This document shows positions 1-64,000 of a DNA stretch of 64,000 nucleotides, in pieces (position 1 is the first letter of the stretch; each line of letters opens with the position of its first letter). Source of the DNA: Pantoea eucalypti (GTDB taxonomy: Bacteria > Pseudomonadota > Gammaproteobacteria > Enterobacterales > Enterobacteriaceae). A program made the translations under genes and the position numbers. Location of the stretch: positions 124,001-188,000 of the forward strand of contig NZ_CP045721.1 in the NCBI RefSeq assembly GCF_009646115.1. Reading direction: 5' to 3'. Below the pieces are notes generated by a model, which saw only the letters and a program-made list of their open reading frames with translations, had not been told where the DNA came from and did not search any database.

Positions 1-56
1 CTACGAGTCCCTTATTCCGCAATTGCAGAGCACTGAAAAAGGGATGCGATAACATC

Positions 57-383
57 ATGCCTAATCTGACTTTTTATTTTTCTGAAAACCACGCTGACCG
101 GTTCAAAAATCTCTGCGATTTTACCGACGCATGCAGCGCCCTCTGCTGTGACATCCTCGGCGCAGACCGCGAAAATGTGCATATCATTTTTATTGTTGTA
201 AAACCGGGCTGTGGGCAGCCGGTGTACGCCGAGCTCTTTTATCGGCTGACAACATTGAGAACCCCTGAAGTGATGGAGAATTTTATGCGAGAACTGGATG
301 TTGTCACCCAACACACCTCTGGTCTGACGGCCCGAATACGCTGCTTTGGCTCACAAGCAGAACACCTTTTCGCCCGCAACTGA
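57..383 (+). CDS. Tautomerase-superfamily-like protein
   Basis: A 108-residue protein beginning Met-Pro-Asn-Leu, so removal of the initiator Met would expose an N-terminal proline, the catalytic base of the tautomerase superfamily (4-oxalocrotonate tautomerase, CHMI, MSAD). The length fits the longer CHMI/MIF-like branch. There is no signal peptide or membrane segment, so it should be cytoplasmic. It is followed at once by a metallo-beta-lactamase-fold gene in the same direction, 13 bp downstream, suggesting a two-gene unit. The substrate cannot be told. The ribosome-binding site is weak, and the gene lies close to the left edge, so an upstream partner may be missing. The family call rests on the Pro-1 start and size, not on a clear match. 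Confidence 0.55.
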   Translation: MPNLTFYFSENHADRFKNLCDFTDACSALCCDILGADRENVHIIFIVVKPGCGQPVYAELFYRLTTLRTPEVMENFMRELDVVTQHTSGLTARIRCFGSQAEHLFARN

Positions 384-396
384 CCCCGAGGTCGTG

Positions 397-1224
397 ATGA
401 TCAATCCTTTTCCGTTCCGCCAGGTTGGCGATTTTCAGATAACCGCGCTAAGTGACGGCACGATAAATGCCAGTCTGGAGCTGCTATCAGGTATTGAAAA
501 CGCTGATGCGGACGCTATTCAGTACCGTGCCGGAATCGATAAACCCGGTGATATCCATATTAACTGTTACCTTATTCGCGGCCGTGGACGGGTGATGCTG
601 GTTGATGCTGGCCCCGGCGCGCCGGGACACCTTATGGCAAATCTTGCTGCATTGGGCGTCCGCCCTGATGACGTGGATACCGTTTTATTAACGCACTGCC
701 ATCCGGATCATATTGGAGGCCTGCTCGATGCTGAAAAAGAGCCGGTTTTTAAATGCGCTGAAATTATTCTGCACCCTCTCGAAGCGCAGTACTGGCGGGA
801 TGATAAAAAACGCGAAATGGCGAATGAGCGCGGGCAGCGTAATTTTTTGCTGGTACGGCAAACCTTAAATGTTTATGCCCCAAACATCCGCTTTTTCAAC
901 GGTGGGAAAATAGCCGAAGAGATTCTTCCAGTATTTTTACCAGGCCACACGCCTGGGCATACCGGTTTTCGCATCGATTCCGGGAATGAGAGATTATTAA
1001 TATGGGGTGATATTGTCCACTACCCGCATATTCAGTCAGCACAACCGGCTGTTTCAATTTTATTCGACGTCGATCCTGCTCAGGCCGGGGAGACACGTAA
1101 AAAAATAATGGAACAAGCGGTCAGCGAGAAACTGCTCATTGCAGGCATGCATTTAAATCAGGCAGGATTTGCCCGTGTTCACAGGGATGGGAGTACATAC
1201 CGCATCTTCTATTCAGATGAATAA
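397..1224 (+). CDS. MBL-fold metallo-hydrolase
   Basis: A 275-residue hydrolase of the metallo-beta-lactamase fold. The hallmark HxHxDH zinc motif is present as HCHPDH at residues 100-105, followed by a second histidine motif (LPGHTPGHTGF) and the late Asp/His ligands in GDIVHYPHI. No signal peptide is seen, so it is probably a cytoplasmic lactonase-like or thioester-cleaving enzyme. An in-frame TTG at 346 overlaps the upstream gene. I prefer ATG 397 because GAGG lies at 388-391 with good spacing just after the upstream stop. The upstream neighbour is a tautomerase-like protein. The substrate is unknown. Confidence 0.85.
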   Translation: MINPFPFRQVGDFQITALSDGTINASLELLSGIENADADAIQYRAGIDKPGDIHINCYLIRGRGRVMLVDAGPGAPGHLMANLAALGVRPDDVDTVLLTHCHPDHIGGLLDAEKEPVFKCAEIILHPLEAQYWRDDKKREMANERGQRNFLLVRQTLNVYAPNIRFFNGGKIAEEILPVFLPGHTPGHTGFRIDSGNERLLIWGDIVHYPHIQSAQPAVSILFDVDPAQAGETRKKIMEQAVSEKLLIAGMHLNQAGFARVHRDGSTYRIFYSDE

Positions 1225-1328
1225 GCAGATATGCCTGAGGAGCACACCCATGTTTAAGACCGTTCAATATCATCAATGTCCGCTTCTGGCACAGGGTAGG
1301 TCGCCCCCAAAAGTTTCTCCAAAATAAA

Positions 1329-1356
1329 AAGTGACCTTATTCACATAAAGTCACTT
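1329..1356. terminator. Hairpin between convergent genes
   Basis: An inverted repeat with arms AAGTGACCTTAT and ATAAAGTCACTT around a 4-base loop, one mismatch in 12 bp. It lies between the MBL hydrolase (+) and sitD (-), which converge here, so a bidirectional terminator is the likely role. Confidence 0.6.
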
Positions 1357-1434
1357 CAGATAGATTTTAGCCTGATGAGAACGGGAAGCCTGCACTCAAA
1401 TCAGTGCCTTACTCCTTTCTTCGTGGTCAGCATC

Positions 1435-2286
1435 TTACCCAGCCCGGCCGCCTTCGCGAAGTGTAAGACGTGCCAGCTGCCGGGATTTTCGCCCCGCTAC
1501 CACCATCGCCACAACAAACACCAGCGCAAACAACACAACGATCGTTGGCGCTGGGGCGCTGTCGATAAAGAACGAGAGGTAAACCCCACTCAGCGACACC
1601 AACACCGAAACCACGACCGCCACCAGTAACGCATGCGAAAAACGACGGGTGAGAAGCACCGCAATAGCGCCAGGTGCTATCAGCAGAGAAATTGACAGGA
1701 TAATCCCCACCGCTTTCAGCGTCGCCACAATGGTCAATGAAACCATGCAGAGCAGCCCGTAATGCAGCCAGCGCGCCGGTAAGCCAGAGACCTGAGCCTG
1801 CTGCGGGTCGAAGCTGAACAACATGAAGTCACGCCACTTCACCGCAATCACCATTACGATGACCGCTGCGATAACAAATGTCTGAAAAATATCCGCGCCA
1901 GTAATGCCCAGCATGTCCCCAAACAGAATGTGATCGAGATGCACTTCAGGTTTCACGGCGATATACAGGATTAGCCCCACAGCGAACATGCCAGAGAAGA
2001 CGATGCCCAGCACCGTATCCTGTTTGATACGGCTGTTGTCCTGCAAAAAACCGCTGGCGACAGCGCAGAAGAGACCCGCGACGAACGCGCCCACCCCCAG
2101 CGGCAGCCCCACCATCCAGGCGAGCACAATGCCGGGAAACACCGCATGGCTCATGGCATCGCCCATCAACGCCCAGCCTTTCAGCACCAGAAATACTGAC
2201 AGCAACGAACAGGGGATGGCTACCACCAGCGCGATGAGTAACGCACTGTTCATAAAAGCGAACTGGAAAGGTTCTAAAATCCACAT
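1435..2286 (-). CDS. sitD: Mn/Fe ABC transporter permease SitD
   Basis: A 283-residue integral inner-membrane permease of the ABC-3 (ZnuB/MntB) family with about eight hydrophobic stretches. It pairs with SitC to form the channel for Mn(II)/Fe(II) uptake, driven by SitB and fed by SitA. It is the last gene of sitABCD, and its ATG shares one base with the sitC stop (TGATG), indicating translational coupling. The N-terminus matches SitC closely in pattern (short cytoplasmic lead, then a GD-AMSHAVFPG motif equivalent to GDALSHSIVPG in SitC), as expected for paralogous subunits. A hairpin lies downstream at 1329-1356. Confidence 0.92.
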   Translation of the reverse strand: MWILEPFQFAFMNSALLIALVVAIPCSLLSVFLVLKGWALMGDAMSHAVFPGIVLAWMVGLPLGVGAFVAGLFCAVASGFLQDNSRIKQDTVLGIVFSGMFAVGLILYIAVKPEVHLDHILFGDMLGITGADIFQTFVIAAVIVMVIAVKWRDFMLFSFDPQQAQVSGLPARWLHYGLLCMVSLTIVATLKAVGIILSISLLIAPGAIAVLLTRRFSHALLVAVVVSVLVSLSGVYLSFFIDSAPAPTIVVLFALVFVVAMVVAGRKSRQLARLTLREGGRAG

Positions 2287-3146
2287 CAGCCAGGCTCCTC
2301 ATCAGGTTGCTGGCAGCTGCGACGCCGGTTAGCCAGCAAGCCATGTTTCGGCGCAAACACAAACGCCAGCAGGAACAGCAACGTCTGCGCCACCACAATG
2401 ATGCCGCCCGTTGCGCCATCTAAGTAGTAACTCACCCATGCACCGAGGAAACTGGTGATGCTGCCAATCGCGACGGCAATCATCAGCAGACGCGGAAAGC
2501 GATCGGTGAGCAGCCACGCCGTTGCGCCCGGTGTTACCACCAGACAGATCACCAGGAACGCGCCGACCGTTTGCAGCGCCGCCACGGTTGAGACTGCCAG
2601 CAGCGTAAAAAACAGAACTTTCAGGCGTTCAGGCCGTAATCCGATGGCGCGTGCGTGATTTTCATCAAAAAAGGTGACCATCAGGTCTTTCCACTTAAAC
2701 AGCAGTATGATGATCGACAGTCCGCCAATCAGCGCCAGCTGAAGGATATCCGCGGGCGCAATCGCCAGAATATTGCCCAGCACAATTGTCTGAATGTTCA
2801 CGGCTGTCGGATTGAGCGACACCATAAACAGCCCGAGACCAAAGAATGAAGAGAAGATGAGACCGATGATCGCATCTTCTTTTAATCGGGTGCGCTGATT
2901 AAGCAGCAGCATGCTGCCCGCCGCCAGACCACCTGAGAGAAATGCCCCCAGCGCAAACGGCAGCCCCAGCATGTAAGCGCCTGCAACACCCGGCACGATA
3001 GAGTGAGAAAGGGCATCACCAATCAGCGACCAGCCTTTCAGCATGAGGTAGCAGGAGAGAAATGCGCAGAGTCCGCCAACCATAGCGGAGACCCACATCG
3101 CGTTGAGCATGTAGTGATAGCCAAAAGGCTCCAGTAGCAGTTCCAT
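2286..3146 (-). CDS. sitC: Mn/Fe ABC transporter permease SitC
   Basis: A 286-residue polytopic ABC-3 family permease, the first of two homologous channel subunits. The GDALSHSIVPGVAGAY segment is typical of this family and sits near the coupling region with the ATPase. The gene starts 2 bp after the sitB stop and overlaps sitD by one base, so the four genes form one tight operon. It acts in the inner membrane to move Mn(II) or Fe(II) inward. Nothing looks truncated. Confidence 0.92.
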   Translation of the reverse strand: MELLLEPFGYHYMLNAMWVSAMVGGLCAFLSCYLMLKGWSLIGDALSHSIVPGVAGAYMLGLPFALGAFLSGGLAAGSMLLLNQRTRLKEDAIIGLIFSSFFGLGLFMVSLNPTAVNIQTIVLGNILAIAPADILQLALIGGLSIIILLFKWKDLMVTFFDENHARAIGLRPERLKVLFFTLLAVSTVAALQTVGAFLVICLVVTPGATAWLLTDRFPRLLMIAVAIGSITSFLGAWVSYYLDGATGGIIVVAQTLLFLLAFVFAPKHGLLANRRRSCQQPDEEPG

Positions 3147-3148
3147 GG

Positions 3149-3964
3149 TCAGTTCCCATCTTCACGTGTCGTGCGAGGCGCAATAAAAGGCCGTTCGTCA
3201 TCAGTGATGATCTGATCGTCCAGCCCTTTCACCATGACATGACGCAGTACGCCGCTGAATGCGCGCTCAAGGTTTGCGGCAGTAAAGGTGGTCCGGGTCG
3301 GGCCGCTGGCCAGAACAGTGCCTTTAACCATGACGGTGTAATCGCAGAACTCGGTAACGGACCCCAGATTATGTGTGGAAACCAGCATGGTCTTGCCTTC
3401 ATCGCGCAACTCACCCAGCAGACTGATGATTCTGGCCTCTGTCTGAACGTCCACGCCGGTAAACGGCTCATCCAGCAGGATAACGCTGCCCTGCTGGGCA
3501 ATGGCGCGTGCCAGGAATACCCTTTTCTTTTGCCCGCCAGAAAGCTCACCGATCTGACGATGGCGGTAGTCAAGCATATCGACCCGCGCCAGCGCCTCGC
3601 TGACAATCTGCTGGTCGTGCGGTTTAGGCCGGCGTAGCAGGCCCATATGACCGTAGCGCCCCATCATGACGACATCCTCAACCAGCACCGGAAAAGACCA
3701 ATCCACGTCTTCCGACTGTGGCACATAGGCTACAAGACTTTTGCGCAGTGCCTGGCGCGTCGGCATACCCAGCACCGAGATGCTGCCGCTGGCAAGCCGG
3801 ACAAAACCCATCAGCGCTTTAAACAACGTTGACTTACCTGAGCCATTCACGCCTACCAATGCCGCAATCGATCCGCCGGGTACGCGGAAACTGGCGCCAT
3901 GCAATGCGGTGTGACCGTTACGATAGGTCACGGTGACATCAGAAACCACGATGGTATCGGTCAT
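3149..3964 (-). CDS. sitB: Mn/Fe ABC transporter ATPase SitB
   Basis: A 271-residue ABC ATPase with Walker [10 protein letters not shown] at residues 38-46, signature LSGGQ at 141-145 and Walker B VILLDEP at 161-167, all intact. It energises the SitCD permease from the cytoplasmic face. The start codon overlaps the sitA stop by 4 bp (ATGA). Order and overlaps match chromosomal and plasmid sitABCD operons of enterobacteria. Confidence 0.94.
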
Positions 3965-4875
3965 TTTGCTCTCTCCCCCGCTTTAATGCCCTTGACCAGT
4001 GTCTCTGTGGTGACGCTAAGCAGATCAAGATAAGTCGGCACCGGTCCCTGAGCGGTGCTCAGTGAGTCAACGTAGAGCACGCCACCGTAATACGCACCGG
4101 TTTCCCTGGCGACCTGTCGGGCGGGCTTATCCGATACCGTGCTTTCGCTGAACACCGCCGGAATTGCATTTTTTTTCACCTGATCAATGACGTTTCTTAC
4201 CTGTTGCGGCGTGCCTTGCTGGTCAGCATTAACAGGCCAGAGATAGAGTTCTTTCATACCCAGATCACGTGCCAGATAGGAAAAAGCGCCTTCGCTGGTG
4301 ACCATCCAGCGCTTATCCGCTGGAATCCCGGCAATCTGTTGCCGTAATGGATCCAGCGCTGCGGTGATTTTTTGCTTATAGGCTGCTGCGTTCTGACGAT
4401 AGATATCCCCATTAGCGGGGTCATATTTCATCAGTGCGTCGCGAATGTTATCGACATAGATCAGTGCATTGTCCGGGGACATCCACGCGTGAGGATTTGG
4501 TTTTCCGTTGTAGGGCCCCTCGCTAATTCCCATTGGTTCTACACCAGCAGAGACCACGACTTCCGGAACACCATCCAGATGCTGGTAGAAGCGCTGAAAC
4601 CAGCGTTCGAGATTCAGCCCATTTGCCATGATGAGCTGCGCACCCTGGGCACGCTTAATATCGCCGGGCGTAGGCTGATATTCATGTATCTCAGCACCCG
4701 GTTTAGTAATGGAAGTGACTTCAGCAGCCTCGCCCGCCACGTTTTTCGCCATGTCAGCAATGACCGTAAACGTTGTCACAACCTTAAATTTTTCTGCTGC
4801 ATTACAACTGGCAGCCGTCACCAGAGTCAGCAGAGCACTCAGTAACAAGGTGGCTATTGGTTTTACTGTCGTCAT
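3961..4875 (-). CDS. sitA: Mn/Fe ABC transporter substrate-binding protein SitA
   Basis: A 304-residue periplasmic metal-binding protein of cluster A-I. It has a signal peptide (residues 1 to about 27, hydrophobic core then ...SCNAA). The four expected metal ligands of this family are visible: His64 (EIHEYQP), His129 (NPHAWMSP), Glu195 (TSEGAF) and Asp270 (YVDSL). It captures Mn(II)/Fe(II) for SitBCD. It is the first gene of the operon, behind two MntR-like palindromes. A cysteine in the signal region (Cys24) is not in a convincing lipobox, so a soluble periplasmic form is favoured. Confidence 0.94.
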
Positions 4876-4913
4876 CAGAGCGGTCTCCAGAGTTGATTAA
4901 GAAAAGAGCATAA

Positions 4914-4947
4914 TTAGCATAGGCTATTCTTTATAGCACAGGCTATA
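4914..4947 (-). promoter_or_regulatory. Two tandem MntR-like operators of sitABCD
   Basis: Two palindromes in front of sitA. On the + strand, 4932-4947 reads TATAGC-ACAG-GCTATA (perfect) and 4914-4927 reads TTAGC-ATAG-GCTAT (one mismatch), with centres 19 bp apart. As I recall it, the enterobacterial MntR box is built on ATAGC-N4-GCTAT. This predicts repression of sitABCD by Mn-loaded MntR. No clear Fur box was seen. Confidence 0.8.
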
Positions 4948-5319
4948 CCGTTGAGGTAGCGCGTGGATGTGAAGTTTCTTCAGTTGTGAAGCCTGGATGT
5001 CAATTTCTGTAAGAAGTTGCTTTATTTTATTGATATACAATAATTTTTTTATTTCATGAACGCGTGCACAGTGAATTTATCTGGCGACTCTCTTCTTTTT
5101 CACGCCAGCAAAAATAAATGCAGAAGCGATTAACGTGTCAGGATAAAAGCAATCACCCTGCGCATTTAACAGAGGCAGGTGTATTAGCGAATTGCACAGG
5201 CATGACACATGCAACCCTCAACGATTAAAATAATATTATTGATAGGTAGAATTGATTAAGTTTCGTGAATTTTTTTGCTACAGTTAATGTTACTTACCGC
5301 AATCACACAGGAGGATATT

Positions 5320-5613
5320 TTGTATTTTTCCAGCGACGAAAAAGCGAATGTCATCATTGGCGAAGCTGCAATGAACCTGTTTAATGCCGGTCAGGAAGTG
5401 AACGTTGAACTTTTGATTAATGAGCTAAAAGTGATGGCTGGATCTGAAGTGAATGATAATCGTCTTGAGCAGATACAGCATGCGCGTCAATGGCTGATGG
5501 GGTTCAAAACTATCGGTTCCCGCAGCACCAGCCCCGCGAACTGGTTATCAACAACATTTGGTAAAGAACCTGCTGACCCGCTCTCCGCGGATGACATTTT
5601 CCTGAAGCATTAA
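5320..5613 (+). CDS. YmgA-like small connector protein (copy 1)
   Basis: A 97-residue protein starting at TTG 5320, with AGGAGG at 5309-5314 at ideal spacing. Upstream in-frame codons to 5275 lack a ribosome site and do not align. The N-terminus (YFSSDEKANVIIGEAAMNLFNAG) lines up residue by residue with the paralogue at 6300 (YRSEDEKLTDVMIGEAVLTLLKS), which supports the TTG start. The YmgA/AriR family in E. coli comprises small proteins that feed into the RcsC/RcsB phosphorelay and biofilm control. The C-terminal 35 residues are an extra tail not shared with the paralogue. A hairpin follows at 5633. Confidence 0.75.
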   Translation: MYFSSDEKANVIIGEAAMNLFNAGQEVNVELLINELKVMAGSEVNDNRLEQIQHARQWLMGFKTIGSRSTSPANWLSTTFGKEPADPLSADDIFLKH

Positions 5614-5632
5614 CCTTACCCACGCCTGTTTA

Positions 5633-5654
5633 CCGACCTGCCTGTACAGGTCGG
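5633..5654 (+). terminator. Hairpin after YmgA-like copy 1
   Basis: CCGACCTG and CAGGTCGG form an 8-bp perfect stem around a 6-base loop, 20 bp after the stop codon at 5613. No strong T-run follows, so termination efficiency is uncertain. Confidence 0.5.
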
Positions 5655-5858
5655 AGCACTTTAGCAGTGAAAACCGTACAGGTATTTGGTACAATTTCCC
5701 CCCACCACACACTCTCTTAACTAATTGATTTAAATCAATAAGCACTTTTTGCACAAAAAAACTCACCTCAAAAACCCAAAATTCTGTACAAGAATTCTAA
5801 AGATGTATAACTTGCACAACCTGTGAGCGATACATTTTAACCACCTGAGGACACCCAC

Positions 5859-6104
5859 ATGCGCCAGAACGGACAAGCCCCTGAAGCAATTAGCGATATT
5901 GCCCATTACTTCAATCAGGCTAACTCCCCTTCGCAACAGGAGACGCTGGGCTCAGTTGTTGTGGAAATTCTGCGTGCAGGGCATAGCCTGAGTCGTAAAG
6001 CGATTTGCAGTAAACTGTTGCGACGCCTTGAACTTGCCGCAACACCTGAAGAAGAGCGTCATCTGCACGAGCTCATTGCATTGCTTTTCCGTCGTGAAAG
6101 CTAA
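5859..6104 (+). CDS. ycgZ: YcgZ-family connector protein
   Basis: An 81-residue protein that closely matches my memory of E. coli YcgZ: shared core IxxYFxxAN..QQETLG..V.EIL..G..LSRKxxCxKLLxRLE. YcgZ is controlled by the BluR repressor and BLUF protein BluF and acts with YmgA/AriR on the Rcs phosphorelay. No bluR or bluF gene is in this window. Expression from its own promoter is likely because the gene is preceded by about 245 bp of noncoding DNA. A GAGGA ribosome site lies 9 bp before the ATG. Confidence 0.85.
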   Translation: MRQNGQAPEAISDIAHYFNQANSPSQQETLGSVVVEILRAGHSLSRKAICSKLLRRLELAATPEEERHLHELIALLFRRES

Positions 6105-6299
6105 TGCAAACACGGATTGATAGTCGCCAGTGATAGTCATTACAGTTTTTCAGGATGCCCGATTTAGTCACGCCGCCAGGATGGTTTACCCTAGTTAAAA
6201 AGCCCAGTACTGCTTTCCCGTATCAGGTGCATCTCTTCGCACCTGCAGAGAGATACGGACCCGCAGCATGGCCATTGATTCGCAATCAGAGAAGCCAGT

Positions 6300-6593
6300 A
6301 TGTACAGAAGTGAAGATGAGAAACTGACAGATGTCATGATAGGTGAAGCCGTCCTGACATTGCTCAAGTCAGACAAATCGGTATCCAGTAATGCCCTGAT
6401 AGAACAGCTTGAACTCATGGCTGCGGATGCTGATGACAGTGAAAAAGTAACCGTTATTCGTAAAGCCATCACTGAAGTCCGTAATGGCATGGTTGCTGCG
6501 CGCAAACGCGTTAAGGGTGACAGCGCTGAGCGTGATAATAAGTCACATCGCATGAACAGCGATGGCCCGCCCGATGGTTCGAAAAAACACTGA
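6300..6593 (+). CDS. YmgA-like small connector protein (copy 2)
   Basis: A 97-residue homologue of E. coli YmgA in position (after ycgZ, before ariR) and in sequence pattern: an acidic N-terminus, IGEAVLxLLKS, then NALIEQLELMA, as in a YmgB/AriR-type three-helix fold. The last 25 residues are polar and basic and probably disordered. Its close relative at 5320 lies upstream of ycgZ, so this plasmid carries a duplicated ymgA-like gene. It probably acts by protein-protein contact with Rcs components. This is inferred from E. coli work on the family. Confidence 0.75.
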   Translation: MYRSEDEKLTDVMIGEAVLTLLKSDKSVSSNALIEQLELMAADADDSEKVTVIRKAITEVRNGMVAARKRVKGDSAERDNKSHRMNSDGPPDGSKKH

Positions 6594-6753
6594 TTGAAGG
6601 GTTAGATACCTGAATTACGCGGCTAGTTTAACCGAAGCGGCAGCCTGAAAAAGAAATGTTTTACGGCTGGTTGGGCAAAACGAAAACAGCGTCTACACTC
6701 GTTTTGACTATTCACATTGCTTCTGACTAATTTTCTTCAGAGAATGAAAAATC

Positions 6754-7008
6754 ATGCAACACTCTTCATCAGATTCAACCATCATTGATTATTTTCGTAG
6801 CGAAGGCGATTTACTTGCTCCTGAAACAGAACTGCTGGGCGGTGTCATTCGTGACATTGTGGCCGACCAGGGGCGCGTAACGAATAAAGCGATTATCCTT
6901 TATTTGATTGCTGAACTTGAATGCACCTCCGATGTGGTCAGAATGGATGTGCTGCGTAAAACGCTGGAAATCGTTGTTGGCCGAACACCTGACGATACCG
7001 GCTTCTGA
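6754..7008 (+). CDS. ariR: AriR/YmgB biofilm and acid-resistance connector
   Basis: An 84-residue protein matching E. coli AriR (YmgB) through most of its length: xYFRSxGxLLxxExxxLG near the start and a C-terminal TSDxxxxDVxRKTLEIVxxxTxDD block. AriR is a small all-helical dimer linked to biofilm repression, acid resistance and Rcs signalling. With ycgZ and a ymgA-like gene in the same order as the E. coli ycgZ-ymgA-ariR cluster, orthology of the module is well supported. A strong hairpin follows at 7013-7036. Confidence 0.85.
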   Translation: MQHSSSDSTIIDYFRSEGDLLAPETELLGGVIRDIVADQGRVTNKAIILYLIAELECTSDVVRMDVLRKTLEIVVGRTPDDTGF

Positions 7009-7012
7009 TTCA

Positions 7013-7036
7013 CTGACCTGCGGTAACGCAGGTCAG
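7013..7036 (+). terminator. Hairpin closing the ycgZ-ymgA-ariR cluster
   Basis: CTGACCTGCG and CGCAGGTCAG make a perfect 10-bp stem with a GTAA tetraloop, just after the ariR stop. Only a short mixed GTTAACT tract follows, not a full T-run. Confidence 0.6.
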
Positions 7037-7480
7037 GTTAACTGCTTGTCGAACCGCTAATTCTCATTCATTTCCCTGCGTCATTCTCCTTCTCCCTTCT
7101 CACGATTTTATTTCCCATAATCGACCTGTAAAAAGAGTGCGTCCAGTGATGTTGCAGGAACTTCATATTAATGATTACCGTTAAACCTATTTCCTGACGA
7201 AAATAAGCTTTCCGAAAATAATAACGATAACAGAGCAGATTACCGCTTCAGTAATTAAACCCTTGCCATTTTCTCTGGCCAGCAATCTCAATAGCCTTTT
7301 TGATTTATATTTTTCAGAAGGTGAGAAAGCGTTTTATATGATCCTGAAGATCAAAACCAGGGGCAGCCATAATCATCAGAAAACGGATTTCGGGCACCTT
7401 ATTCTCGCTGAAGTGAATCGATGCCGGTGAATGAACAGGACAGGCGTCAGGGATGGCGCCAAAAACCGGCGCCATCAACC
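7037..7480. other. Noncoding spacer
   Basis: About 440 bp, AT-rich in its second half, between ariR and the convergent connector gene. I see no convincing coding frame, RNA gene or repeat. It could hold the terminator of the gene at 7481. Confidence 0.4.
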
Positions 7481-7675
7481 TCAATGCATCTTGCGGGTGA
7501 AAAAGGCTATCGCTTCCTGACACAGTGATTTAAGCCTGCTGTCACGGGTTTCTTCGCTCAGTCTGAACAGAGCGTCCGTAATATCGTGAAAATGAACTGG
7601 CTCTCCCGCCTTGATCAAATCACTAACTACCGCGCCAACCAGCGCACGGATTTCATTATCGTTGTCGTACTTCAC
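7481..7675 (-). CDS. AriR-family small protein, divergent member
   Basis: A 64-residue protein from GTG 7675, chosen because GGAGG sits five bases upstream. The longer ATG form from 7699 would place this ribosome site inside the gene. The pattern (EIRALVGAVVSDLIKAGEPVHFHDITDALFRLSEET...LCQEAIAFF) matches the two-helix core of the YmgA/AriR set next door (IGEAVLTLLKS...ALIEQLELMA...VIRKAI). It is on the opposite strand, converging on the ariR cluster, and is the fifth member in 2.4 kb. Its function is inferred only from the family resemblance. Confidence 0.6.
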   Translation of the reverse strand: MKYDNDNEIRALVGAVVSDLIKAGEPVHFHDITDALFRLSEETRDSRLKSLCQEAIAFFTRKMH

Positions 7676-8078
7676 ACGACCTCCCGACAGTGTATGCATA
7701 TACAGTCTATCACTAGCAGGAGGTAAAAAACAAAAAAGTGGTTTTTGTAAAAATATAAGCGAAGCGGCAAAGAGGTTACTATTTATACACTCACGGGATA
7801 TTATCTTGCTTTATATTTGCCCGCTGTAACCCTTAACTTATAAATTGCTAAAATGGGGTTATCATCGCCGTAATCTAATTTCACTGTGACTGACCTTAAC
7901 CAAAGCGCCCTATCCCTAAAACAGAAGCCCGGCAGAATCTGATTATAAAAAATGTTCTCTCGAATCGCCGCAGGCTTGAGGGTCTGGAATATCCTGAACT
8001 GCGATTGTCAAATCACCATCCGAAAACAGCCCGCAGTGTGATAAAACTACTTTCATTCGCCGGCATCCCGAGTAGCAC

Positions 8079-9095
8079 ATGGCTAAATTTACCCTGAAAC
8101 AGATTGCTGCCCAGTCGGGACTTAGCCTCGCAACCCTTGACCGTGCTCTCCATCAGCGCGGTAACGTTCATGCCCGAACGCTGCACCGAATTCAACAGGC
8201 AATAGCGGACCTGGAGTTGATGCAAAAGGCGGGGCTGGCAAAAGGCAGAACACTCTTTTTCGACGTGATCATGCATACGCCTGATCGCTTTCAGCCATTG
8301 ATACGAGAAGCGCTCAGCAGTCAGATCGCCAGCTTTGCTGCCTTTAAAATTCAGCTGCGCTTCCACTTTGGTGCGAATCTTACGGCACAAGCGATTAACG
8401 CGCTGCTAAATAAAAAAGCGCTTTACAGCCACGGTGTCATTCTGAAAGCGGCCTGCTCTGGCGAGCTTAATCCCACTATTGAATTGATGCTGAAGCAGCG
8501 TATTCCGGTAGTCACCATGATGAGTGACTTACCCGACAGCGCGCGTCTGCGTTACATCGGCATGGACAACTTTGATGCTGGCAAGGTGGCAGCTTTTCTG
8601 ATGTCAAAATGGTTGCGAGTCAGTCGCTCGCATATCGTGGCAGTGACCGGTAGTCACGATTTCATTGGTGAACAGGAAAGAATTCTGGGTTTTCAGCGAG
8701 CGATGCAACAGTTTGCGCCTCAGCATCAGGTGAGCGTGCTGGCTGGCGGGTATGGTATTGATGACAGGATGCATCAGTCAGTAACGGCGTTTTTGCGGAG
8801 CCATGCGGACGCGGATGCCGTTTACACCGTGGGCGGCGGCAATCCCGGCATACTGCGCGCGTTTGAAGAACAGAAGCGCCCTGTAAATGCGTTTATCGGT
8901 CACGATCTCGATCAGGAAAATTGCGACCTGCTTCAGGCAGGTAAAATTGATGCGCTGATTGAGCATAATTTACAGCTCGATGCGCTGCACGCCTTCCGAA
9001 CCCTGCTGGCCTTTCATGGCTTTATACCCGAAACCGAACCGCCTGCACCCTACTCAAAAATCAATATTATCACCCGATATAACATGACAACCTGA
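8079..9095 (+). CDS. LacI-family transcriptional regulator
   Basis: 338 residues. The N-terminus (FTLKQIAAQSGLSLATLDRA) is a LacI/PurR helix-turn-helix at about residues 4-24, followed by the hinge. The rest is a periplasmic-binding-protein-like sensor domain (VAVTGSHDFIGEQERILGF, AVYTVGGGNPG, AFIGHDLDQENCDLL), typical of sugar-sensing members. No sugar catabolic or transport operon adjoins, so its target is probably elsewhere. The cupin gene 115 bp downstream on the same strand has its own ribosome site and may be unrelated. The effector sugar is unknown. Confidence 0.88.
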   Translation: MAKFTLKQIAAQSGLSLATLDRALHQRGNVHARTLHRIQQAIADLELMQKAGLAKGRTLFFDVIMHTPDRFQPLIREALSSQIASFAAFKIQLRFHFGANLTAQAINALLNKKALYSHGVILKAACSGELNPTIELMLKQRIPVVTMMSDLPDSARLRYIGMDNFDAGKVAAFLMSKWLRVSRSHIVAVTGSHDFIGEQERILGFQRAMQQFAPQHQVSVLAGGYGIDDRMHQSVTAFLRSHADADAVYTVGGGNPGILRAFEEQKRPVNAFIGHDLDQENCDLLQAGKIDALIEHNLQLDALHAFRTLLAFHGFIPETEPPAPYSKINIITRYNMTT

Positions 9096-9210
9096 CATCT
9101 GCTCTGGCTATTAATAACGTCTGCTTATAGCCACATACGTGCTGAACAGGGTAATCAGGCACCGGCCAGGCGGTTACACTTAAGCTTTCCCTTAATAGCA
9201 GGAGTCAGTT

Positions 9211-9609
9211 ATGAAAATTATTGCCAACGGATCGCAGCCTTCACGGAAAGGACCTGCAGAATATTTTACCGGCAGCGTTCGTATTGATGCCCCTTTCCAG
9301 GCAACCGAACCGGCCCGTGTGGGCGGTGCGACGGTGACCTTTGAGCCGGGCGCCCGCACTGCATGGCATACTCATCCACTGGGGCAGACCCTGATTATCA
9401 CGCATGGACAAGGCTGGATTCAGTGTGAAGGTGAAGATATTCAGGTGATGAACGCCGGAGATATCGTCTGGATCCCGGAAAATGTGAAGCACTGGCATGG
9501 CGCAACGCCGGTCAATGCCATGACGCATATTGCTATCGCCGAGTCACTGAATGGCTCGCCGGTTGACTGGCTGGAGCAGGTCAGCGACCAGCAATACCAG
9601 CGCGACTAA
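9211..9609 (+). CDS. Cupin protein, bacterial hydroxynitrile-lyase type
   Basis: A 132-residue single-domain cupin. The metal-binding set His53, His55, Gln59 and His94 is visible (WHTHPLGQ... KHWH). To my recollection it coincides with the Mn-binding residues of the Granulicella tundricola cupin hydroxynitrile lyase, which has nearly the same length. Proteins of this group are often annotated as (R)-mandelonitrile lyase or carboxymuconolactone decarboxylase-associated cupins, and their natural substrates are mostly unknown. A strong AGGAG ribosome site precedes the ATG. It is convergent with the LysR gene at 9629. Confidence 0.8.
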
Positions 9610-9628
9610 ACATAGCCGCTCACCCTGT

Positions 9629-10513
9629 TCAGAGCCTGACGTGATCGATTAGCGCCCTCATCTTGGGGGCCAGATTTTTGCGGCTGGGGAAATAAAGATA
9701 GAACCCGGCAAAACCGGGCAACCATTCATCCAGGATAGTAATGAGTTCGCCACGCGCGATGTAAGGCTGGAAAGTCTCTTCCATGCCAAAGCTGATGCCG
9801 CCTCCGGCGCAGGCGGTGCGAATCATCACCCCCATGTCGTTGGTGGTGAGCTGCGGATTGACGGCAACATCAAAATTACACCCCTGCTCAGCGAACTCCC
9901 AACGATAAGGGGCTAATCCTGGGCCTTTTCGCCAGCCTATGCAGCGATGATTGACCAGTTCCTCGGGGTGTTGTGGTGTGCCTTCACGCGCGAGATAAGT
10001 GGGTGATGCCACCGCAACCTGACGTTGTGCGGTGGAGACAGGCACGGCAATCATATCCTGAGCAATCACCTCCCCCAGCCGTACACCCGCGTCATAGCCC
10101 TGCCCGACAATATCGAACTCCTCATCAGTAACGGTGATATCCAGCTCAACCTGCGGGTAAGCGGTGATAAAGCTCGCCAGCAGCTCTCCTCCCAGCATCC
10201 GCTCCGCAATTGATGAGATCGCCAGCCGAAGCTGACCGCGCGGCTCCGTGGCCAGTTCGGTGAGATCAGTGACGGCACGGTTAAGCTGGTTGATCGCCGG
10301 AGCCACCTCGGCATAGAGCCGTTGGCCAGCTTCGGTCAGCTGAACCGAACGCGTGGTGCGTTGCATCAGCGTAATATTAAGCCTGTCTTCCAGCCGTCGC
10401 AGACTCTGACTGATTGCCGGACGCGTGACGCCAAGCTTTTCTGCTGCGAGTCGAAAATTTCGGGTCTGCGCCACAATCACAAAGACTTCGAGAGCATTTT
10501 TATCGGCATTCAT
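9629..10513 (-). CDS. LysR-family transcriptional regulator
   Basis: 294 residues: winged HTH at about 4-60 (ALEVFVIVAQTRNFRLAAEKLGVTRPAISQSLRRLEDRL) and a type 2 substrate-binding domain from about residue 90. It belongs to the large group with the motif LTEAGQRLY and a QxAxxAGxGI-like patch (CAGGGISFGMEETF). It is transcribed away from the SDR gene at 10613 across a 99-bp spacer, the usual arrangement of a LysR regulator and its target. The inducer is unknown. Confidence 0.9.
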   Translation of the reverse strand: MNADKNALEVFVIVAQTRNFRLAAEKLGVTRPAISQSLRRLEDRLNITLMQRTTRSVQLTEAGQRLYAEVAPAINQLNRAVTDLTELATEPRGQLRLAISSIAERMLGGELLASFITAYPQVELDITVTDEEFDIVGQGYDAGVRLGEVIAQDMIAVPVSTAQRQVAVASPTYLAREGTPQHPEELVNHRCIGWRKGPGLAPYRWEFAEQGCNFDVAVNPQLTTNDMGVMIRTACAGGGISFGMEETFQPYIARGELITILDEWLPGFAGFYLYFPSRKNLAPKMRALIDHVRL

Positions 10514-10612
10514 AGGTTAGATTGCGTTACCAGAGTGTGAAGTGTTTGGTGGATTATCTTTATAATCCAGCCACCGTATGATCGCCAGTGACAACCTTAC
10601 TGGAGAAATACG

Positions 10613-11338
10613 ATGACTCAGAAAGTGATTTTAATTACCGGCGCTTCAAGCGGTATCGGTGCCGGCATCGCACGAGAACTGGCGAAAACGAATGCGATTC
10701 TGTTGCTGGGTGCACGACGAGAAAACCGTCTGGCCGCGCTGGCTGAAGAGCTAAGGTTCAATGGTGCTGAGGTGGCGATCAAAGCGCTTGATGTGACACG
10801 CCGTGAAGACGTTACGCAGTTTGTTGATTATGCACTGGAGAAATGGGGCCGCATTGATGTGATGATCAATAACGCCGGTATTATGCCTCTCTCACCGATT
10901 GCGGCGCTGAAGGTGGAAGAGTGGGATCAGATGATCGATGTGAACATCAAAGGGGTGCTGTATGGCATCGCGGCGGTGCTGCCGACCATGTTGACCCAAC
11001 AGCGGGGTCACATCATCAATATCGCTTCAATTGGTGCTCTGGCGGTGTCACCCACTGCGGCGGTCTACTGCGCCACTAAGTTTGCGGTACGGGCGATTTC
11101 CGATGGTTTACGGCAGGAGAACAGCCAGCTGCGGGTGACCTGTGTTCATCCCGGCGTGGTCGAGAGTGAGCTGGCATCAACGATTACCGATCCAGAAGCC
11201 GCTGAGGCGATGCGACACTATCGCGCTATCGCGTTGCAGCCGGACGCCATTGGTCGCGCCGTGCGCTATGCCATTGAGCAGCCTGAAGAGGTAGATGTGA
11301 ATGAAATTGTGGTGCGGCCAACCCGAACCCAGCATTAA
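10613..11338 (+). CDS. Short-chain dehydrogenase/reductase
   Basis: A 241-residue classical SDR: TGASSGIG cofactor loop at residues 9-16, NNAG at 86-89 and the Ser139-Tyr152-Lys156 catalytic triad. The arginines after the second beta strand (GARREN) favour NADP(H). Substrate not predictable. It is probably regulated by the divergent LysR protein. An inverted repeat at 11345 ends the gene. Confidence 0.9.
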   Translation: MTQKVILITGASSGIGAGIARELAKTNAILLLGARRENRLAALAEELRFNGAEVAIKALDVTRREDVTQFVDYALEKWGRIDVMINNAGIMPLSPIAALKVEEWDQMIDVNIKGVLYGIAAVLPTMLTQQRGHIINIASIGALAVSPTAAVYCATKFAVRAISDGLRQENSQLRVTCVHPGVVESELASTITDPEAAEAMRHYRAIALQPDAIGRAVRYAIEQPEEVDVNEIVVRPTRTQH

Positions 11339-11344
11339 GCCATT

Positions 11345-11371
11345 GGCCCGATGCGCAGAGTGCATCGGGCC
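11345..11371. terminator. Bidirectional hairpin terminator
   Basis: GGCCCGATGC and GCATCGGGCC pair over 10 bp around a 7-base loop. It sits in the 39-bp gap between the convergent SDR and DUF1275 genes. Confidence 0.75.
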
Positions 11372-11377
11372 GTATTA

Positions 11378-12172
11378 TCAGTAAAGGCTTCGACGGGTAC
11401 GCTGGACAGTAACGGCGATCGCCGTTAAGGCCACCAGCATCAGAAAGATCCCCAGACCCACCATTGCATTAAAGCCATAAGCTTTGAACAGCAGCAGACC
11501 GGCGATACAACCGCTCAGGAAGGAGAACACCGTCGTCAGATGGGTATGCAGCACCTTCTGGAAGAATCGACGGTCGTCGGTTTCGAGATGCACCGCATGT
11601 GACGTATGAGCAAAAATCCAGGAACCCAGTGCAATACCGGCATCAGTCAGCGTGCCGGTAATGTGAGTCGATCTGACGCGGCCATTGGAAAGCTGCGTCG
11701 AGGTGGCATTATGAATCCCCATTAAAAAGCCCAGCATCACCAGCACTTCCCCGTTAAAACTTGGCCGGTAGAACACGATCTCAAAGAACGATGCCGCTGT
11801 CAGTGCTGCCCCTTCCGCCAGAATAATCAAACAGAAAATGGTGCGTAATTTATGTCTGATACCTACCACCACTGCCAGCCGGGCGACGGTACAGCCCAGC
11901 ACAAAGGCCACAATCAGTGCCATTAAAAATAGCATGGTGTGCAGGTCGCTGGTCGTTACCTCCTGGGAGATCTGCGAGGTGTTGCCAGTCATATGTGACG
12001 GGAAAAATCCAAAGGCGCCCAGCGCCATGGCATTAAGGATACCGGCAGTGGTGGCCAGCACCAGCGCCAGTAAGCGGTCTTCGGTATGCGAACGAACTTT
12101 CTTCTTTTTTATCAGCACAGGCTTCCCCACATCAGGTGAATGCAAAAAACGTTCTAATACGGTTTCAAGCAT
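11378..12172 (-). CDS. YoaK/DUF1275-family membrane protein
   Basis: 264 residues with a 35-residue basic cytoplasmic lead (including KKKKVRSH) and then about six hydrophobic helices. Family hallmarks are the first-helix pattern with GFFPSHMTGNTSQIS and the repeat-like TSTQLSNGRVRSTHITGTLTD segment, both typical of DUF1275. The role of the family is not established (possible transporter). The gene stands alone, convergent with the SDR gene and sharing its terminator. Confidence 0.85.
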   Translation of the reverse strand: MLETVLERFLHSPDVGKPVLIKKKKVRSHTEDRLLALVLATTAGILNAMALGAFGFFPSHMTGNTSQISQEVTTSDLHTMLFLMALIVAFVLGCTVARLAVVVGIRHKLRTIFCLIILAEGAALTAASFFEIVFYRPSFNGEVLVMLGFLMGIHNATSTQLSNGRVRSTHITGTLTDAGIALGSWIFAHTSHAVHLETDDRRFFQKVLHTHLTTVFSFLSGCIAGLLLFKAYGFNAMVGLGIFLMLVALTAIAVTVQRTRRSLY

Positions 12173-12331
12173 ACAACCTGATAAAAATTATTCCCGTCAG
12201 AACCAGATAACTCTGAAGAAATAAGCCATTAATTTTGCTGATTTTTATAAAGCAGATTCAGTTTACTTTTAAAAGTGTCAACGACGCGATGATTCACCAG
12301 TTGATGACCACAAAAGAGGCAGATAGCCAAC

Positions 12332-12660
12332 TCAGTCAACGATAAAGAGCTTCGCGCCGGTGGAGGTAAACGAACGATGCGGTTCAGCATCGTCTGCTAC
12401 CTGATAACTGACGCCCGGTGTCAGTACGAAACGGCGTCCATCGGACAGTTCTGTGTGAAGCTCGCCCGCCATACAGAGTAAAATATGGCCCTTGGTGCAC
12501 CAGTGATCGGCCACATAGCCCGGCGAATAATCGACCATGCGAACCCGGATATCGTTAAACGTCACAGTTCGCCATCTCGCCTCTCCCTGGTCGCGTGATG
12601 AACCGTCTCTTCAACCTGATCCCATTCCGTCAGCCCAAACGGCAAATTATCTATTTTCAT
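12332..12660 (-). pseudogene. DHCW-motif cupin, single-base frameshift
   Basis: Two frames together give a complete DHCW-type cupin. From ATG 12660 the first frame reads MKIDNLPFGLTEWDQVEETV and then fails after its HH. The second frame picks up at about 12590 with GEARWRTVTFNDIRVRMVDY and runs to 12332 through the diagnostic ADHWCTKGH motif. The span is 329 bp, one base short of a whole codon number, so a single deleted base near 12590-12597 explains it. A short protein starting at GTG 12565 could still be made, but it lacks the first beta strands. The gene is 33 bp downstream of the racemase gene on the same strand and probably co-transcribed. A sequencing error is the alternative. Confidence 0.8.
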
Positions 12661-12693
12661 GCGATGTCCCTGAGACTGCGTTGAAGATGAGCG

Positions 12694-13386
12694 TTAAGAG
12701 AGAGCCTGGAAAACGGCCTCTTCAGCATGGATGAGCGTGGTATCAAATAGCGGCACGCTGGCGTCGGTAGCGTCAACCAGCAAGGTAATTTCGGTGCAGC
12801 CCAGAATAATGGCCTCGGCCCCTTGTGCCACCAGCCGCTGCATGATCTCCCTGTAACGACGACGCGAGGCGGGATTGATTTCACCCAGGCAAAGCTCTTG
12901 GTAAATCACCTCGTGCACAAACAGGCGATCCGCTTCATCAGGCGTGATCACTTCAAGACCGAACTGCTCATGCAGTCGTCCGCGATAGAAATCCTGTTCC
13001 ATGGTGAATCGCGTTGCCAGTAACCCGACCTTATGCACGCCAGCCTGCTGAATACGCCGTCCGGTGGCGTCAGCAATATGCAGTAGCGGGATGTCTGTGG
13101 CGGCGCTGATTTGCGCGGCCACTTTATGCATGGTGTTGGTACAGAGTACGATGAATTGCGCACCCGCCCTTTCCAGATTACGTGCTGCATCAGCCATTAT
13201 CTCGCCCGCCTGCTGCCACTCGCCCGCAGCCTGAAGTTGCTCGATATGCTGGAAATCAACACTATAAAGTACCAGCTCCGCCGAGTGCAGACCGCCCAGC
13301 CGCTGTTTAACCTGCTGATTGAGTATGCGGTAATAGAGTGCTGTTGACTCCCATGACATACCGCCTAACAAACCAATAACTTTCAT
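12694..13386 (-). CDS. ygeA: Aspartate/glutamate racemase family (YgeA-like)
   Basis: 230 residues, the same length as E. coli YgeA, a broad-specificity amino-acid racemase. Start ATG 13386 follows AGGAG at good spacing. The longer frame to 13434 has no ribosome site. The two catalytic cysteines of the PLP-independent racemase fold are present: Cys82 (VLCTNTMH) and Cys197 (ILGCTEI), with the N-terminal GLLGGMSWEST loop. It acts in the cytoplasm, and YgeA is known to racemise homoserine among others. A frameshifted cupin gene follows. Confidence 0.88.
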   Translation of the reverse strand: MKVIGLLGGMSWESTALYYRILNQQVKQRLGGLHSAELVLYSVDFQHIEQLQAAGEWQQAGEIMADAARNLERAGAQFIVLCTNTMHKVAAQISAATDIPLLHIADATGRRIQQAGVHKVGLLATRFTMEQDFYRGRLHEQFGLEVITPDEADRLFVHEVIYQELCLGEINPASRRRYREIMQRLVAQGAEAIILGCTEITLLVDATDASVPLFDTTLIHAEEAVFQALS

Positions 13387-13453
13387 GCTGCACTCCTGAT
13401 TCAACGTTTTACTCTCAGCATGCCAGATTGCCATTGTTCGGCAACGGATTTAA

Positions 13454-14608
13454 TCAGGCTGAGCTGTTCTGCGGCCTGAATCGCCGGGCAATCAGCATTA
13501 ACACCACCACGCCAGCACTCATGATCACCCAGGCCTGCGTCAGTGATGCACCACTGTCGCGCACCCAGCCGGCCACCAGCGGCATCAGTGCTGCAATCAG
13601 GTATCCGCCACCCTGAACGCGTGACAGCAGAATGCCTGCCTCTCTGGCGTTGCGCGCATGATCCAGTGTGACAATCAGTGACAGCGGAAAGAGTGCGCCG
13701 ATTCCTGTACCCAGCAGCAACACAGAGAGTACCGGCATCGTGTTCGGGTAGAACACCAGACTCAGCAGCCCCGCCAGTAACAATGTCAGCACGCCAAGCA
13801 GCAAAGGACGGCGGTCGGAAAAGCGATGTAACGTCGCTGAGACAATAAATCCTGCCACCACTTCGGTTAAGGTCAGCGCGGCGAGCAGATATCCGCTATG
13901 ACGCGCACTCCAGCCCAGCTGTATATAGAATGGCGGCAGCCAGGCCAGTACCAGCGTGTAGGCCCCGGTGCCAATGCCAAAAAAGAGCATCAGTAGCAGT
14001 GTGCGCCGCACAGGCAGTATCGCTTCATCAACCGCTACACTCACCGGCGACGACCGCCTGACCGAGGACAGCCAGATTAGCAGCGTCACCAGCGCTAATC
14101 CTCCGGAGAGTGCCAGCGCGGGTTGCAGGCCCAGCAGGGTAAAAAGCGGCTCAGCACTCGCCGCAGTCAGTGCCGCACCCGCCATAATGCCTGTGCTGAA
14201 CAGCGCCATCAGCGTCGCCGCGGCTGCTGTAAAGCGTTGCCGAATCAGGGCAGGCATCAGCGCCTGAATGACACCAATTCCTGCGCCACCCGCCAGCGCA
14301 GTGAGCATCAGCTGAGCAGAGGTCAGGTTAACCCCGCGCCACAGACAGGCCGCCGTCAGAAGAAGCAAACCCGAGGCGATGCCCATCACCGGCCCAATAC
14401 GGACGATCAGCCACGGCCCGGAAAGTGCCGCCAGACCCATCATCGCCACCGGCAACGTGGTCAGAAGACTGAACGAGGTAGCTGACAGTCCAGCCTGCTG
14501 TTGCAACACCGGAAACAGCGGGCCGATAATAGCCAGCATCGGACGCAGGTTTAGCCCGATAAGAAAGACGATCACAGCAAACAGAATGGGGAAGAGATTA
14601 TTTTTCAT
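13454..14608 (-). CDS. MFS transporter, CynX/NimT group
   Basis: About 384 residues with 12 hydrophobic segments. The first helix carries the GLNLRPMLAIIGPL pattern characteristic of the CynX/NimT (cyanate or nitroimidazole) branch of the major facilitator superfamily. ATG 14608 is preferred because the longer frame runs into the operator. It is divergent from a MarR gene with a 24-bp perfect palindrome between them, so it is probably repressed by that MarR protein and released by the compound it exports. Confidence 0.88.
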   Translation of the reverse strand: MKNNLFPILFAVIVFLIGLNLRPMLAIIGPLFPVLQQQAGLSATSFSLLTTLPVAMMGLAALSGPWLIVRIGPVMGIASGLLLLTAACLWRGVNLTSAQLMLTALAGGAGIGVIQALMPALIRQRFTAAAATLMALFSTGIMAGAALTAASAEPLFTLLGLQPALALSGGLALVTLLIWLSSVRRSSPVSVAVDEAILPVRRTLLLMLFFGIGTGAYTLVLAWLPPFYIQLGWSARHSGYLLAALTLTEVVAGFIVSATLHRFSDRRPLLLGVLTLLLAGLLSLVFYPNTMPVLSVLLLGTGIGALFPLSLIVTLDHARNAREAGILLSRVQGGGYLIAALMPLVAGWVRDSGASLTQAWVIMSAGVVVLMLIARRFRPQNSSA

Positions 14609-14657
14609 CGTTGACACTCTGACAGAGGATTGACGATGACAGCATTGGGCTGCCACC

Positions 14658-14681
14658 ATTTATCTTAACGTTAAGATAAAT
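14658..14681. promoter_or_regulatory. MarR operator between efflux gene and marR
   Basis: A perfect 24-bp palindrome with half-site ATTTATCTTAAC, centred between 14669 and 14670 in the 137-bp gap between the divergent MFS and MarR genes. The size and symmetry fit a MarR-dimer operator controlling both promoters. Confidence 0.8.
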
Positions 14682-14745
14682 ATCCCGCCTTGTTAAGAGG
14701 TGCAGCACAACCCGACAACATAACCCCAGCATTTACAGGTGATTT

Positions 14746-15261
14746 ATGCATGACCATATTGATTTCGTTGTCAGCCAATGGGACAACGCGATGCCTGATC
14801 TTGATGCTTCTTCCATGCGCATCTTTGGCAGAGTGTTGCGTCTGATGAAACATCTGGCGAAAGCGCGCAGTCAGGCACTGGAGCCGTTTAGTTTTCAGGA
14901 GGGGGAGTTTGATGTACTGGCAACGCTGCGGCGGGCGGGCTCGCCTTATCGCCTGTCGCCCACGCAACTTTATCAGGCGCTGCTGGTAACCTCCGGCGCG
15001 ATGACAAATCGGCTGAACCGGCTGGAACAGCAGCATCTGATTGAACGTGTGGCTGCACCGGATGATAAGCGCAGCATGCTGGTTGGGCTGACCCCGCACG
15101 GGCAGCAGCAGATTGAGGATGCACTTCGTGTCCACACCGCCACGCAGGCGGCGGTGCTGGCGCCGCTGGACGCATCAGAGCGTGCCGAACTGGAGAGGCT
15201 GCTGAAAACGCTGCTGCTGGCGTTTCCCGGCGAAGCTATCACTACAGACGAGCGTTTTTAG
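14746..15261 (+). CDS. MarR-family transcriptional regulator
   Basis: 171 residues with the winged HTH of MarR proteins: YRLSPTQLYQALLVTSGAMTNRLNRLEQQHLIERVAAPDDKRSMLVGLTPHG (about residues 66-117), including the conserved DxR wing (DDKRS). A dimer binding the palindrome at 14658 would autoregulate and repress the CynX-type transporter. The last 4 bp overlap the 3' end of the convergent XRE-cupin gene. Confidence 0.92.
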   Translation: MHDHIDFVVSQWDNAMPDLDASSMRIFGRVLRLMKHLAKARSQALEPFSFQEGEFDVLATLRRAGSPYRLSPTQLYQALLVTSGAMTNRLNRLEQQHLIERVAAPDDKRSMLVGLTPHGQQQIEDALRVHTATQAAVLAPLDASERAELERLLKTLLLAFPGEAITTDERF

Positions 15262-15860
15262 CGCTGCAGTTCGGCCACCGTCATGGTGAAAATAACCGGC
15301 TGCTGATCGGCACTGGCATAAGAATGCGGCATATCTGTACGCGCCACCGCCGCACACCCCTGTTGCACGACCATTGTCTGCTCACCCACGGTTAATGCCA
15401 GTTTGCCCTGTTCAACGTGCAGCAGTTCAAGCGTGCCCGACGAGTGACCCGTGGAGCTGAAAACCTCGCCCGCAAACATTTTCCAGCGCCATAGCTCGAT
15501 CATATCAGGTCCGCGTGTCCCCGCCAGCAGCTGCGCAGTTCCGCCCTGCTCACCCTGCCACAGCACGGGCATTTCGCTGTTCTCAATCAGCCATGCGTCA
15601 GGTGCATGCGAGACATTGACGATATCCGCCACCGAGACACCCAGTGCGGCAGCCACTTTGCAGAGGATGGCAATGCTGGGATTGGCGGCGCCTTTTTCAA
15701 TTTCAACCAGCATCCCTTTACTGATCCCTGCACGATGGGATAACGCATCCAGTGAGAGTTTCTGGCTTTTACGCCATCTTTTGATGCTCTCTGAGACAGC
15801 CTGATTAACACTGGCAACATCAGCGCCCGCATCGGTCGTTATATTGACTTTTTTGGTCAT
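15258..15860 (-). CDS. XRE-family regulator with C-terminal cupin
   Basis: 200 residues: helix-turn-helix at about 20-80 (RWRKSQKLSLDALSHRAGISKGMLVEIEKGAANPS) joined to a cupin sensor at about 115-198. This layout matches regulators of amino-acid or amine metabolism (PuuR/SutR-like). It is transcribed divergently from the B3/4-domain gene 43 bp away, which is its probable target. Confidence 0.88.
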   Translation of the reverse strand: MTKKVNITTDAGADVASVNQAVSESIKRWRKSQKLSLDALSHRAGISKGMLVEIEKGAANPSIAILCKVAAALGVSVADIVNVSHAPDAWLIENSEMPVLWQGEQGGTAQLLAGTRGPDMIELWRWKMFAGEVFSSTGHSSGTLELLHVEQGKLALTVGEQTMVVQQGCAAVARTDMPHSYASADQQPVIFTMTVAELQR

Positions 15861-15903
15861 CGGTCATTACTATGGAATAAATTAGTCAATGAGAGAGTAT
15901 CCG

Positions 15904-16599
15904 ATGTTATCTGTTCATCCGTCAATCGATCCCGCGGTTCTCGCGCTCGCCCCCGGCTTTCGTGCCATGAGCATTGTGGTAGACGCTACGCCGATAACAC
16001 GACCTGAGGTCGCCAGCGAAGCATTGAAGAGTGCCTGCCAGCAGGTGTTGCAGGAGGATGTGGCCTGGGCAGATGCGCATCTGGCAGCCTGGGCCGAGGT
16101 TTTCAAAGCCTTTGGTGCTAAAGCGAAACGCACACCCTGTTCTGCTGAAGCATTGCGCAAGCGCGTGCTGCGGGATGGCGCATTGCCTGCTATCGATCCG
16201 GTTGTCGATCTCTACAATGCCATCAGCATTCGCTACGCCCTGCCAGTTGGAGGCGAAAATATTGCGGCTTATATTGGTGCGCCACGTCTGGTGATTGCTG
16301 ACGGCAGTGAACGGTTCGATACCGTCAAAGAGGGCGAGGTGGTTGATGAGTCACCAGAACCCGGCGAAGTGATCTGGCGAGACGATCAGGGCGTAACCTG
16401 CCGCCGCTGGAACTGGCGTCAGGGTGTGCGGACCAGACTGGATGCCAGTGCACGCCAGATGTGGTTTATCCTGGAAAGTCTTCCGGCTATGCCGCTCATT
16501 GCGCTGCAACAGGCCAGTGACGATCTGATCTCGGGATTAGAGCAGATGATGCCAGGGGCACAGGTCAGTGCAACGCTGATCGACGCGCCAGCCATCTGA
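15904..16599 (+). CDS. B3/4 (PheT-like) domain protein
   Basis: About 231 residues resembling the B3/B4 editing-like domain of phenylalanyl-tRNA synthetase beta subunits, found free-standing in many bacteria. Typical stretches are DPVVDLYNAISIRYALPVGGEN and the later DGSERFDTVKEGEVV with a C-terminal LIxGLExM helix. Free-standing members are proposed to edit mischarged tRNAs or bind amino acids, but the role is not settled. ATG 15904 has GAGAG upstream. ATG 15889 is a possible longer start. It is paired divergently with the XRE-cupin regulator. Confidence 0.82.
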   Translation: MLSVHPSIDPAVLALAPGFRAMSIVVDATPITRPEVASEALKSACQQVLQEDVAWADAHLAAWAEVFKAFGAKAKRTPCSAEALRKRVLRDGALPAIDPVVDLYNAISIRYALPVGGENIAAYIGAPRLVIADGSERFDTVKEGEVVDESPEPGEVIWRDDQGVTCRRWNWRQGVRTRLDASARQMWFILESLPAMPLIALQQASDDLISGLEQMMPGAQVSATLIDAPAI

Positions 16600-16714
16600 A
16601 CATTGCCCCAACACCGGTGATGCAGGGTTAACGTTGGCCAGAATCTGTGGCAGGATACGCGCCCTGCGTCTGGCCATACCCGGCTGACTGAACTGCATAC
16701 AACCGGTGACTATA

Positions 16715-17035
16715 ATGGCTAAAGTAAAATATATTCTCCCGCTGCTGCTGATCCTGGCTCTGGCTGGCTGGTGGTTGATCCCGCACGACAGTGAGGAGGA
16801 TAAAGCGTATTACGTCGCGGTATTCTGCGCGATCGATCATCACAGTGCGCAGCCGCTTGATACACAGATGCGCAACGTGATAGAAGGCGGCAATTCTGAC
16901 TATGCGTTGCAAAAAATAACTTACAAGTCAGCGCTGGGCGACCGTGTGATTGGCCGCTGGCAGCAACTGACGACGGATGATCAACAGCGCGCCGCCCAGG
17001 ATAATGCAGCCTGCCAGCAACTGCTGACGCGCTGA
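16715..17035 (+). CDS. Small membrane-anchored protein of unknown function
   Basis: 106 residues with an N-terminal hydrophobic helix (about 5-23, KYILPLLLILALAGWWLIP) and a soluble tail with two cysteines (Cys39 and one near the C-terminus). It is either a signal-anchored periplasmic protein or a cleaved one. A GTG at 16706 in the same frame is an alternative start. I do not recognise the family. It stands alone between the B3/4 gene and the pseudogene scar at 17059. Confidence 0.6.
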   Translation: MAKVKYILPLLLILALAGWWLIPHDSEEDKAYYVAVFCAIDHHSAQPLDTQMRNVIEGGNSDYALQKITYKSALGDRVIGRWQQLTTDDQQRAAQDNAACQQLLTR

Positions 17036-17058
17036 TTTCCGGCGGAGGTGTTTATCTG

Positions 17059-17449
17059 ATGAGGCAAATTATTTCGCGCGGGCCATTATTATGGCCGCGC
17101 CCGTCCTGGCATATCCTTCAACACCAGAGATCACCGCACATCTTTTATCTACGGTTGTTGGCAGGATTACATTAAAAAATCGTGTTAAACGATATCGATG
17201 GCGCTGAAAACCGTATCAATATGGCGGCATACAGTTTCACCCATAAACCGGTTGTGGCCGCGCTAGTAGGCGCGAAAAATCGCGGTGTAACTAAGCGGGT
17301 AATTGTCATTCTACGACTGAGTAGCCTTAACGCCATCGTGCACAATAAATTCATGGGGGTTGACGATAACACTGTCCAGACGAGTTCTTTTCACTACACC
17401 TCTTCAGCAAAAAAACTAATGCCGAAGTGCGCTGATTATCAGAGGTAAC
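17059..17449 (+). pseudogene. Degenerate phospholipase-D-type nuclease (Nuc-like)
   Basis: Remnants of a Nuc/EndA-type endonuclease like plasmid pKM101 Nuc. A start (ATG 17059, GGAGG upstream) leads to a signal-peptide-like stretch in a shifted frame (AIIMAAPVLAYPSTPE). The next frame carries DGAENRINMAAYSFTHKPVVAALVGAKNRGV. A middle block is missing, then the HKD motif appears as HNKFMGVDDNTVQTSSFHYTSSA. The motif HxK(x)4D itself is intact. A further slip follows: in another frame the text continues AKKTNAEVR. At least two frameshifts and one internal deletion make it nonfunctional. Confidence 0.75.
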
Positions 17450-17478
17450 TTATTCATGAATAAGCAATATGAGAATGA

Positions 17479-18438
17479 ATTTGCACGATTGTCGTCAGAC
17501 TGCCCACGGGCCTCCAGAAAAAGGCCCCTTCTGAAGTAAAACCGGCTGAAAACGTTTCAGGTAATGAGCCTGTAAAACGCACACGGCGGCCATCGATGAG
17601 CCTGCTGGGGCTTCTGCACCTGTTGTGGGAACAGTCTGGTATCAATGTCTGGCACCCTGCTTTCGATAAAAAGAAACGCACTCCTGGCTGGGTGAGCTGG
17701 CGCCTGCAGCAAACGGCTGCCCGGATTCGCATTGGTCGCGTGCCGCTGGAAGAATCCCTGCTGCTCATGGCCATGAAAGATACGCCGCAGGTTATAGTTA
17801 ACCGGGAACACCTGAGAGCGGCCGAAAAGAGCAAAAGGCGGCTCATCGTCGTTTCTGTGCTGGCTGGCTGGAGTGAAACCGGTGAAGCAAGGCTGAAGAC
17901 GATGCTGCCGCTGGGGCTGTTTTCTGGCTTTCCTGACCTGGTTCTGCCGGAGGACGTGCGCCTGCGACTGGAGAGGAGTTTTGGCCGCGAGCTCGGCGAC
18001 TGGCGCAGGGGAATGAAAGTCGTGATTATCGCTGAATCAGAGCCGCCGGAAACATCGTTCAGGAAAATAGACGGGCGTAGCCGGCCGTCCAGCTGCAGTA
18101 CCGTACTCGACGTGGCGCTGATGACGGTCAGCCCACGCTTTATTCCGCTGGATTCCGGCTATGAGGCGGCTGTCGAAGACAAACTGTGGAAGGAAAAACG
18201 TGCCTTCATCAAGCCTCTGCGCTACGACGGAGAGGAAGACGTCTTCCCGGACTTCGTTCTGAAGGACGTGAAAGGCGTGGATGCGCTGCCGATGGAAGTG
18301 TTCGGCATGAACACACCCGAATACCTGCAACGTAAACAGGAAAAAACTGCCCATTATGATGTGGAATACGGTCAGAGCCGTTGGTGGTACTGGGAGGCAG
18401 CAAGCAGAAAGGAAATGCCACCATTCCCGGATGTCTGA
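17479..18438 (+). pseudogene. 5'-truncated DUF1173-like plasmid protein
   Basis: The open frame starts right after a stop at 17476. It already reads as plausible protein before any start codon (VVRLPTGLQKKAPSE, then a Pro/Glu linker), so the 5' part of a longer gene has been lost. The rest, 280 residues from ATG 17596, has a core (LLGLLHLLWEQSGINVWHPAF) and a C-terminal block (RYDGEEDVFPDFVL...MEVFGMNTPEYLQRKQEK) that I associate with DUF1173, a plasmid-linked family of unknown role. The ATG at 17596 could allow a shortened product. It directly abuts the nuclease remnant, as if one deletion joined the two. Confidence 0.6.
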
Positions 18439-18496
18439 AAGTCCTGGCGGGAGTGAGACGCGAAGGTGATTAGCAGGTCACCTTCACTGTGAAGAT

Positions 18497-18724
18497 TTAA
18501 ACAAACTTCAGGACCATATGAGATCCCTGAGTTTTTTTGACTGCTTCGTCAATATAGTGCTGACGAACAGCATCAGTTACGGGTTCACTTTCGTAGGGGG
18601 GTTCAAATTGTTTCATAGTACTTGTTTCAGCCACGAAACCACCCACGACCATTTCACCTTCTGCCCTGATTTTCTTTCCGTCTATATCGAGCATCACATA
18701 TGAACTGGTGCCTGTAATTTTCAT
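18497..18724 (-). CDS. Imm74-like immunity protein
   Basis: A 75-residue protein encoded one base after the PAAR toxin gene, the normal place for a cognate immunity gene. Its pattern (MKITGTSSYVMLDIDGKKIRAEGEM..GGFVA..., EPPYE, ending GSHMVLKF) fits my memory of the Imm74 family of polymorphic-toxin immunity proteins. It should bind and block the C-terminal toxin domain in the cytoplasm. There is no signal peptide, which agrees with a cytoplasmic target such as NAD+. Confidence 0.72.
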   Translation of the reverse strand: MKITGTSSYVMLDIDGKKIRAEGEMVVGGFVAETSTMKQFEPPYESEPVTDAVRQHYIDEAVKKTQGSHMVLKFV

Positions 18725-18725
18725 A

Positions 18726-19889
18726 TCAGTTATCCCTTACAAAAATGACTTTTTCCGTCTGCGATACCGGATCGATTGTAGTGATTTTCGTGACGTTATC
18801 ATTGCCCATCAGGCGCGGTAACTCAACGTTTTCCCATATATTACCTTCACGCAGCGACTGTCCCACGACGGCCCTGACTTCTCCTGATACCTGTTTAGCA
18901 TAGGACGCGGAGACGTCCTCCCAGGCCTTGATGCTCTGGGGGTTATCGAAATCCCATTCAGGCATTTTAATGTTTTTATCCTTGATTGTGGATTCGAGCG
19001 TGACTCCGCCCCGGGACTTGGCTATGCCCTCTGCGACATCAGGGCCACCGACACCTTCAGTCCGTCCTGACCAGAAAAAGGCACTGTCCGGATCGGTCGC
19101 CAGCTGAGGTTCTATTTCTTTCAGGTTGATGAGGCTCTTAGGCGTGTTTCGCCACGTATTGAAGGCTGCGCCTCCTTTTGCGCCGGCAAGGCCGCCTGCA
19201 AACGCACCGCCCAGCGCAAGCCACTTCTGACCGTCAGAGCCCTCTCCCCATAATTTCCCGCCTATATAAGCACCACCATAGCCTCCACCCAGTCCTCCCG
19301 CAAAACCAAGCAGGGCTATCGCCGGCCCAGCCAGGACAGCTGTGGCAGCAAGGCCTACGCCAAGTAGTACTCTGTCAACCCAGTCCGGAATTTCCGGACT
19401 GATTGCGTCAGTCTGCTCTTTACTGCCACCAATAAAGACGTTGGGTGAGCCGTCGCTGATCACACCGCTGCATGCCAGGCGATCTCCCGTCCGGGCAGCA
19501 GGCAGTCCGTTGATGTAGACGCGTGAAGACCCTTCTGCCACGCGTTGCAGGGCCGGACCGTGTTCGTCACAGTCACCCACGGACATATGCGACATCACCG
19601 CCGGCCTTCCATTAATAAACACATTTGATGAACCGGTGACCAGATGGCCGGTTTCGTGGTGGGGTGCCCATGACATGCTGCCAAGAACTTCTCCCAGCCC
19701 GCCACCACCTGCAGCACCGGCGACCGTCGCCGCCAGGGCTACCGCTCCGACACCCCCTGTGGCCAGCGTGAACGCCGCGCCGGCAATTGCCCCGCCTATC
19801 AGACCAAGCACCAGCCAGCCTTTAGAGGCAGAGTGTTCTATGCCATCCCCCACCCGTGCAGCGGAAAAGGCTTCTGCTGCACCACTCAT
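18726..19889 (-). CDS. Type VI PAAR effector, ADP-ribosyl-cyclase-like toxin tip
   Basis: 387 residues. A prePAAR motif (AARVGDGIEH, residues 10-19) is followed by a transmembrane pair (about 24-66), a PAAR repeat domain with GSSNVFINGRPA and GSPNVFIGG (about 75-155), a second transmembrane region (about 172-212) and a C-terminal toxin (about 265-387). In the toxin, Trp273 (FFWSGR), Glu299 (TLEST), Trp323 (IKAWEDVS) and Glu356 (NVELPRL) line up by eye with CD38 Trp125, Glu146, Trp189 and Glu226. I infer NAD+-consuming cyclase or glycohydrolase activity. The gene follows a DcrB-type chaperone (4-bp overlap) and precedes an Imm74-like gene. No T6SS core genes are in the window. The PAAR call is firm; the toxin call rests on manual alignment. 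Confidence 0.85.
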   Translation of the reverse strand: MSGAAEAFSAARVGDGIEHSASKGWLVLGLIGGAIAGAAFTLATGGVGAVALAATVAGAAGGGGLGEVLGSMSWAPHHETGHLVTGSSNVFINGRPAVMSHMSVGDCDEHGPALQRVAEGSSRVYINGLPAARTGDRLACSGVISDGSPNVFIGGSKEQTDAISPEIPDWVDRVLLGVGLAATAVLAGPAIALLGFAGGLGGGYGGAYIGGKLWGEGSDGQKWLALGGAFAGGLAGAKGGAAFNTWRNTPKSLINLKEIEPQLATDPDSAFFWSGRTEGVGGPDVAEGIAKSRGGVTLESTIKDKNIKMPEWDFDNPQSIKAWEDVSASYAKQVSGEVRAVVGQSLREGNIWENVELPRLMGNDNVTKITTIDPVSQTEKVIFVRDN

Positions 19890-20692
19890 TTTTCATTTAT
19901 CCGCTGACTGAGGTAGGCCTCAACGGCTTCAGTTGTATCCAGACCGTCAATACCCCGGACACTTCTGGCCAGAAGCAGGCTTGATATCAGTCCCGGTATT
20001 CTGGCACCGGTCATCTCCCACAGCGCAAAGCGGCCTGCATGCTCACCGTCAGGTATCGGAGATAGCATCAGCGGTTCGCCGGCAGCGTCAAAAAACAGAT
20101 AGCTGCCGTTCCTTGCCCGGATAAGATCAATGGATGAGTACAGGTCAGAAATTGAAGGGAACACGGTCAGTTCGCGGCTGTCACGGTCAAAGCAGAAAAA
20201 GATTTCCTGACTGTCGGCAGGGATCTGGCTGCGCCGTGCGGGCGAACCTTGTGCATCGTCCGGAAACGTAATGCTGTCCGTGATGCTGTCATAAATACGG
20301 CTATGGTAATCGTCAAACGCATCCGGGCAGGTGCCAACGAAGCAGAGCAGCTTTTTACCTGTACTGTTTTCAGATGTCAGTACAACCCTTTGCTTCTGAA
20401 AGATGATTCTTTCGCCGGATTTGAAACTGTAAAACAGTTCCAGCGCCTGCCTGCCATTTATTTCGGTAAGCCGGGCATGATTGAGTGAGAGATCCTGCAG
20501 AGTAGCCTGCAGTTCAGATGACAGCTTCTGGGATACTGACTTAAGCGTGTCTTCTGCCGCAGCTGTTGCACGTGAAATCACGAAGGTGAATTCATTGGCA
20601 TTCGTATGGCTGAGGGTAAAGAGGTTCATGGTGCGATCGCGAAATACGTCAGGCACCGTAATGTTGCAGTCCTGCAGGGTATATTCAGACAT
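19886..20692 (-). CDS. EagR-type (DcrB/DUF1795) effector chaperone, extended
   Basis: 268 residues. Residues 1 to about 145 form a DcrB/DUF1795 domain (TLQDCNITVPDVFRDRTMNLFTL... LTEINGRQALELFYSF), the fold of Eag chaperones that shield the N-terminal transmembrane helices of prePAAR effectors before loading onto VgrG. The gene overlaps the PAAR effector by 4 bp and lies upstream of it, the canonical eag-effector order. About 110 extra residues follow (SQEIFFCFDRDSRELTVFPSISDLYSSI..., ending in helices), which simple Eag proteins of roughly 140-150 residues lack. That domain is unrecognised. Confidence 0.82.
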   Translation of the reverse strand: MSEYTLQDCNITVPDVFRDRTMNLFTLSHTNANEFTFVISRATAAAEDTLKSVSQKLSSELQATLQDLSLNHARLTEINGRQALELFYSFKSGERIIFQKQRVVLTSENSTGKKLLCFVGTCPDAFDDYHSRIYDSITDSITFPDDAQGSPARRSQIPADSQEIFFCFDRDSRELTVFPSISDLYSSIDLIRARNGSYLFFDAAGEPLMLSPIPDGEHAGRFALWEMTGARIPGLISSLLLARSVRGIDGLDTTEAVEAYLSQRINEK

Positions 20693-20910
20693 GTAAAGCT
20701 TCTCCGTGGCGATTCAGTCCGGACCAGAATATCAACGTTTATAAAAATGATCTCCCTATGATCCTGTCCGAAAGTTAATCCTGGAGGAGATGCAACAGGC
20801 CGTGGTGCTGTATGCCTCGCGCAATATTATTCCGCGGCCTTTGCACCATCTGGCGGGAAGGCTACAGGTACGCCAATGCAGTCGTCATGCCAGATGACTT
20901 TCAGAAACGT
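20693..20910. other. Spacer with possible short coding remnant
   Basis: Between the chaperone start and the terminator of the RES gene. A 36-codon frame on the + strand (20790-20900, MQQAVVLYASRNIIPRP...) has a GGAGGAG-like ribosome site but no recognised relatives. It may be the tail of a lost gene. Nothing else was seen. Confidence 0.25.
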
Positions 20911-20938
20911 AAAAAGGCGGGGTGCCCTTTTCCGCCTT
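20911..20938 (-). terminator. Rho-independent terminator of the RES gene
   Basis: Read on the minus strand: AAGGCGG, an 11-base loop, CCGCCTT and then a T-run. It begins a few bases after the stop codon at 20942. Confidence 0.8.
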
Positions 20939-20941
20939 AAT

Positions 20942-22315
20942 TCAAGTTCCTTCAGTCCCTACTGACATCCGGTCAGTCTGAGCGCCCCCGGTCAGGTCAG
21001 CACTGAACTTCAGCGCAATGCCAGCAGGAAAAGTGTCATACTGTACACCGGTTACAAAATGTACCATAAGGCCTGCAGTATCCATCACAAGATCTGCTTT
21101 CTTAAATTTTTTATGAAGGTTATTAGATGGAGAAGAATTAAGTTTCGCTTGGTCCAAAGAGGTAATCGAAGGGCTGGGATACCAAATGTCATCTTCGGCA
21201 TTTTCGTACATTTCAGCCCTGTATTTTACACCATTCGCACCTCCATTTTTCACGCGAGACGAATTTCTGAACAGAACGATATTATATTTAGCATCATCCT
21301 TATTTTCGGGGTGTGCACTCTGCGTTGAATGAAACATTATGCCGTCCAGCTTTAGTGAATCAGAAATGCTGAGGTATTCGGATACGGCCTGCGTTATCAG
21401 ATATTCGCTGTCCGTCCGGGCCGCTGTTACGGGGACCGTCAGCTTTCGAGATAATGTTCTGAGGAACGAGGTGACTTCTATCTGGCCACGAGTTTCCGGA
21501 TCGAACAGGCTGCCCTCCTTTATTACAATGTTCTCAAGCGCCGACAGGTCAAGAATACGCATCGGGCGTGTTGGTCTGAAGGGTGCAACTACAACCACGC
21601 TTCCTACAGCGGGCCGGACCTCAGCAATTGCCGTTTCACGACTGGCTGCGCCGTAGAATACCGGCACACCCGGAGCGTTCATCCTTCCGGCTCGAGCCTT
21701 GGCAGAAGGTGGCGGACCGAAATTGCGCTCAGGATGTTCTAGCTCTGCTTTGATTTTATCGTAATCATCAAAGGCTCTCGCCCTGTACATAACATCATTC
21801 TCATCAATGGTTCTGACTGTCGCTCCGGATGAAATGTATGCTTGTTCCACGCCTGAAAATATCCGGTCAAGAAAGGTGCGCAGACTGCTGTTGAAATAGC
21901 GACTTTCGGTCTCTAGCGATGTCTTGAGTTTTTTCCATGTGTAATCAAACTCCGTTACTTCAAACGCATCTTTAACATAAACGTAGAATTCACTGTACGT
22001 TTCATTGTCCCATTCATTATGTTTCTCACAGAGAAGATCAAATATATCCTGGCACGCCGCCTCATCCACGCCCAGTTCCTCTGAGATGACTTCCTCAGTG
22101 GTTGCCCCAAACGCATAGTTTTCGTTTTCAAAATATGATGTGTAATAACCATTAAATACTGCATGCATACGGTCCGCAATGTCACTTAGCTCAACAGTGC
22201 TTTCAGCACGCCCGCAATAACTACACGGTTCCCCGCTTTGTACATGCGAACGGATGTGCTGGCTGACGTAAGCGTCTTCGATGCAAACGTCACAGATGTA
22301 CTTTTCTTCGTCCAT
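20942..22315 (-). CDS. RES-domain protein with zinc-ribbon/HEPN-RES N-terminus
   Basis: 457 residues. The N-terminus has two CxxC pairs (Cys8-Cys11, Cys31-Cys34), a small zinc ribbon, followed by about 130 helical acidic residues of the kind placed before RES domains (HEPN/RES N-terminal region). The RES domain spans about 170-370: MYRARAF (177-182), GRMNAPGVPVFYGAASRETAIAEVRP (210-235) with the expected Arg/Tyr/Glu positions, and KYNIVLF. RES toxins of RES-Xre pairs degrade NAD+. Here no Xre-type antitoxin gene adjoins, so this longer form is either self-controlled or part of the divergent HEPN island. About 90 unassigned residues follow the RES core. Confidence 0.8.
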   Translation of the reverse strand: MDEEKYICDVCIEDAYVSQHIRSHVQSGEPCSYCGRAESTVELSDIADRMHAVFNGYYTSYFENENYAFGATTEEVISEELGVDEAACQDIFDLLCEKHNEWDNETYSEFYVYVKDAFEVTEFDYTWKKLKTSLETESRYFNSSLRTFLDRIFSGVEQAYISSGATVRTIDENDVMYRARAFDDYDKIKAELEHPERNFGPPPSAKARAGRMNAPGVPVFYGAASRETAIAEVRPAVGSVVVVAPFRPTRPMRILDLSALENIVIKEGSLFDPETRGQIEVTSFLRTLSRKLTVPVTAARTDSEYLITQAVSEYLSISDSLKLDGIMFHSTQSAHPENKDDAKYNIVLFRNSSRVKNGGANGVKYRAEMYENAEDDIWYPSPSITSLDQAKLNSSPSNNLHKKFKKADLVMDTAGLMVHFVTGVQYDTFPAGIALKFSADLTGGAQTDRMSVGTEGT

Positions 22316-22511
22316 AGTTTTTAGGCTTTTATCTGACCGGATGATGTCTTTTCATTTTACCGGATGACTCTGCTCTGGCACGCATTTCTTTGTTTACACA
22401 GTGACCAGTCATGAGGCAAAAGGTGACTGGTAAATAGGCCTGACATTGACACCAGGTGCAGGCATACTTTATAGCTCTCAACTTACACTTTTTCGTTAGG
22501 GGTGATTGGTG

Positions 22512-23186
22512 ATGGAACAACACACCTTCATAGACCGTTTTTTTCAGAGCAGTAAAGAACTAACTGACTTCAGGAACATGGGGGAACGTGACATAAACAC
22601 GCTCTTCAGCTTCCTTAATAACCTGCATTCATTTCAAGATCGCATTCTTATTGAATTTGATTTAAGCATTGCTCAATACCCGGAATTCAAGCTTCTGAGA
22701 ATTATCAGAAATTATTTCCATCATGTCGGGGATGTTTATGAATTCAGAGTATTTAATGCCAGGAATGAATTCTCACTCAGTCATACGGAAATGATTATTA
22801 TTCCGGTCTCTGTGATAGCTAAAGCCGTAATGAACACAAAAAAAAGACGTGATGGCTTAAAAGATGTTGAGTCGATATGTGAGTTCATTGATGGGTTTGA
22901 ATATATATCAGAGCAAGACTCTTTTCTGGCTCAGGGGCGATATCTAATTCACGAGGGAAAAAAGTATTTTCCTGGGTTTGACCTTTTTAAGTGTGTTTAT
23001 AATATAACAAATATAATAGCTGACATTTGCCGTAAAACAACAGAATTATCACAGAAAAAATGTGTGCTTTCTCTCGATAGTACTTATACCAGTAATAATA
23101 ATATTGGGAAGTTCAATTTATACTGTCACGCTGGGAGTGTTCCATTTCTCTCAACGGAAGGATATATATTTCCTTCTTCAAGTTGA
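22512..23186 (+). CDS. HEPN-motif protein 1 of the island
   Basis: 224 residues, AT-rich coding. No family recognised by name. The segment FKLLRIIRNYFHHVGD carries Arg68-x4-His73, the HEPN RNase signature, in a predicted helix. The rest is mostly helical with a short beta-rich tail. ATG 22512 follows an AGGGG-like site; TTG 22506 is the alternative. It is the first gene of a five-gene run (HEPN, HNH, HEPN, HEPN, HEPN), divergent from the RES gene with 196 bp between. The HNH gene starts 20 bp later. A role in phage or plasmid defence is inference from context and motif only. Confidence 0.6.
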   Translation: MEQHTFIDRFFQSSKELTDFRNMGERDINTLFSFLNNLHSFQDRILIEFDLSIAQYPEFKLLRIIRNYFHHVGDVYEFRVFNARNEFSLSHTEMIIIPVSVIAKAVMNTKKRRDGLKDVESICEFIDGFEYISEQDSFLAQGRYLIHEGKKYFPGFDLFKCVYNITNIIADICRKTTELSQKKCVLSLDSTYTSNNNIGKFNLYCHAGSVPFLSTEGYIFPSSS

Positions 23187-23206
23187 ATATATGAAGAGGT
23201 CGCATA

Positions 23207-23926
23207 GTGATAAGAAATCTTGAAAGGATGAAACATGCCCTCACTGAGTGGGCTATAAAAGAGGGAATGTTTGGTGACGCCCGTTTTTATACCCAAATGG
23301 AATGGCACGAACGAAAAGAAGATGTGCATGACGATGCGCTGATGGTCATGGTGATTGACGGTAGCGGGTTATGGAGCCTGCTGAACACGGGATGTAACAC
23401 CACTGAATTTGAGGATCTGATTGAGTCGTTTGGTTTCTGGTATGAACTGGGCTATTCCTGGAACATAGGGTTTTATCCAACCGATAATTATGACTATCGC
23501 AGGCTCAATGGTACCTATGCATCAAAACTCTGTGATCCGAGATGGAAACGGAAAGCCTCTCTTGTCAAGGATGTGGCAGGGCAAGAGTGCCAGGACTGTG
23601 GTGCAAAAGGCTATCTGGACGCACATCACTGTTATTACACCACGATAAATCAGGGCTATGAGCCGTGGGAGTATCCGCTCAGTGCATTTCGCGCGCTATG
23701 TTCTGACTGCCACCGGACGCGCCCTGTTCCTGAAATCAGGATGCGTGCCTTCCTGGCTCAGCTGACCCAGTCCCAGCTGGCAGGACTTATTGATGGGCTG
23801 GACAATGGCTTTAACCGTTTTGAGGCAGATTCGTTCATTCAGTTTATGCAGAAAGCGACATTTCTTAAAAAACCTATGGATGAGGCACTCCTGCTTCTCA
23901 AAAAAAATACTGATATCTATGACTGA
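23207..23926 (+). CDS. HNH endonuclease-like protein
   Basis: 239 residues from a GTG start with AGAGGT upstream. An HNH/zinc-finger nuclease core is seen at residues 128-169: CQDCG, LDAHHCYY with the paired histidines 140-141, and LCSDCH. The N-terminal 120 residues have no recognised domain, and a C-terminal helical tail follows. Such proteins usually cut DNA. The compact 20-bp gap after HEPN 1 and 67 bp before HEPN 2 suggest co-transcription. ATG 23228 is a possible shorter start. Confidence 0.75.
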   Translation: MIRNLERMKHALTEWAIKEGMFGDARFYTQMEWHERKEDVHDDALMVMVIDGSGLWSLLNTGCNTTEFEDLIESFGFWYELGYSWNIGFYPTDNYDYRRLNGTYASKLCDPRWKRKASLVKDVAGQECQDCGAKGYLDAHHCYYTTINQGYEPWEYPLSAFRALCSDCHRTRPVPEIRMRAFLAQLTQSQLAGLIDGLDNGFNRFEADSFIQFMQKATFLKKPMDEALLLLKKNTDIYD

Positions 23927-23993
23927 ATTATCTGGAAAAAGTCATAAAAAAGTTATTTTTACAAATCAATATTTAATTTTTTAAGGACAGGAA

Positions 23994-24590
23994 ATGCCAT
24001 CGCATGATTTTAATAATCTTTTTGTCAGGGGCGTTGCTAGGAAGATCAGGGAGTTAAATAATTTAATATTTATGCTGGCCTTAAGAGCTGAGGATATCGA
24101 TAAGGGTTTTTCTTTCAATGAAAGCGCCAAGCTAGTCTTTGGCTGGCCTGCTCATATAACTAACATGTATGAATATCGTATGATGTGGGATGTTGACTAT
24201 AATCGTTTATATCAGATATGCATAATATCTCACTGTTCAGAACTAGAATATTTTTTTAAAACTCTTTTTGATAAATATCCACATCTTCCAAAAAAAAATA
24301 ATAACTTCTACCAAAGGTTTGGTCTTGTTATAGAGGAACTGCAAAAAACGGGGATAGATTTTACCTCCATTCAGCAAGATATTGATCTGGTAAGTATTGC
24401 TTTTCAGGTCAGGCATATTGGTATCCATAACATGAGCATTGTGGATGAATACTTTCAGAAAAACACGAAGGGGCTTGGAACGCTGGGACAACCCTTCGTC
24501 GTAACTCAGGAATTTGTGACAGATACCTCAACGGCTATCGATAAGATCCTCAAGCACCTCGACGACGCTCTTCCTCCTGTACCCGCCTGA
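23994..24590 (+). CDS. HEPN-motif protein 2 of the island
   Basis: 198 residues, AT-rich in its first two thirds, with a ribosome site AAGGA 8 bp upstream. The segment IAFQVRHIGIHNMSIVD contains Arg140-x4-His145, the HEPN catalytic pair, near the end of a helical protein. An earlier patch (IISHCSELEYFFKTLF) is typical of the first long helices of HEPN nucleases. No named family is recognised. Expected activity is RNA cleavage, or a role as a toxin or antitoxin partner. This is inferred. Confidence 0.62.
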   Translation: MPSHDFNNLFVRGVARKIRELNNLIFMLALRAEDIDKGFSFNESAKLVFGWPAHITNMYEYRMMWDVDYNRLYQICIISHCSELEYFFKTLFDKYPHLPKKNNNFYQRFGLVIEELQKTGIDFTSIQQDIDLVSIAFQVRHIGIHNMSIVDEYFQKNTKGLGTLGQPFVVTQEFVTDTSTAIDKILKHLDDALPPVPA

Positions 24591-24837
24591 TTTTTGCTTT
24601 TCCCGGCGGGACCAGGCATTGAGAGAAGAGTGCCTGGGGAGAAAGTAGTGGCATCACTGAATCCGATCTAAACCAGCGCTGGATGTGAATGAAGGGCACA
24701 GGAGAAAATCGTATGGGAATCTCTTGGAATTCCCAGCCTGCATAATCGGGTCATAGGATTAAACCCAAAAGGTCTTCAGCCGATAAACTAAGTCACAATG
24801 ACTAACAGGAACTCACCTCAGATAAAGGATAACAGTC

Positions 24838-25431
24838 ATGACCCGAGCAATAAGTGACAATGATTACCGTTCGCAGAAAGCCGCGCTTTACAGCTTAATG
24901 GGCGAATTTGCCGTAGAGTTTGAAATCATCTGCTTGAACATGCGCATGGGTATTTCTATGCTGGCAACGCAATCCGGGCTTCAGGATCAGAACATTATGC
25001 AAGCGGCGATGGCTGAATATTCAGCCGCACCGCTGCTGAAAGTATTCCGCTCCATGTTTATGGATTCTAAATGGATCAGCACGGAGGTGGAACAATCCCT
25101 CAAGGACATTAACCGGAGAATGATAAAGCTCACTGAAACCCGTAACCAGTACATCCATGGTACGATTTTCGTAGGATGGGGTAACGGTGATGAAACTGAG
25201 TTTACTCACGCAAACGGACATAAAATTGTCAATACGAGTACAGGAACAGAGATAAAAAATTTCACCGTTGATAAAGAAACCTTCAGGCCGATACTGAAGG
25301 AGTGCCGGGAACTCGCCGCGTTGGTTCAGGAAACGTGGACTGTTGCGCTGTACGGCCATCTTTCAGCGCCGGGTGCAGATGCCGGGACATCTACGGGATC
25401 TCAAGCAAATCAGAGGGAGGAATCGAAATGA
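24838..25431 (+). CDS. HEPN-motif protein 3 of the island
   Basis: 197 residues. The motif region INRRMIKLTETRNQYIHGTIFVGWG includes Arg102-x4-His107 with the frequent Asn after Arg (RNxxxH), a strong HEPN signature. The first 70 residues are hydrophobic-amphipathic helices. The C-terminal 25 residues are Gly/Ser/Glu-rich and disordered. It overlaps HEPN 4 by 4 bp (ATGA), so the two are translationally coupled and perhaps form a complex. It is preceded by 247 bp of spacer, so it may have its own promoter. Confidence 0.65.
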   Translation: MTRAISDNDYRSQKAALYSLMGEFAVEFEIICLNMRMGISMLATQSGLQDQNIMQAAMAEYSAAPLLKVFRSMFMDSKWISTEVEQSLKDINRRMIKLTETRNQYIHGTIFVGWGNGDETEFTHANGHKIVNTSTGTEIKNFTVDKETFRPILKECRELAALVQETWTVALYGHLSAPGADAGTSTGSQANQREESK

Positions 25432-26195
25432 GTTTTACTAAGCGGCTGCTTGAAGAGGCTGAAGAAGAAGAAGCGATGAATGAATGGCTTCGCGATCACG
25501 TCGATTGGGGGGTGGTGGAGGGCGATCCAGAATGGGAGGAAGCCAAACAAGAGTACCTGGCTGGCCTCACGTGGGAACCTGACTGGGAGCAAGAGAATTT
25601 CGAGCAAGAACTGGCGCGATTAACCCAGGATGACCTGGCCCACGCATCGTTCTTCAATCAGATGTCCGCTCTGGAAGATGATCTACCAGATTCACCGTCT
25701 GAGTCACTACTGAAAATGACCTATTCCTATTCCGTCACGCTGATGGAAACCTGCCTCGGTGACATGATTAAAAGCGTGGTGCTCAGTGATGACTACTATC
25801 TGAAAAATGCCATTACAAGCGTAACCGAATTAAAAATCATCAAGCTGTCGTTGATGGAGGTTTATTCAGACAACACTGTCGTTAAAAAGGTCGTATTAAA
25901 AACGCTCTCCGATTACCTGTATCATAATATTGAAAAAATCGTGCCTGTATACAGCGCGATACTTGGCGAGAAGACGCCGGCCGACGTCAGAAATAACATG
26001 CCGTCGGTGATCCTAATCGCCAAAGTCCGGCATGACATTGTTCACCGTAACGGCGTGGACAAGGACGGCAACTACGTCCCGCTGAATAAAGAGATCTTAC
26101 TTAAGGCCATGAAGGACATTAAAGAATTCGTTGATCACATGAAGGCATCGATTGATGCTTCCATGTATAACCGCACTTCAAATCCTGTACCATAA
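25428..26195 (+). CDS. HEPN-motif protein 4, acidic N-terminus
   Basis: 255 residues from ATG 25428, with GGGAGG 7 bases upstream. Residues 1-70 are extremely acidic and Trp-rich (clusters EEAEEEEAMNEW, GDPEWEEAKQEY, PDWEQENFEQE), an unusual leader that could bind a positively charged partner. The C-terminal half carries VILIAKVRHDIVHRNG with Arg201-x4-His206, the classic HEPN RHDIVH motif. Coupling to HEPN 3 suggests a two-component unit. Possible roles are an RNase with its own neutralising segment, or a nuclease/modulator pair. The function is not known. Confidence 0.68.
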   Translation: MSFTKRLLEEAEEEEAMNEWLRDHVDWGVVEGDPEWEEAKQEYLAGLTWEPDWEQENFEQELARLTQDDLAHASFFNQMSALEDDLPDSPSESLLKMTYSYSVTLMETCLGDMIKSVVLSDDYYLKNAITSVTELKIIKLSLMEVYSDNTVVKKVVLKTLSDYLYHNIEKIVPVYSAILGEKTPADVRNNMPSVILIAKVRHDIVHRNGVDKDGNYVPLNKEILLKAMKDIKEFVDHMKASIDASMYNRTSNPVP

Positions 26196-26379
26196 TATTT
26201 CTATAAAATACGGGAATCGTCACCCCGCTAAGGCCGTTAATAACCAGCCTTAGCGAAAATATTGCCCGCGAAATAAACCAATCATTTCTGCAATAATAAC
26301 CGCCCGGAAACGAGGATACATCCTTCCGGTTGTTTTGCACCCTGCGTTTTCCGGCTTCGTTTCTCCCTCTGCCTGACTG
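26196..26379. other. Spacer after the HEPN operon
   Basis: A run with TAAGGC/GCCTTA inverted repeats (about 26225-26255: CGCTAAGGC near GCCTTAGCG) that can fold as a terminator for the HEPN operon. No gene was seen. Confidence 0.5.
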
Positions 26380-26646
26380 TCAGCGCGTATCTGCCCTCCT
26401 TCTACTTCTCTGCCTAACTTTGGATCTTTCCCCGGAGCCTCGCCTGAAGATGCGCTGAGTCCCGAATTGTACCAGTAGCAAGCACGCCGGAGCGGTAAAA
26501 CACTGCGCTGGTCCGCTCCCTGTCGGCGGGCGGATGACCACGATCACCAGCTCGCCACTGGCGTACTTCTCCCAGGCTTCCCGTTCACCAGGCATTAAGA
26601 GCAGACTACCTGGTAAGCAAGTTTCAATTAGCGGAATGTTTTTCAA
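26380..26646 (-). CDS. Doubtful 88-residue ORF behind the NACHT gene
   Basis: A GC-rich frame that begins with TTG three bases after the NACHT stop codon and reads MKNIPLIETCLPGSLLLMPG..., then a basic low-complexity end. It may be a truncated gene left at an insertion boundary, because base composition changes sharply from AT-rich (NACHT) to GC-rich exactly here. The family is unrecognised. It could be noncoding. Confidence 0.3.
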   Translation of the reverse strand: MKNIPLIETCLPGSLLLMPGEREAWEKYASGELVIVVIRPPTGSGPAQCFTAPACLLLVQFGTQRIFRRGSGERSKVRQRSRRRADTR

Positions 26647-26649
26647 TGC

Positions 26650-28569
26650 CTATAGGAAATCAAAACTATTGTCTATAGCGTTTCTTCTTTCCAGTGATTC
26701 TTTGTACTTTACCTTATAAACCTTATTGTTGTATTCATTTATAGAATCAAAAAAAATTCTCTTGTATTCATCATAAGTATTCGAAAATTTTAAGTAATCA
26801 ATTAATTGGAATGCATAATTTTCAATTGGATCGGAATTTTCTCTCTGTATTGATTTACCACTTTTATATTCATTGTTTGGCAGTACCTTAACGATGTGGC
26901 CAATGTTTTTTAAATTATCTCTCGTAATTCCCTTATCCATAGCCTCAAAAAGAGGCATGTCAACAAAAAAGCCAGACCTTCTTCGGTTGCCACTGATGAC
27001 ATCAAGGAAATCAAGCTTTAAAACGCTACTCATTGCAATATTACAATCAATTTTTATCAGATTGTCACTCTGTCTACACTGTCCTCTTACCATTATATCC
27101 TTTAGTATTTGGTCAAAAGAAAGTGAGAAGTCATCATAATTCAGATCAGCATAATTTTTGTATTCGCAGTCTCTGAAAGCTTCAAGGGTAAGTTCTTCTA
27201 TAAAGGTGTTATTATCCAGATGATATAAAAAATGCAGAAAATTGTCTAAATTGCTAGAAAGTCGCACCTTTGCTCTCAGGTTCTTATAGATTTTAGCTTT
27301 AGTATCCTTTGCCTTCATAATGCTAAGGTAAAACGCAGCAAAAAATTCCTGAACGGACTTATGAAGAAATACAAATCTGTCATTGCCATCCGCCTGTAAA
27401 AGACATGTTATTTTCACAATATCTTTGATGAAGGCTTCTGCTTTTTTTACATCATACGAACGGGTTTCTAGCGCTGCCTCTACATACTGATGTAGTGTAT
27501 ATGAATCAAGTTCATATTCTTCCAGAAGTAAAGATTTTAAGCTTAAAAATGAAAAGAATTCGCGGGCAGGCTCAACATCAATCTCAGATTCTCTTTCTCT
27601 TGAGTTGTAACCTTTTGTTTTATCGTGTCTTGCATAAAGAACGCCAAAGAGTTGACGATAAAATTCACTGATATCGCTAGGGACTTCGTCCATATAAGGG
27701 AAGCAGTGATACAAAAGCGTCACCATTATGGGATTGCATATTGTATCTGAAAAAGACTCTCTGGATATGAGAAGTTCACACAGGTAGCGGAATGTGCTTC
27801 CGTTTGAATTAACATCCCTTTGCTCAATTAAATTTAATATGCGTATTTTATCCTCAAGGTCTATATTTTCAACAAACAGGTTATGTATTCCTGGCATTGT
27901 GCAAACTTCAGTGTTAGGTCTGCTTGTAATGATTATTGGGCAGTAAAAGCTGTTATTTAATAGCATTATTGAGCTTAGTGTTTTTGTTGTGAGTTCCTGA
28001 CGTACCTCATCAAACCCGTCAAGTAACAAAACGACCTTTCCTGACTGCAGAAGATATTCAACATTTGAGTCTGTTACATTTAGATGTAAGCTACTCAGAA
28101 GACTTTTAAAATAGGCGATTACATCACCGTTCTCGACGTTCCTGAGTTCAATGAAAAAGGGAATCCTGTTGCCGTAGTTTATCTCTTCCAGAAATAGTTT
28201 TCGAAGAATTGTACTTTTTCCTTGTCCTGCGATACCTATTATATTTGCTATCCCGCTAAATGGGAGGGTTACATTATCCCCAACAATAATTTTGTCTCTA
28301 TTGGATGCCGTAATTAATGTCAGAGGATAATAAATATCTTCAAGTGTAACATCATCATTTGGGTTTATAAGTGTGCGCATTTTTAGTGTGTGCTGTACAT
28401 GTTTACGAAGATAGTTTTGTTTTGGCCACTCGCTCTCAAGTTCTTTTACAATTTCTTTTGCATCCTCAAAATGCTTACTCCAGTTTGAATTAAGAACTTT
28501 TTGCAGCATTAATTCAACGCTCTTTACAACAACTGCCTTTAAAACCATAGCTCCCAATACTTCTGACAT
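26650..28569 (-). CDS. NACHT-domain NTPase (bacterial NLR-like)
   Basis: 639 residues with strongly AT-rich codons. A helical N-terminal region (1 to about 90) precedes a NACHT module: Walker A GIAGQGKST (112-120), Walker B VVLLLDGFDEV (179-189) with the small/acid pattern of NACHT, sensor-like ITSRPN (214-219), then FCNPIMVTLLY-like winged-helix/helical region and a long helical C-terminal half with no obvious repeats. Bacterial NACHT proteins (bNACHT) protect against phages. This one lacks an obvious effector nuclease at its N-terminus, so it may act through the short helical domain or nearby proteins. A GAGGAAA ribosome site precedes the ATG. It converges on the HEPN operon. Confidence 0.85.
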   Translation of the reverse strand: MSEVLGAMVLKAVVVKSVELMLQKVLNSNWSKHFEDAKEIVKELESEWPKQNYLRKHVQHTLKMRTLINPNDDVTLEDIYYPLTLITASNRDKIIVGDNVTLPFSGIANIIGIAGQGKSTILRKLFLEEINYGNRIPFFIELRNVENGDVIAYFKSLLSSLHLNVTDSNVEYLLQSGKVVLLLDGFDEVRQELTTKTLSSIMLLNNSFYCPIIITSRPNTEVCTMPGIHNLFVENIDLEDKIRILNLIEQRDVNSNGSTFRYLCELLISRESFSDTICNPIMVTLLYHCFPYMDEVPSDISEFYRQLFGVLYARHDKTKGYNSRERESEIDVEPAREFFSFLSLKSLLLEEYELDSYTLHQYVEAALETRSYDVKKAEAFIKDIVKITCLLQADGNDRFVFLHKSVQEFFAAFYLSIMKAKDTKAKIYKNLRAKVRLSSNLDNFLHFLYHLDNNTFIEELTLEAFRDCEYKNYADLNYDDFSLSFDQILKDIMVRGQCRQSDNLIKIDCNIAMSSVLKLDFLDVISGNRRRSGFFVDMPLFEAMDKGITRDNLKNIGHIVKVLPNNEYKSGKSIQRENSDPIENYAFQLIDYLKFSNTYDEYKRIFFDSINEYNNKVYKVKYKESLERRNAIDNSFDFL

Positions 28570-29633
28570 GGTACTTTCCTCAATAATTTATTTTACCTAT
28601 ATAAATAATAATACGACTGCATCTGTAATTCACTTCCATTCTTCACCCTGTGTAAATAGGCTTGGAAAAGCCGGTTTAAGTACTTATGCATCTGAATAAT
28701 AACGCATGATATTGTTTCATTTTGTTTTACCTTACTTTTTAAAACTCCAGGCATTCACCGTAGAGTGCCTGTTACCGCCCTGCCCAAGCCATTCATGGCA
28801 CTGAGCGCGGATAAAGGTAACCTCGTCAGATAGATAGCTGTGCTGAAAACGTGCCGATCATAGCGAATGGGCCGCGTGCGTGCGCAGGCGTACAAGGTTA
28901 TATAGCGTATAGTGGAAAAAAGACCGATCCAGCCTTACCCGATCACCGATTTATTGCGGTCGGTTTTTCTGGACAGATGCGCGAAATACGTTCCATGACC
29001 ACGGACAGCGGAGAATGAAAAATTGAGAGGGTTACCCCGCGAACTTTCGCAGAATTAATTATATTTACCGAAAAGAAATTCTGCGTGCTGAGATCTCAAT
29101 TCTGGCAAAGTGCTACCGGCAGGCCAAGTGCAGTAAGTAACGTGCTATAGGCGACGAGCGTTTAAACAGTGTGCTGTGAGCTACCGGCGTGATTTTCTCA
29201 TGTCAGCCCTTCTTCTTATGTTATGTCCACATTCTTTCAAAGCAGTCTTTACTGCACTCTGCCTGCTTATACGTATTAATGTAACAAACATCACCAAGAG
29301 CAAAATACACACTTCTGTGCTGCATTTTGACTTTATCCTCGGCATTCTGCATAAAGCTTTCCTGCTGAATCTTAGAGATCCGGAAAAGGGTGGAAACGGA
29401 TATTTGCGCCTCACCGGCGTTTTTCTACATACAACTACATATAGTGCGTTGTTAGTTAGGTAAAATACAAGATATGGTATAAAGGCGGCTGCCGGACCCG
29501 GCGAGGTCTAGCTTTTCCCCGCCCCGCCGCCGTGCTGTGCTTCCGGTTACTGCTGTATCAGGAAAAAGTCGGATCATGTCGGTTAGGCTGTGCGGTAATC
29601 TCATTCATACCCTATAAGAATGGATATTATTTT
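28570..29633. other. AT-rich noncoding interval
   Basis: About 1.06 kb without a convincing gene on either strand. It contains a possible terminator near 28946-28973 (ACCGA..TCGGT followed by TTTTT) and scattered short frames, all without ribosome sites or recognised patterns. It may hold decayed mobile-element DNA and the NACHT promoter, but no IS ends could be recognised. Confidence 0.35.
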
Positions 29634-30044
29634 ATGGCCAATAATAACGTGCTATTTATAAAGATTAGTGAAGAACCTTTGATGGAAGCTATCCTCAAAA
29701 AGATGAAAGGTGTGATTGAGATGAATGAACTGTGTATTAAAGAGACAACACAGATTGTGGGACACGCAAAAATAATCAAAAGGAATATTGTTACGCATTC
29801 GGACAGAGGGTTATTAGAGATCATGCCAAACGGGAGTTTCAGGGAAATGAACGATTACATCTATAAGCGTGGCGAATCCGATAATATATTAATGCCAAAG
29901 TCTCCTGAAGGTAACGGCGAAGTCAGGGACATGCCACTAGATGAAGCCTGGACTCTGACTCAGAAAGAAATTTTAATCGGTAATCTGAAACCAGGCTCAA
30001 CTCCAGTCCCTCCCACAACAAGAATTAGAGGGCCAAGACTTTGA
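29634..30044 (+). CDS. Hypothetical protein, unknown
   Basis: 136 residues from ATG 29634 (NNNVLFIKISEEPLMEAILKKMKGVIEMNELCIKETTQIV...). The longer frame from 29532 looks noncoding. The Pro/Thr-rich end (GSTPVPPTTRIRGPRL) suggests a disordered tail. There is no signal peptide, membrane helix or family I recognise. It is AT-rich like the island to its left and overlaps the next small frame. Confidence 0.5.
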   Translation: MANNNVLFIKISEEPLMEAILKKMKGVIEMNELCIKETTQIVGHAKIIKRNIVTHSDRGLLEIMPNGSFREMNDYIYKRGESDNILMPKSPEGNGEVRDMPLDEAWTLTQKEILIGNLKPGSTPVPPTTRIRGPRL

Positions 30045-30181
30045 CGCCCGAGGAAAATGCTGACAGTCTGGCATCAGCAGTTTCTCAACCAGATACGATT
30101 CAGAAACTCAAACAGCGGGCACTGATTTTCCTGACCCGGTTGCAGCTGCAGACAACTTTGCAAAAGGATTATGAAAAATGA
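30041..30181 (+). CDS. Possible 46-residue peptide
   Basis: A TTG-initiated frame overlapping the stop of the gene before by 4 bp. It reads TPEENADSLASAV... with a helical amphipathic end (LKQRALIFLTRLQLQTTLQKDYEK), which looks protein-like. Its stop overlaps the ATG of the next frame. It could be a piece of a degraded plasmid pilus or transfer gene, but no relative is certain. Confidence 0.35.
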   Translation: MTPEENADSLASAVSQPDTIQKLKQRALIFLTRLQLQTTLQKDYEK

Positions 30182-30471
30182 AATGGCCAGCATGTCTGTT
30201 TAGCTGTTCTGTCCTGCTGGCTGAAACGGCGTCCTCTGCCAGCGCCGCAACCTATGAGGAAGCTGCACCCCACGGGAAGTACCCAGGTCTCTATTCAGAA
30301 CCTGCCGGGAGATGGAAAGAACATCCTGCCGACGCGGCTTGCCGCCAGGACGATAGTTATAAGCCTGACGGCAGAGCTTATCGTTTTTCGCGCCACCACT
30401 GCGTGGTCCCCGCAGATAAAAAACATTGCCGGACTGAAGCTGACCTAAACAATCACCCAGAGAAAAGATGA
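30178..30471 (+). pseudogene. Possible secreted-protein remnant
   Basis: 97 residues opening with a plausible signal peptide (MKWPACLFSCSVLLAETASSASA), after which the frame loses protein character and becomes rich in His/Arg/Glu. Another frame from 30254 is equally long. This suggests a frameshifted remnant, coupled by ATGA to the small frame before it. No family identified. Confidence 0.3.
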
Positions 30472-30571
30472 AAGGGGTTATTATTCGATTGTCGACCCTG
30501 CTAGCAATTGCTGACGCACTGAGCAATAGCGGGCGTTATTATCTGTTTGTGAAAATAGTGAAGGAGGAAAT

Positions 30572-30949
30572 ATGACCCAGCCAGAACGCAAAAATTACGC
30601 AGAACTGGGCGAAGTAAAAGCACCTTATGTGCATGCCGTTAAGCATGGCAACACGCTTTATGTTTCAGGGCTCACTGCGGCTGGCACACCCGCTCAGCAG
30701 GGCGATATGGCTGAACAGGCAGAAGCTATTTTTGATCAGCTCAGGCATATTACCGCCGCAGAGCATACCTCGCTTGCCGCACTGCTCAAGGTCACAATAT
30801 TTATCACCTCTTTCACTGAGATCACCGCGCTGAGGGAAGTACTTTATCGTAATTATGGTGGACATCTGCCTGCCAGTTCGCTGGTCCAGGTCAACGGCCT
30901 TTTCTCCGCTGACCTGCGCATTGAGATCGAGGCCATTTTTGCCCTCTGA
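30572..30949 (+). CDS. RidA-family protein
   Basis: 125 residues of the RidA/YjgF/UK114 fold: VSGLTAAGTPAQQGDMAEQAEAIFDQLRHI, LLKVTIFITSF and the C-terminal PASSLVQVNGLFSADLRIEIEAIF with the family's late Arg (in DLRIEIE) that binds carboxylates. RidA proteins hydrolyse reactive enamine/imine intermediates in amino-acid metabolism. Many paralogues, such as this plasmid one, have specialised substrates. AGGAGG lies 6 bases before the ATG. Confidence 0.88.
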   Translation: MTQPERKNYAELGEVKAPYVHAVKHGNTLYVSGLTAAGTPAQQGDMAEQAEAIFDQLRHITAAEHTSLAALLKVTIFITSFTEITALREVLYRNYGGHLPASSLVQVNGLFSADLRIEIEAIFAL

Positions 30950-30974
30950 GTAACAGGCATCAGGCACCCGAGTT

Positions 30975-31502
30975 TTACAGCTGAAGATCAGCAGCAGCGG
31001 AACCCCGCGCCAGATAACCGATGCGGTAGACCTCCTGTTGGTCTGCGGAACGCTGCTGTGACGCGTCAATGCTTAATCCCTGCCAGCGGGTCACATCCCA
31101 GGCACTTAATCCTGCCGTCAGTGGCAGTGTAATCAGGTCCGAATGCCGGGGGATCGTCCAGCGATTCAGCGTCATAAACCGGGCGTCGGCCAGATTCGGA
31201 AGATGGTTCTGTCCTTCCAGTGCCAGCCAGCTTTCGATGATCGGCCAGCCAAAATCTCTGACCAGCGTCGCGAAGCCAGGACTTTGCAGGAAACGCTGCA
31301 TACCACTCGCCTCCCGCCAGAAATAGATGGGTGCATAACGGTTTTCATTCAGTCCGCCATCATCACGGCAGGCCCAGAGATACGCCTTCGCCACCAGCCC
31401 CGGAAAGCCATCCAGCCGGGCACCGTTTAGCCTGATGCGCTGTTCAATGATGCCCATATCGTAGTCCGCAGGCAGGGTAAAACGGTAGTGCATGATAATC
31501 AT
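30975..31502 (-). CDS. DUF4865-family protein
   Basis: 175 residues starting at ATG 31502, whose ATGA overlaps the stop of the tautomerase gene, with GGAGG just upstream. MIIMHYRFTLPADYDMGIIEQRIRLNGARLDGFPGLVAKAYL is the typical beginning of DUF4865 proteins, which resemble monooxygenase-like ferredoxin-fold enzymes. It is the third gene of an operon with a CMD-family and a tautomerase-family protein, all read from one promoter divergent to a LysR gene. The substrate is unknown, but the set suggests handling of an aromatic or quinone-like compound. Confidence 0.82.
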   Translation of the reverse strand: MIIMHYRFTLPADYDMGIIEQRIRLNGARLDGFPGLVAKAYLWACRDDGGLNENRYAPIYFWREASGMQRFLQSPGFATLVRDFGWPIIESWLALEGQNHLPNLADARFMTLNRWTIPRHSDLITLPLTAGLSAWDVTRWQGLSIDASQQRSADQQEVYRIGYLARGSAAADLQL

Positions 31503-31888
31503 AACGCCTCCTGTGCCAGCATCCGGCCACCGCTGAAGCTCCACTCTTCGGTGCTGTTGAAGTGAATAATGATCATGACATCATCGGGATCGATCGCCAT
31601 TTCCACCTGCAGCGCCGCACAAAGGGCATGATAAAACCGTTGCTTCTGATCCCGGGATCGCGGTCGGCCTGCTGTCACCTGAAACAGCACGAAATTGTCG
31701 CTGCGCCCGCCACTGAGATAGTGAATATCAAATACCCGCTGACAGGCTGGCAACATCTCAATCACCTGAAAGCAATCATGCTCAGGCACGTCAAACTCCG
31801 TCACCAGTGCTTTCTGGAGTAATGTTGAAATCGTATTCAGTGCCGCATCGCTGTAGCCCTGACGCAACGTGATTCGGGTGAATGGCAT
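31499..31888 (-). CDS. Tautomerase-superfamily protein
   Basis: 129 residues beginning Met-Pro-Phe-Thr-Arg, so the mature N-terminus is the catalytic proline. The length and the pattern (DCFQVIEMLPACQRVFD, SDNFVLFQVTAGRPRSRDQKQRFYHAL, DPDDVMIIIHFNSTEEWSFSGG) match the MSAD-like/4-OT-like tautomerases with a fused double unit. It overlaps the CMD gene by one base and the DUF4865 gene by four. This gene trio recurs in many Gammaproteobacteria. Confidence 0.86.
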   Translation of the reverse strand: MPFTRITLRQGYSDAALNTISTLLQKALVTEFDVPEHDCFQVIEMLPACQRVFDIHYLSGGRSDNFVLFQVTAGRPRSRDQKQRFYHALCAALQVEMAIDPDDVMIIIHFNSTEEWSFSGGRMLAQEAL

Positions 31889-32193
31889 CAGCAGTTATCC
31901 TCCAGATAGCCCAGCGCGGTGACGGCGGCGGGCCAGCCAGCGTAAAACGCCAGATGTGTAAAGCTCTCCACCAGCTCATCCTGTGTCAGCCCGTTCTGAC
32001 GGGCAAAATCGATATGCCACGGCAGCTGCTGAACGCGCCCCATCGCGGTTAACGTTGCCAGCGTCAGCAGGCTGCGCTCACGTGGTGACAACAGATGACG
32101 TTGCCAGATATCACCAAACAGCAGCTGCTGTGTCAGTTCGGCCAGTTTTGGCGCGCGTTGCGCCAGTGTTTCCCGATCCAGTGAATTTTTCAT
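31888..32193 (-). CDS. Carboxymuconolactone decarboxylase family protein
   Basis: 101 residues matching the CMD/AhpD fold: LLSPRERSLLTLATLTAMGRVQQLPWHIDFARQNGLTQDELVESFTHLAFYAGWPAAVTAL. No CxxC pair, so it is not an AhpD-type peroxidase reductase but a decarboxylase-like member. It is first in the operon, with its promoter facing the LysR gene at 32290. Confidence 0.9.
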   Translation of the reverse strand: MKNSLDRETLAQRAPKLAELTQQLLFGDIWQRHLLSPRERSLLTLATLTAMGRVQQLPWHIDFARQNGLTQDELVESFTHLAFYAGWPAAVTALGYLEDNC

Positions 32194-32289
32194 TGCACAC
32201 TCCTCAGTGGTCAGAGAGAGTGTTATTCATAGTCTCAATCCTGAAAATCAAATTAATCAGCATTCACCATCCGCATTTACAGGACGATA

Positions 32290-33183
32290 ATGAATAAACT
32301 ACCAGAGTCACTGGATATGGATGCGCTGCGCAGTTTCGTTGCTGGAATCGATGCTGGCAGCTTCGCGCTGGCAGCACAGCATCTCTGTCGATCAACGTCG
32401 GCTGTCAGTGCGCAACTCAAGAAACTGGAGCAGCAATGCGGCACGGCACTGGTGCTGAAAAAAGGGCGGCATCTCCAACTGACACGAAGTGGTGAACAGC
32501 TTATGAGTTACGCCAGACGGCTGCTGTCACTGAACGATGAGGCATTGCGGGCGGTGAAGGGCGAGGCGTTACAGGGTGAAATACGTATTGGCATGCAGGA
32601 GGATTTTGGCGAGGCGTTGATGCCTGCCATTCTCGGCGCATTTAATCGCCAGCATCCGGAAGTGAGGCTGACCGCTCGCGTCGACAGAAATCAGCCGCTA
32701 CACACGGCGCTGGCGCGTCATGAGCTGGATTTGGCGCTGCTCTGGCAGGCGGAGCAGCAGACTGGCACACAGTTGATTGGTCAATGTCCGTTAGCCTGGA
32801 TTCAGCATCCGGCATTTGATCTGGCAGGGTTTCTGTGGCGCGGCGAAGCGCTGCCGCTGGTGGCATTTGATGCGCCCTGTGTGATGCGAACGCGCGCCAC
32901 CCAGGCACTGGATAAGGCAGGCATTCCTTGGCGGATCGTGTTCACCAGTCACAGTCTTAGCGGGATCTGGGCGGCAGTTCAGGCCGGGCTGGGTATAACC
33001 CTGCGCACCCGCGCAGGTATGCCAGAAAAGCTGGTGACGGAGTCAGACCGGTTGCCACAACCCGGCTATCTGGGAATCGCGCTGGCCCGCTCAGATCAGG
33101 GCAACGATCCGGCGCGTATGCTGCTGGAGCATCTCATCACGGAAGCTGCCCTGCCCTTTGTTCAGCGCCAGAGGCCTGACTAA
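32290..33183 (+). CDS. LysR-family regulator of the CMD operon
   Basis: 297 residues with an N-terminal HTH (MDALRSFVAGIDAGSFALAAQHLCRSTSAVSAQLKKLEQQCG) and a LysR substrate-binding domain. It is divergent from the CMD-tautomerase-DUF4865 operon with 96 bp between, the usual regulator-target layout. The 3' end overlaps the convergent TetR gene by 47 bp. Confidence 0.9.
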   Translation: MNKLPESLDMDALRSFVAGIDAGSFALAAQHLCRSTSAVSAQLKKLEQQCGTALVLKKGRHLQLTRSGEQLMSYARRLLSLNDEALRAVKGEALQGEIRIGMQEDFGEALMPAILGAFNRQHPEVRLTARVDRNQPLHTALARHELDLALLWQAEQQTGTQLIGQCPLAWIQHPAFDLAGFLWRGEALPLVAFDAPCVMRTRATQALDKAGIPWRIVFTSHSLSGIWAAVQAGLGITLRTRAGMPEKLVTESDRLPQPGYLGIALARSDQGNDPARMLLEHLITEAALPFVQRQRPD

Positions 33184-33724
33184 ATGCCTGCTGAATCAGC
33201 GAAGAACAGTAGGCTGATGAAATATCGCGATCACCGAACAGAATGTGGAACATAACGGGAGCCACGGCCACATCAACCATGCGATCAACATCAAAGCCGG
33301 GTTCGCCACGTTCACGTGCGCGGATGTTCAAAGTTTCCAGATGCTGATAGGTGAATCCACAGCACTTCTGGCTGGCTTCTTCAGCATGACTGCCGATCAC
33401 ATCGGCTAGCAGTTCACGACCGACTTTAGACGACATCTCTTCAGCGTATTGCTGGAGGAACAAAGTAAGGTCGCTGATCATCGATCCTGTATCTTCCGGT
33501 TCGGCGATTGGCCGCATCCGCGCTACTGCGACATCTGCCAGCAACTGGGCCAGATCACCCCAGCGTCGATAAATTGTAGAGGGCGTTACGCCTGCCTGTT
33601 CGGCGATCATCGGAACGGTAATAGCCGAACGGTCAACGGTTTCCAGTAATCGATTGACGGTGTTATGCACCTCTGCCTGAATACGTGCGCTGCGCCCACC
33701 CTGACGAATCATTTCCCGTGCCAT
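33137..33724 (-). CDS. TetR/AcrR-family regulator
   Basis: 195 residues: HTH at about 18-60 (NTVNRLLETVDRSAITVPMIAEQAGVTPSTIYRRWGDLAQLLADVA), followed by an effector-binding all-helical domain with a TetR_C-type end. There is a sizeable 47-bp antisense overlap with the LysR gene. Its own target is not obvious: the nearest upstream genes are the small ORF at 33850 and the GNAT gene. Confidence 0.9.
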   Translation of the reverse strand: MAREMIRQGGRSARIQAEVHNTVNRLLETVDRSAITVPMIAEQAGVTPSTIYRRWGDLAQLLADVAVARMRPIAEPEDTGSMISDLTLFLQQYAEEMSSKVGRELLADVIGSHAEEASQKCCGFTYQHLETLNIRARERGEPGFDVDRMVDVAVAPVMFHILFGDRDISSAYCSSLIQQAFSQASGAEQRAGQLP

Positions 33725-33849
33725 CTTTCTCCCGCTTTTGTCAGTGATAACGTCACAGTTAAAGCAACAAAATTGCGTTAACGGAATTTGGCAGTGTACC
33801 GCATCTCAGGCTGAACAGGCGTTAAAGTGTGCTATCAGGCGAGGTCTTA

Positions 33850-33981
33850 TCAGGGCTGAATTTTACTCAGGACTGAACTGACCGGTTCTGTATTGAGATG
33901 GGACGATGAATTATCCGATGCTCCTATCCATAAAAGACCGACTGCCATTACCGCTGAAATAAAAATTGTTCGAATATCCAT
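33850..33981 (-). CDS. 43-residue small membrane or secreted protein
   Basis: Short frame MDIRTIFISAVMAVGLLW..., with a very strong GGGGAGG ribosome site 5 bases before its ATG. The first 21 residues form a hydrophobic helix or signal segment, followed by a polar Ser/Thr tail (SDNSSSHLNTEPVSSVL). It is too short for ordinary gene calling, and I know no family. The clear ribosome site is the main support. Confidence 0.55.
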   Translation of the reverse strand: MDIRTIFISAVMAVGLLWIGASDNSSSHLNTEPVSSVLSKIQP

Positions 33982-34115
33982 AAATCCTCCCCGGAATAAG
34001 GTGAATAAAATAATTCATGCTGCGGAGAGTCAATCGCGGGATTAGCGGTGCTTTAAAGACGCCAGATACGAAAAGATGGCGCAGATTTGACCACGCCCGG
34101 TGATATAAAGAAGAA

Positions 34116-34670
34116 TCAGACAGGTTTGGCGACAGTGTTGCCCGCCGCAATCCAGTCGGATCGGCTGAGGGTATACATCAGGCTGGCAGGCAAGCCCTCT
34201 GCATCCTCGACTCTTTTCAAAAAGGTTAAGCCCGCTTTCTCCAACACCCGCTGTGAAGCCAGGTGGTTTTCGCGCGTTACACCGGTGATAATGCTGAGTC
34301 CGGCTTCCTCGAAGCCATAACGAATAGCTCTGCGGGAAAGCTCTGTGGCATACCCTTTTCCCCAGGCCGCGGGCTCAAACCGGTATCCGAGATTATTGGT
34401 CTGACGGCCATCGAACTGGCTTCGGAATACCCCACCAAAACCAATGATTTTTTCCGGATGCGCTTTTTCGAATATCGTCCAGTCGCCAAAACCCTGGTCC
34501 CGATAACTCTCCTGTATACGCTCCATAGCCTGCACAGCATATTCCCTGTCAGGCCAGGGACCTCGTGGATTAAACCTATGCGTTTCAGGGTCACCATAGA
34601 TTCTGAAGAGGTCGTCAAGATCCTCACGTAGGGTAAATCTGTAAAGTAATCGCTCTGATTCCCAGACCAT
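34116..34670 (-). CDS. GNAT-family N-acetyltransferase (RimJ/RimL type)
   Basis: 184 residues of GNAT fold with ERLLYRFTLREDLDDLFRIYGDPETHRF, then the acetyl-CoA loop LGYRFEPAAWGKGYATE and the later NxxSxRVLEKAGL motif. The arrangement is that of RimL/YdaF-like acetyltransferases acting on protein N-termini or small amines. It stands alone with no regulator in sight. Confidence 0.9.
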   Translation of the reverse strand: MVWESERLLYRFTLREDLDDLFRIYGDPETHRFNPRGPWPDREYAVQAMERIQESYRDQGFGDWTIFEKAHPEKIIGFGGVFRSQFDGRQTNNLGYRFEPAAWGKGYATELSRRAIRYGFEEAGLSIITGVTRENHLASQRVLEKAGLTFLKRVEDAEGLPASLMYTLSRSDWIAAGNTVAKPV

Positions 34671-34821
34671 CCTGCGCTCCTTTTAGGTACTGATCAGATA
34701 CCCTTTTATAGCAGCATCCCTTTCTGAGACCAACTTTTACGACGCTTCTGTGCCCGATGAACACGCTGAGTTGTGGCCCGACTGAGGCGAGCACGCTGGA
34801 TCGAGGCCGTTAATCTGCGAT

Positions 34822-34852
34822 AAAAAAAAGGACGCGCCTGTTGCTCGCGTCC
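34822..34852 (-). terminator. Terminator of the chemoreceptor gene
   Basis: On the minus strand: GGACGCG, a 9-base loop, CGCGTCC followed by eight T residues. It lies 23 bp beyond the stop of the gene at 34875. This is a textbook rho-independent site. Confidence 0.88.
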
Positions 34853-34874
34853 GTTTATTTGTTACGCCTGACAA

Positions 34875-36428
34875 TTAAGCTGGACTGTGAACACGAAACG
34901 AATCGACCATGCCACGCAGCGCATGGGCCTGTTCAGAGAGCGATTGAGACGCTGACGAAGACTCTTCCACCAGCGCGGCGTTATTTTGCGTCACGCCATC
35001 CATCTGACTCACGGCGATGCTGACCTGAGAAATGCCCTGCATTTGCTCAGATGAGGAGAGGGAAATATTATCCATCGCTTCAGCCAGTTCACTTACCATG
35101 CCGACAATCTTCAGAATGCTCTGGCCGGTTCCGGCTGCCACCGAGACGCCCTGCTCTACCTGACCAACAGTCTGCTCAATCAGTGATTTGATATCCCGTG
35201 CTGCGGTCGCGCTTCGCTGCGCAAGGGAACGGACTTCACCCGCCACAACCGCAAATCCACGTCCATCTTCTCCCGCCCTTGCGGCTTCAACGGCCGCGTT
35301 CAGCGCCAGGATATTAGTCTGGAAAGCGATACCTTCGATTACGCTGGTGATATCGCGAATTTTTGCAGCACTGAGTGAGATACCATTCATGGTCTCGGAC
35401 ATCTGATGAACATCATTTTCACCGCTGCGTGCCAGTGATGCGGTTTCACGGGCCGAGCCTGCTGTCTGCTGTGCACCCAGCGTATTACTCTTCACCGTGG
35501 CGGTAAGCTGCTCCATGCTGGCAGCCGTTTCCTGCAATGCCGCCGCCTGCTCTTCAGTGCGCGAAGACAACTCGCTGTTGCCACGGGAAATCTCATCCGC
35601 CGCCAGCGCAACAGAGCCTGCAGATTCTTTGATGCGGGAGACCAGTTCACGCAGATTGGTCTGCATACTATCCAGTGAAGCCAGCAGGCTTTGCGTATCA
35701 CCGCGACGCAATGCCACCGTCGTCGTAAGATCGCCAGAGGCGATAGCGGCAGCAAGCACCTGAGCCTGAGCGGGTTCACCGCCCAGTTGACGCATGAGCG
35801 TGCGGACAGTGAACAGACAGGTCGCCAGAGCCAGCAGGATGGAAATGCCCGCCAGAATCATCAGCGTGAAGCCGGTACGCGCCGAGGAGTCGCTGCTCAT
35901 TACCACCGCTTTCTGCCCCTCCTCACTCTGGATCGTTGAAAGGGTATTAAGTGCATCAAGCAGAGTACGCTGTGCGGGGCGTGTCACCGTCAGAAGATAG
36001 GCAGTAGCTTCCTGTGACTTATTCTCCAGCCCCAACCGGCCAGCTTGCTCAAGTGAGTCGAGTGTCGCTTTTTCGGCAGAGAGACTTTTATCGAAAGCCT
36101 GGCGCGCAGCGGGAGTCGCATCATCCATCATGCGGGCCAGCTTCTCACGGTTAGTGATATAAATTGCCTTTTGGGCCAGTAACCGTTTCCATTCCGGCTC
36201 CATTGCTTTGGTATCGTTCAGTAGCGCCATGTTGCGCACCGCAATGCCCATGTCACGCAAGCTGCCGCGCATGTCGAGTACCATCTGATAGCGTTTCATC
36301 TTTACATTGACCACATCATTCATGCCATTACGGGCACTGCTGAGGGCATGTAACGCGATTCCGCTGCAAAGAATAAACAGCAAAATGAGCAGGCCAAAGC
36401 CGGTATACAGTCGAGTTGAAATTTTCAC
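34875..36428 (-). CDS. Methyl-accepting chemotaxis protein
   Basis: 517 residues. N-terminal transmembrane helix (about 8-28), periplasmic four-helix-bundle ligand domain (about 30-190, with DMRGSLRDMGIAVRNMALL), second transmembrane helix (about 193-212), HAMP and a cytoplasmic signalling domain with the invariant hairpin GIAFQTNILALNAAVEAARAGE. The C-terminus (VHSPA) lacks the NWETF-type pentapeptide that tethers CheR/CheB, so adaptation depends on other receptors. It couples to CheA/CheW of the flagellar chemotaxis system; the ligand is unknown. Confidence 0.95.
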   Translation of the reverse strand: MKISTRLYTGFGLLILLFILCSGIALHALSSARNGMNDVVNVKMKRYQMVLDMRGSLRDMGIAVRNMALLNDTKAMEPEWKRLLAQKAIYITNREKLARMMDDATPAARQAFDKSLSAEKATLDSLEQAGRLGLENKSQEATAYLLTVTRPAQRTLLDALNTLSTIQSEEGQKAVVMSSDSSARTGFTLMILAGISILLALATCLFTVRTLMRQLGGEPAQAQVLAAAIASGDLTTTVALRRGDTQSLLASLDSMQTNLRELVSRIKESAGSVALAADEISRGNSELSSRTEEQAAALQETAASMEQLTATVKSNTLGAQQTAGSARETASLARSGENDVHQMSETMNGISLSAAKIRDITSVIEGIAFQTNILALNAAVEAARAGEDGRGFAVVAGEVRSLAQRSATAARDIKSLIEQTVGQVEQGVSVAAGTGQSILKIVGMVSELAEAMDNISLSSSEQMQGISQVSIAVSQMDGVTQNNAALVEESSSASQSLSEQAHALRGMVDSFRVHSPA

Positions 36429-36673
36429 TGGCGAGTCTCATGAACGGTTGTAATAAGGTTGTAATGTATTCCTGGTATCGGCAGAGAAGGGAAAACATGT
36501 AGACACGACCGGTATTAAATTATTTCGTCGCTGACACTACGGCACGTATCGGTTTATTATTCCTCGGCGATAACCGGACTCTGTGACGCGTTTCAGACGT
36601 TAGCTTCATGCTTAAGATCTGTGTCGTATCGTCGTGAGTATTCTGGAAATTTATCAATGAAAGGACGATGAAA

Positions 36674-37291
36674 ATGGCTGAGCAGCACAACATCATCACT
36701 GAACTGACTGAACTTGAGCATCTTTATGGGTCGGTTGCCAGGCCCTCAATTGCTAAGGTGACCGATCATATTCACCCCGCCTATCGGCCTTTTATTGCTG
36801 CCTCGCCTTTTGTCGCGCTGGCAACGTCCGGGCAGGAGGGTCTGGATGTTTCTCCCCGCGGCGATCCGGCAGGATTTATTGAAATCGACGATGAAAAAAC
36901 CCTGCTGTTACCCGACAGGCGCGGCAACAACCGCATCGACAGCCTGCGTAATATTCTGCATGACAATCGGGTCGCGTTGCTTTTTCTGATTCCTGGTATT
37001 GGTGAGACATTACGTATTAACGGCACGGCGGTGATCAGCACCGATCCGGCGCTACTTGAGCGCTTCGCCGTCAACAACCAGCGCCCCAAAACGGTGTTAC
37101 GCATTAGCGTGCAGAGTGTTTTCTTTCAGTGTAGCCGGGCGATTATCCGCTCCGGATTATGGGATGCCGAAACGCAAATATCCCGCCAGTCACTGCCCAG
37201 CACCGGCTCAATCCTTAAACAGATTGCAGAAATTGATGGCGATGCCTACGACAAAGCACTGCCTGAACGCCTGAAGAACACACTTTATTGA
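36674..37291 (+). CDS. Pyridoxamine 5'-phosphate oxidase-family flavoprotein
   Basis: About 205 residues of the PPOX split-barrel family, MSMEG_1061-like subgroup, with SPFVALATSGQEGLDVSPRGDPAGF, LLLPDRRGNNRIDSLRNIL and the later FFQCSRAIIRSGLWD block. Such proteins bind FMN or F420; the partner is not known. ATG 36674 is preferred over 36668 because AAGGA at 36661-36665 is better spaced. It stands alone. Confidence 0.85.
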   Translation: MAEQHNIITELTELEHLYGSVARPSIAKVTDHIHPAYRPFIAASPFVALATSGQEGLDVSPRGDPAGFIEIDDEKTLLLPDRRGNNRIDSLRNILHDNRVALLFLIPGIGETLRINGTAVISTDPALLERFAVNNQRPKTVLRISVQSVFFQCSRAIIRSGLWDAETQISRQSLPSTGSILKQIAEIDGDAYDKALPERLKNTLY

Positions 37292-37341
37292 ATGCTGTTC
37301 AGGATCAGTAGATCCTGTCAGTAAGCCAGGCAGCGATGGCG

Positions 37342-37734
37342 TCATACCAGGTCCTCAAGGATCTGCTTTGCATCAACGTAGTCGTATGAGGTGATTTCAA
37401 TTTTATTATCACTGGGATCGCTGAAATAGACGGACATCGACACAGCGTGGTCACTGACGGTGAATGGGATCTTATTGTCTCTGAGAACAGGGATGAGTTC
37501 GCTAAATGAGGATGCTGCCACGCCAAAGGCCACGGTGTGACCGGGTAGCTGAGTGCTTCTGAGAAAAAGAGAGAGTGATGCCCGGTTATTCCTTATAACC
37601 AGCGGTCCACCCTGTTCGAACCAGAAATAAAGTGCATTGTCGCGGGAAAAGCCCAGGATCTTGTTATACCACGTCTCTGCCTGCTCAATATTTTCAACGT
37701 AAAGATGAATATGGTCGATCTCAGCTATTTTCAT
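37342..37734 (-). CDS. VOC-family (glyoxalase-like) protein
   Basis: 130 residues with one VOC unit pair: MKIAEIDHIHLYVENIEQAETWYNKILGF and a C-terminal VYFSDPSDNKIEITSYD carrying the usual Asp-Pro and Glu metal-site positions. These are typical of extradiol dioxygenase/glyoxalase/fosfomycin-resistance-type proteins. The exact reaction is unknown. It is convergent with the PPOX gene. Confidence 0.87.
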   Translation of the reverse strand: MKIAEIDHIHLYVENIEQAETWYNKILGFSRDNALYFWFEQGGPLVIRNNRASLSLFLRSTQLPGHTVAFGVAASSFSELIPVLRDNKIPFTVSDHAVSMSVYFSDPSDNKIEITSYDYVDAKQILEDLV

Positions 37735-38022
37735 TACTCTGACTCCCTGATTATTATTCGCAGAAAGACTCGACTAAATGTTGTTGTAAAACAACCCGCA
37801 AAACAAAAAATGACTCATTGATGAGCGTCATGAAACTGGATTTTTCGACTCTATATTGCTGCTGGCAATACAATGTGCGCTCTCAACACGTCCTCTTCCT
37901 CAAAAGCACACACGCACACCCTGGTAACGATCGCAGGAATCGTTAAAGCAAAGATATTGCATTAAGACGCGGGTAGTCGTATACCTTAGCAAAAGCTAAT
38001 ATTTTGCATTAAGGTGATTTCC

Positions 38023-39216
38023 ATGAATCCTGCATTGACACCTCAGGCCGCAACCCGGACCACGCTTTTTAGTTTTACCGGTGCGGCATTGATTTCAGCC
38101 ACCAGCAGTGCGCCAACGCCACTTTACCCGCTTTATCGCAGCCTGTTTGACCTCACGCCGACCATGCTGACGCTGATATTTGGCGCTTATGCTTTCGCGT
38201 TGCTGGCAGCGCTACTGACGGTGGGTAAAGTGTCAGACTTTACCGGCCGCCGTCCGCTAATGCTGATGGCGCTGGGGATCAATGCGGTTGCGCTAGTGAT
38301 CTTCATGACTGCCAGCGCTGCCACAACCTTAATTGCTGCCCGGCTGGTGCAGGGCTTTGCTACCGGTATCGCCTTGCCGACCTTTGGAGCCAGCCTGATT
38401 GACGCCAGTAAAACCCGCGGTCCACTTCTGAACTCAATTACCGCCTTTCTGGGAATGACGCTCGGCACGCTGGCAGGGGGAATCCTGGTCACTTTTGCGC
38501 CCTATCCTACCGTGACGCTCTATGCGCTGCTGCTATTACTGATGCTGGCCGCAATTGCACTGTTACCGCTGATACCTGAAACGATTGCACCCCAGCCTGG
38601 CGTCCTGGCCGCACTGCGCCCTCAGGTCAGCATTCCGCGACGCGCGCTGGGGCCGTTGCTAAAAGTGACGCCGGTTAACATTGCGACCTGGATGCTGGGC
38701 GGATTTTATCTGTCACTGATGCCCACGATGGTCGCGAACGCAACCGGCCTGACATCGCCGTTTATTGGTGGCTCGATTGTGGCGACATTGATGCTGAGCG
38801 CGACGGCTGCGGTGTTCATTTTTCGTCTTTTACCCGCCGCACGAGCTTTAGTCATTGGTACAGTGATGCTGATGGCGGGTGTCAGCGTAACCCTGACGGG
38901 CCTTTCTCTGCATAGCGTGGTCTGGCTTTATGCGGGCACCGCCATTGCGGGTCAGGGTTTTGGATCGATTTTCGCCAGTGTGCTGAAGATCATTATGCCG
39001 TTAGCCGAAAGCCATGAGCGTGCCGGGCTGTTCGCCGCCTTTTTAATAAAAAGCTATCTTGCCTTTGCCCTGCCTGCTATTGCCGCAGGCATTGCTGCAC
39101 CCCATATCGGCTTGAATCAGACCGCATGGTGCTATGGCATGACGATTATTGTGCTGGCGCTGGTGTCGCTGCTGGCTGTCAGAGGTCGCGATCCGGCCGG
39201 CGCGGCCAGTTCCTGA
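38023..39216 (+). CDS. MFS transporter
   Basis: 397 residues, 12 predicted transmembrane helices. The loop between helices 2 and 3 has the MFS signature GKVSDFTGRRPLM. An antiporter-like motif (FLGMTLGTLAGG) in helix 5 suggests drug or metabolite efflux. ATG 38023 follows an AAGGTGAT ribosome site. No adjacent regulator. Confidence 0.9.
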   Translation: MNPALTPQAATRTTLFSFTGAALISATSSAPTPLYPLYRSLFDLTPTMLTLIFGAYAFALLAALLTVGKVSDFTGRRPLMLMALGINAVALVIFMTASAATTLIAARLVQGFATGIALPTFGASLIDASKTRGPLLNSITAFLGMTLGTLAGGILVTFAPYPTVTLYALLLLLMLAAIALLPLIPETIAPQPGVLAALRPQVSIPRRALGPLLKVTPVNIATWMLGGFYLSLMPTMVANATGLTSPFIGGSIVATLMLSATAAVFIFRLLPAARALVIGTVMLMAGVSVTLTGLSLHSVVWLYAGTAIAGQGFGSIFASVLKIIMPLAESHERAGLFAAFLIKSYLAFALPAIAAGIAAPHIGLNQTAWCYGMTIIVLALVSLLAVRGRDPAGAASS

Positions 39217-39319
39217 CGCCCGCGGCGGTAAGATGTCTGCCTTGTCGTCCTGAAACCGTGATTTTCACTTACACTCAACGGATAAATTTCAGGCGCAGTG
39301 GTTGCGTAATACCGTGAGT

Positions 39320-42300
39320 ATGATGTCGAAATCCCAATCAGATACCGTTTTAGCCAGGTTTTCTCCCGCCACCCGACGCTGGTTTTCAGGGGCGTTTGCT
39401 GCGCCGACACCGGTACAGCAGGCGGCCTGGCAGGCGATTGCCCGTGGTGAACATGCACTGGTCATCGCGCCTACCGGCTCAGGAAAAACACTGGCGGCTT
39501 TCCTCACCGCCATCGACACGCTGTTTCAGGTCAGAACCAGCCAGCCAGCACCCACGCGTGAAACCACTACCCGCATACTCTATATCTCTCCGGTTAAAGC
39601 GCTGGCCGCCGACGTGCAGCGCAATCTGAATCTGCCGCTGGCAGGCGTTTACGCCGAGCGGCAGGCACTGAATGAGCCCGAAATCACACTGAATATTGGC
39701 ATGCGGTCGGGCGATACGCCAAGCACTGAGCGCGCCAGATTATTGCGTCGCCCGCCTGATATCCTGATCACCACACCTGAATCACTGTTTCTGATGCTGA
39801 CGTCAAAAGCGCGCACGACACTGAAGGGCGTGACCACGGTGATAGTCGATGAGGTGCATGCAGTCGCGGGATCAAAGCGCGGTTCTCAGCTGGCACTGAG
39901 CCTGGAACGGCTGGATGCGCTGTTGCCGAAGCCCGCCCAGCGCATTGGCCTGTCCGCCACCGTGCGGCCGGTGGAACGGGTCGCGGCCTTCCTGGGCGGC
40001 TGTCAGCCAGTGCAGGTGGTAAACCCAGCGGCCAATCGCACGCTGCATCTGACGATTGAGGTGCCGGTTGAGGATATGACTGACATTGCCAGCGCTGATA
40101 ACCTGACAGATGACGTCACCTCTGCCAGCGGATCGATCTGGCCGCACATTGAAGCGCGCATTCTGCAGCAGGTCATGGCCCATCGCGCTACGCTGGTATT
40201 CGTGAATTCGCGAGGGCTGGCAGAGAAACTGACTGCACGGCTCAATGCGCGCTATCTGGCGCAGCAGGCAACTGCTGAGGTTCAGGATGCAGAGCGCACA
40301 GTTGACGACGATCTAATTGCCCGCTCGCACCATGGTTCTGTCTCCAAAGAACAGCGAGGCGAGATTGAAGCCGCGCTGAAGCAGGGCAGACTGCGCTGCG
40401 TGGTGGCGACGTCTAGCCTGGAACTTGGCATTGATATGGGGCCGGTGGATCTGGTAGTCCAGGTGGGCTCACCTTTGTCAGTGGCCAGTGCACTGCAGCG
40501 TGTGGGTCGCGCCGGACATCAGGTGGGCGGCGTATCAACCGGCATTCTGTTTCCGCGCACCCGACGCGATCTGCTGGATTCCGCCGTCATAATAGAGTCG
40601 ATGCGGGCGGGTCAGCTTGATGCGCTGGCGCCGCCGCGTAACCCGCTCGATATCCTGGCGCAGCAGACGCTGGCCGCCGTCGCTATGGATCCCCTGCAGG
40701 CCGACGAATGGTATGCGCAGGTCTGCCGTGCTGATCCGTTCCGCACGCTGTCACGACGTCTCTTTGATGCCACTCTCGATATGCTGGCGGGGAAATTTCC
40801 TTCAGATGCCTTTGCTCAGCTGCGCCCGCAACTGGTATGGGATCGCCTGAGTGGAATGCTCACGGCACGACCTGGCGCGCAGCATCTGGCCGTAACCAGC
40901 GGCGGCACCATTCCCGATCGCGGGATGTTCAGCGTCATTCTGCCAGAAGGTGAAGAACAGGCGGGATCCCGCCGGGTTGGCGAACTGGATGAAGAGATGG
41001 TTTATGAGTCGCGGGTCAACGACATCATTACCCTGGGCGCGACGTCATGGCGAATCCAGAAGATTACCCATGATCAGGTGCAGGTAGTGCCCGCACCTGG
41101 TCGTCCCGCTCGTCTGCCCTTCTGGAGAGGAGAAGGCGTGGGTCGCTCGGCGGATTCGGGGGCAAGTCTGGGAATGTTTTTGCGTCAGCTAAACGCGGCA
41201 TCACCGGACGATGCACAGCAACAGCTTCACGCGCTGGGACTCGATGCCCGTGCAGTAACGAATCTGCTGACTTTGCTGGCTGAACAGCGCGCGGCTACCG
41301 GTGTCGTGCCGGATGATCGCACGTTGCTGATAGAACGCTGCCGTGATGAAATCGGCGACTGGCGGGTCATCCTGCATTCGCCGTGGGGAAAACGGGTTAA
41401 TGCGCCCTGGGCGCTGGCGATTGCTGCTCGTATCCAGCAACGTATGGGTATCGATGCCTCTGTTGCGGCCAGCGATGACGGCATTGTAGCCCGCTTTCCT
41501 GCCAGTGAGGGGCATTTACCCGCCGCTGACCTGTTCCGGTTCGATGCCGACTCGCTTACTCAGGAGGTCACTCAGAGTGTCGGCCAGTCGGCGCTGTTTG
41601 CCGCCCGCTTCCGGGAATGTGCCTCACGCGCGCTGTTGCTGCCGAGGCGTAATCCGGGCAAGCGTTCGCCGCTCTGGCAGCAGCGGTTGCGTGCAGGTCA
41701 GTTGCTGGAAGTCGCCCGTCAGTTTGACGACTTCCCGATCCTGATCGAAACCGCCCGCGAATGCCTGCAGGATGTCTACGATCTGCCTGCATTGCACCAG
41801 CTCATGGAAAAGCTGGCTCTGGACCAGATAAAAATGGTAGAGGTGACGACCGAACACCCCTCCCCTTTCGCTGCGCCACTGCTTTTCGGCTATGTCGCCG
41901 AGTTTATCTATGCCAGCGATGCACCTCAGGCAGAACGGCGCGCGTCATTGCTGGCGCTGGACAGTAATCTACTGGGTGAACTGCTTGGCCAGACCAGCAA
42001 GCGTGATTTACTGGCACCAGACGTTGTTGAACAGGTTGAAAAGGAATTGCAGCGTCTTGACACCCGCTATCACGCACAGCATGCCGAAAGCCTCATCGAC
42101 CTGCTCCGCGACCTCGGTCCTCTCTCCCTTGCTGATATCGCGGCACGTTTTAGCGGCAACGATACGCAGATCAAAGAAGCACTGGCGCAGTTTTCTGCGG
42201 CCCGGCGAATCATTCCGGTTATCCTCGCGGATGAACTGCGCTGGGCGGTGATTGAAGATGCGGCTCGCCTGCGTGATGCGCTTTCCGTGGTATTGCCTGA

Positions 42301-43852
42301 TGACCTGCCCGCGACATTTCTGGTGCCACAAGCTGCTCCACTACCCGATCTGATTAACCGCTACGCACGGACCCATACGCTCTTTAACGCTCAACAGCTG
42401 GCTACACATTTTGGACTGGGAGTGGCCGTAGTGAATGAGGTGCTGTTTACCCTGCTTCAGCAGGGCAGCCTGCTGAATATGGGCACAGTAGCGGACAAAT
42501 CGGAAACAGAGTGGGTCTCCTCAGACATCTTCAAACGGCTGCGCTTACGTTCACTGCAGTCAGCACGCGAAGCAACCCGACCTGTTTCACCCACCGCCTG
42601 GGTCAGTCTGCTGCTGGAGCGTCACGGCTTGCTTAGCGCGCAGCGTGAAGAACTATCGGGCACCAACGGGCTATTACGGGTGATCGAGCAACTGGCCGGT
42701 GTGCCGTTGCCTGCCTCGTTGTGGGAGTCACAAATTTTGCGCGCCCGGATAGTCGACTATCAGCCTGCGATGCTCGACGAACTGTTAGCCAATGGCGAAG
42801 TAATCTGGTGCGGACATAAAGCGCTGGGCCAGAGTGATGGTCTGATCTCGTTTCACCTGACTGAATTTGCTGATGAAACGCTGCCGGTCATTGACACAAC
42901 CCAGCCCCTTACATCGATACAACAAGCAACTATCGACGCATTAAGCCGCGGTGGCTCGTGGTTTGTTCATGAGATCATGGCGCAGATGGAAAATGAGGAG
43001 ACCCATCCCACTGAAATCAATGATGCCCTGTGGCAGCTGGTGTGGCAGGGCTACGTCAGTTCCGACAGCTGGATTGCGGTACGTGGATTACTGACCACAC
43101 CAGTCATGACCCGTTCGCGCCCAACGCGTTCTCTGCGCACCCGATTTGGACAGCGCTTATCTCCAGGCGCGCTTCCCACCCGCCGGCCTGCGGTTAATAG
43201 GCTGGCGGGTCGCTGGTCGCGGATTCGCAGACAGGAAATTACGCCTGCCCGGCTTGGCCTGTCACTGGCAGAAAACCTGCTCGACCGTTATGGGGTGATC
43301 ACCCGTGGCTGCGTGATATCGGAACAGATCCCCGGGGGATTTCCGGCTTTGCAGCCGGTTTTACGTGGCATGGAAGATGCCGGTCGGCTGCTGCGCGGTC
43401 AGTTTGTCGCCGGGGCAGGCGGTGCGCAGTTTGCCGACCACCAGACCATTGAGCGGCTTCGGGTGCTGGCAGATAACCCGGAAACGCTGACAGAGGCCGT
43501 AGCACTCAGCGCACTCGACCCGGCTAATCCGTTTGGGGCAATGCTGAGCTGGCCGATCCACGCCAGCGGTATTCGCCCGACCCGTCGTCAGGGTGGCCGG
43601 GTTGTGATCGCAGGCGGTGCGCTGATACTTTATCTGACCCCAGCAGGTAAAGAGTTACTGACGTTCAGTGAAGAGCCCGCGCGGCTTCAGACGGCGGTGG
43701 CGGTGCTGGGCATGGCGCTGAAACGGGATAAGTCGGCGAGTTTTACCCTGGAAACGGTAGATGGGGAACCGGTGACGCAGTCATCGCTGCTTAACGCACT
43801 GCGTCACGCCGGATTTTCACGCGTGCCGCAAGGCTTCAGCTGGTATAGCTGA
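39320..43852 (+). CDS. lhr: Large ATP-dependent helicase Lhr
   Basis: About 1510 residues, close to E. coli Lhr (1538). It starts near ATG 39320; TTG 39302 is an alternative. Superfamily 2 motifs are intact: VIAPTGSGKTLAAF (Walker A about 50-57), IVDEVHAVAGSKRG (motif II), SLELGIDMGPVD and QRVGRAGHQVGG (motif VI). The extended C-terminal Lhr-core and DNA-glycosylase-like regions follow. It is an ATP-dependent 3'-5' DNA and RNA-DNA helicase linked to repair. A plasmid copy is uncommon and may supplement or replace a chromosomal one. The 3' end overlaps the LysR gene by 49 bp. Confidence 0.92.
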   Translation: MMSKSQSDTVLARFSPATRRWFSGAFAAPTPVQQAAWQAIARGEHALVIAPTGSGKTLAAFLTAIDTLFQVRTSQPAPTRETTTRILYISPVKALAADVQRNLNLPLAGVYAERQALNEPEITLNIGMRSGDTPSTERARLLRRPPDILITTPESLFLMLTSKARTTLKGVTTVIVDEVHAVAGSKRGSQLALSLERLDALLPKPAQRIGLSATVRPVERVAAFLGGCQPVQVVNPAANRTLHLTIEVPVEDMTDIASADNLTDDVTSASGSIWPHIEARILQQVMAHRATLVFVNSRGLAEKLTARLNARYLAQQATAEVQDAERTVDDDLIARSHHGSVSKEQRGEIEAALKQGRLRCVVATSSLELGIDMGPVDLVVQVGSPLSVASALQRVGRAGHQVGGVSTGILFPRTRRDLLDSAVIIESMRAGQLDALAPPRNPLDILAQQTLAAVAMDPLQADEWYAQVCRADPFRTLSRRLFDATLDMLAGKFPSDAFAQLRPQLVWDRLSGMLTARPGAQHLAVTSGGTIPDRGMFSVILPEGEEQAGSRRVGELDEEMVYESRVNDIITLGATSWRIQKITHDQVQVVPAPGRPARLPFWRGEGVGRSADSGASLGMFLRQLNAASPDDAQQQLHALGLDARAVTNLLTLLAEQRAATGVVPDDRTLLIERCRDEIGDWRVILHSPWGKRVNAPWALAIAARIQQRMGIDASVAASDDGIVARFPASEGHLPAADLFRFDADSLTQEVTQSVGQSALFAARFRECASRALLLPRRNPGKRSPLWQQRLRAGQLLEVARQFDDFPILIETARECLQDVYDLPALHQLMEKLALDQIKMVEVTTEHPSPFAAPLLFGYVAEFIYASDAPQAERRASLLALDSNLLGELLGQTSKRDLLAPDVVEQVEKELQRLDTRYHAQHAESLIDLLRDLGPLSLADIAARFSGNDTQIKEALAQFSAARRIIPVILADELRWAVIEDAARLRDALSVVLPDDLPATFLVPQAAPLPDLINRYARTHTLFNAQQLATHFGLGVAVVNEVLFTLLQQGSLLNMGTVADKSETEWVSSDIFKRLRLRSLQSAREATRPVSPTAWVSLLLERHGLLSAQREELSGTNGLLRVIEQLAGVPLPASLWESQILRARIVDYQPAMLDELLANGEVIWCGHKALGQSDGLISFHLTEFADETLPVIDTTQPLTSIQQATIDALSRGGSWFVHEIMAQMENEETHPTEINDALWQLVWQGYVSSDSWIAVRGLLTTPVMTRSRPTRSLRTRFGQRLSPGALPTRRPAVNRLAGRWSRIRRQEITPARLGLSLAENLLDRYGVITRGCVISEQIPGGFPALQPVLRGMEDAGRLLRGQFVAGAGGAQFADHQTIERLRVLADNPETLTEAVALSALDPANPFGAMLSWPIHASGIRPTRRQGGRVVIAGGALILYLTPAGKELLTFSEEPARLQTAVAVLGMALKRDKSASFTLETVDGEPVTQSSLLNALRHAGFSRVPQGFSWYS

Positions 43853-44763
43853 GTTTTTTCGCGCTCGTTTGTTTCGCGTACAAAGTCGATGAAAGCCTTA
43901 AGCGGCGCCGGAATCAGACGCCGATCGCTGTAGTAGAGCCACGGGCCGGAAAAGGTCAGCCACCAGGACTGCAGCAGCGGTTCCAGTTTGCCGCTGTCCA
44001 GGGCTGGACGGAGCCACTCATCAAACAGATAAATTATGCCGCTTCCGGCAATGGCCGCGTCTACCGCCAGATCCATAGCACCCCCGACGGTGACCACTAG
44101 CGGCCCGCTGGTTTCAACACTGATTTCCTCACCCTCGCGGCTGAAGGTCCACTCCGCCATGATGCCGCTGGCGTAGCGACCCCGCAGACAGCGATGATGG
44201 ATAAGATCGCGTGGATGTTCCGGGCGGCCATATTCAGCAAGATAGGCCGGTGAGGCTGCCAGCGCGAAACGCTGCAGACGCGGGCCTATGGGTATCACCA
44301 CCGTATCCTGCTCCAGCCGCTCATCGTAGCGAATCCCGGCGTCACAGCCGTCACGAAAAACATCCTGTACATTGCTTTCCGCAACGATTTCCAGCCGGAT
44401 ATCAGGATAACGCTGCAGAAATTCCGGTACCAGCGCGGGCAGTATCAGCCGGGTGGCACTAACCGGGACATTCAGACGCAGCGTCCCACCAGGCGTATTA
44501 CGGTAGCGATTGACCGCATCCAGTGCAGCATTAACTTCGTTCATCGCAGGCAGCAGACGTTCCATCAGCGCCCTGCCCGCTTCGGTTAACACGACGGTGC
44601 GGGTGGTGCGGTGAAACAGTCGGATACCCAGTTGCTGTTCTGCCCGGCGCACCGCATCGCTGAGCCGTGAGGCATTGCTTCCGGTCACACGCGCCGCTTC
44701 CCGAAATCCTCCTGCTTTTGCTACCGCGACTACAGCATCAAGCAGCGCCATATCGATCGCCAT
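43804..44763 (-). CDS. LysR-family regulator of the aldo-keto reductase
   Basis: 319 residues from ATG 44763 (GGTGG just upstream; a longer frame from 44811 has no ribosome site). HTH: MALLDAVVAVAKAGGFREAARVTGSNASRLSDAVRRAEQQLG. The usual substrate-binding domain follows. It is divergent from the pyridoxal reductase-like gene at 44859, its likely target. Confidence 0.9.
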   Translation of the reverse strand: MAIDMALLDAVVAVAKAGGFREAARVTGSNASRLSDAVRRAEQQLGIRLFHRTTRTVVLTEAGRALMERLLPAMNEVNAALDAVNRYRNTPGGTLRLNVPVSATRLILPALVPEFLQRYPDIRLEIVAESNVQDVFRDGCDAGIRYDERLEQDTVVIPIGPRLQRFALAASPAYLAEYGRPEHPRDLIHHRCLRGRYASGIMAEWTFSREGEEISVETSGPLVVTVGGAMDLAVDAAIAGSGIIYLFDEWLRPALDSGKLEPLLQSWWLTFSGPWLYYSDRRLIPAPLKAFIDFVRETNEREKTQLYQLKPCGTRENPA

Positions 44764-44858
44764 TGTGCACCACCCCGTACAGTCCGTCCTGATTTCACCC
44801 GATAGTTGCACAGCTAAATCACCGTTACAATTGATCTACATTCACGCAGGAGGTTTTC

Positions 44859-45713
44859 ATGTCAAATACCACCATGACTTATCCGTTAGGCGATCGTGAA
44901 GTCAACCGTCTTGGTTACGGCGCGATGCAATTAGCCGGGCCAGGTGTCTTCGGCCCAGTGAAAGATGAAGCCAGGGCAATACAGGTTCTGCGCGACGCTA
45001 TCGCGGCTGGTGTCAATCATATCGACACCAGCGACTTTTACGGGCCGCATGAAACCAATCAGTTAATCAAAAAGGCGCTCTATCCTTATCCTCAGGATCT
45101 CTGCATTGTCACCAAAGTAGGCGCCCGTCGCGATGCGAAAGGTGGCTGGCAGGCGGCGATGGAACCCGAGGCGCTGACGCAGGCAGTGGAAGATAACCTG
45201 CGCAACCTTGGGCTGGACGTGATTGAGGTCGTGAACCTGCGCAGTATGTTGCATCCGGCTAAACCTAAAGAGGGCTCCCTGATGCCACAGCTGGAGGCGT
45301 TGCTGGCGTTACAGGCTCGGGGACTGATTCGGCACATTGGCCTGAGCAACGTCACTGCCACACAAATTGCAGAAGCGCAGGCCATCACACCGATTGTCTG
45401 CGTGCAGAATATGTATAACCTCGCGCATCGACAGGATGATGAACTGGTGGATCAGCTGGCGCAACAGGGCATCGCTTACGTGCCGTTTTTTCCACTGGGC
45501 GGTTTCTCCCCGCTGCAATCGGATCGGCTTAATGAGGTCGCAGTATCCCTGAAGGCTACGCCGATGCAGGTCGCACTCGCGTGGCTACTGCGGCGCTCGC
45601 CCAATATTCTGCTGATTCCGGGTACGTCATCGCCGGAACACCTTAAAGAAAACCTCGCCAGTGCCAGTCTGCAACTGTCAGATGAGGTGATGGAAAAGCT
45701 GAACGCGATATAA
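44859..45713 (+). CDS. pdxI: Aldo-keto reductase, pyridoxal reductase PdxI-like
   Basis: 284 residues. The sequence matches what I recall of E. coli YdbC/PdxI closely: VNRLGYGAMQLAGPGVFGP, GVNHIDTSDFYGPH (catalytic Asp/Tyr), LVIVTKVGARR-like block, HIGLSNVT, and PTPMQVALAWLLRRSPNILLIPGTSS near the end. The enzyme reduces pyridoxal to pyridoxine with NADPH. AGGAGG lies 7 bases before the ATG, and the LysR gene diverges from it. A strong terminator follows at 45715. Confidence 0.88.
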   Translation: MSNTTMTYPLGDREVNRLGYGAMQLAGPGVFGPVKDEARAIQVLRDAIAAGVNHIDTSDFYGPHETNQLIKKALYPYPQDLCIVTKVGARRDAKGGWQAAMEPEALTQAVEDNLRNLGLDVIEVVNLRSMLHPAKPKEGSLMPQLEALLALQARGLIRHIGLSNVTATQIAEAQAITPIVCVQNMYNLAHRQDDELVDQLAQQGIAYVPFFPLGGFSPLQSDRLNEVAVSLKATPMQVALAWLLRRSPNILLIPGTSSPEHLKENLASASLQLSDEVMEKLNAI

Positions 45714-45714
45714 C

Positions 45715-45741
45715 ATCAGGCCCGCAATTTGCGGGCCTGAT
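45715..45741. terminator. Bidirectional terminator
   Basis: Perfect 13-bp arms (ATCAGGCCCGCAA / TTGCGGGCCTGAT) around a single base, between the convergent reductase and hydrolase genes. Confidence 0.88.
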
Positions 45742-45752
45742 TCTCTGGTGGT

Positions 45753-47252
45753 TCAGAAATGGCTCAGGCAGGCTGCCAATGGCGGCTTGTCGCTGCAACT
45801 GATGTGGTGATCAATTTGTTCAATCATGTAAGGGTAAAACGGGTTGGAGGTAGCACGCATGATCGAGTCCAGCCCGACAATCAGCACGGCACTCTCTCCG
45901 CGTAGTGACAGCGTCCCAAAACTAATACCAAACTCATTCTTCTTAGCGGGTGCACTGCCATATAAACCATCCTCAGCAGGAAATGGAATGGCAACATGCG
46001 ACAGCGAGTAGAGACCTGCCGGATAATCAATTGCCAGCGGTTTAATCTGTTCCTGAATCTCACCGGCAGGCACGCTTTTCGTTACCATTTCCAGCGACGT
46101 CGCTGAGGCATTAGTGATAACCGTTGAGGCATAACGGCGACGGGCAGCGGGCAAAAGCTGATTTACCGCAGTGTATGAGGAGTGACGAAATAGCGGACTG
46201 ACGCTGACCGCCTGATTGATATCGAATAGCACCAGCTCACTGCCATTCTCCGGCAGGAAATTGTACAACGAGCGGATCACCGAGGATGTGCTGACAGTAG
46301 AATCCATAACCGACTGGAAAGTGAGTACCGGCGGGAAGGCAGACAGCTGTTTATTCCGTGCGTAATGCTGGATCTCTTTCTGCAGCGCCTGCGTCAGCAA
46401 ATAGGTCTGACGGGCAGCGTGAACCGGGAAAGAGTTATATTTAAAGGGATTAAACTCCGGCACGATGTTCAGCCACGCGGTTTTTGAAAACGCCGGAAAT
46501 ACAGCGGGCAGCCCGGCAATACCGGCAAAGCGGGCAAAACGCGTTACACCAATCATCGGCGATAACAGTATGAGCTGTTGCGGACGACGCAGTGTGTGAT
46601 CATCCAGGCTGTCGAGCGCGTATTTTACCGCCAGCGCCCCACCGTTAGAGAAACCGACCAGATGCAGCGGCGTCTGCGTGCCTGCCAGACGGGTCGCTTC
46701 TCTTACTGCGAGACGTGTGGCGGCCATCCAGTCCTGCCAGTCTACATCCGTCAAACCGGCAGGCACCGTACCGTGACCCGGTAACCTTATCGCGACGACC
46801 GCATAACCCTGTTGATAATAAACGTCTGCCACATGGCGCAGGCTATAGGGACTGTCGGTCAGACCATGTAACAGGACAACGGCACCGCGCGGGGTGCCCG
46901 TTGGTCGCAGGATATAAGAACGGTTCCAGTCCTGCACGAAACGGCCAGGGTAGATCATGCTGCCGGCGTAATATCGATTAAGTGGCGTTTTGTCTTCAGC
47001 TTCAAGTTTGTCGCTGACCTGCTGCTTCATCTCATTAAAAAGATGGTCTTCGGCATTGAGATAATCAGCATAAGTTGCGTTATCCAGCTGGCTCGCGGTC
47101 AGCTCATGGGGAATCCAGGTGTGCCAGCGCTTTAACTCCGGTCCGCGCTCGGCTTCATAAATGCGGATAATCAGAAGTAGCAGTAATACCAGCCCCGTCA
47201 CTATCCCCAGCCGCCAGAGTCTGCGTTTAGCCGTTTTCCACTTCCGGTTCAT
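45753..47252 (-). CDS. Membrane-anchored alpha/beta hydrolase (lipase-like)
   Basis: 499 residues. A single N-terminal transmembrane helix (about 14-31) after a very basic lead anchors it in the inner membrane. The hydrolase domain begins at about 115 with HGLTDSPYS (oxyanion loop, 129-137) and the nucleophile elbow GFSNGG, Ser202. A later Asp and His complete the triad. It resembles carboxylesterases/monoacylglycerol lipases, with a long variable cap. The physiological substrate is unknown. Confidence 0.85.
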   Translation of the reverse strand: MNRKWKTAKRRLWRLGIVTGLVLLLLLIIRIYEAERGPELKRWHTWIPHELTASQLDNATYADYLNAEDHLFNEMKQQVSDKLEAEDKTPLNRYYAGSMIYPGRFVQDWNRSYILRPTGTPRGAVVLLHGLTDSPYSLRHVADVYYQQGYAVVAIRLPGHGTVPAGLTDVDWQDWMAATRLAVREATRLAGTQTPLHLVGFSNGGALAVKYALDSLDDHTLRRPQQLILLSPMIGVTRFARFAGIAGLPAVFPAFSKTAWLNIVPEFNPFKYNSFPVHAARQTYLLTQALQKEIQHYARNKQLSAFPPVLTFQSVMDSTVSTSSVIRSLYNFLPENGSELVLFDINQAVSVSPLFRHSSYTAVNQLLPAARRRYASTVITNASATSLEMVTKSVPAGEIQEQIKPLAIDYPAGLYSLSHVAIPFPAEDGLYGSAPAKKNEFGISFGTLSLRGESAVLIVGLDSIMRATSNPFYPYMIEQIDHHISCSDKPPLAACLSHF

Positions 47253-47403
47253 ACGTCCTTTCCTGAAAAATTAAAACCCATAATGACACCACGCGAATAA
47301 AAAGCTGCGATTATAGCGGAGAGTGGGATGCGATCATTGTCAGTAGTCATGCTAGCTTAATCCGGATTTACAGAAAGACTTAGCGGAAAAATGCAGAGAG
47401 AGA

Positions 47404-47434
47404 CGCTGGCGATTTCAGCCTGAAATCGCCAGCG
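47404..47434. repeat. Orphan parS-like palindrome
   Basis: A perfect 31-bp palindrome: arm CGCTGGCGATTTCAG, one central base and the complementary arm. It contains TGGCGA and ATTTCAG boxes in the order seen at 50194, 50529 and 50617 near parB, and TCGCCA/ATTTCA elements as in P1 parS. It sits 3.3 kb from parB, next to an iteron copy at 47460. Confidence 0.6.
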
Positions 47435-47459
47435 CTGTATAAAAATAGAACAGAATATT

Positions 47460-47475
47460 TGCTGATTACAGTGAA
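47460..47475. repeat. Orphan iteron copy
   Basis: TGCTGATTACAGTGAA, inverted orientation, identical to the copy at 54491 in the repA region. It lies 26 bp from the parS-like palindrome at 47404, far from the main iteron array. Confidence 0.7.
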
Positions 47476-47580
47476 TGCTTTGGCGGCCTGGAGATGAAGG
47501 GAAGCGCTTAGGGATGAATTAGAGGGGAATGGTAACGGCGTAAAACCGGATCCGACCGTCAGGCCGAATCCGTTGAGGGC

Positions 47581-49032
47581 TTATAACGCTTCAGCCTCTC
47601 TGCGCTTTTCACCGAACTTCTCTTTCATGTGGGACTCAATCTCTTCAAGGCTCTTGCCGCGCGTCTCGGGAACCATTGCCATCACAAAGAATAGCGACCC
47701 GACATTAATTGCGGCAAAGATAAAGAAGGTTGTGCTGCCTGCATATTCCATAACAGGTGGGAAACCAAATGCCACCACAGCATTAAATATCCACTGTAGT
47801 GAGACGGCACCACCGGTTAATACGCCACGCAGTTGCATCGGGAACAGCTCCGACATCATCAGCCAGTAAACCGGCGAGATGCACATCTGCATACAGAACA
47901 GGAACATCAGAATGCATGCCAGGGCGAGATAGCTCTGCATCACACTGGAGCTCATAAAGGTCAGCACGCTGCCCAGCATGATCTGTGCCGTGATGACCAG
48001 ACATAAACCCGTAATCAGCATGGTGCGACGCGGGAAGCGACTAATGGCCCAGATACCGACAAACGTGGCCAGAACAGAAACCACGCCATTACCGATGGTG
48101 GCGGCGATTGAGGCACTGGTCCCCAGACCAGTCGACTTCAGAATGATCGGTGTGTAGTACATGAAGCCGTTGACGCCAGTAAACTGCGCGACAAAGCCCA
48201 GTCCGACACCAATAATCATCAGACGGATAACCCACTTCTCACGGATCAGTGTTTTCGCATCCGGCCCGCGTTCTGCCGCCCTCGCCTGCTTCTTCATCTG
48301 CGCCATCTCATGACGCACTTCGCGCGGCGTTTCACGCAGATACTTCAGAATCTTTTTCGCCTCTTTTAAGCGCCCTTCCGCCACCAGCCAGTGTGGGGAC
48401 GCAGGAACGAAGAACGTGCCGATGAACAGCAGGAATCCCGGTACCATCGCAATCGCCAGCATGTAACGCCACAGATGTTCATCATGCAGCAGATAACTCA
48501 GAAGCGTACTGGCGACATAGGCAATAAGCTGTCCGGTCACGATCATCAGCTCATTGCGGCTTACCAGAGGTGCACGCAGGCGCGGTCCGGCAATCTCGGC
48601 AATAAACACCGGTACAGTTGAAGAGCCACCGCCGACAGCAATCCCCAGCAGGAAGCGCATCGCCACCATAATATTCACCGAGGGCGCCAGCGCCGTTCCC
48701 AGTGAACCCAGAACAAAAATGACTGCAAGGCTGCGTAACGTAATACGGCGGCCAAAACGATCAGAAAAGAAACCACTCAGGAAAGAACCGATGGCCGCGC
48801 CGAACACAAGCGAAGAAGCTACCAGGCCTTCAGTGAATGAATTCAGTCCCAGGCCGCCCTGACCGGGTGGTGAGCTCATATAAGGTAACGCACCCGAAAT
48901 AATCCCGGTGTCATAGCCAAAAGCCAGCGCGCCCATAGTGGCGACCAGCACCACGAGAAAAATGCGCTGGCGTACCGTATCCGCAGGCGCATGATCGCCT
49001 GCTTCACCAGAGTCTGGTGTATTCGTACTCAT
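47581..49032 (-). CDS. MFS sugar:proton symporter
   Basis: 483 residues of the sugar-porter family: GALAFGYDTGIISGALP in the first helix, GRRITLRSLAV-type signature, the family's VPETRGKSLEEIE tail, and 12 transmembrane helices. It resembles XylE/GalP/IolT-type inositol or pentose symporters. No metabolic partner genes adjoin, so the sugar is unknown. About 328 bp lie between it and the hydrolase gene. Confidence 0.92.
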   Translation of the reverse strand: MSTNTPDSGEAGDHAPADTVRQRIFLVVLVATMGALAFGYDTGIISGALPYMSSPPGQGGLGLNSFTEGLVASSLVFGAAIGSFLSGFFSDRFGRRITLRSLAVIFVLGSLGTALAPSVNIMVAMRFLLGIAVGGGSSTVPVFIAEIAGPRLRAPLVSRNELMIVTGQLIAYVASTLLSYLLHDEHLWRYMLAIAMVPGFLLFIGTFFVPASPHWLVAEGRLKEAKKILKYLRETPREVRHEMAQMKKQARAAERGPDAKTLIREKWVIRLMIIGVGLGFVAQFTGVNGFMYYTPIILKSTGLGTSASIAATIGNGVVSVLATFVGIWAISRFPRRTMLITGLCLVITAQIMLGSVLTFMSSSVMQSYLALACILMFLFCMQMCISPVYWLMMSELFPMQLRGVLTGGAVSLQWIFNAVVAFGFPPVMEYAGSTTFFIFAAINVGSLFFVMAMVPETRGKSLEEIESHMKEKFGEKRREAEAL

Positions 49033-49466
49033 AATATTCCTGCCATTAATAAGTTAAACATCCGTTTGATTACATTTCATACGGAATAGAAATGGAACAT
49101 ATTTACCGATTGGGCAACGAAGTGTAGACGGTATTTGAAAGTTAGCTTTAGCAATACGCCTTTCAGGGGGAGATAAATAATTAAAGAAAGAGACTGGAGT
49201 AACCGTGACCACCTGAACGTCTTTTCTGACTTCGAATCCCTGACGTACCGACTGGAATGCGCCACAGACTCGCCATGCTGTGAAGCAGTACAGGTCTGTG
49301 TTCACAGCTCTATTGAATGTGCTGACCATACCGTTTCTTGTTTGCTGAGTGCCGGTGCGCAGCTCATTCTCAGGCAACCATCCACTACTGAAGACGTGAC
49401 GGTTGTCTGGTTCGCTGCTTAATCAGTGGTGAAGTCCCTAGCGACAAGCGAATCAAATCAACAATC
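49033..49466. other. Noncoding spacer
   Basis: Contains the sugar-porter promoter region. Short frames here have no ribosome site or protein-like pattern. No RNA gene was recognised. Confidence 0.4.
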
Positions 49467-49508
49467 CTGATTGCTGATTGCTGATTGCTGATTACTGCTT
49501 GCTGACTG
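49467..49508. repeat. Six tandem heptamers
   Basis: CTGATTG three times, then CTGATTA, CTGCTTG and CTGACTG, back to back with no gap. The unit resembles part of the plasmid iteron core (TGCTGATTACAG). It stands between the sugar porter and the partition region, 1.2 kb from parB. Confidence 0.65.
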
Positions 49509-49795
49509 GGATAAGGTCGCGAGGTGAGCTCAAAGCGGGTAAAGGAATAGACATATTGGTGGGATATGGACGTCAGATGTTTTTGAGATGCCGGGCATTA
49601 AGATCTATTCGCCACTTCAAAGCCTGCTTTATGAAATATCACAGGATGATAAAAAGCGCTGTGGTGCAACGCTGCATAACACTCTGTTTACTGATTGCAG
49701 TGGTCAGCGGGTTTATCTGCCGCCTGATTCTGATAGTGCGGGTAAACTGGCACTGATAAAGGGGATGGTTACGTTGAGAACGGCGTAATGCCAGA

Positions 49796-49811
49796 TTCAC
49801 TGTAAACAGCG
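49796..49811 (+). repeat. Degenerate iteron
   Basis: TTCACTGTAAACAGCG, 13 of 16 bases matching the consensus TTCACTGTAATCAGTA (mismatches AAT-for-AAA and the last two bases). Isolated. Confidence 0.45.
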
Positions 49812-50040
49812 ATTGTTTATAGTTTTTGTCATCATGCTGCTTAATGACATCTGCATAGGGTTTAGCTGGCGACGCTCAGTTAGTCTACGCAACATAGTGA
49901 ATCTGATGCTTACCGGGTTTCAGTTTGTAATTCAACACTGACACTTTCGTTACTCTAACCCCATTCCTGATACCTTTACGCTGAGATCCACACCGTGAAC
50001 ATGCTATTGCTCAGAAAATAAGTTTGTTACGAGAAAAAAG

Positions 50041-50063
50041 TTATCCACTTTTTCTGTGGATAA
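50041..50063. promoter_or_regulatory. Paired DnaA-box-like sites
   Basis: TTATCCACT at 50041-50049 on the + strand and TGTGGATAA at 50055-50063 (TTATCCACA on the minus strand) face each other six bases apart. Perfect-consensus DnaA boxes in opposite orientation suggest DnaA binding, but they lie 3 kb from the iteron cluster. Confidence 0.55.
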
Positions 50064-50193
50064 GTGAGGGATATTTTATGAGTATCTTTTTTCATGCACT
50101 ATCCATGACCTCTCTGACCGTAATGTGAGATTCATAGAGGCTCTCATTTTTCCAGGCATGTGCAGTTTCAACAAAGAATAGCCATTAACCAAG

Positions 50194-50213
50194 TGGCGAT
50201 TTCAGGCTGAAAT
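50194..50213. promoter_or_regulatory. parS candidate 1
   Basis: TGGCGA then ATTTCAG, one base, CTGAAAT. The TCGCCA (box B) and ATTTCA-type (box A) elements are those of P1 parS. The minus-strand end lacks the second TCGCCA. Located 508 bp downstream of parB. Confidence 0.6.
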
Positions 50214-50528
50214 TAACTGCAATTTACATTTAAAAACAATGATTTAATAGAACATTATACTGGCGGAGGCTTTTGCAGACAAAAGTTTCGCAGAGGGAGC
50301 TACGCATTATCCTCAGGGAGCGAGTTATGGAGAAGTTAAATCTCAGGTTACTGGTTACTAATGAACCAGCAGAAAAATACGTGCTTGCATTAACACTATT
50401 TTTTCAGTGAAGGCTGACATCGATGCAAGTTGATTATTGTTGTATCAGATTAAATTCGCTTTTGTTATTCATTGTATTCCAGCCGGCTAACTCATAATTT
50501 TCAGCTCTGACTACATGACAACATAATA

Positions 50529-50540
50529 TGGCGATTTCAG
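50529..50540 (+). promoter_or_regulatory. parS half-site 2
   Basis: TGGCGATTTCAG followed by GCGCCAGC. One arm of the palindrome only, 180 bp from parB. Confidence 0.45.
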
Positions 50541-50616
50541 GCGCCAGCAAGACTGGGAAAACTCTATAAAACCAATAATAATCATAAGCTTAAACAAGAA
50601 CCACCTTGCTCCGGGC

Positions 50617-50636
50617 TGGCGATTTCAGCCTGAAAT
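50617..50636. promoter_or_regulatory. parS candidate 3
   Basis: TGGCGATTTCAG, C, CTGAAAT. Same core as the site at 50194, 85 bp downstream of the parB stop. The placement matches P1, where parS follows parB. Confidence 0.65.
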
Positions 50637-50674
50637 TCATGATTCTGCATCCCCTTTAATTGCTCTCAGGCCCA

Positions 50675-50702
50675 ATAAAAAAGCCAGCGTTAAGCGCTGG
50701 CT
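50675..50702 (-). terminator. Terminator of the par operon
   Basis: On the minus strand AGCCAGCG, a 5-base loop, CGCTGGCT and then a T-run, just after the parB stop at 50721. Confidence 0.85.
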
Positions 50703-50720
50703 GATTGGTGTGAGGTTGAT

Positions 50721-51692
50721 TCAACGGTTAAGGTATTTCTTGAGCGTTTCAGCGATGACTTTATCAAGCTCTTCCTGCAACTCTTTTGATTGCCGGTTAA
50801 ATTCATAACTAAACATACGACCGCGTACCTTTTTACGGGCAAAGCGATCTTTATCAGCAAATGACCATAGCGCAGTCGCCTGCGTTTTGTCTTTTTCCGG
50901 TTCTCTCATCAGCGTCTGACTTCCCTGTCGAATCAAACGCAGAATGTGATTTTTAAGCTCATCCTCAGCCAGCCCGTCACGGGCGCAGACGACATCAATT
51001 TCTCGCGAGATCGATTTAATCAGGGCTTCTGTGCTTTGTCCGGACTCACTCAATTTGTCAGCAGCCTGAAGCAGTGCTTTGTAGTCGGGATAGGTAAGCT
51101 CAGCCTGATTAGGAAAGAGTGCAATTAAATCTGACGGCACACTGGCGGCCTGAAGCGCACGTGTGACTTTCGCTTGCGATAAGCCCTGGTTTTCTGCGAT
51201 TTCTTTCTGCGACAGACCGCCATCTTTAAGCGTTAACAGTCGCATTCCCACTTCACGCAAATTGTGTTCGCGAGCAGTCTGAATATCCTGTGCCAGTCTG
51301 CGTGCTTCATCCGGTGTAATTGCAGCATCAGTAACCAGCACGTCCAGCCCGGTTTTACAGATAAGCGCGGCTGCACGTCTGCGAGAGCCATCCAGGATTT
51401 CTATGCGCTCATCACGCATTACGCCAATAGCCGGGAAAAACTGCTGCAGCTTGATGGTGCGAATAATGTCGCGCAGTGAGTCAGGTGTCAGTCCTGTTTG
51501 ATCGCGGCCATTCGTTTCCATCGTGACGAATGTCTTACTTTCAACATCACTTGCCGCAATACGTTCAAAACGAAACTGGGCGCGCTTGCCCGTTGCCAGT
51601 ACAAATGTCTGGTTATGCTGGCTGTCATTCGTGTCATTTTCCAGTGGAGTCTGGCTGAAGGTTCTGCCAATCGTAATTCTTTTTGCGCTCAT
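50721..51692 (-). CDS. parB: ParB, P1-type centromere-binding protein
   Basis: 323 residues. Central HTH LSQKEIAENQGLSQAKVTRAL (about 160-180) and a C-terminal dimerisation segment rich in Lys/Arg. The N-terminal region, which binds ParA, is variable. It has the P1/P7-type layout rather than the chromosomal Spo0J one. It binds the parS sites downstream and loads onto DNA. Its start lies 7 bp after the parA stop. Confidence 0.93.
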   Translation of the reverse strand: MSAKRITIGRTFSQTPLENDTNDSQHNQTFVLATGKRAQFRFERIAASDVESKTFVTMETNGRDQTGLTPDSLRDIIRTIKLQQFFPAIGVMRDERIEILDGSRRRAAALICKTGLDVLVTDAAITPDEARRLAQDIQTAREHNLREVGMRLLTLKDGGLSQKEIAENQGLSQAKVTRALQAASVPSDLIALFPNQAELTYPDYKALLQAADKLSESGQSTEALIKSISREIDVVCARDGLAEDELKNHILRLIRQGSQTLMREPEKDKTQATALWSFADKDRFARKKVRGRMFSYEFNRQSKELQEELDKVIAETLKKYLNR

Positions 51693-51699
51693 ACAAACC

Positions 51700-52899
51700 T
51701 CAGTTCAGGCGAATAAATTCGATACGGTCGAAGACGGCTTTTGCAAAATCCTCTGCCGCGGAACGTGCATTCTTCAACGCTTCGCTGCTACCGACATAGG
51801 TTGACGGATTGGCTGAGATAACCGTATCAAACGATTCACCGCAACGTTCGAACCCATCCAGGCGGGGTAGGGCGGCATCGAGCATATCCCCGCCAAAAAT
51901 CTCTTTTGCCAGGCTATGGCAGAGTTTGTGGTCAGCTTTATTAGAGAGCTTTGACATAAAGCCAATGTTGCCCTGCAGGCGACAGGTGGCGCCGGAGTCT
52001 TCGATAATCGCAATCAGTTCCGGCAAACGTGTCAGGTATTTTAATGTTGAATGGAAGTCAACCTGAGCGGGTGGCACCGGCGTCATCAGGAGATCTGAAG
52101 CGGCAATCGCATTTTTCAGGAAAGCATCAAGATGTGGGCCGCTGTCGATAAAGATGAAGTCATAATCTTTTTTAAGTTTGGCAATCACATTGTCGTACAG
52201 CACAGCATGAACGTTCTGTTCTGGCAGATGCTCAGCACAAAGCTGGTCCCAGCTTGAGGCGATAAAAGCATCATCAATCGACGCGGGCAGCACATCCACA
52301 CCAGGGATAATCGACGGAACAATAAATTCATTAACCAGTTCATCACGGGAGACGTTTTGCAACATCGCCTGTGCGGCAGTGGCTTCTACCAGCCCAACGG
52401 AACGCTCGTGATTCAAAAACATGGTTGCCGATGACTGCGGGTCGAGGTCAATAACCAGAATGCGTAAATCTTCATATAAGAGATGAGGATGGGCACGAAG
52501 CGCATGGGCCAGTGAAACCGTAGAGACGGTTTTGGAAACGCCGCCCTTGAGATTACCCACAAAAATAGTGAAAGCATCACTATGACGATCCCGGTATTTC
52601 GGCACGCCACGATGATGGTAGATATCGATAATATTCTGAATCGACATGGCATATTTAACAGAAGAACCGGCAGCCCTTTTATCAAACTGATAACCGCTCT
52701 CTTCCATCTCATTCACCGCGTAATCGACGCTGGCACGGGTCAGTTTGGGCAACTTTGCTAACGCCGCTTTGGCATAGACCTGATAGTACGTATTTTCATG
52801 CAGTTCCTGCTTCTGCGCCTGAATCTGGTCGGTAAGGCTAAGAAGCATGCGTTCTGAACGCTGTGCAACTTTCATCACCTGTTTGTCATCGTTAGCCAT
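51700..52899 (-). CDS. parA: ParA, P1-type partition ATPase
   Basis: 399 residues from ATG 52899 (TTGGAG upstream). P1 ParA has 398. The N-terminal 100 residues contain the helical HTH region used for operon autorepression. A deviant Walker A KGGVSKT lies at 118-124, with the later FIFIDSGPHLD and the Walker-B-like VIDLDPQSSAT. It positions plasmid copies by ATP-dependent DNA binding, with ParB. Its gene is preceded by the iteron-rich region. Confidence 0.94.
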   Translation of the reverse strand: MANDDKQVMKVAQRSERMLLSLTDQIQAQKQELHENTYYQVYAKAALAKLPKLTRASVDYAVNEMEESGYQFDKRAAGSSVKYAMSIQNIIDIYHHRGVPKYRDRHSDAFTIFVGNLKGGVSKTVSTVSLAHALRAHPHLLYEDLRILVIDLDPQSSATMFLNHERSVGLVEATAAQAMLQNVSRDELVNEFIVPSIIPGVDVLPASIDDAFIASSWDQLCAEHLPEQNVHAVLYDNVIAKLKKDYDFIFIDSGPHLDAFLKNAIAASDLLMTPVPPAQVDFHSTLKYLTRLPELIAIIEDSGATCRLQGNIGFMSKLSNKADHKLCHSLAKEIFGGDMLDAALPRLDGFERCGESFDTVISANPSTYVGSSEALKNARSAAEDFAKAVFDRIEFIRLN

Positions 52900-53071
52900 G
52901 GTTGCTCCAAACATGTAGGATTTATGACTTTATACAGAAATCCTGCACGTGAGGCAATAAATTATCATCTCAACATGATATGCGTTTTTATGTGAGTACA
53001 CGGTTTTTGGTGAGCTTCATCACATTATTGATTCTGTATGAATAGTCTTTGCAGATAAAATTTGCAGAGCA

Positions 53072-54246
53072 TTCACTGTAATCAGCAGATCATTCACTGT
53101 AGTGAGCAGATCAAAAGGGAGTGGAATACGAAAACCTGATGCAAAACGAGAGCAGACGAGTTCAGGGTATCTCTCAATACTCATTAAGCGTTCACTGTAA
53201 TCAGCAAATCCACGTCATATCAGATGATTTGTGAGTCAGTCATGAGCTGTATTTTAAAGAGATTAGTGGGTACGTAGCCAGTTGCTCCACCCACTATGCT
53301 GAATTTGAACGTTGTCTGTATAAACGTTCACTGTAATCAGTAGAATTGCTCCGGGTGGCGTCTTGCCAGGAAGAACGTTCACTGTAGTCAGTAGATGCGT
53401 CCTTCAGGTGTCAGCGTGAAAGAGTAGGGCGACATAAACGTTCACTGTAGTCAGCAATATCAGGCTATTTAAATGTGAGTGAGTCATAAAAGCATTGGGA
53501 CCAAATGAAAGGCCAGACATCGCCAAATTCCAGGCCAGAGTAGGTCGGTGGTGAAGAGGATAAGGGTTCGTCTGCGTTCACTGTAATCAGTAAATCCTGA
53601 CTGAAGCGAACGACATTCACTATAGTCAGTAGACACAGTAAGGACTTCACAAACATTCACTGTAGTCAGTCAAGAGTGCGCGTTCTTACAGCGCCAACCG
53701 GTGCCCAGCCGTGACAAACAAACTATGACTTTCAACGTGTACGCTATGACTGACAAGCCTGGATCAGGCGGTCCTCTGCTTTTGTACATCAATAAGGGCA
53801 TGACTCTTGTGACGTAACATTCACTGTTATCAGTAGCCGACGCAACAACTCGTCTATTCTCTCAACAAAGATTCACTGTATTCAGTAGAACGTTCACTGT
53901 AATCAGCAGGACGTCGCTGCTCAATCATAGCAACCTGGACTGCCCTGAATGGGGCTTCAGGTATAAACGTTCACTGTAATCAGTAGACCAGATGGCAAAC
54001 GGGATGGCAGCAATGCGCAGGAAAGAGGACGATGTCAGCCTGCATACATTCACTGTAATCAGTAACAGTGTCACGTTGATCAACAGCCTGGCCTGTCCGT
54101 CATCACTGACTGGGAGGCACGATCCCGCGATGAGCCTGAGTGGCACAACAGAGTACTAACATTCACTGTAATCAGTAGCGTTCACTGTAATCGGTAAAAG
54201 AGAGACGTGCCCTTAGCCTGAATCCATACATTCACTGTAATCAGTA
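53072..54246 (+). repeat. Direct iteron array (17 copies)
   Basis: 16-bp consensus TTCACTGTAATCAGTA. Starts: 53072, 53093, 53191, 53327, 53378, 53441, 53577, 53616, 53656, 53820, 53872, 53893, 53970, 54049, 54162, 54181, 54231. Spacings are irregular (about 19-164 bp). Variants include AGT for AAT, and CAGCA or CAGTC at the end. RepA is expected to bind here for initiation and copy control. No convincing gene lies in this 1.6-kb region between parA and repA. Confidence 0.9.
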
Positions 54247-54274
54247 AACAGGGCAGAGACAGATACTAGCAATA

Positions 54275-54294
54275 AAGTATGTAAGTACATACTT
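54275..54294. repeat. Palindrome in the origin region
   Basis: AAGTATGTA, AG, TACATACTT: an AT-rich inverted repeat between the last direct and first inverted iteron. It is possibly a regulator or transcription-control site of the repA region. Confidence 0.5.
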
Positions 54295-54368
54295 ACTCTA
54301 AAAGCCTTATAAATAACCGCGTAGAGAGTTGCAGGCTAACATCGGGGCGTGGGTCATCACATAGCCTT

Positions 54369-54506
54369 TACTGATTACAGTGAACAATACTGATTACAGT
54401 GAATGCCTGAGGAGTACTGATTACAGTGAAGGGTGAAGTCATGGAAGCAATGTCATCCTGCTCAGAGGAAGTGACACTGCCACGCAGGAATGCTGATTAC
54501 AGTGAA
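54369..54506 (-). repeat. Inverted iterons downstream of repA (4 copies)
   Basis: Reverse-orientation copies (TACTGATTACAGTGAA) at 54369, 54388, 54415 and 54491, the last with TGCTG. They end just before the repA stop at 54516, on its 3' side. Confidence 0.88.
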
Positions 54507-54515
54507 CGTCAGGCG

Positions 54516-55445
54516 TTAATCTTCAAACTCGATCTCATCCAGCGAATCAATGCTCTCCAGATTACCGATACCATCAAGCTTAGGCGTGCGACTGTGAATA
54601 ATGAAAAACACAGAGCGGCCGCGCTTCACTTCTGAATAATCCAGATAACCGATCTCTTTTAGCTGCTCCATCGCGCGCCTTACCACGTGGTTCTGCGTAG
54701 TGGTCTTTGAACCGAGGTTAAGACGCATGCGCAAACGTGCAAGGGAGATGGGTGCCGGATTGGTCGGCAGACTCTCCAGGAAGGTGTAGAGCGCCTGCGC
54801 AGACTCTTTACGCTTGAGGCGGGAGATGGCCCGGAGCTGAAGCAGTACTTTGTGGTCGAAATTATAAAGTTCGAACAGCTTAGGATCAGCCTGAATGCGG
54901 ACGATATCTTTTTCACGGTCGTAATAAGCAGACTGCACCAGGTGGGTATGATACGCCTTGCCATTGCCTTCAAAGGAGAGGGTATTGGTCGCAATACGTC
55001 GTAGCGAGGCATCAAGGCGTTTTCGTAGCGCAGCGGAAGAGTTAGCAGAGGGAATGCCGCACATCTTCACAAAATCAATAAACGGCAGGGTGACCGTGTC
55101 GCCTTTGGTCGGATAACGCGAGAATGACTGAATAATACCTGCCCAGGTTTTGAAATCGTTATCCATATCCAGCCGCGCGCCGGTAATGGTAATCTTTTCG
55201 TAACCCTCCGCTTTCACCAGCGTCAGGTTCTTTAGCTCTTTCGTCGCATCTGTTGAGGCCATCGCCCCGGATTTCCCGCGAGCGGTCGATTTCAGCGTTG
55301 GCACAAAGAGCCCGAGACGCATTAATGCGACGGGCTGAACGGTATTATTCTTGTTGGGATGAAGCTGGATAACTTCACCACTGTTTTTTGTCACAGACAG
55401 AAAAGGTTCTAGTAACGCTTTGTTTTCGTTGTCTTTATCTGCCAT
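54516..55445 (-). CDS. repA: RepFIB-family replication initiator RepA
   Basis: 309 residues. Its text matches IncFIB RepA in many places: [15 protein letters not shown], the long central [55 protein letters not shown], and a C-terminal [26 protein letters not shown] winged-helix segment. It binds the iterons on both sides of its own gene to start replication and limit copy number. The acidic end (SLDEIEFED) is unusual but harmless. The promoter lies among the inverted iterons at 55484. Confidence 0.93.
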
Positions 55446-55483
55446 GGCGTAAGATCTTCATTCTGTGGATGAAAGGGATCGTT

Positions 55484-55584
55484 TTCTGACTACAGTGAAC
55501 ATTAGCACTGTTTACAGTGAACATTCTACCTGGTACAGTGAATAAAGTACTGATTACAGTGAACACTTTACTGATTATAGTGAA
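55484..55584 (-). repeat. Iterons in the repA promoter (5 copies)
   Basis: Reverse-orientation copies at 55484, 55506, 55527, 55548 and 55569, spaced 21-22 bp, two helical turns apart. Their position in front of repA suggests autorepression as well as initiation. The middle ones are degenerate (TACCTGGTACAGTGAA at 55527). Confidence 0.88.
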
Positions 55585-55625
55585 CACGATCACCCTTTTA
55601 GCCCTTGGTGGGCGCGGCCTGCGAC

Positions 55626-55681
55626 GATCGGGGATCTCTTAGGATCTCTCTATGATCTATTAAGGATCGTCTTTTAGGATC
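55626..55681. promoter_or_regulatory. GATC cluster, probable origin unwinding region
   Basis: Six GATC sites in 56 bp (55626, 55633, 55643, 55654, 55665, 55678), in AT-rich AGGATCT-like repeats. P1 and oriC origins have comparable Dam-methylated repeats where the duplex opens. Adjacent to the repA-promoter iterons. Confidence 0.72.
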
Positions 55682-55903
55682 TGGTCACTGTATAAGTGGA
55701 AAACTGCTTCAAAACGTAATCTTCGTACATGTTATTTATCAGCAAATGATTGTTAGCAATTAGCAGATTACTTGACTGAATCTTCGCACCACAAATTCCA
55801 GATTCTCATATAATAAACAACTTCCTCACTATTATTCATTTTTCATCATCAACTACAGCGCGTATCGTCTCTCCATCACTGACAGAATGAGGAAAACGGC
55901 ACC

Positions 55904-57274
55904 ATGACTGAACATGCCCTATCACATAACCCCGCAACTGGTGAAATTCTGGCACGCTATCCACTGCAAAACCCGGCAGAGCTGGAGCAGACGCTTGAAA
56001 CCAGCGCATCAGCTTTTGCCACATGGAAACACAGCAGCATGACCGATCGGGTTCGCGTATTACGCCAGCTTGGTGAGCAACTGCGTCTGCGAGAGCCTGA
56101 TCTTTCCCGTATGATCACAACGGAGATGGGAAAACCCATTTCGCAGGCACGCGCTGAAGTCCTTAAATGCGCCAACTTATGCGACTGGTATGCTGAGCAT
56201 GGCCCTGCAATGCTGGCCGACCAGCCCACCCAGATTGCTGATGCATGGCAACGATTCCGTCCCATCGGGGTGATCCTGGCGGTGATGCCATGGAATTTCC
56301 CACTGTGGCAGGTTCTGCGAGGCGCAGTGAGCATGTTGCTGGCAGGTAACACCTATCTGCTGAAACACGCGCCTAACGTCATGGGCAGCGCCACACTGAT
56401 GGCTGAGCTGTTCAGCGCAACCGATCTGCCAGCGGGTGGCTTCAACCTGGTCAACGTCGACAACGACGGTGTCTCAGTCGCCATCAAAGATGATCGTATT
56501 GCTGCCGTCGCCGTAACCGGCAGCGTACGGGCTGGCGCAGCCATCGCCGCACAGGCAGGTGCAGCATTGAAGAAAACCGTGCTGGAATTGGGCGGATCCG
56601 ATCCCTTTATCGTGCTGGCAGATGCCGATCTTGATGAAGCGGTTAAATCTGCTGTCATTGGGCGTTTCCAGAATACCGGGCAGGTCTGCATGGCCGCTAA
56701 ACGCTTTATTATTGAAGCGCCAATTGCAGAAGAGTTTGAAAAGCGTTTCACGGCCGCGGTTCAGGCGCTCACCATGGGCGATCCTCTGGATGAAAACACC
56801 TTCCTGGGCCCAATGGCTCGCGCCGATCTGCGTGACGAACTGGATGGACAGGTTAAAGCGACACTGAGCGAAGGCGCACGTCTGGTGCTGGGTGGTGAAA
56901 AAGTAGCAGGGCAGGGTAACTACTATGCGCCGACCATTCTCGCAGATGTCACCAGTAACATGACCGCATTCAGACAGGAGCTGTTTGGCCCGGTCGCGGC
57001 TATTGCTGTGGCACGGGATCCTCAACATGCACTGGAGATCGCCAATGACAGTGAGTTTGGCCTCAGTGCAACCGTCTGGAGCGGTAACGAAGAGATTGCC
57101 GATCAACTGGCGCGGCAGCTGGAGGTTGGTGCGGTGTTTATCAATGGCAACGGCGCGTCCGATCCGCGCGTTACCATCGGTGGCGTGAAGAAAAGCGGCT
57201 ACGGCCGTGAGCTGTCGCACTTTGGTGTGCACGAATTCTGTAACGTGCAGACCGTGTGGAAAAACCGCCGCTAG
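55904..57274 (+). CDS. sad: NAD(P)-dependent succinate-semialdehyde dehydrogenase (Sad-like)
   Basis: 456 residues. It matches E. coli Sad (YneI) closely: EMGKPISQARAEV, CDWYAEHGPAML, MPWNFPLWQV, VTGSVRAGAAI, VLELGGSDPF (Glu228) and the catalytic Cys262 in NTGQVCMAAKRF, ending RELSHFGVHEFCNVQTVWK. It oxidises succinate semialdehyde to succinate, the last step of GABA and putrescine use. It is convergent with the FAD oxidoreductase gene 3 bp away. Confidence 0.9.
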   Translation: MTEHALSHNPATGEILARYPLQNPAELEQTLETSASAFATWKHSSMTDRVRVLRQLGEQLRLREPDLSRMITTEMGKPISQARAEVLKCANLCDWYAEHGPAMLADQPTQIADAWQRFRPIGVILAVMPWNFPLWQVLRGAVSMLLAGNTYLLKHAPNVMGSATLMAELFSATDLPAGGFNLVNVDNDGVSVAIKDDRIAAVAVTGSVRAGAAIAAQAGAALKKTVLELGGSDPFIVLADADLDEAVKSAVIGRFQNTGQVCMAAKRFIIEAPIAEEFEKRFTAAVQALTMGDPLDENTFLGPMARADLRDELDGQVKATLSEGARLVLGGEKVAGQGNYYAPTILADVTSNMTAFRQELFGPVAAIAVARDPQHALEIANDSEFGLSATVWSGNEEIADQLARQLEVGAVFINGNGASDPRVTIGGVKKSGYGRELSHFGVHEFCNVQTVWKNRR

Positions 57275-57277
57275 TTC

Positions 57278-58456
57278 TTATTGCGCCGATGGAAGATAAG
57301 CGGGCGCTGCTTTAGCGACCGCACTGAGCGGACGCAGCAACCGATCCGGTGCAAACGCACTCAGCATCGGTGACGCTGTGCCGCTCAGCATCTCCTCAGC
57401 CACCAGCCTGCCCAGCAACGGGGCAAGGGTCATTCCGCTATGGCTGACCATCAGATAAACGCGTGCTGACGCGCTGATGTAGCCTGTTGCCGGTAAGCCA
57501 TCAGCCGGACGCGACCGCTGTCCTGTTTCAATCCGCTCAATTCTCGCACCTTCCGCGTTTTTAAACAGCCGACGTAATCGGCGCAGCATCTCTTTACCGA
57601 TCAGTCCATCCGGCGAGACCGGCCGTGCCGGATCTGCATGCTGATCCAGATCCAGCGCCTGCAGCATCAGGCGGCCGCCGCCATCCGGCCGTACATTCAG
57701 TTCCGGGGTTATCAAATTGCATTTAAGTGGGATCGGCAGAGGCTGCGTCTGCGCCAGAAAACTACAGGCAACAGGATCGGCGCGATTTGCATCGGTCATC
57801 GCCAGTTCAAGCCCACATTGACTCATGAGTTCCGGTGCCCAGCGGCCAGTCGCCAGTACCAGCTGATCGCCACGCCATTCATCACCACTGGCCAGTGTCA
57901 GATGCACATCCCGATTTGTTTCAGTCAGCGTTGTCACTTCATTGTTGCAGACCAGCTGTCCGCCACTGGCGCGCAGGTCCGCCAGCAGAGAGGCGATAAA
58001 CAAGCTCGGATAGAGCAGGCACTCCGACGGGAAAAACCATGCGTGCTGAATGCGGGGATCGAGCCGCAACGCGGGCAGAGCATCCAGAAGTGCGGCGCGG
58101 CTACGTTTTTCAACGGGATAATCAAGCGTTGTGAGCTTTGCTGCGCGTCGCGCCAGCTGGCACAGGGACGATTGATCGGCTGCCCACTCCAGCGTGCCGG
58201 TTTCCAGCAGCCATTGGGGTGATGCAGGATGACTGGCCTGCCAGCGCTTGTGCTCGTCTATCGCATGGGCATTCAGATCATGGTAGCTGGTGGGTTCCTT
58301 GCCGTTGGCATTAACCCAGGCATAGCTGATTTGACTGGTTCCGCTGCCAGGATAGTTTTTATCGAAGACGGTGACCTGCGCGCCCCGTCGCGACAATGAT
58401 TGCGCGACGGCTAAACCCAGCACGCCTGCACCGATTACGGCAATACGTTGTGGCAT
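57278..58456 (-). CDS. FAD-dependent oxidoreductase, DAO family
   Basis: 392 residues with an N-terminal Rossmann FAD motif (IAVIGAGVLGLAVAQSLSRRGAQVTVFDK) and a typical D-amino-acid-oxidase/DadA-like layout ending GRLVAEEMLSG. Substrates of this group are amino acids or amines (D-amino acids, glycine betaine derivatives, opines). Next to Sad, an amine route is plausible. This is inferred. Confidence 0.85.
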   Translation of the reverse strand: MPQRIAVIGAGVLGLAVAQSLSRRGAQVTVFDKNYPGSGTSQISYAWVNANGKEPTSYHDLNAHAIDEHKRWQASHPASPQWLLETGTLEWAADQSSLCQLARRAAKLTTLDYPVEKRSRAALLDALPALRLDPRIQHAWFFPSECLLYPSLFIASLLADLRASGGQLVCNNEVTTLTETNRDVHLTLASGDEWRGDQLVLATGRWAPELMSQCGLELAMTDANRADPVACSFLAQTQPLPIPLKCNLITPELNVRPDGGGRLMLQALDLDQHADPARPVSPDGLIGKEMLRRLRRLFKNAEGARIERIETGQRSRPADGLPATGYISASARVYLMVSHSGMTLAPLLGRLVAEEMLSGTASPMLSAFAPDRLLRPLSAVAKAAPAYLPSAQ

Positions 58457-58549
58457 ATCTGGTCTCTCCTGAACAGGGATGAGTGGAAAACTGCTTCCCG
58501 CCGGGTCGTTTCACTATTGCGAAGTCGACAAAGGACGTCAACCGCAGCT

Positions 58550-59779
58550 TCAGATAGTGGCTTCATCAAACCAGTCAGGCACAGGATCGGGCAGATTGAT
58601 CCACTGCTCAGGGCCCGCAGCCATCTCATAGGGTGTCAGCAGTGCGTGGTCGAGCGCGGAAAGAATGCGCTTTTCATCCATTTCAATGCCGATAAAAACC
58701 AGCTCCTGGCGCGCATCGCCAGTCCCTTCCTGCCAGTGTTCAGCGATGAAATTGAGAGTATCCGCATCCTGTGGCCAGTCCATCCGCGGCACACTTACCC
58801 ACCAGCGCCCGGCATAACCCTGACGAGCCACAGCGCCCGCCTGCGACCACATCGCAGCATAGTCAGGCCGGCTGGCGAGCCAGAAGTAGCCCTTAGAACG
58901 GATAACACCGTCAAGCTGGTGATTAACAACTTCCCAGAAACGCAGCGGATGGAACGGACGGCGGGCGCGATAGACAAAACTGCGAATGCCATACTCCTCC
59001 GATTCCGGTTGATGCTCACCACGCAGGGTCTGCAACCAGCCTGGTGCCTGTGCTGCACGATCAAAATTAAAGCGACGGGTATTGAGCAGGCAATCGAGCG
59101 GAACCTGGCCAAACTCACTGTTCACAATAAGGGCATCTGGATTGAGCGCACGCAGCATGCCCTGCAGTTCATGCAATTGCGTCTGGCTGAGCAGATCCGT
59201 TTTGTTCAGTACCAGCAAATCACAGAACTCAATCTGATCTACCAGTAAATCAACCACAGAACGCGTATCCTCCTCGCCCAGTGACTCGCCGCGGGACTGA
59301 AGATCATCGACTGAACGATAATCTCGCAGAAAATTGAAGCCATCCACCACGGTAACCATGCTATCCAGACGCGCATAAGCCGACAGACTTTCACCTTCTT
59401 CATCTTCAAACGTAAAGGTTTCAGCAACCGGCAGCGGTTCAGAGATCCCGGTAGACTCAATTACCAGATGATCGAAGCGACCGGCCAGCGCCAGACGTTT
59501 CACCTCCAGCAGCAGGTCTTCTCGCAGCGTGCAGCAGATGCAGCCGTTACTCATTTCAACCAGCTTTTCATCGGTACGTGACAGCTGTGCGCCGCCGTCG
59601 CGCACCAGCGCAGCGTCGATATTAATTTCAGACATATCATTGACGATGACCGCAATCCGCCGTCCTTCGCGGTTATTAAGAATATGGTTGAGCAGGGTGG
59701 TTTTACCGGCACCGAGAAAGCCAGAGAGAACGGTAACCGGCAGTCGGGGATCCTCGGATGTCAGGAGGGAGAGTGGCAT
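58550..59779 (-). CDS. CobW-family zinc-chaperone GTPase (ZigA/YeiR-like)
   Basis: 409 residues. P-loop GFLGAGKTT (20-28), the metal motif GCICC (80-83 within [12 protein letters not shown]), the ESTGISEP switch and LVLNKTDLL. The C-terminal CobW domain ([30 protein letters not shown]) follows. Such GTPases deliver zinc to client enzymes when zinc is scarce. The Zur box upstream supports this role here. Confidence 0.9.
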
Positions 59780-59809
59780 AGTGTTACCTGTCAGTAGTGA
59801 TTAATATAT

Positions 59810-59826
59810 ATGTTATAACATAACAT
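59810..59826 (-). promoter_or_regulatory. Zur-like operator
   Basis: ATGTTAT-AAC-ATAACAT, a perfect 7+3+7 palindrome 30 bp before the CobW-family start, close to the enterobacterial Zur consensus as I recall it (GTTATAATATAAC core). Predicts derepression under zinc starvation. Confidence 0.8.
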
Positions 59827-59900
59827 TAATCAGCCTCTTTTCAATCGCGATTTCTGTTCCCCTGTTTGATAATGAAAATAGTTAAAAAGAAGGAGAAGTG

Positions 59901-60239
59901 ATGCAAACACTCACTCTGGTGCCGCGTCTTGTACCGGACGTCAGAAGCGGCGTGAAAACCTCAACGATACGCTGGCAGGAAGGTGATGTCGTCACCGGTC
60001 CACTGAAACTGGTCAATCAGGAGGATGCAACCGACACGGTAATTGTATGGGTGACGAGGATCGAAACGCTGCGCCTGAATCACATCGCCGCACGGCTGGG
60101 GAAGGAGGCTGAATGGCCGGATGCGGTGCTGCTGGCGGGGATGCGCGAACACTATCCAGAGATCAGTCTGAGCAGTGAGGTGCAGCTGATCACACACCTC
60201 ACGCCCGCCGAAACTCAGGTAAAGCTCGCCGAACGCTAA
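59901..60239 (+). CDS. ASCH-domain protein
   Basis: 112 residues from ATG 59901 (AAGGAG upstream). A compact ASCH/PUA-like beta barrel: VPDVRSGVKTSTIRWQEG and VIVWVTRIETLRL, with the GxKxxTxR-type pattern as GVKTSTIRW. The related YqfB of E. coli is an amidohydrolase acting on N4-acylcytidine, so nucleoside or RNA chemistry is possible. The function is not certain. It converges on the XRE gene, one base apart. Confidence 0.78.
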   Translation: MQTLTLVPRLVPDVRSGVKTSTIRWQEGDVVTGPLKLVNQEDATDTVIVWVTRIETLRLNHIAARLGKEAEWPDAVLLAGMREHYPEISLSSEVQLITHLTPAETQVKLAER

Positions 60240-60794
60240 TTAACTGTGCTCAATGACCAGCAGTGCCAGCGTATCGGCTTCCAGTGCCCGGAAGATATGA
60301 AGCTCATCGCCCGGATAGGTAATGTAATCACCCACATCCAGCTCCACAGCACTCTCTACCGGACCAACCAGCGCACGCCCTTTGGCAATAATAATATGCT
60401 CAATGGTATTGGGGATGTGAGGCTGTGAAATGCGTTCGCTCCCCGGCTGGACCTCCAGCAGATAAATATCACGCCGCACGCCGGGTGGGCAGGATGCCAG
60501 CAAAACGGCCTGATAATCGGCCAGATCGGCGGTAACCGACAGACCTTCTCCACGTCGTATCACCTGCAGGCGACGTGCATCAGGTTCCAGCAGACGTGAA
60601 AAGGGAATATTCAGCGTCACGCACAACGACCACAGCGTCTCAATGCCCGGATTACCATTTCCCGCTTCCAGTTGTGACAGCGTAGATTTGGCGATCCCTG
60701 CGCGGCGTGCTACTTCAGCCAGTGACAGACCTGCTCGCTGACGTTCACGCACTAAAGCGTTAGCAATAATGCTGATAGGGGTATTCAAATGCAC
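60240..60794 (-). CDS. XRE-cupin regulator of azlCD
   Basis: 184 residues. HTH at about 12-65 (ANALVRERQRAGLSLAEVARRAGIAKSTLSQLEAGNGNPGIETLW) and a C-terminal cupin (PHIPNTIEHIIIAKGRALVGPVESAVELDVGDYITYPGDELHIF). It is divergent from azlCD with repeated ACGTTCAT elements in the spacer. It probably controls the azlCD exporter in response to an amino acid. Confidence 0.88.
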   Translation of the reverse strand: MHLNTPISIIANALVRERQRAGLSLAEVARRAGIAKSTLSQLEAGNGNPGIETLWSLCVTLNIPFSRLLEPDARRLQVIRRGEGLSVTADLADYQAVLLASCPPGVRRDIYLLEVQPGSERISQPHIPNTIEHIIIAKGRALVGPVESAVELDVGDYITYPGDELHIFRALEADTLALLVIEHS

Positions 60795-60822
60795 TCCCGA
60801 AACTCAAAGTGTTTTTTATATC

Positions 60823-60885
60823 GAACATAACGTTCATCTTGTAAATCGCCGTGGCGATGTTCATTATATCGGATTATACGTTCAT
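60823..60885. promoter_or_regulatory. Operator repeats between XRE and azlC
   Basis: GAAC-ATAAC-GTTC at 60823-60835 and three copies of (A)(C/T)GTTCAT at 60830, 60857 and 60878. Spacing 27 and 21 bp. Probable binding sites of the XRE-cupin protein. Confidence 0.6.
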
Positions 60886-60899
60886 TATGAGACAGAGTG

Positions 60900-61568
60900 A
60901 TGCGTTTTCCGCAAATGCAGTTGCTGGACAAAGGGGTAATTAAAGCGATTTTCCTGGTCTGCCTGGCTGATGGGATCGTCGGTTTATCTTATGGCTCGCT
61001 GGCCTCCGCCGACGGATTTCCGCTCTGGGTGCCACTGGCGCTCTCAACGCTGGTGCTGGCGGGGGCGTCAGAGTTTCTGTTTATTGGCATTGTGGCCGGT
61101 GGCGGCAGCCCCTTTACCGCCGCCGCTGCGGGCTTGCTGGTGAACGCGCGTCATCTGCCGTTCGGTATTGCGGTAAAAGATCTGGTGGGAACGGGCCCGC
61201 GGGGTTGGTTTGGCTGTCACATCATGAACGATGAAAGCGTGGTATTCGGAATCTCTCAGCCTCAACTGGCTCAGCGTCGTAGCGCTTACTGGCTGTGCGG
61301 CATCGGCATCGGCTTTATCTGGCCTGTCAGCGTGATGACCGGCGCGGCGATAGGGCAGTTTATTCCTGATGTCTCGGTGATTGGGCTGGATGCGGTATTC
61401 CCGGCCATTCTGATTGCCCTCATTTTTCCCGCGCTGCGACAGCGACGAACCCGGATCCCTGCCACTGTCGGGGCGTTACTCTCGCTGCTGGCGACGCCAC
61501 TGGTTCCGGCGGGCATGCCGGTGTTGTTCTCACTGCTGGGCCTGCTGACATGGAGATCGCGCAAATGA
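60900..61568 (+). CDS. azlC: Branched-chain amino-acid exporter subunit AzlC
   Basis: 222 residues, seven or eight hydrophobic helices, with the AzlC-family segments FLVCLADGIVGLSYGSLA and LVNARHLPFGIAVKDL. It works with the small AzlD protein as a two-component permease for branched-chain amino acids or related compounds. ATG 60900 is chosen over GTG 60897. Confidence 0.9.
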   Translation: MRFPQMQLLDKGVIKAIFLVCLADGIVGLSYGSLASADGFPLWVPLALSTLVLAGASEFLFIGIVAGGGSPFTAAAAGLLVNARHLPFGIAVKDLVGTGPRGWFGCHIMNDESVVFGISQPQLAQRRSAYWLCGIGIGFIWPVSVMTGAAIGQFIPDVSVIGLDAVFPAILIALIFPALRQRRTRIPATVGALLSLLATPLVPAGMPVLFSLLGLLTWRSRK

Positions 61569-61888
61569 CGCATCAGGGAATGATCATTGCCGGCATTGCT
61601 ATGCTGGCCGCAGGGACGTATCTGATGCGTTTCGCAGGCGTCAGGCTGGGAAACCGTCTGCCTGTCAGCGAGCGCACCCAGCAGATACTCTCTGACGCTG
61701 CCACTGTCTTGCTGCTGGCGGTAGCTGCGACCACCACGTTGTTTGAGGGGCACCATTTTGCCGGTGAGGCTCGTGTGGCTGGCGTAGGCTTTGCGCTATT
61801 ACTGGCGTGGCGTCGGGCTCCGCTGATTGTGATTATTCTGGGGGCGGCGGTGATGACGGCGCTGTTACGTTTCCTTGGCGTATCCTGA
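61565..61888 (+). CDS. azlD: Exporter subunit AzlD
   Basis: 107 residues, four hydrophobic helices, containing the family's YLMRFAGVRLGNRLP stretch. ATG 61565 overlaps the azlC stop by 4 bp (ATGA), with GGAGA upstream. An in-frame ATG at 61550 is possible. It completes the AzlCD pair. Confidence 0.88.
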   Translation: MTHQGMIIAGIAMLAAGTYLMRFAGVRLGNRLPVSERTQQILSDAATVLLLAVAATTTLFEGHHFAGEARVAGVGFALLLAWRRAPLIVIILGAAVMTALLRFLGVS

Positions 61889-61991
61889 TGCTGATTTGTC
61901 CTGTGGCTGCTTAACTGCGTCCCGTCCAGGATTGCTATCTGCATGGGCATAACGGCATGATGAGGGTTTATCACCTGATCGGAGTTCACCT

Positions 61992-62711
61992 ATGAATCGT
62001 CCGTTACAGATTGGCCTTTTACTCTTTCCTGATGTCACACAACTCGATCTAACCGGTCCCTGGGAGGTGTTTGCGCGCACGCCCGACACCAGTTGTCATC
62101 TGGTCTGGAAAGATCTACAGCCAGTGCGTTCCGATCGAGGCCTGTCTGTATTGCCCACCATGACGTTTGATACATGCCCGCAACTGGATGTGATCTGTGT
62201 GCCCGGCGGACCGGGTCAAATCGCCCTGATGTCAGATGACGTTACGCTGAACTTCCTTCAAAAGCAGGCCGCTCAGGCACAGTGGATTACATCGGTCTGT
62301 ACCGGATCGCTGGTGCTGGGGGCTGCCGGATTGCTTAAAGGATATCGCGCGACATCGCACTGGAGTTCAATCGATCAGCTGGCCTTGCTGGGTGCGGATC
62401 CGGTCAGTCAGCGGGTGGTGCGTGACCGTAATCGCATCAGCGGGGCAGGTGTGACCTCGGGCATCGATTTTGCCCTGACGCTGGTGGCAGAAATCGCAGG
62501 TGACGCAGTGGCGAAAGCGGTTCAGCTACAGATGGAATATGATCCACAACCGCCATTCACCAGCGGTTCCCCTAAGACCGCACCGCCACAGGAAGTCGAG
62601 CAGGCAAAGGCGAAGATGGCGGCGTTTATTGCTACGCGCCGGGCCGCAACCATGCGTGCCGCACAGCGACTACAGGCTGAACAGCTTCCGGATGCCGGGA
62701 ATACGCAATAG
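61992..62711 (+). CDS. DJ-1/PfpI-family protein (isonitrile hydratase-like)
   Basis: 239 residues. A nucleophile elbow with Cys103 (SVCTGSLVLGAAGLL) and an early Glu25 (LTGPWEVF) as in DJ-1/PfpI and Pseudomonas isonitrile hydratase InhA. The last 40 residues (EQAKAKMAAFIATRRAATM) form a helical tail. It probably hydrates isocyanides or acts on a related small molecule. The inference rests on the motif. Confidence 0.8.
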   Translation: MNRPLQIGLLLFPDVTQLDLTGPWEVFARTPDTSCHLVWKDLQPVRSDRGLSVLPTMTFDTCPQLDVICVPGGPGQIALMSDDVTLNFLQKQAAQAQWITSVCTGSLVLGAAGLLKGYRATSHWSSIDQLALLGADPVSQRVVRDRNRISGAGVTSGIDFALTLVAEIAGDAVAKAVQLQMEYDPQPPFTSGSPKTAPPQEVEQAKAKMAAFIATRRAATMRAAQRLQAEQLPDAGNTQ

Positions 62712-62860
62712 CAGCAGTAAGAGTGACATCGAAAGGAGCAATGTCAGGGCGATAACCCGTAATTTATCGCCCGGCGTCGGGATGTGGATCGCGGCGGTCT
62801 GCAAGTTAATCAGCACTGTCCCATCACCCGGTTTCTTCAGTAAAGATAAGCTGCACCATA

Positions 62861-63328
62861 AGCGCCTGGAAAACCTGGCATTTCGGTTTTCACTGCGTGG
62901 ATGATTTACAGGAAGCACTGATTACCGGCAGAGAAGCGATCTATCCCGACTGGTTTTTTAACCGTAAGTCAGCCAATCCACATCGCATCGATGCGGCGGC
63001 CCGTCATGAATATCTGCGTGTTTTTCAGCAACCCGGCGCATTGCGGGCTGGGTTGGCTTTTTACCGGGCCTTTGCGCAGTCGGCAGAGCCGAATCGCCAG
63101 CGTGCGCGAAAAGGTAAACTGGCTGTGCCACTGCTGGCAATTACCGCCGATCAGGGATCGATTCCTGATATGGCGACACCGTTACGCGCCGTTGCGCACC
63201 AGGTTAGCAGTCAAATTATCCTTAACTGTGGTCATTTTATTCCTGACGAACAACCGGTGAAATTAGCGGAAATACTGGCAAACTTTTTTACTCACACCAC
63301 GAATAAAAGCGAATTAACGCCTCTGTAA
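62861..63328 (+). pseudogene. 5'-truncated alpha/beta hydrolase
   Basis: The frame is clearly protein-like from SAWKTWHFGFHCVDDLQEALITGREAIYPDWFF onward, upstream of the first ATG at 62897. It continues to the acid and histidine of a hydrolase triad (TADQGSIPDM... NCGHFIPDEQP). The N-terminal half with the HG oxyanion loop and nucleophile Ser is missing. The remnant resembles an epoxide-hydrolase-like enzyme. It was probably lost in a deletion at about 62860, downstream of the DJ-1 gene. Confidence 0.75.
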
Positions 63329-63568
63329 ATAAGGGAAAGTAATAGTGTGCAGCGGATTATTAATATTCTTGCTGATCCGCTGCTATCTCATACGCCTTTC
63401 CAGTAAATATGTCTATCTTATTGATTTTAAATCACTAACTGTGGGTTATTCCGCGTTGCTTTCTGAGTCGTGCTGTGAATAAATAAACCGTCATTATCAT
63501 CCACCTTCAGGATGAGTTAAATAAAACCGTCGGCAGCAGACTGCCGATAGCATATTGCCGGGGCTGCG

Positions 63569-64000
63569 ATGAATCAGGAAAAGGCACGACTGGCCGGAGA
63601 AATTAAAGCCGGAGTTAATGAACTGGAATCGCAATTAGTGGCGATTCGACGTGATATCCATGCGCATCCTGAATTAGGCTTTGATACGCTGCGCACAGCC
63701 AGGCTGGTCACCGACTATCTGCAGGCGCTGGGACTTCATCCCCGCACCGGTGTAGGTCGCAGCGGTGTGGTGGTGGATATCGACGGTGCAGAGCCGGGCA
63801 AAACATTGCTGTTGCGCGCCGACATGGACGCGCTGCCAATCCAGGAACAGACCGGTTTACCTTTTGCCAGCCGCTATCCTGGTAAAATGCACGCCTGCGG
63901 TCACGATATTCACACTGCGACGATGCTGGGTGTGGCAACGTTATTACCACGCTATCGTCAGCAGCTTAAAGGGCGCGTCCGGCTGATTTTCCAGCCTGCA
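63569..64000 (+). CDS. M20-family amidohydrolase, cut by the window edge
   Basis: 144 residues visible from ATG 63569. It has the M20/hippurate-hydrolase N-terminus: IRRDIHAHPELGFDTLRTARLV, LLLRADMDALP (83-90) and HACGHDIHTATMLGV (108-122), whose Cys110, His112 and Asp113 area holds the metal site. Probably an aminoacylase/hippurate-type amidohydrolase. The 3' end lies beyond the window. Confidence 0.9.
   Translation, partial: MNQEKARLAGEIKAGVNELESQLVAIRRDIHAHPELGFDTLRTARLVTDYLQALGLHPRTGVGRSGVVVDIDGAEPGKTLLLRADMDALPIQEQTGLPFASRYPGKMHACGHDIHTATMLGVATLLPRYRQQLKGRVRLIFQPA

Follow-up and report, generated by a model that had tools for sequence, protein, structure and literature searches.

A low-G+C run of four HEPN-like genes and an HNH endonuclease gene on a Pantoea eucalypti plasmid, probably a stack of small conflict cassettes

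An accessory region of a Pantoea eucalypti plasmid probably consists of two or more separate small conflict cassettes stacked next to each other between a RES toxin gene and a NACHT NTPase gene, rather than of one new system. The window, i.e. the whole stretch of DNA that was analysed, comprises 64,000 nucleotides. At positions 22512-26195 it contains five genes on one strand, in the order P1, HNH, P3, P4 and P5, which form a low G+C block with successive intergenic gaps of 20, 67, 247 and -4 bp. The first cassette would be composed of P1, HNH and P3, with the two short gaps, and the second of the overlapping genes P4 and P5, located 247 bp further on. The features are the following.

19738-30338, no strand: stretch of 10.6 kb missing from the plasmid of Pantoea sp. 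MT58 (blastn)
20942-22315, minus strand, divergent: RES-toxin gene with a Cys-rich N-terminus, HEPN/RES-NTD1 and RES (PF08808, 62.8 bits; PF18870, 29.5 bits; both above cut-off)
22512-23186, plus strand: P1, 224 aa from ATG, RNYFHH at residues 66-71, candidate HEPN of a new family
23207-23926, plus strand: P2, HNH endonuclease, Cys/His HNH core at about residues 94-180
23994-24590, plus strand: P3, 198 aa, RHIGIH at residues 140-145, predicted HEPN fold
24838-25431, plus strand: P4, 197 aa, RNQYIH at residues 102-107, probable HEPN of a new family
25428-26195, plus strand: P5, 255 aa, RHDIVH at residues 201-206, RiboL-PSP-type HEPN by profile, ATGA overlap with P4
26650-28569, minus strand, convergent: NACHT NTPase gene (PF05729, 36.9 bits, cut-off 26.7)

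A sequence-only reading had described four R-x4-H proteins in this run. Its motifs, its five-gene order and its gaps were exact on re-reading, and the RES and NACHT genes that it placed beside the run both carry Pfam domains over cut-off. The four genes that it called consecutive share the same strand, but the HNH gene interrupts them between the first and the second, as that reading itself said. Its position 68-73 for RNYFHH is valid when residues are counted from the TTG at 22506 (226 aa) and not from the ATG.

The claim that four such motifs in tandem exceed chance depends on how the motif is defined. The bare R....H is present in 19 of the 58 other window ORFs of at least 90 aa (in this count P4 was displaced by a longer GTG-start form of P5, and its motif was read from its own ORF), and also in the HNH protein (RKEDVH). 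Four bare motifs in five genes are thus not rare, (19/58)^4 being about 1% per run with about 60 runs possible, and the bare motif count was discarded as evidence. According to the available text of PMC3710099, the residue after R in HEPN proteins is mostly N, D or H. In P1, P3, P4 and P5 this residue is N, H, N and H, respectively, i.e. polar as the rule asks. The restricted motif R[NHD]...H is found in 4 of the 58 other ORFs, which for four out of four corresponds to about 2e-5.

The R and H of the motif are invariant in all aligned sets, window copies counted: in 8 of 8 sequences for P1 (where N67 is unchanged as well as R66 and H71), 20 of 20 for P3, 8 of 8 for P4 and 4 of 4 for P5. These residues are among 55 invariant positions of 224 in P1, 38 of 198 in P3 and 47 of 255 in P5, and the relatives of P4 are so close (mean column identity of 77%) that the invariance of its consensus RNxYIHG says little. 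A second acidic feature, Ex3[KR], is given as typical but not universal in HEPN proteins in the portion of PMC3710099 consulted. In P3 it corresponds to E85-x3-K89, present in 20 of 20 sequences and included in the helix 70-94, and in P4 to E85-x3-K, whose K is kept in 6 of 8 sequences. The P1 candidate, E178-x3-K, is localized far past RNYFHH, and the only similar feature of P5, D203-x3-R207, lies within the R-x4-H motif itself.

The predicted model of P3 is confident and all-helical (pLDDT of 90.2), and the closest structures are HEPN toxins and Csm6, which supports the modelled P3 as a HEPN protein. Compared with the HepT/HEPN toxins of the HEPN-MNT type, P3 is longer (198 aa vs 130-144 aa), displays only 6-11% sequence identity and is not adjoined by a nucleotidyltransferase gene. 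The assignment of P5 to the Pfam HEPN_RiboL-PSP kind is supported at the profile level. The window copy matches PF18735 over residues 84-242 (E=1.1e-4) with 22.7 bits, below the cut-off of 28.4, whereas two of its three aligned relatives pass this cut-off (30.4 and 31.4 bits) and the third does not (21.5 bits); a more distant relative from Serratia reaches 21.7 bits. P5 keeps RHDIVH, but the L-PSP fusion and the ParB neighbour described for this family in the accessible part of PMC3710099 were not seen here. The statement that no protein of the run matches a nameable defence family was wrong for P5, PF18735 being listed for PD-T4-2, PD-T4-5, PD-T7-3 and ApeA in the excerpted text of PMC10952713.

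P4 is probably a HEPN protein of a new family, judging from its motif; single members give weak matches across this motif with HEPN_Cthe2314 (0.07), ApeA (0.011) and RTasHEPN (0.04). For P1 a new HEPN family is plausible and the protein is a candidate only: its AF2 model is poor (pLDDT of 48.5), and one of the eight aligned members matches HEPN_Cthe2314 under cut-off (E=0.015). Of the four HEPN proteins counted earlier, the assignment is supported for P3 by the fold and for P5 by the relatives over the PF18735 cut-off, probable for P4, and no more than plausible for P1 with its poor model. ApeA and other HEPN anti-phage proteins have the HEPN signature in common with these proteins, but no ApeA N-terminal domain match was detected in P1, P3, P4 or P5. 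No scanned member of the P1, P3 and P4 families has a Pfam match above cut-off, and NCBIfam gave nothing above the curated cut-off. With PADLOC, the best E value among ten window genes was 0.0012, none being convincing. The alignments of P4, P5 and HNH retrieved no HEPN or HNH entry from the PDB sequences with E up to 1. Profile-profile comparison of five of the six pairs (all except P1-P3) gave probabilities below 1%, so that the four families are not shown to be mutually related. The run represents new HEPN-like families of a known sort, with a putative function.

The HNH protein matches PHROG HNH families (best E=8.6e-6), and no HNH match was obtained in the Pfam scan. Its motifs CxxC, LxxHHCYY and CxxCH are unchanged across 21 HNH sequences, and about 100 residues at its N-terminus are conserved. 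The 19 HNH loci represent at most 18 independent ones, since L024 and L032 gave identical ORFs. Six relatives are found on viral contigs, some near genes judged by eye to be structural- or lysis-like, whereas the plasmids gave one partial match only and the phage records two. These viral relatives, together with the phage HNH families, are consistent with a housekeeping role in a mobile element, where the HNH protein would be an endonuclease of the phage packaging or homing type, accompanied by R-x4-H proteins as non-catalytic helical passengers. We consider this decidedly improbable, since R and H never vary in aligned relatives, the best structure matches of P3 are HEPN toxins, and relatives occur near CBASS-type, ApeA and Abi_2 genes.

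These defence neighbours concern P1 and P5. On a Klebsiella plasmid, a P1 relative directly precedes an Mrr-type endonuclease gene and SAVED, CD-NTase, ThiF and Mov34 genes, a set that we take to be CBASS. On a Serratia plasmid, an Abi_2 gene is located two genes from a P1 relative, and a P5-like gene about 5.3 kb off. On pMAS2027, a P5 relative adjoins an ApeA gene. Two of the seven E. coli P5 relatives were opened, and both lie in P2-like prophages, with the replication endonuclease gene on one side and the ogr/portal genes on the other. This site (gpA-gpQ; old, tin) is a published defence hotspot, as presented in the parts of PMC9122126 and PMC9519451 available to us, whereas the window P5 is on a plasmid and in a different cluster.

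The sequence-only reading had staked its claim beforehand on co-occurrence of the five genes elsewhere, and the genomes and loci examined speak against it on this point. No other genome or locus read has all five, the contigs of the near-identical database proteins (P3 95%, P4 96%, HNH 99%) being outside that set, and two pairs recur. P1 and HNH are together in Rahnella (L014) and on two viral contigs, both prophage (L028 and L029), separated by 18, 18 and 7 bp, respectively, when the longest ORFs are taken. HNH and P3 are together as a decayed copy in a further genome of the genus, where the order is kept and the distance is similar; in addition, 3 of the 21 P3 matches have a longest contig of the same size as that of an HNH match (13399, 54229 and 2988). 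Before the counts, the weak P1 matches L062, L063 and L064 and the repeat copies of L028 and L029 (L035 and L036) were left out. A P3-like tblastn match in L056 was dropped because it overlaps a terminase-like ORF. Among 345 genomes of the order, own genome included, P4 has 1 match, P3 2, HNH 3 and P1 5, mostly weak outside the own genome (a search covering these four proteins). Near-identical DNA was absent from the E. coli genomes, P1 had no match in phage records, P3 none in plasmids and P4 none in viral contigs. P5 is found without P4: it occurs in 691 of 72,556 plasmid records, and P4 in none of the 72,556.

These distributions, together with the split of the run by the 247-bp gap, make it very improbable that four different HEPN RNases act with the HNH nuclease as a single dedicated five-gene defence system, despite the common strand, the mostly short gaps, the low G+C content and the chance that the contigs of the near-identical relatives hold the whole run. 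It is also unlikely, though conceivable, that P1-HNH, with or without P3, forms a system of its own and that P4 and P5 are, apart from it, a two-gene toxin-antitoxin pair where one partner neutralises the other. The tight and recurrent P1-HNH spacing and the P4/P5 overlap would suit this arrangement, but the P5 relatives that were read have other upstream neighbours (L007, L008, L009 and L041), and the catalytic motif, for which an antitoxin would have no use, is retained in P4 as well as in P5. In a Pseudomonas locus (L026), a RES toxin gene lies 89 bp downstream of HNH. In a modular defence system, HNH with its conserved N-terminus might be the constant half, acting as sensor or DNA cutter, and the toxin half might be exchangeable. 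This toxin half would be the HEPN protein P1, encoded upstream of HNH in the window, in Rahnella and on the two viral contigs, the HEPN protein P3, encoded downstream in the window, in the decayed copy and probably in Cronobacter, or the RES toxin encoded downstream in Pseudomonas. The window would then be an unusual double-toxin P1-HNH-P3 form with a RES gene alongside; we regard this as quite unlikely, and if true it would extend the known architectures by a modular nuclease-toxin one.

The invariant motifs of each family, the P3 fold, the P5 family and the recurrence of the two pairs count in favour of stacked cassettes, and so do the P1 and P5 relatives near CBASS-type, Abi_2 and ApeA genes and in the P2-prophage hotspot. 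In such cassettes, the HEPN proteins would be metal-independent RNases kept inactive in growing cells. Infection or competition between mobile elements may trigger them to cut tRNA or mRNA, leading to an abortive-infection-like arrest of the cell. The HNH protein would cut or nick DNA, possibly in cooperation with P1, and the genes of a cassette may be co-transcribed and have an anti-phage effect. The families P1, P3 and P4 lie outside Pfam cut-offs yet look HEPN-like, a likeness that the predicted fold of P3 makes concrete. Relatives occur on viral contigs and plasmids, some beside recognised defence genes, which makes these families candidates for new anti-phage RNases that can be put to the test. 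In the literature, covered at the level of titles and abstract beginnings and thinly for subscription journals, we found no description of the P1, HNH, P3, P4 or P5 families nor of the P1-HNH or HNH-P3 pair. HEPN defence proteins are reported in the consulted portions of PMC13092281 and PMC10799925.

Outside the five-gene run and on the opposite strand, the gene 20942-22315 carries the NTD1 and RES domains of the HEPN/RES-NTD1-RES toxins (Anantharaman 2013), and its Cys-rich N-terminus resembles their Zn ribbon as described in the available section of PMC3710099. Outside the missing stretch, the MT58 plasmid is collinear and 98.8-99.4% identical. Its use as an empty site was dropped: its PAAR gene is devoid of the first 49 codons and the join shares 11 bp, which makes a deletion in MT58 likelier. 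No Rfam family was found at the gathering threshold in 20000-31000, no tRNA in the window and no PF05168 protein in the own genome. One pair of repeats of at least 20 bp is present in 16500-31000, at positions 29698 and 30463.

The best-supported reading of 22512-26195 is a stack of accessory cassettes encoding HEPN-type RNases and an HNH nuclease, with P1-HNH-P3 as the first proposed cassette and P4-P5 as the second; these are probably abortive-infection or toxin genes. The RNase activity, trigger and targets of the HEPN proteins would follow by analogy from the HEPN literature (PMC3710099). The window spans 124001-188000 of contig C2 in a 4.8-Mb genome, and the region is organized as follows:

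18497-20692, PAAR effector gene (type VI-type), DcrB gene and Imm74 immunity gene
20942-22315, minus strand, RES gene, divergent from P1
22512-26195, plus strand, five genes in the order P1, HNH (P2), P3, P4 and P5
26650-28569, minus strand, NACHT gene, convergent on P5

The RES and NACHT neighbours named by the sequence-only reading both pass the Pfam cut-offs, and its motifs (P1 RNYFHH, P3 RHIGIH, P4 RNQYIH and P5 RHDIVH) and intergenic gaps were recovered exactly when the genes were rechecked. The G+C content is low (0.35-0.48) in the 1-kb windows starting at 20500-29500, against about 0.50-0.61 on either side.

A megablast of 17000-31000 retrieved 61 plasmid records, 60 from Pantoea and one from Erwinia, and the sequence flanking the low-G+C region displays 98.8-99.4% identity (blastn) with a plasmid of Pantoea sp. 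MT58. Judged from these similarities, the window therefore belongs to a replicon of Pantoea, most probably a plasmid. The MT58 plasmid is collinear on both sides (98.8% and 99.4%) and lacks 19738-30338, which is dispensable in this strain. A deletion in MT58 is the simplest reading, because the MT58 PAAR gene has lost its first 49 codons, 11 bp are shared at the join, and the PAAR and DcrB genes are complete on a P. alfalfae plasmid. The PAAR, DcrB and Imm74 genes also have matches of 87.5-98% on other Pantoea plasmids.

The claim that four R-x4-H motifs in one run exceed chance stands only in part. The bare R....H is weak evidence, since 19 of the 58 other window ORFs and the HNH protein carry it. 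The narrower R[NHD]...H is rarer (4/58; the ORF list lacks P4, whose motif was taken from the translated gene), and the motif is invariant within each family alignment, as are many other positions: 8/8 for P1 (window, locus L014 and six viral-contig loci), 20/20 for P3 (window and 19 of 21 database matches, omitting P0015 and P0016, both of 112 aa), 8/8 for P4 (window and all seven database matches, the only ones) and 4/4 for P5 (window and three plasmid relatives). The HNH alignment contains the window and 20 of 91 matches. Around P1, P3 and P5 relatives (20 loci), R[NHD]...H occurs in 5/74 genes at most two places away versus 4/107 further genes, which speaks against a general clustering trend.

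HEPN identity, proposed for all four proteins, is supported by fold or family for P3 and P5, whereas P4 is only probable and P1 only a candidate. P5 of the window scores 22.7 bits against PF18735, below the cut-off of 28.4; relatives on Yersinia massiliensis and E. coli plasmids reach 30.4 and 31.4, and that of Yersinia enterocolitica 21.5. P5 relatives are present in 691 of 72,556 plasmid records, at 19 viral-contig loci and, as DNA matches, in 7 of 5426 E. coli genomes, all chromosomal. The two E. coli loci examined both belong to P2-like prophages, with the replication endonuclease on one side and the ogr/portal genes on the other; PMC9122126 and PMC9519451 present this site as a defence hotspot. 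On pMAS2027, the gene adjacent to the P5 relative is ApeA (Pfam). For P4, RNxYIHG is invariant among relatives close to one another, and its own genome is the sole match when 197 relatives and a sample of 345 genomes from the order are searched. Single members weakly match HEPN_Cthe2314, ApeA and RTasHEPN across the motif, which proves little because Cas2, a peptidase, PDC-S56 and PDC-S58 are matched as weakly. P1 has relatives in 21 plasmid records, at six viral-contig loci and in four other genomes among the 345 (three of them weak). Its structure model is poor (pLDDT 48.5) and fold searches returned weak rows only, with ANT(4'') on top and Csm6 at rank 4; one of eight aligned members matches HEPN_Cthe2314 (E 0.015).

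The five genes, expected to co-occur elsewhere, were not found as one unit in the genomes and loci read, a set excluding the contigs of near-identical database proteins. P1 adjoins HNH in 4 of 11 places scanned (window, L014, L028, L029) and is apart from it in seven (L005, L006, L037-L040, and L061, with about 1.5 kb of sequence each side); 16 of 19 HNH loci have no adjoining P1. Another genome of the genus (G020) contains a decayed HNH followed by P3, in the window order, with no P1 match within the 8 kb read. Three of 21 P3 matches are possibly co-located with an HNH match, on the circumstantial basis of equal-sized, unread contigs, one pair being named Cronobacter turicensis for both proteins; none of the seven P4 matches shares such a contig size with HNH. 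In Pseudomonas (L026, 5932-8009), a RES gene 32.6% identical to that of the window lies 89 bp downstream of an HNH relative.

On a Klebsiella plasmid (L075, 8001-14281), a P1 relative lies directly upstream of Mrr-type endonuclease, SAVED, CD-NTase, ThiF and Mov34 genes, the last four presumably constituting CBASS; the SAVED protein additionally has an HNH_2 domain. A Serratia plasmid (L073, 393-9481) encodes Abi_2 (RNRISH), a 245-aa protein (RNIMAH) and a P1 relative (RNYYHH), with a P5-like protein (RNDLVH) encoded about 5.3 kb beyond this relative; mixed HEPN-type clusters are therefore not unique to the window. These four R-x4-H proteins, of different families, lie within about 9 kb. On viral contigs, relatives of P3 (L027), P1 with HNH (L029) and P5 (L041) each adjoin genes resembling UmuC/UmuD by eye, as if this neighbourhood were a common cargo site. 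On two others (L030, 6767-8263; L033, 6766-8262), a gene that appears SIR2-like by eye is convergent on the HNH relative.
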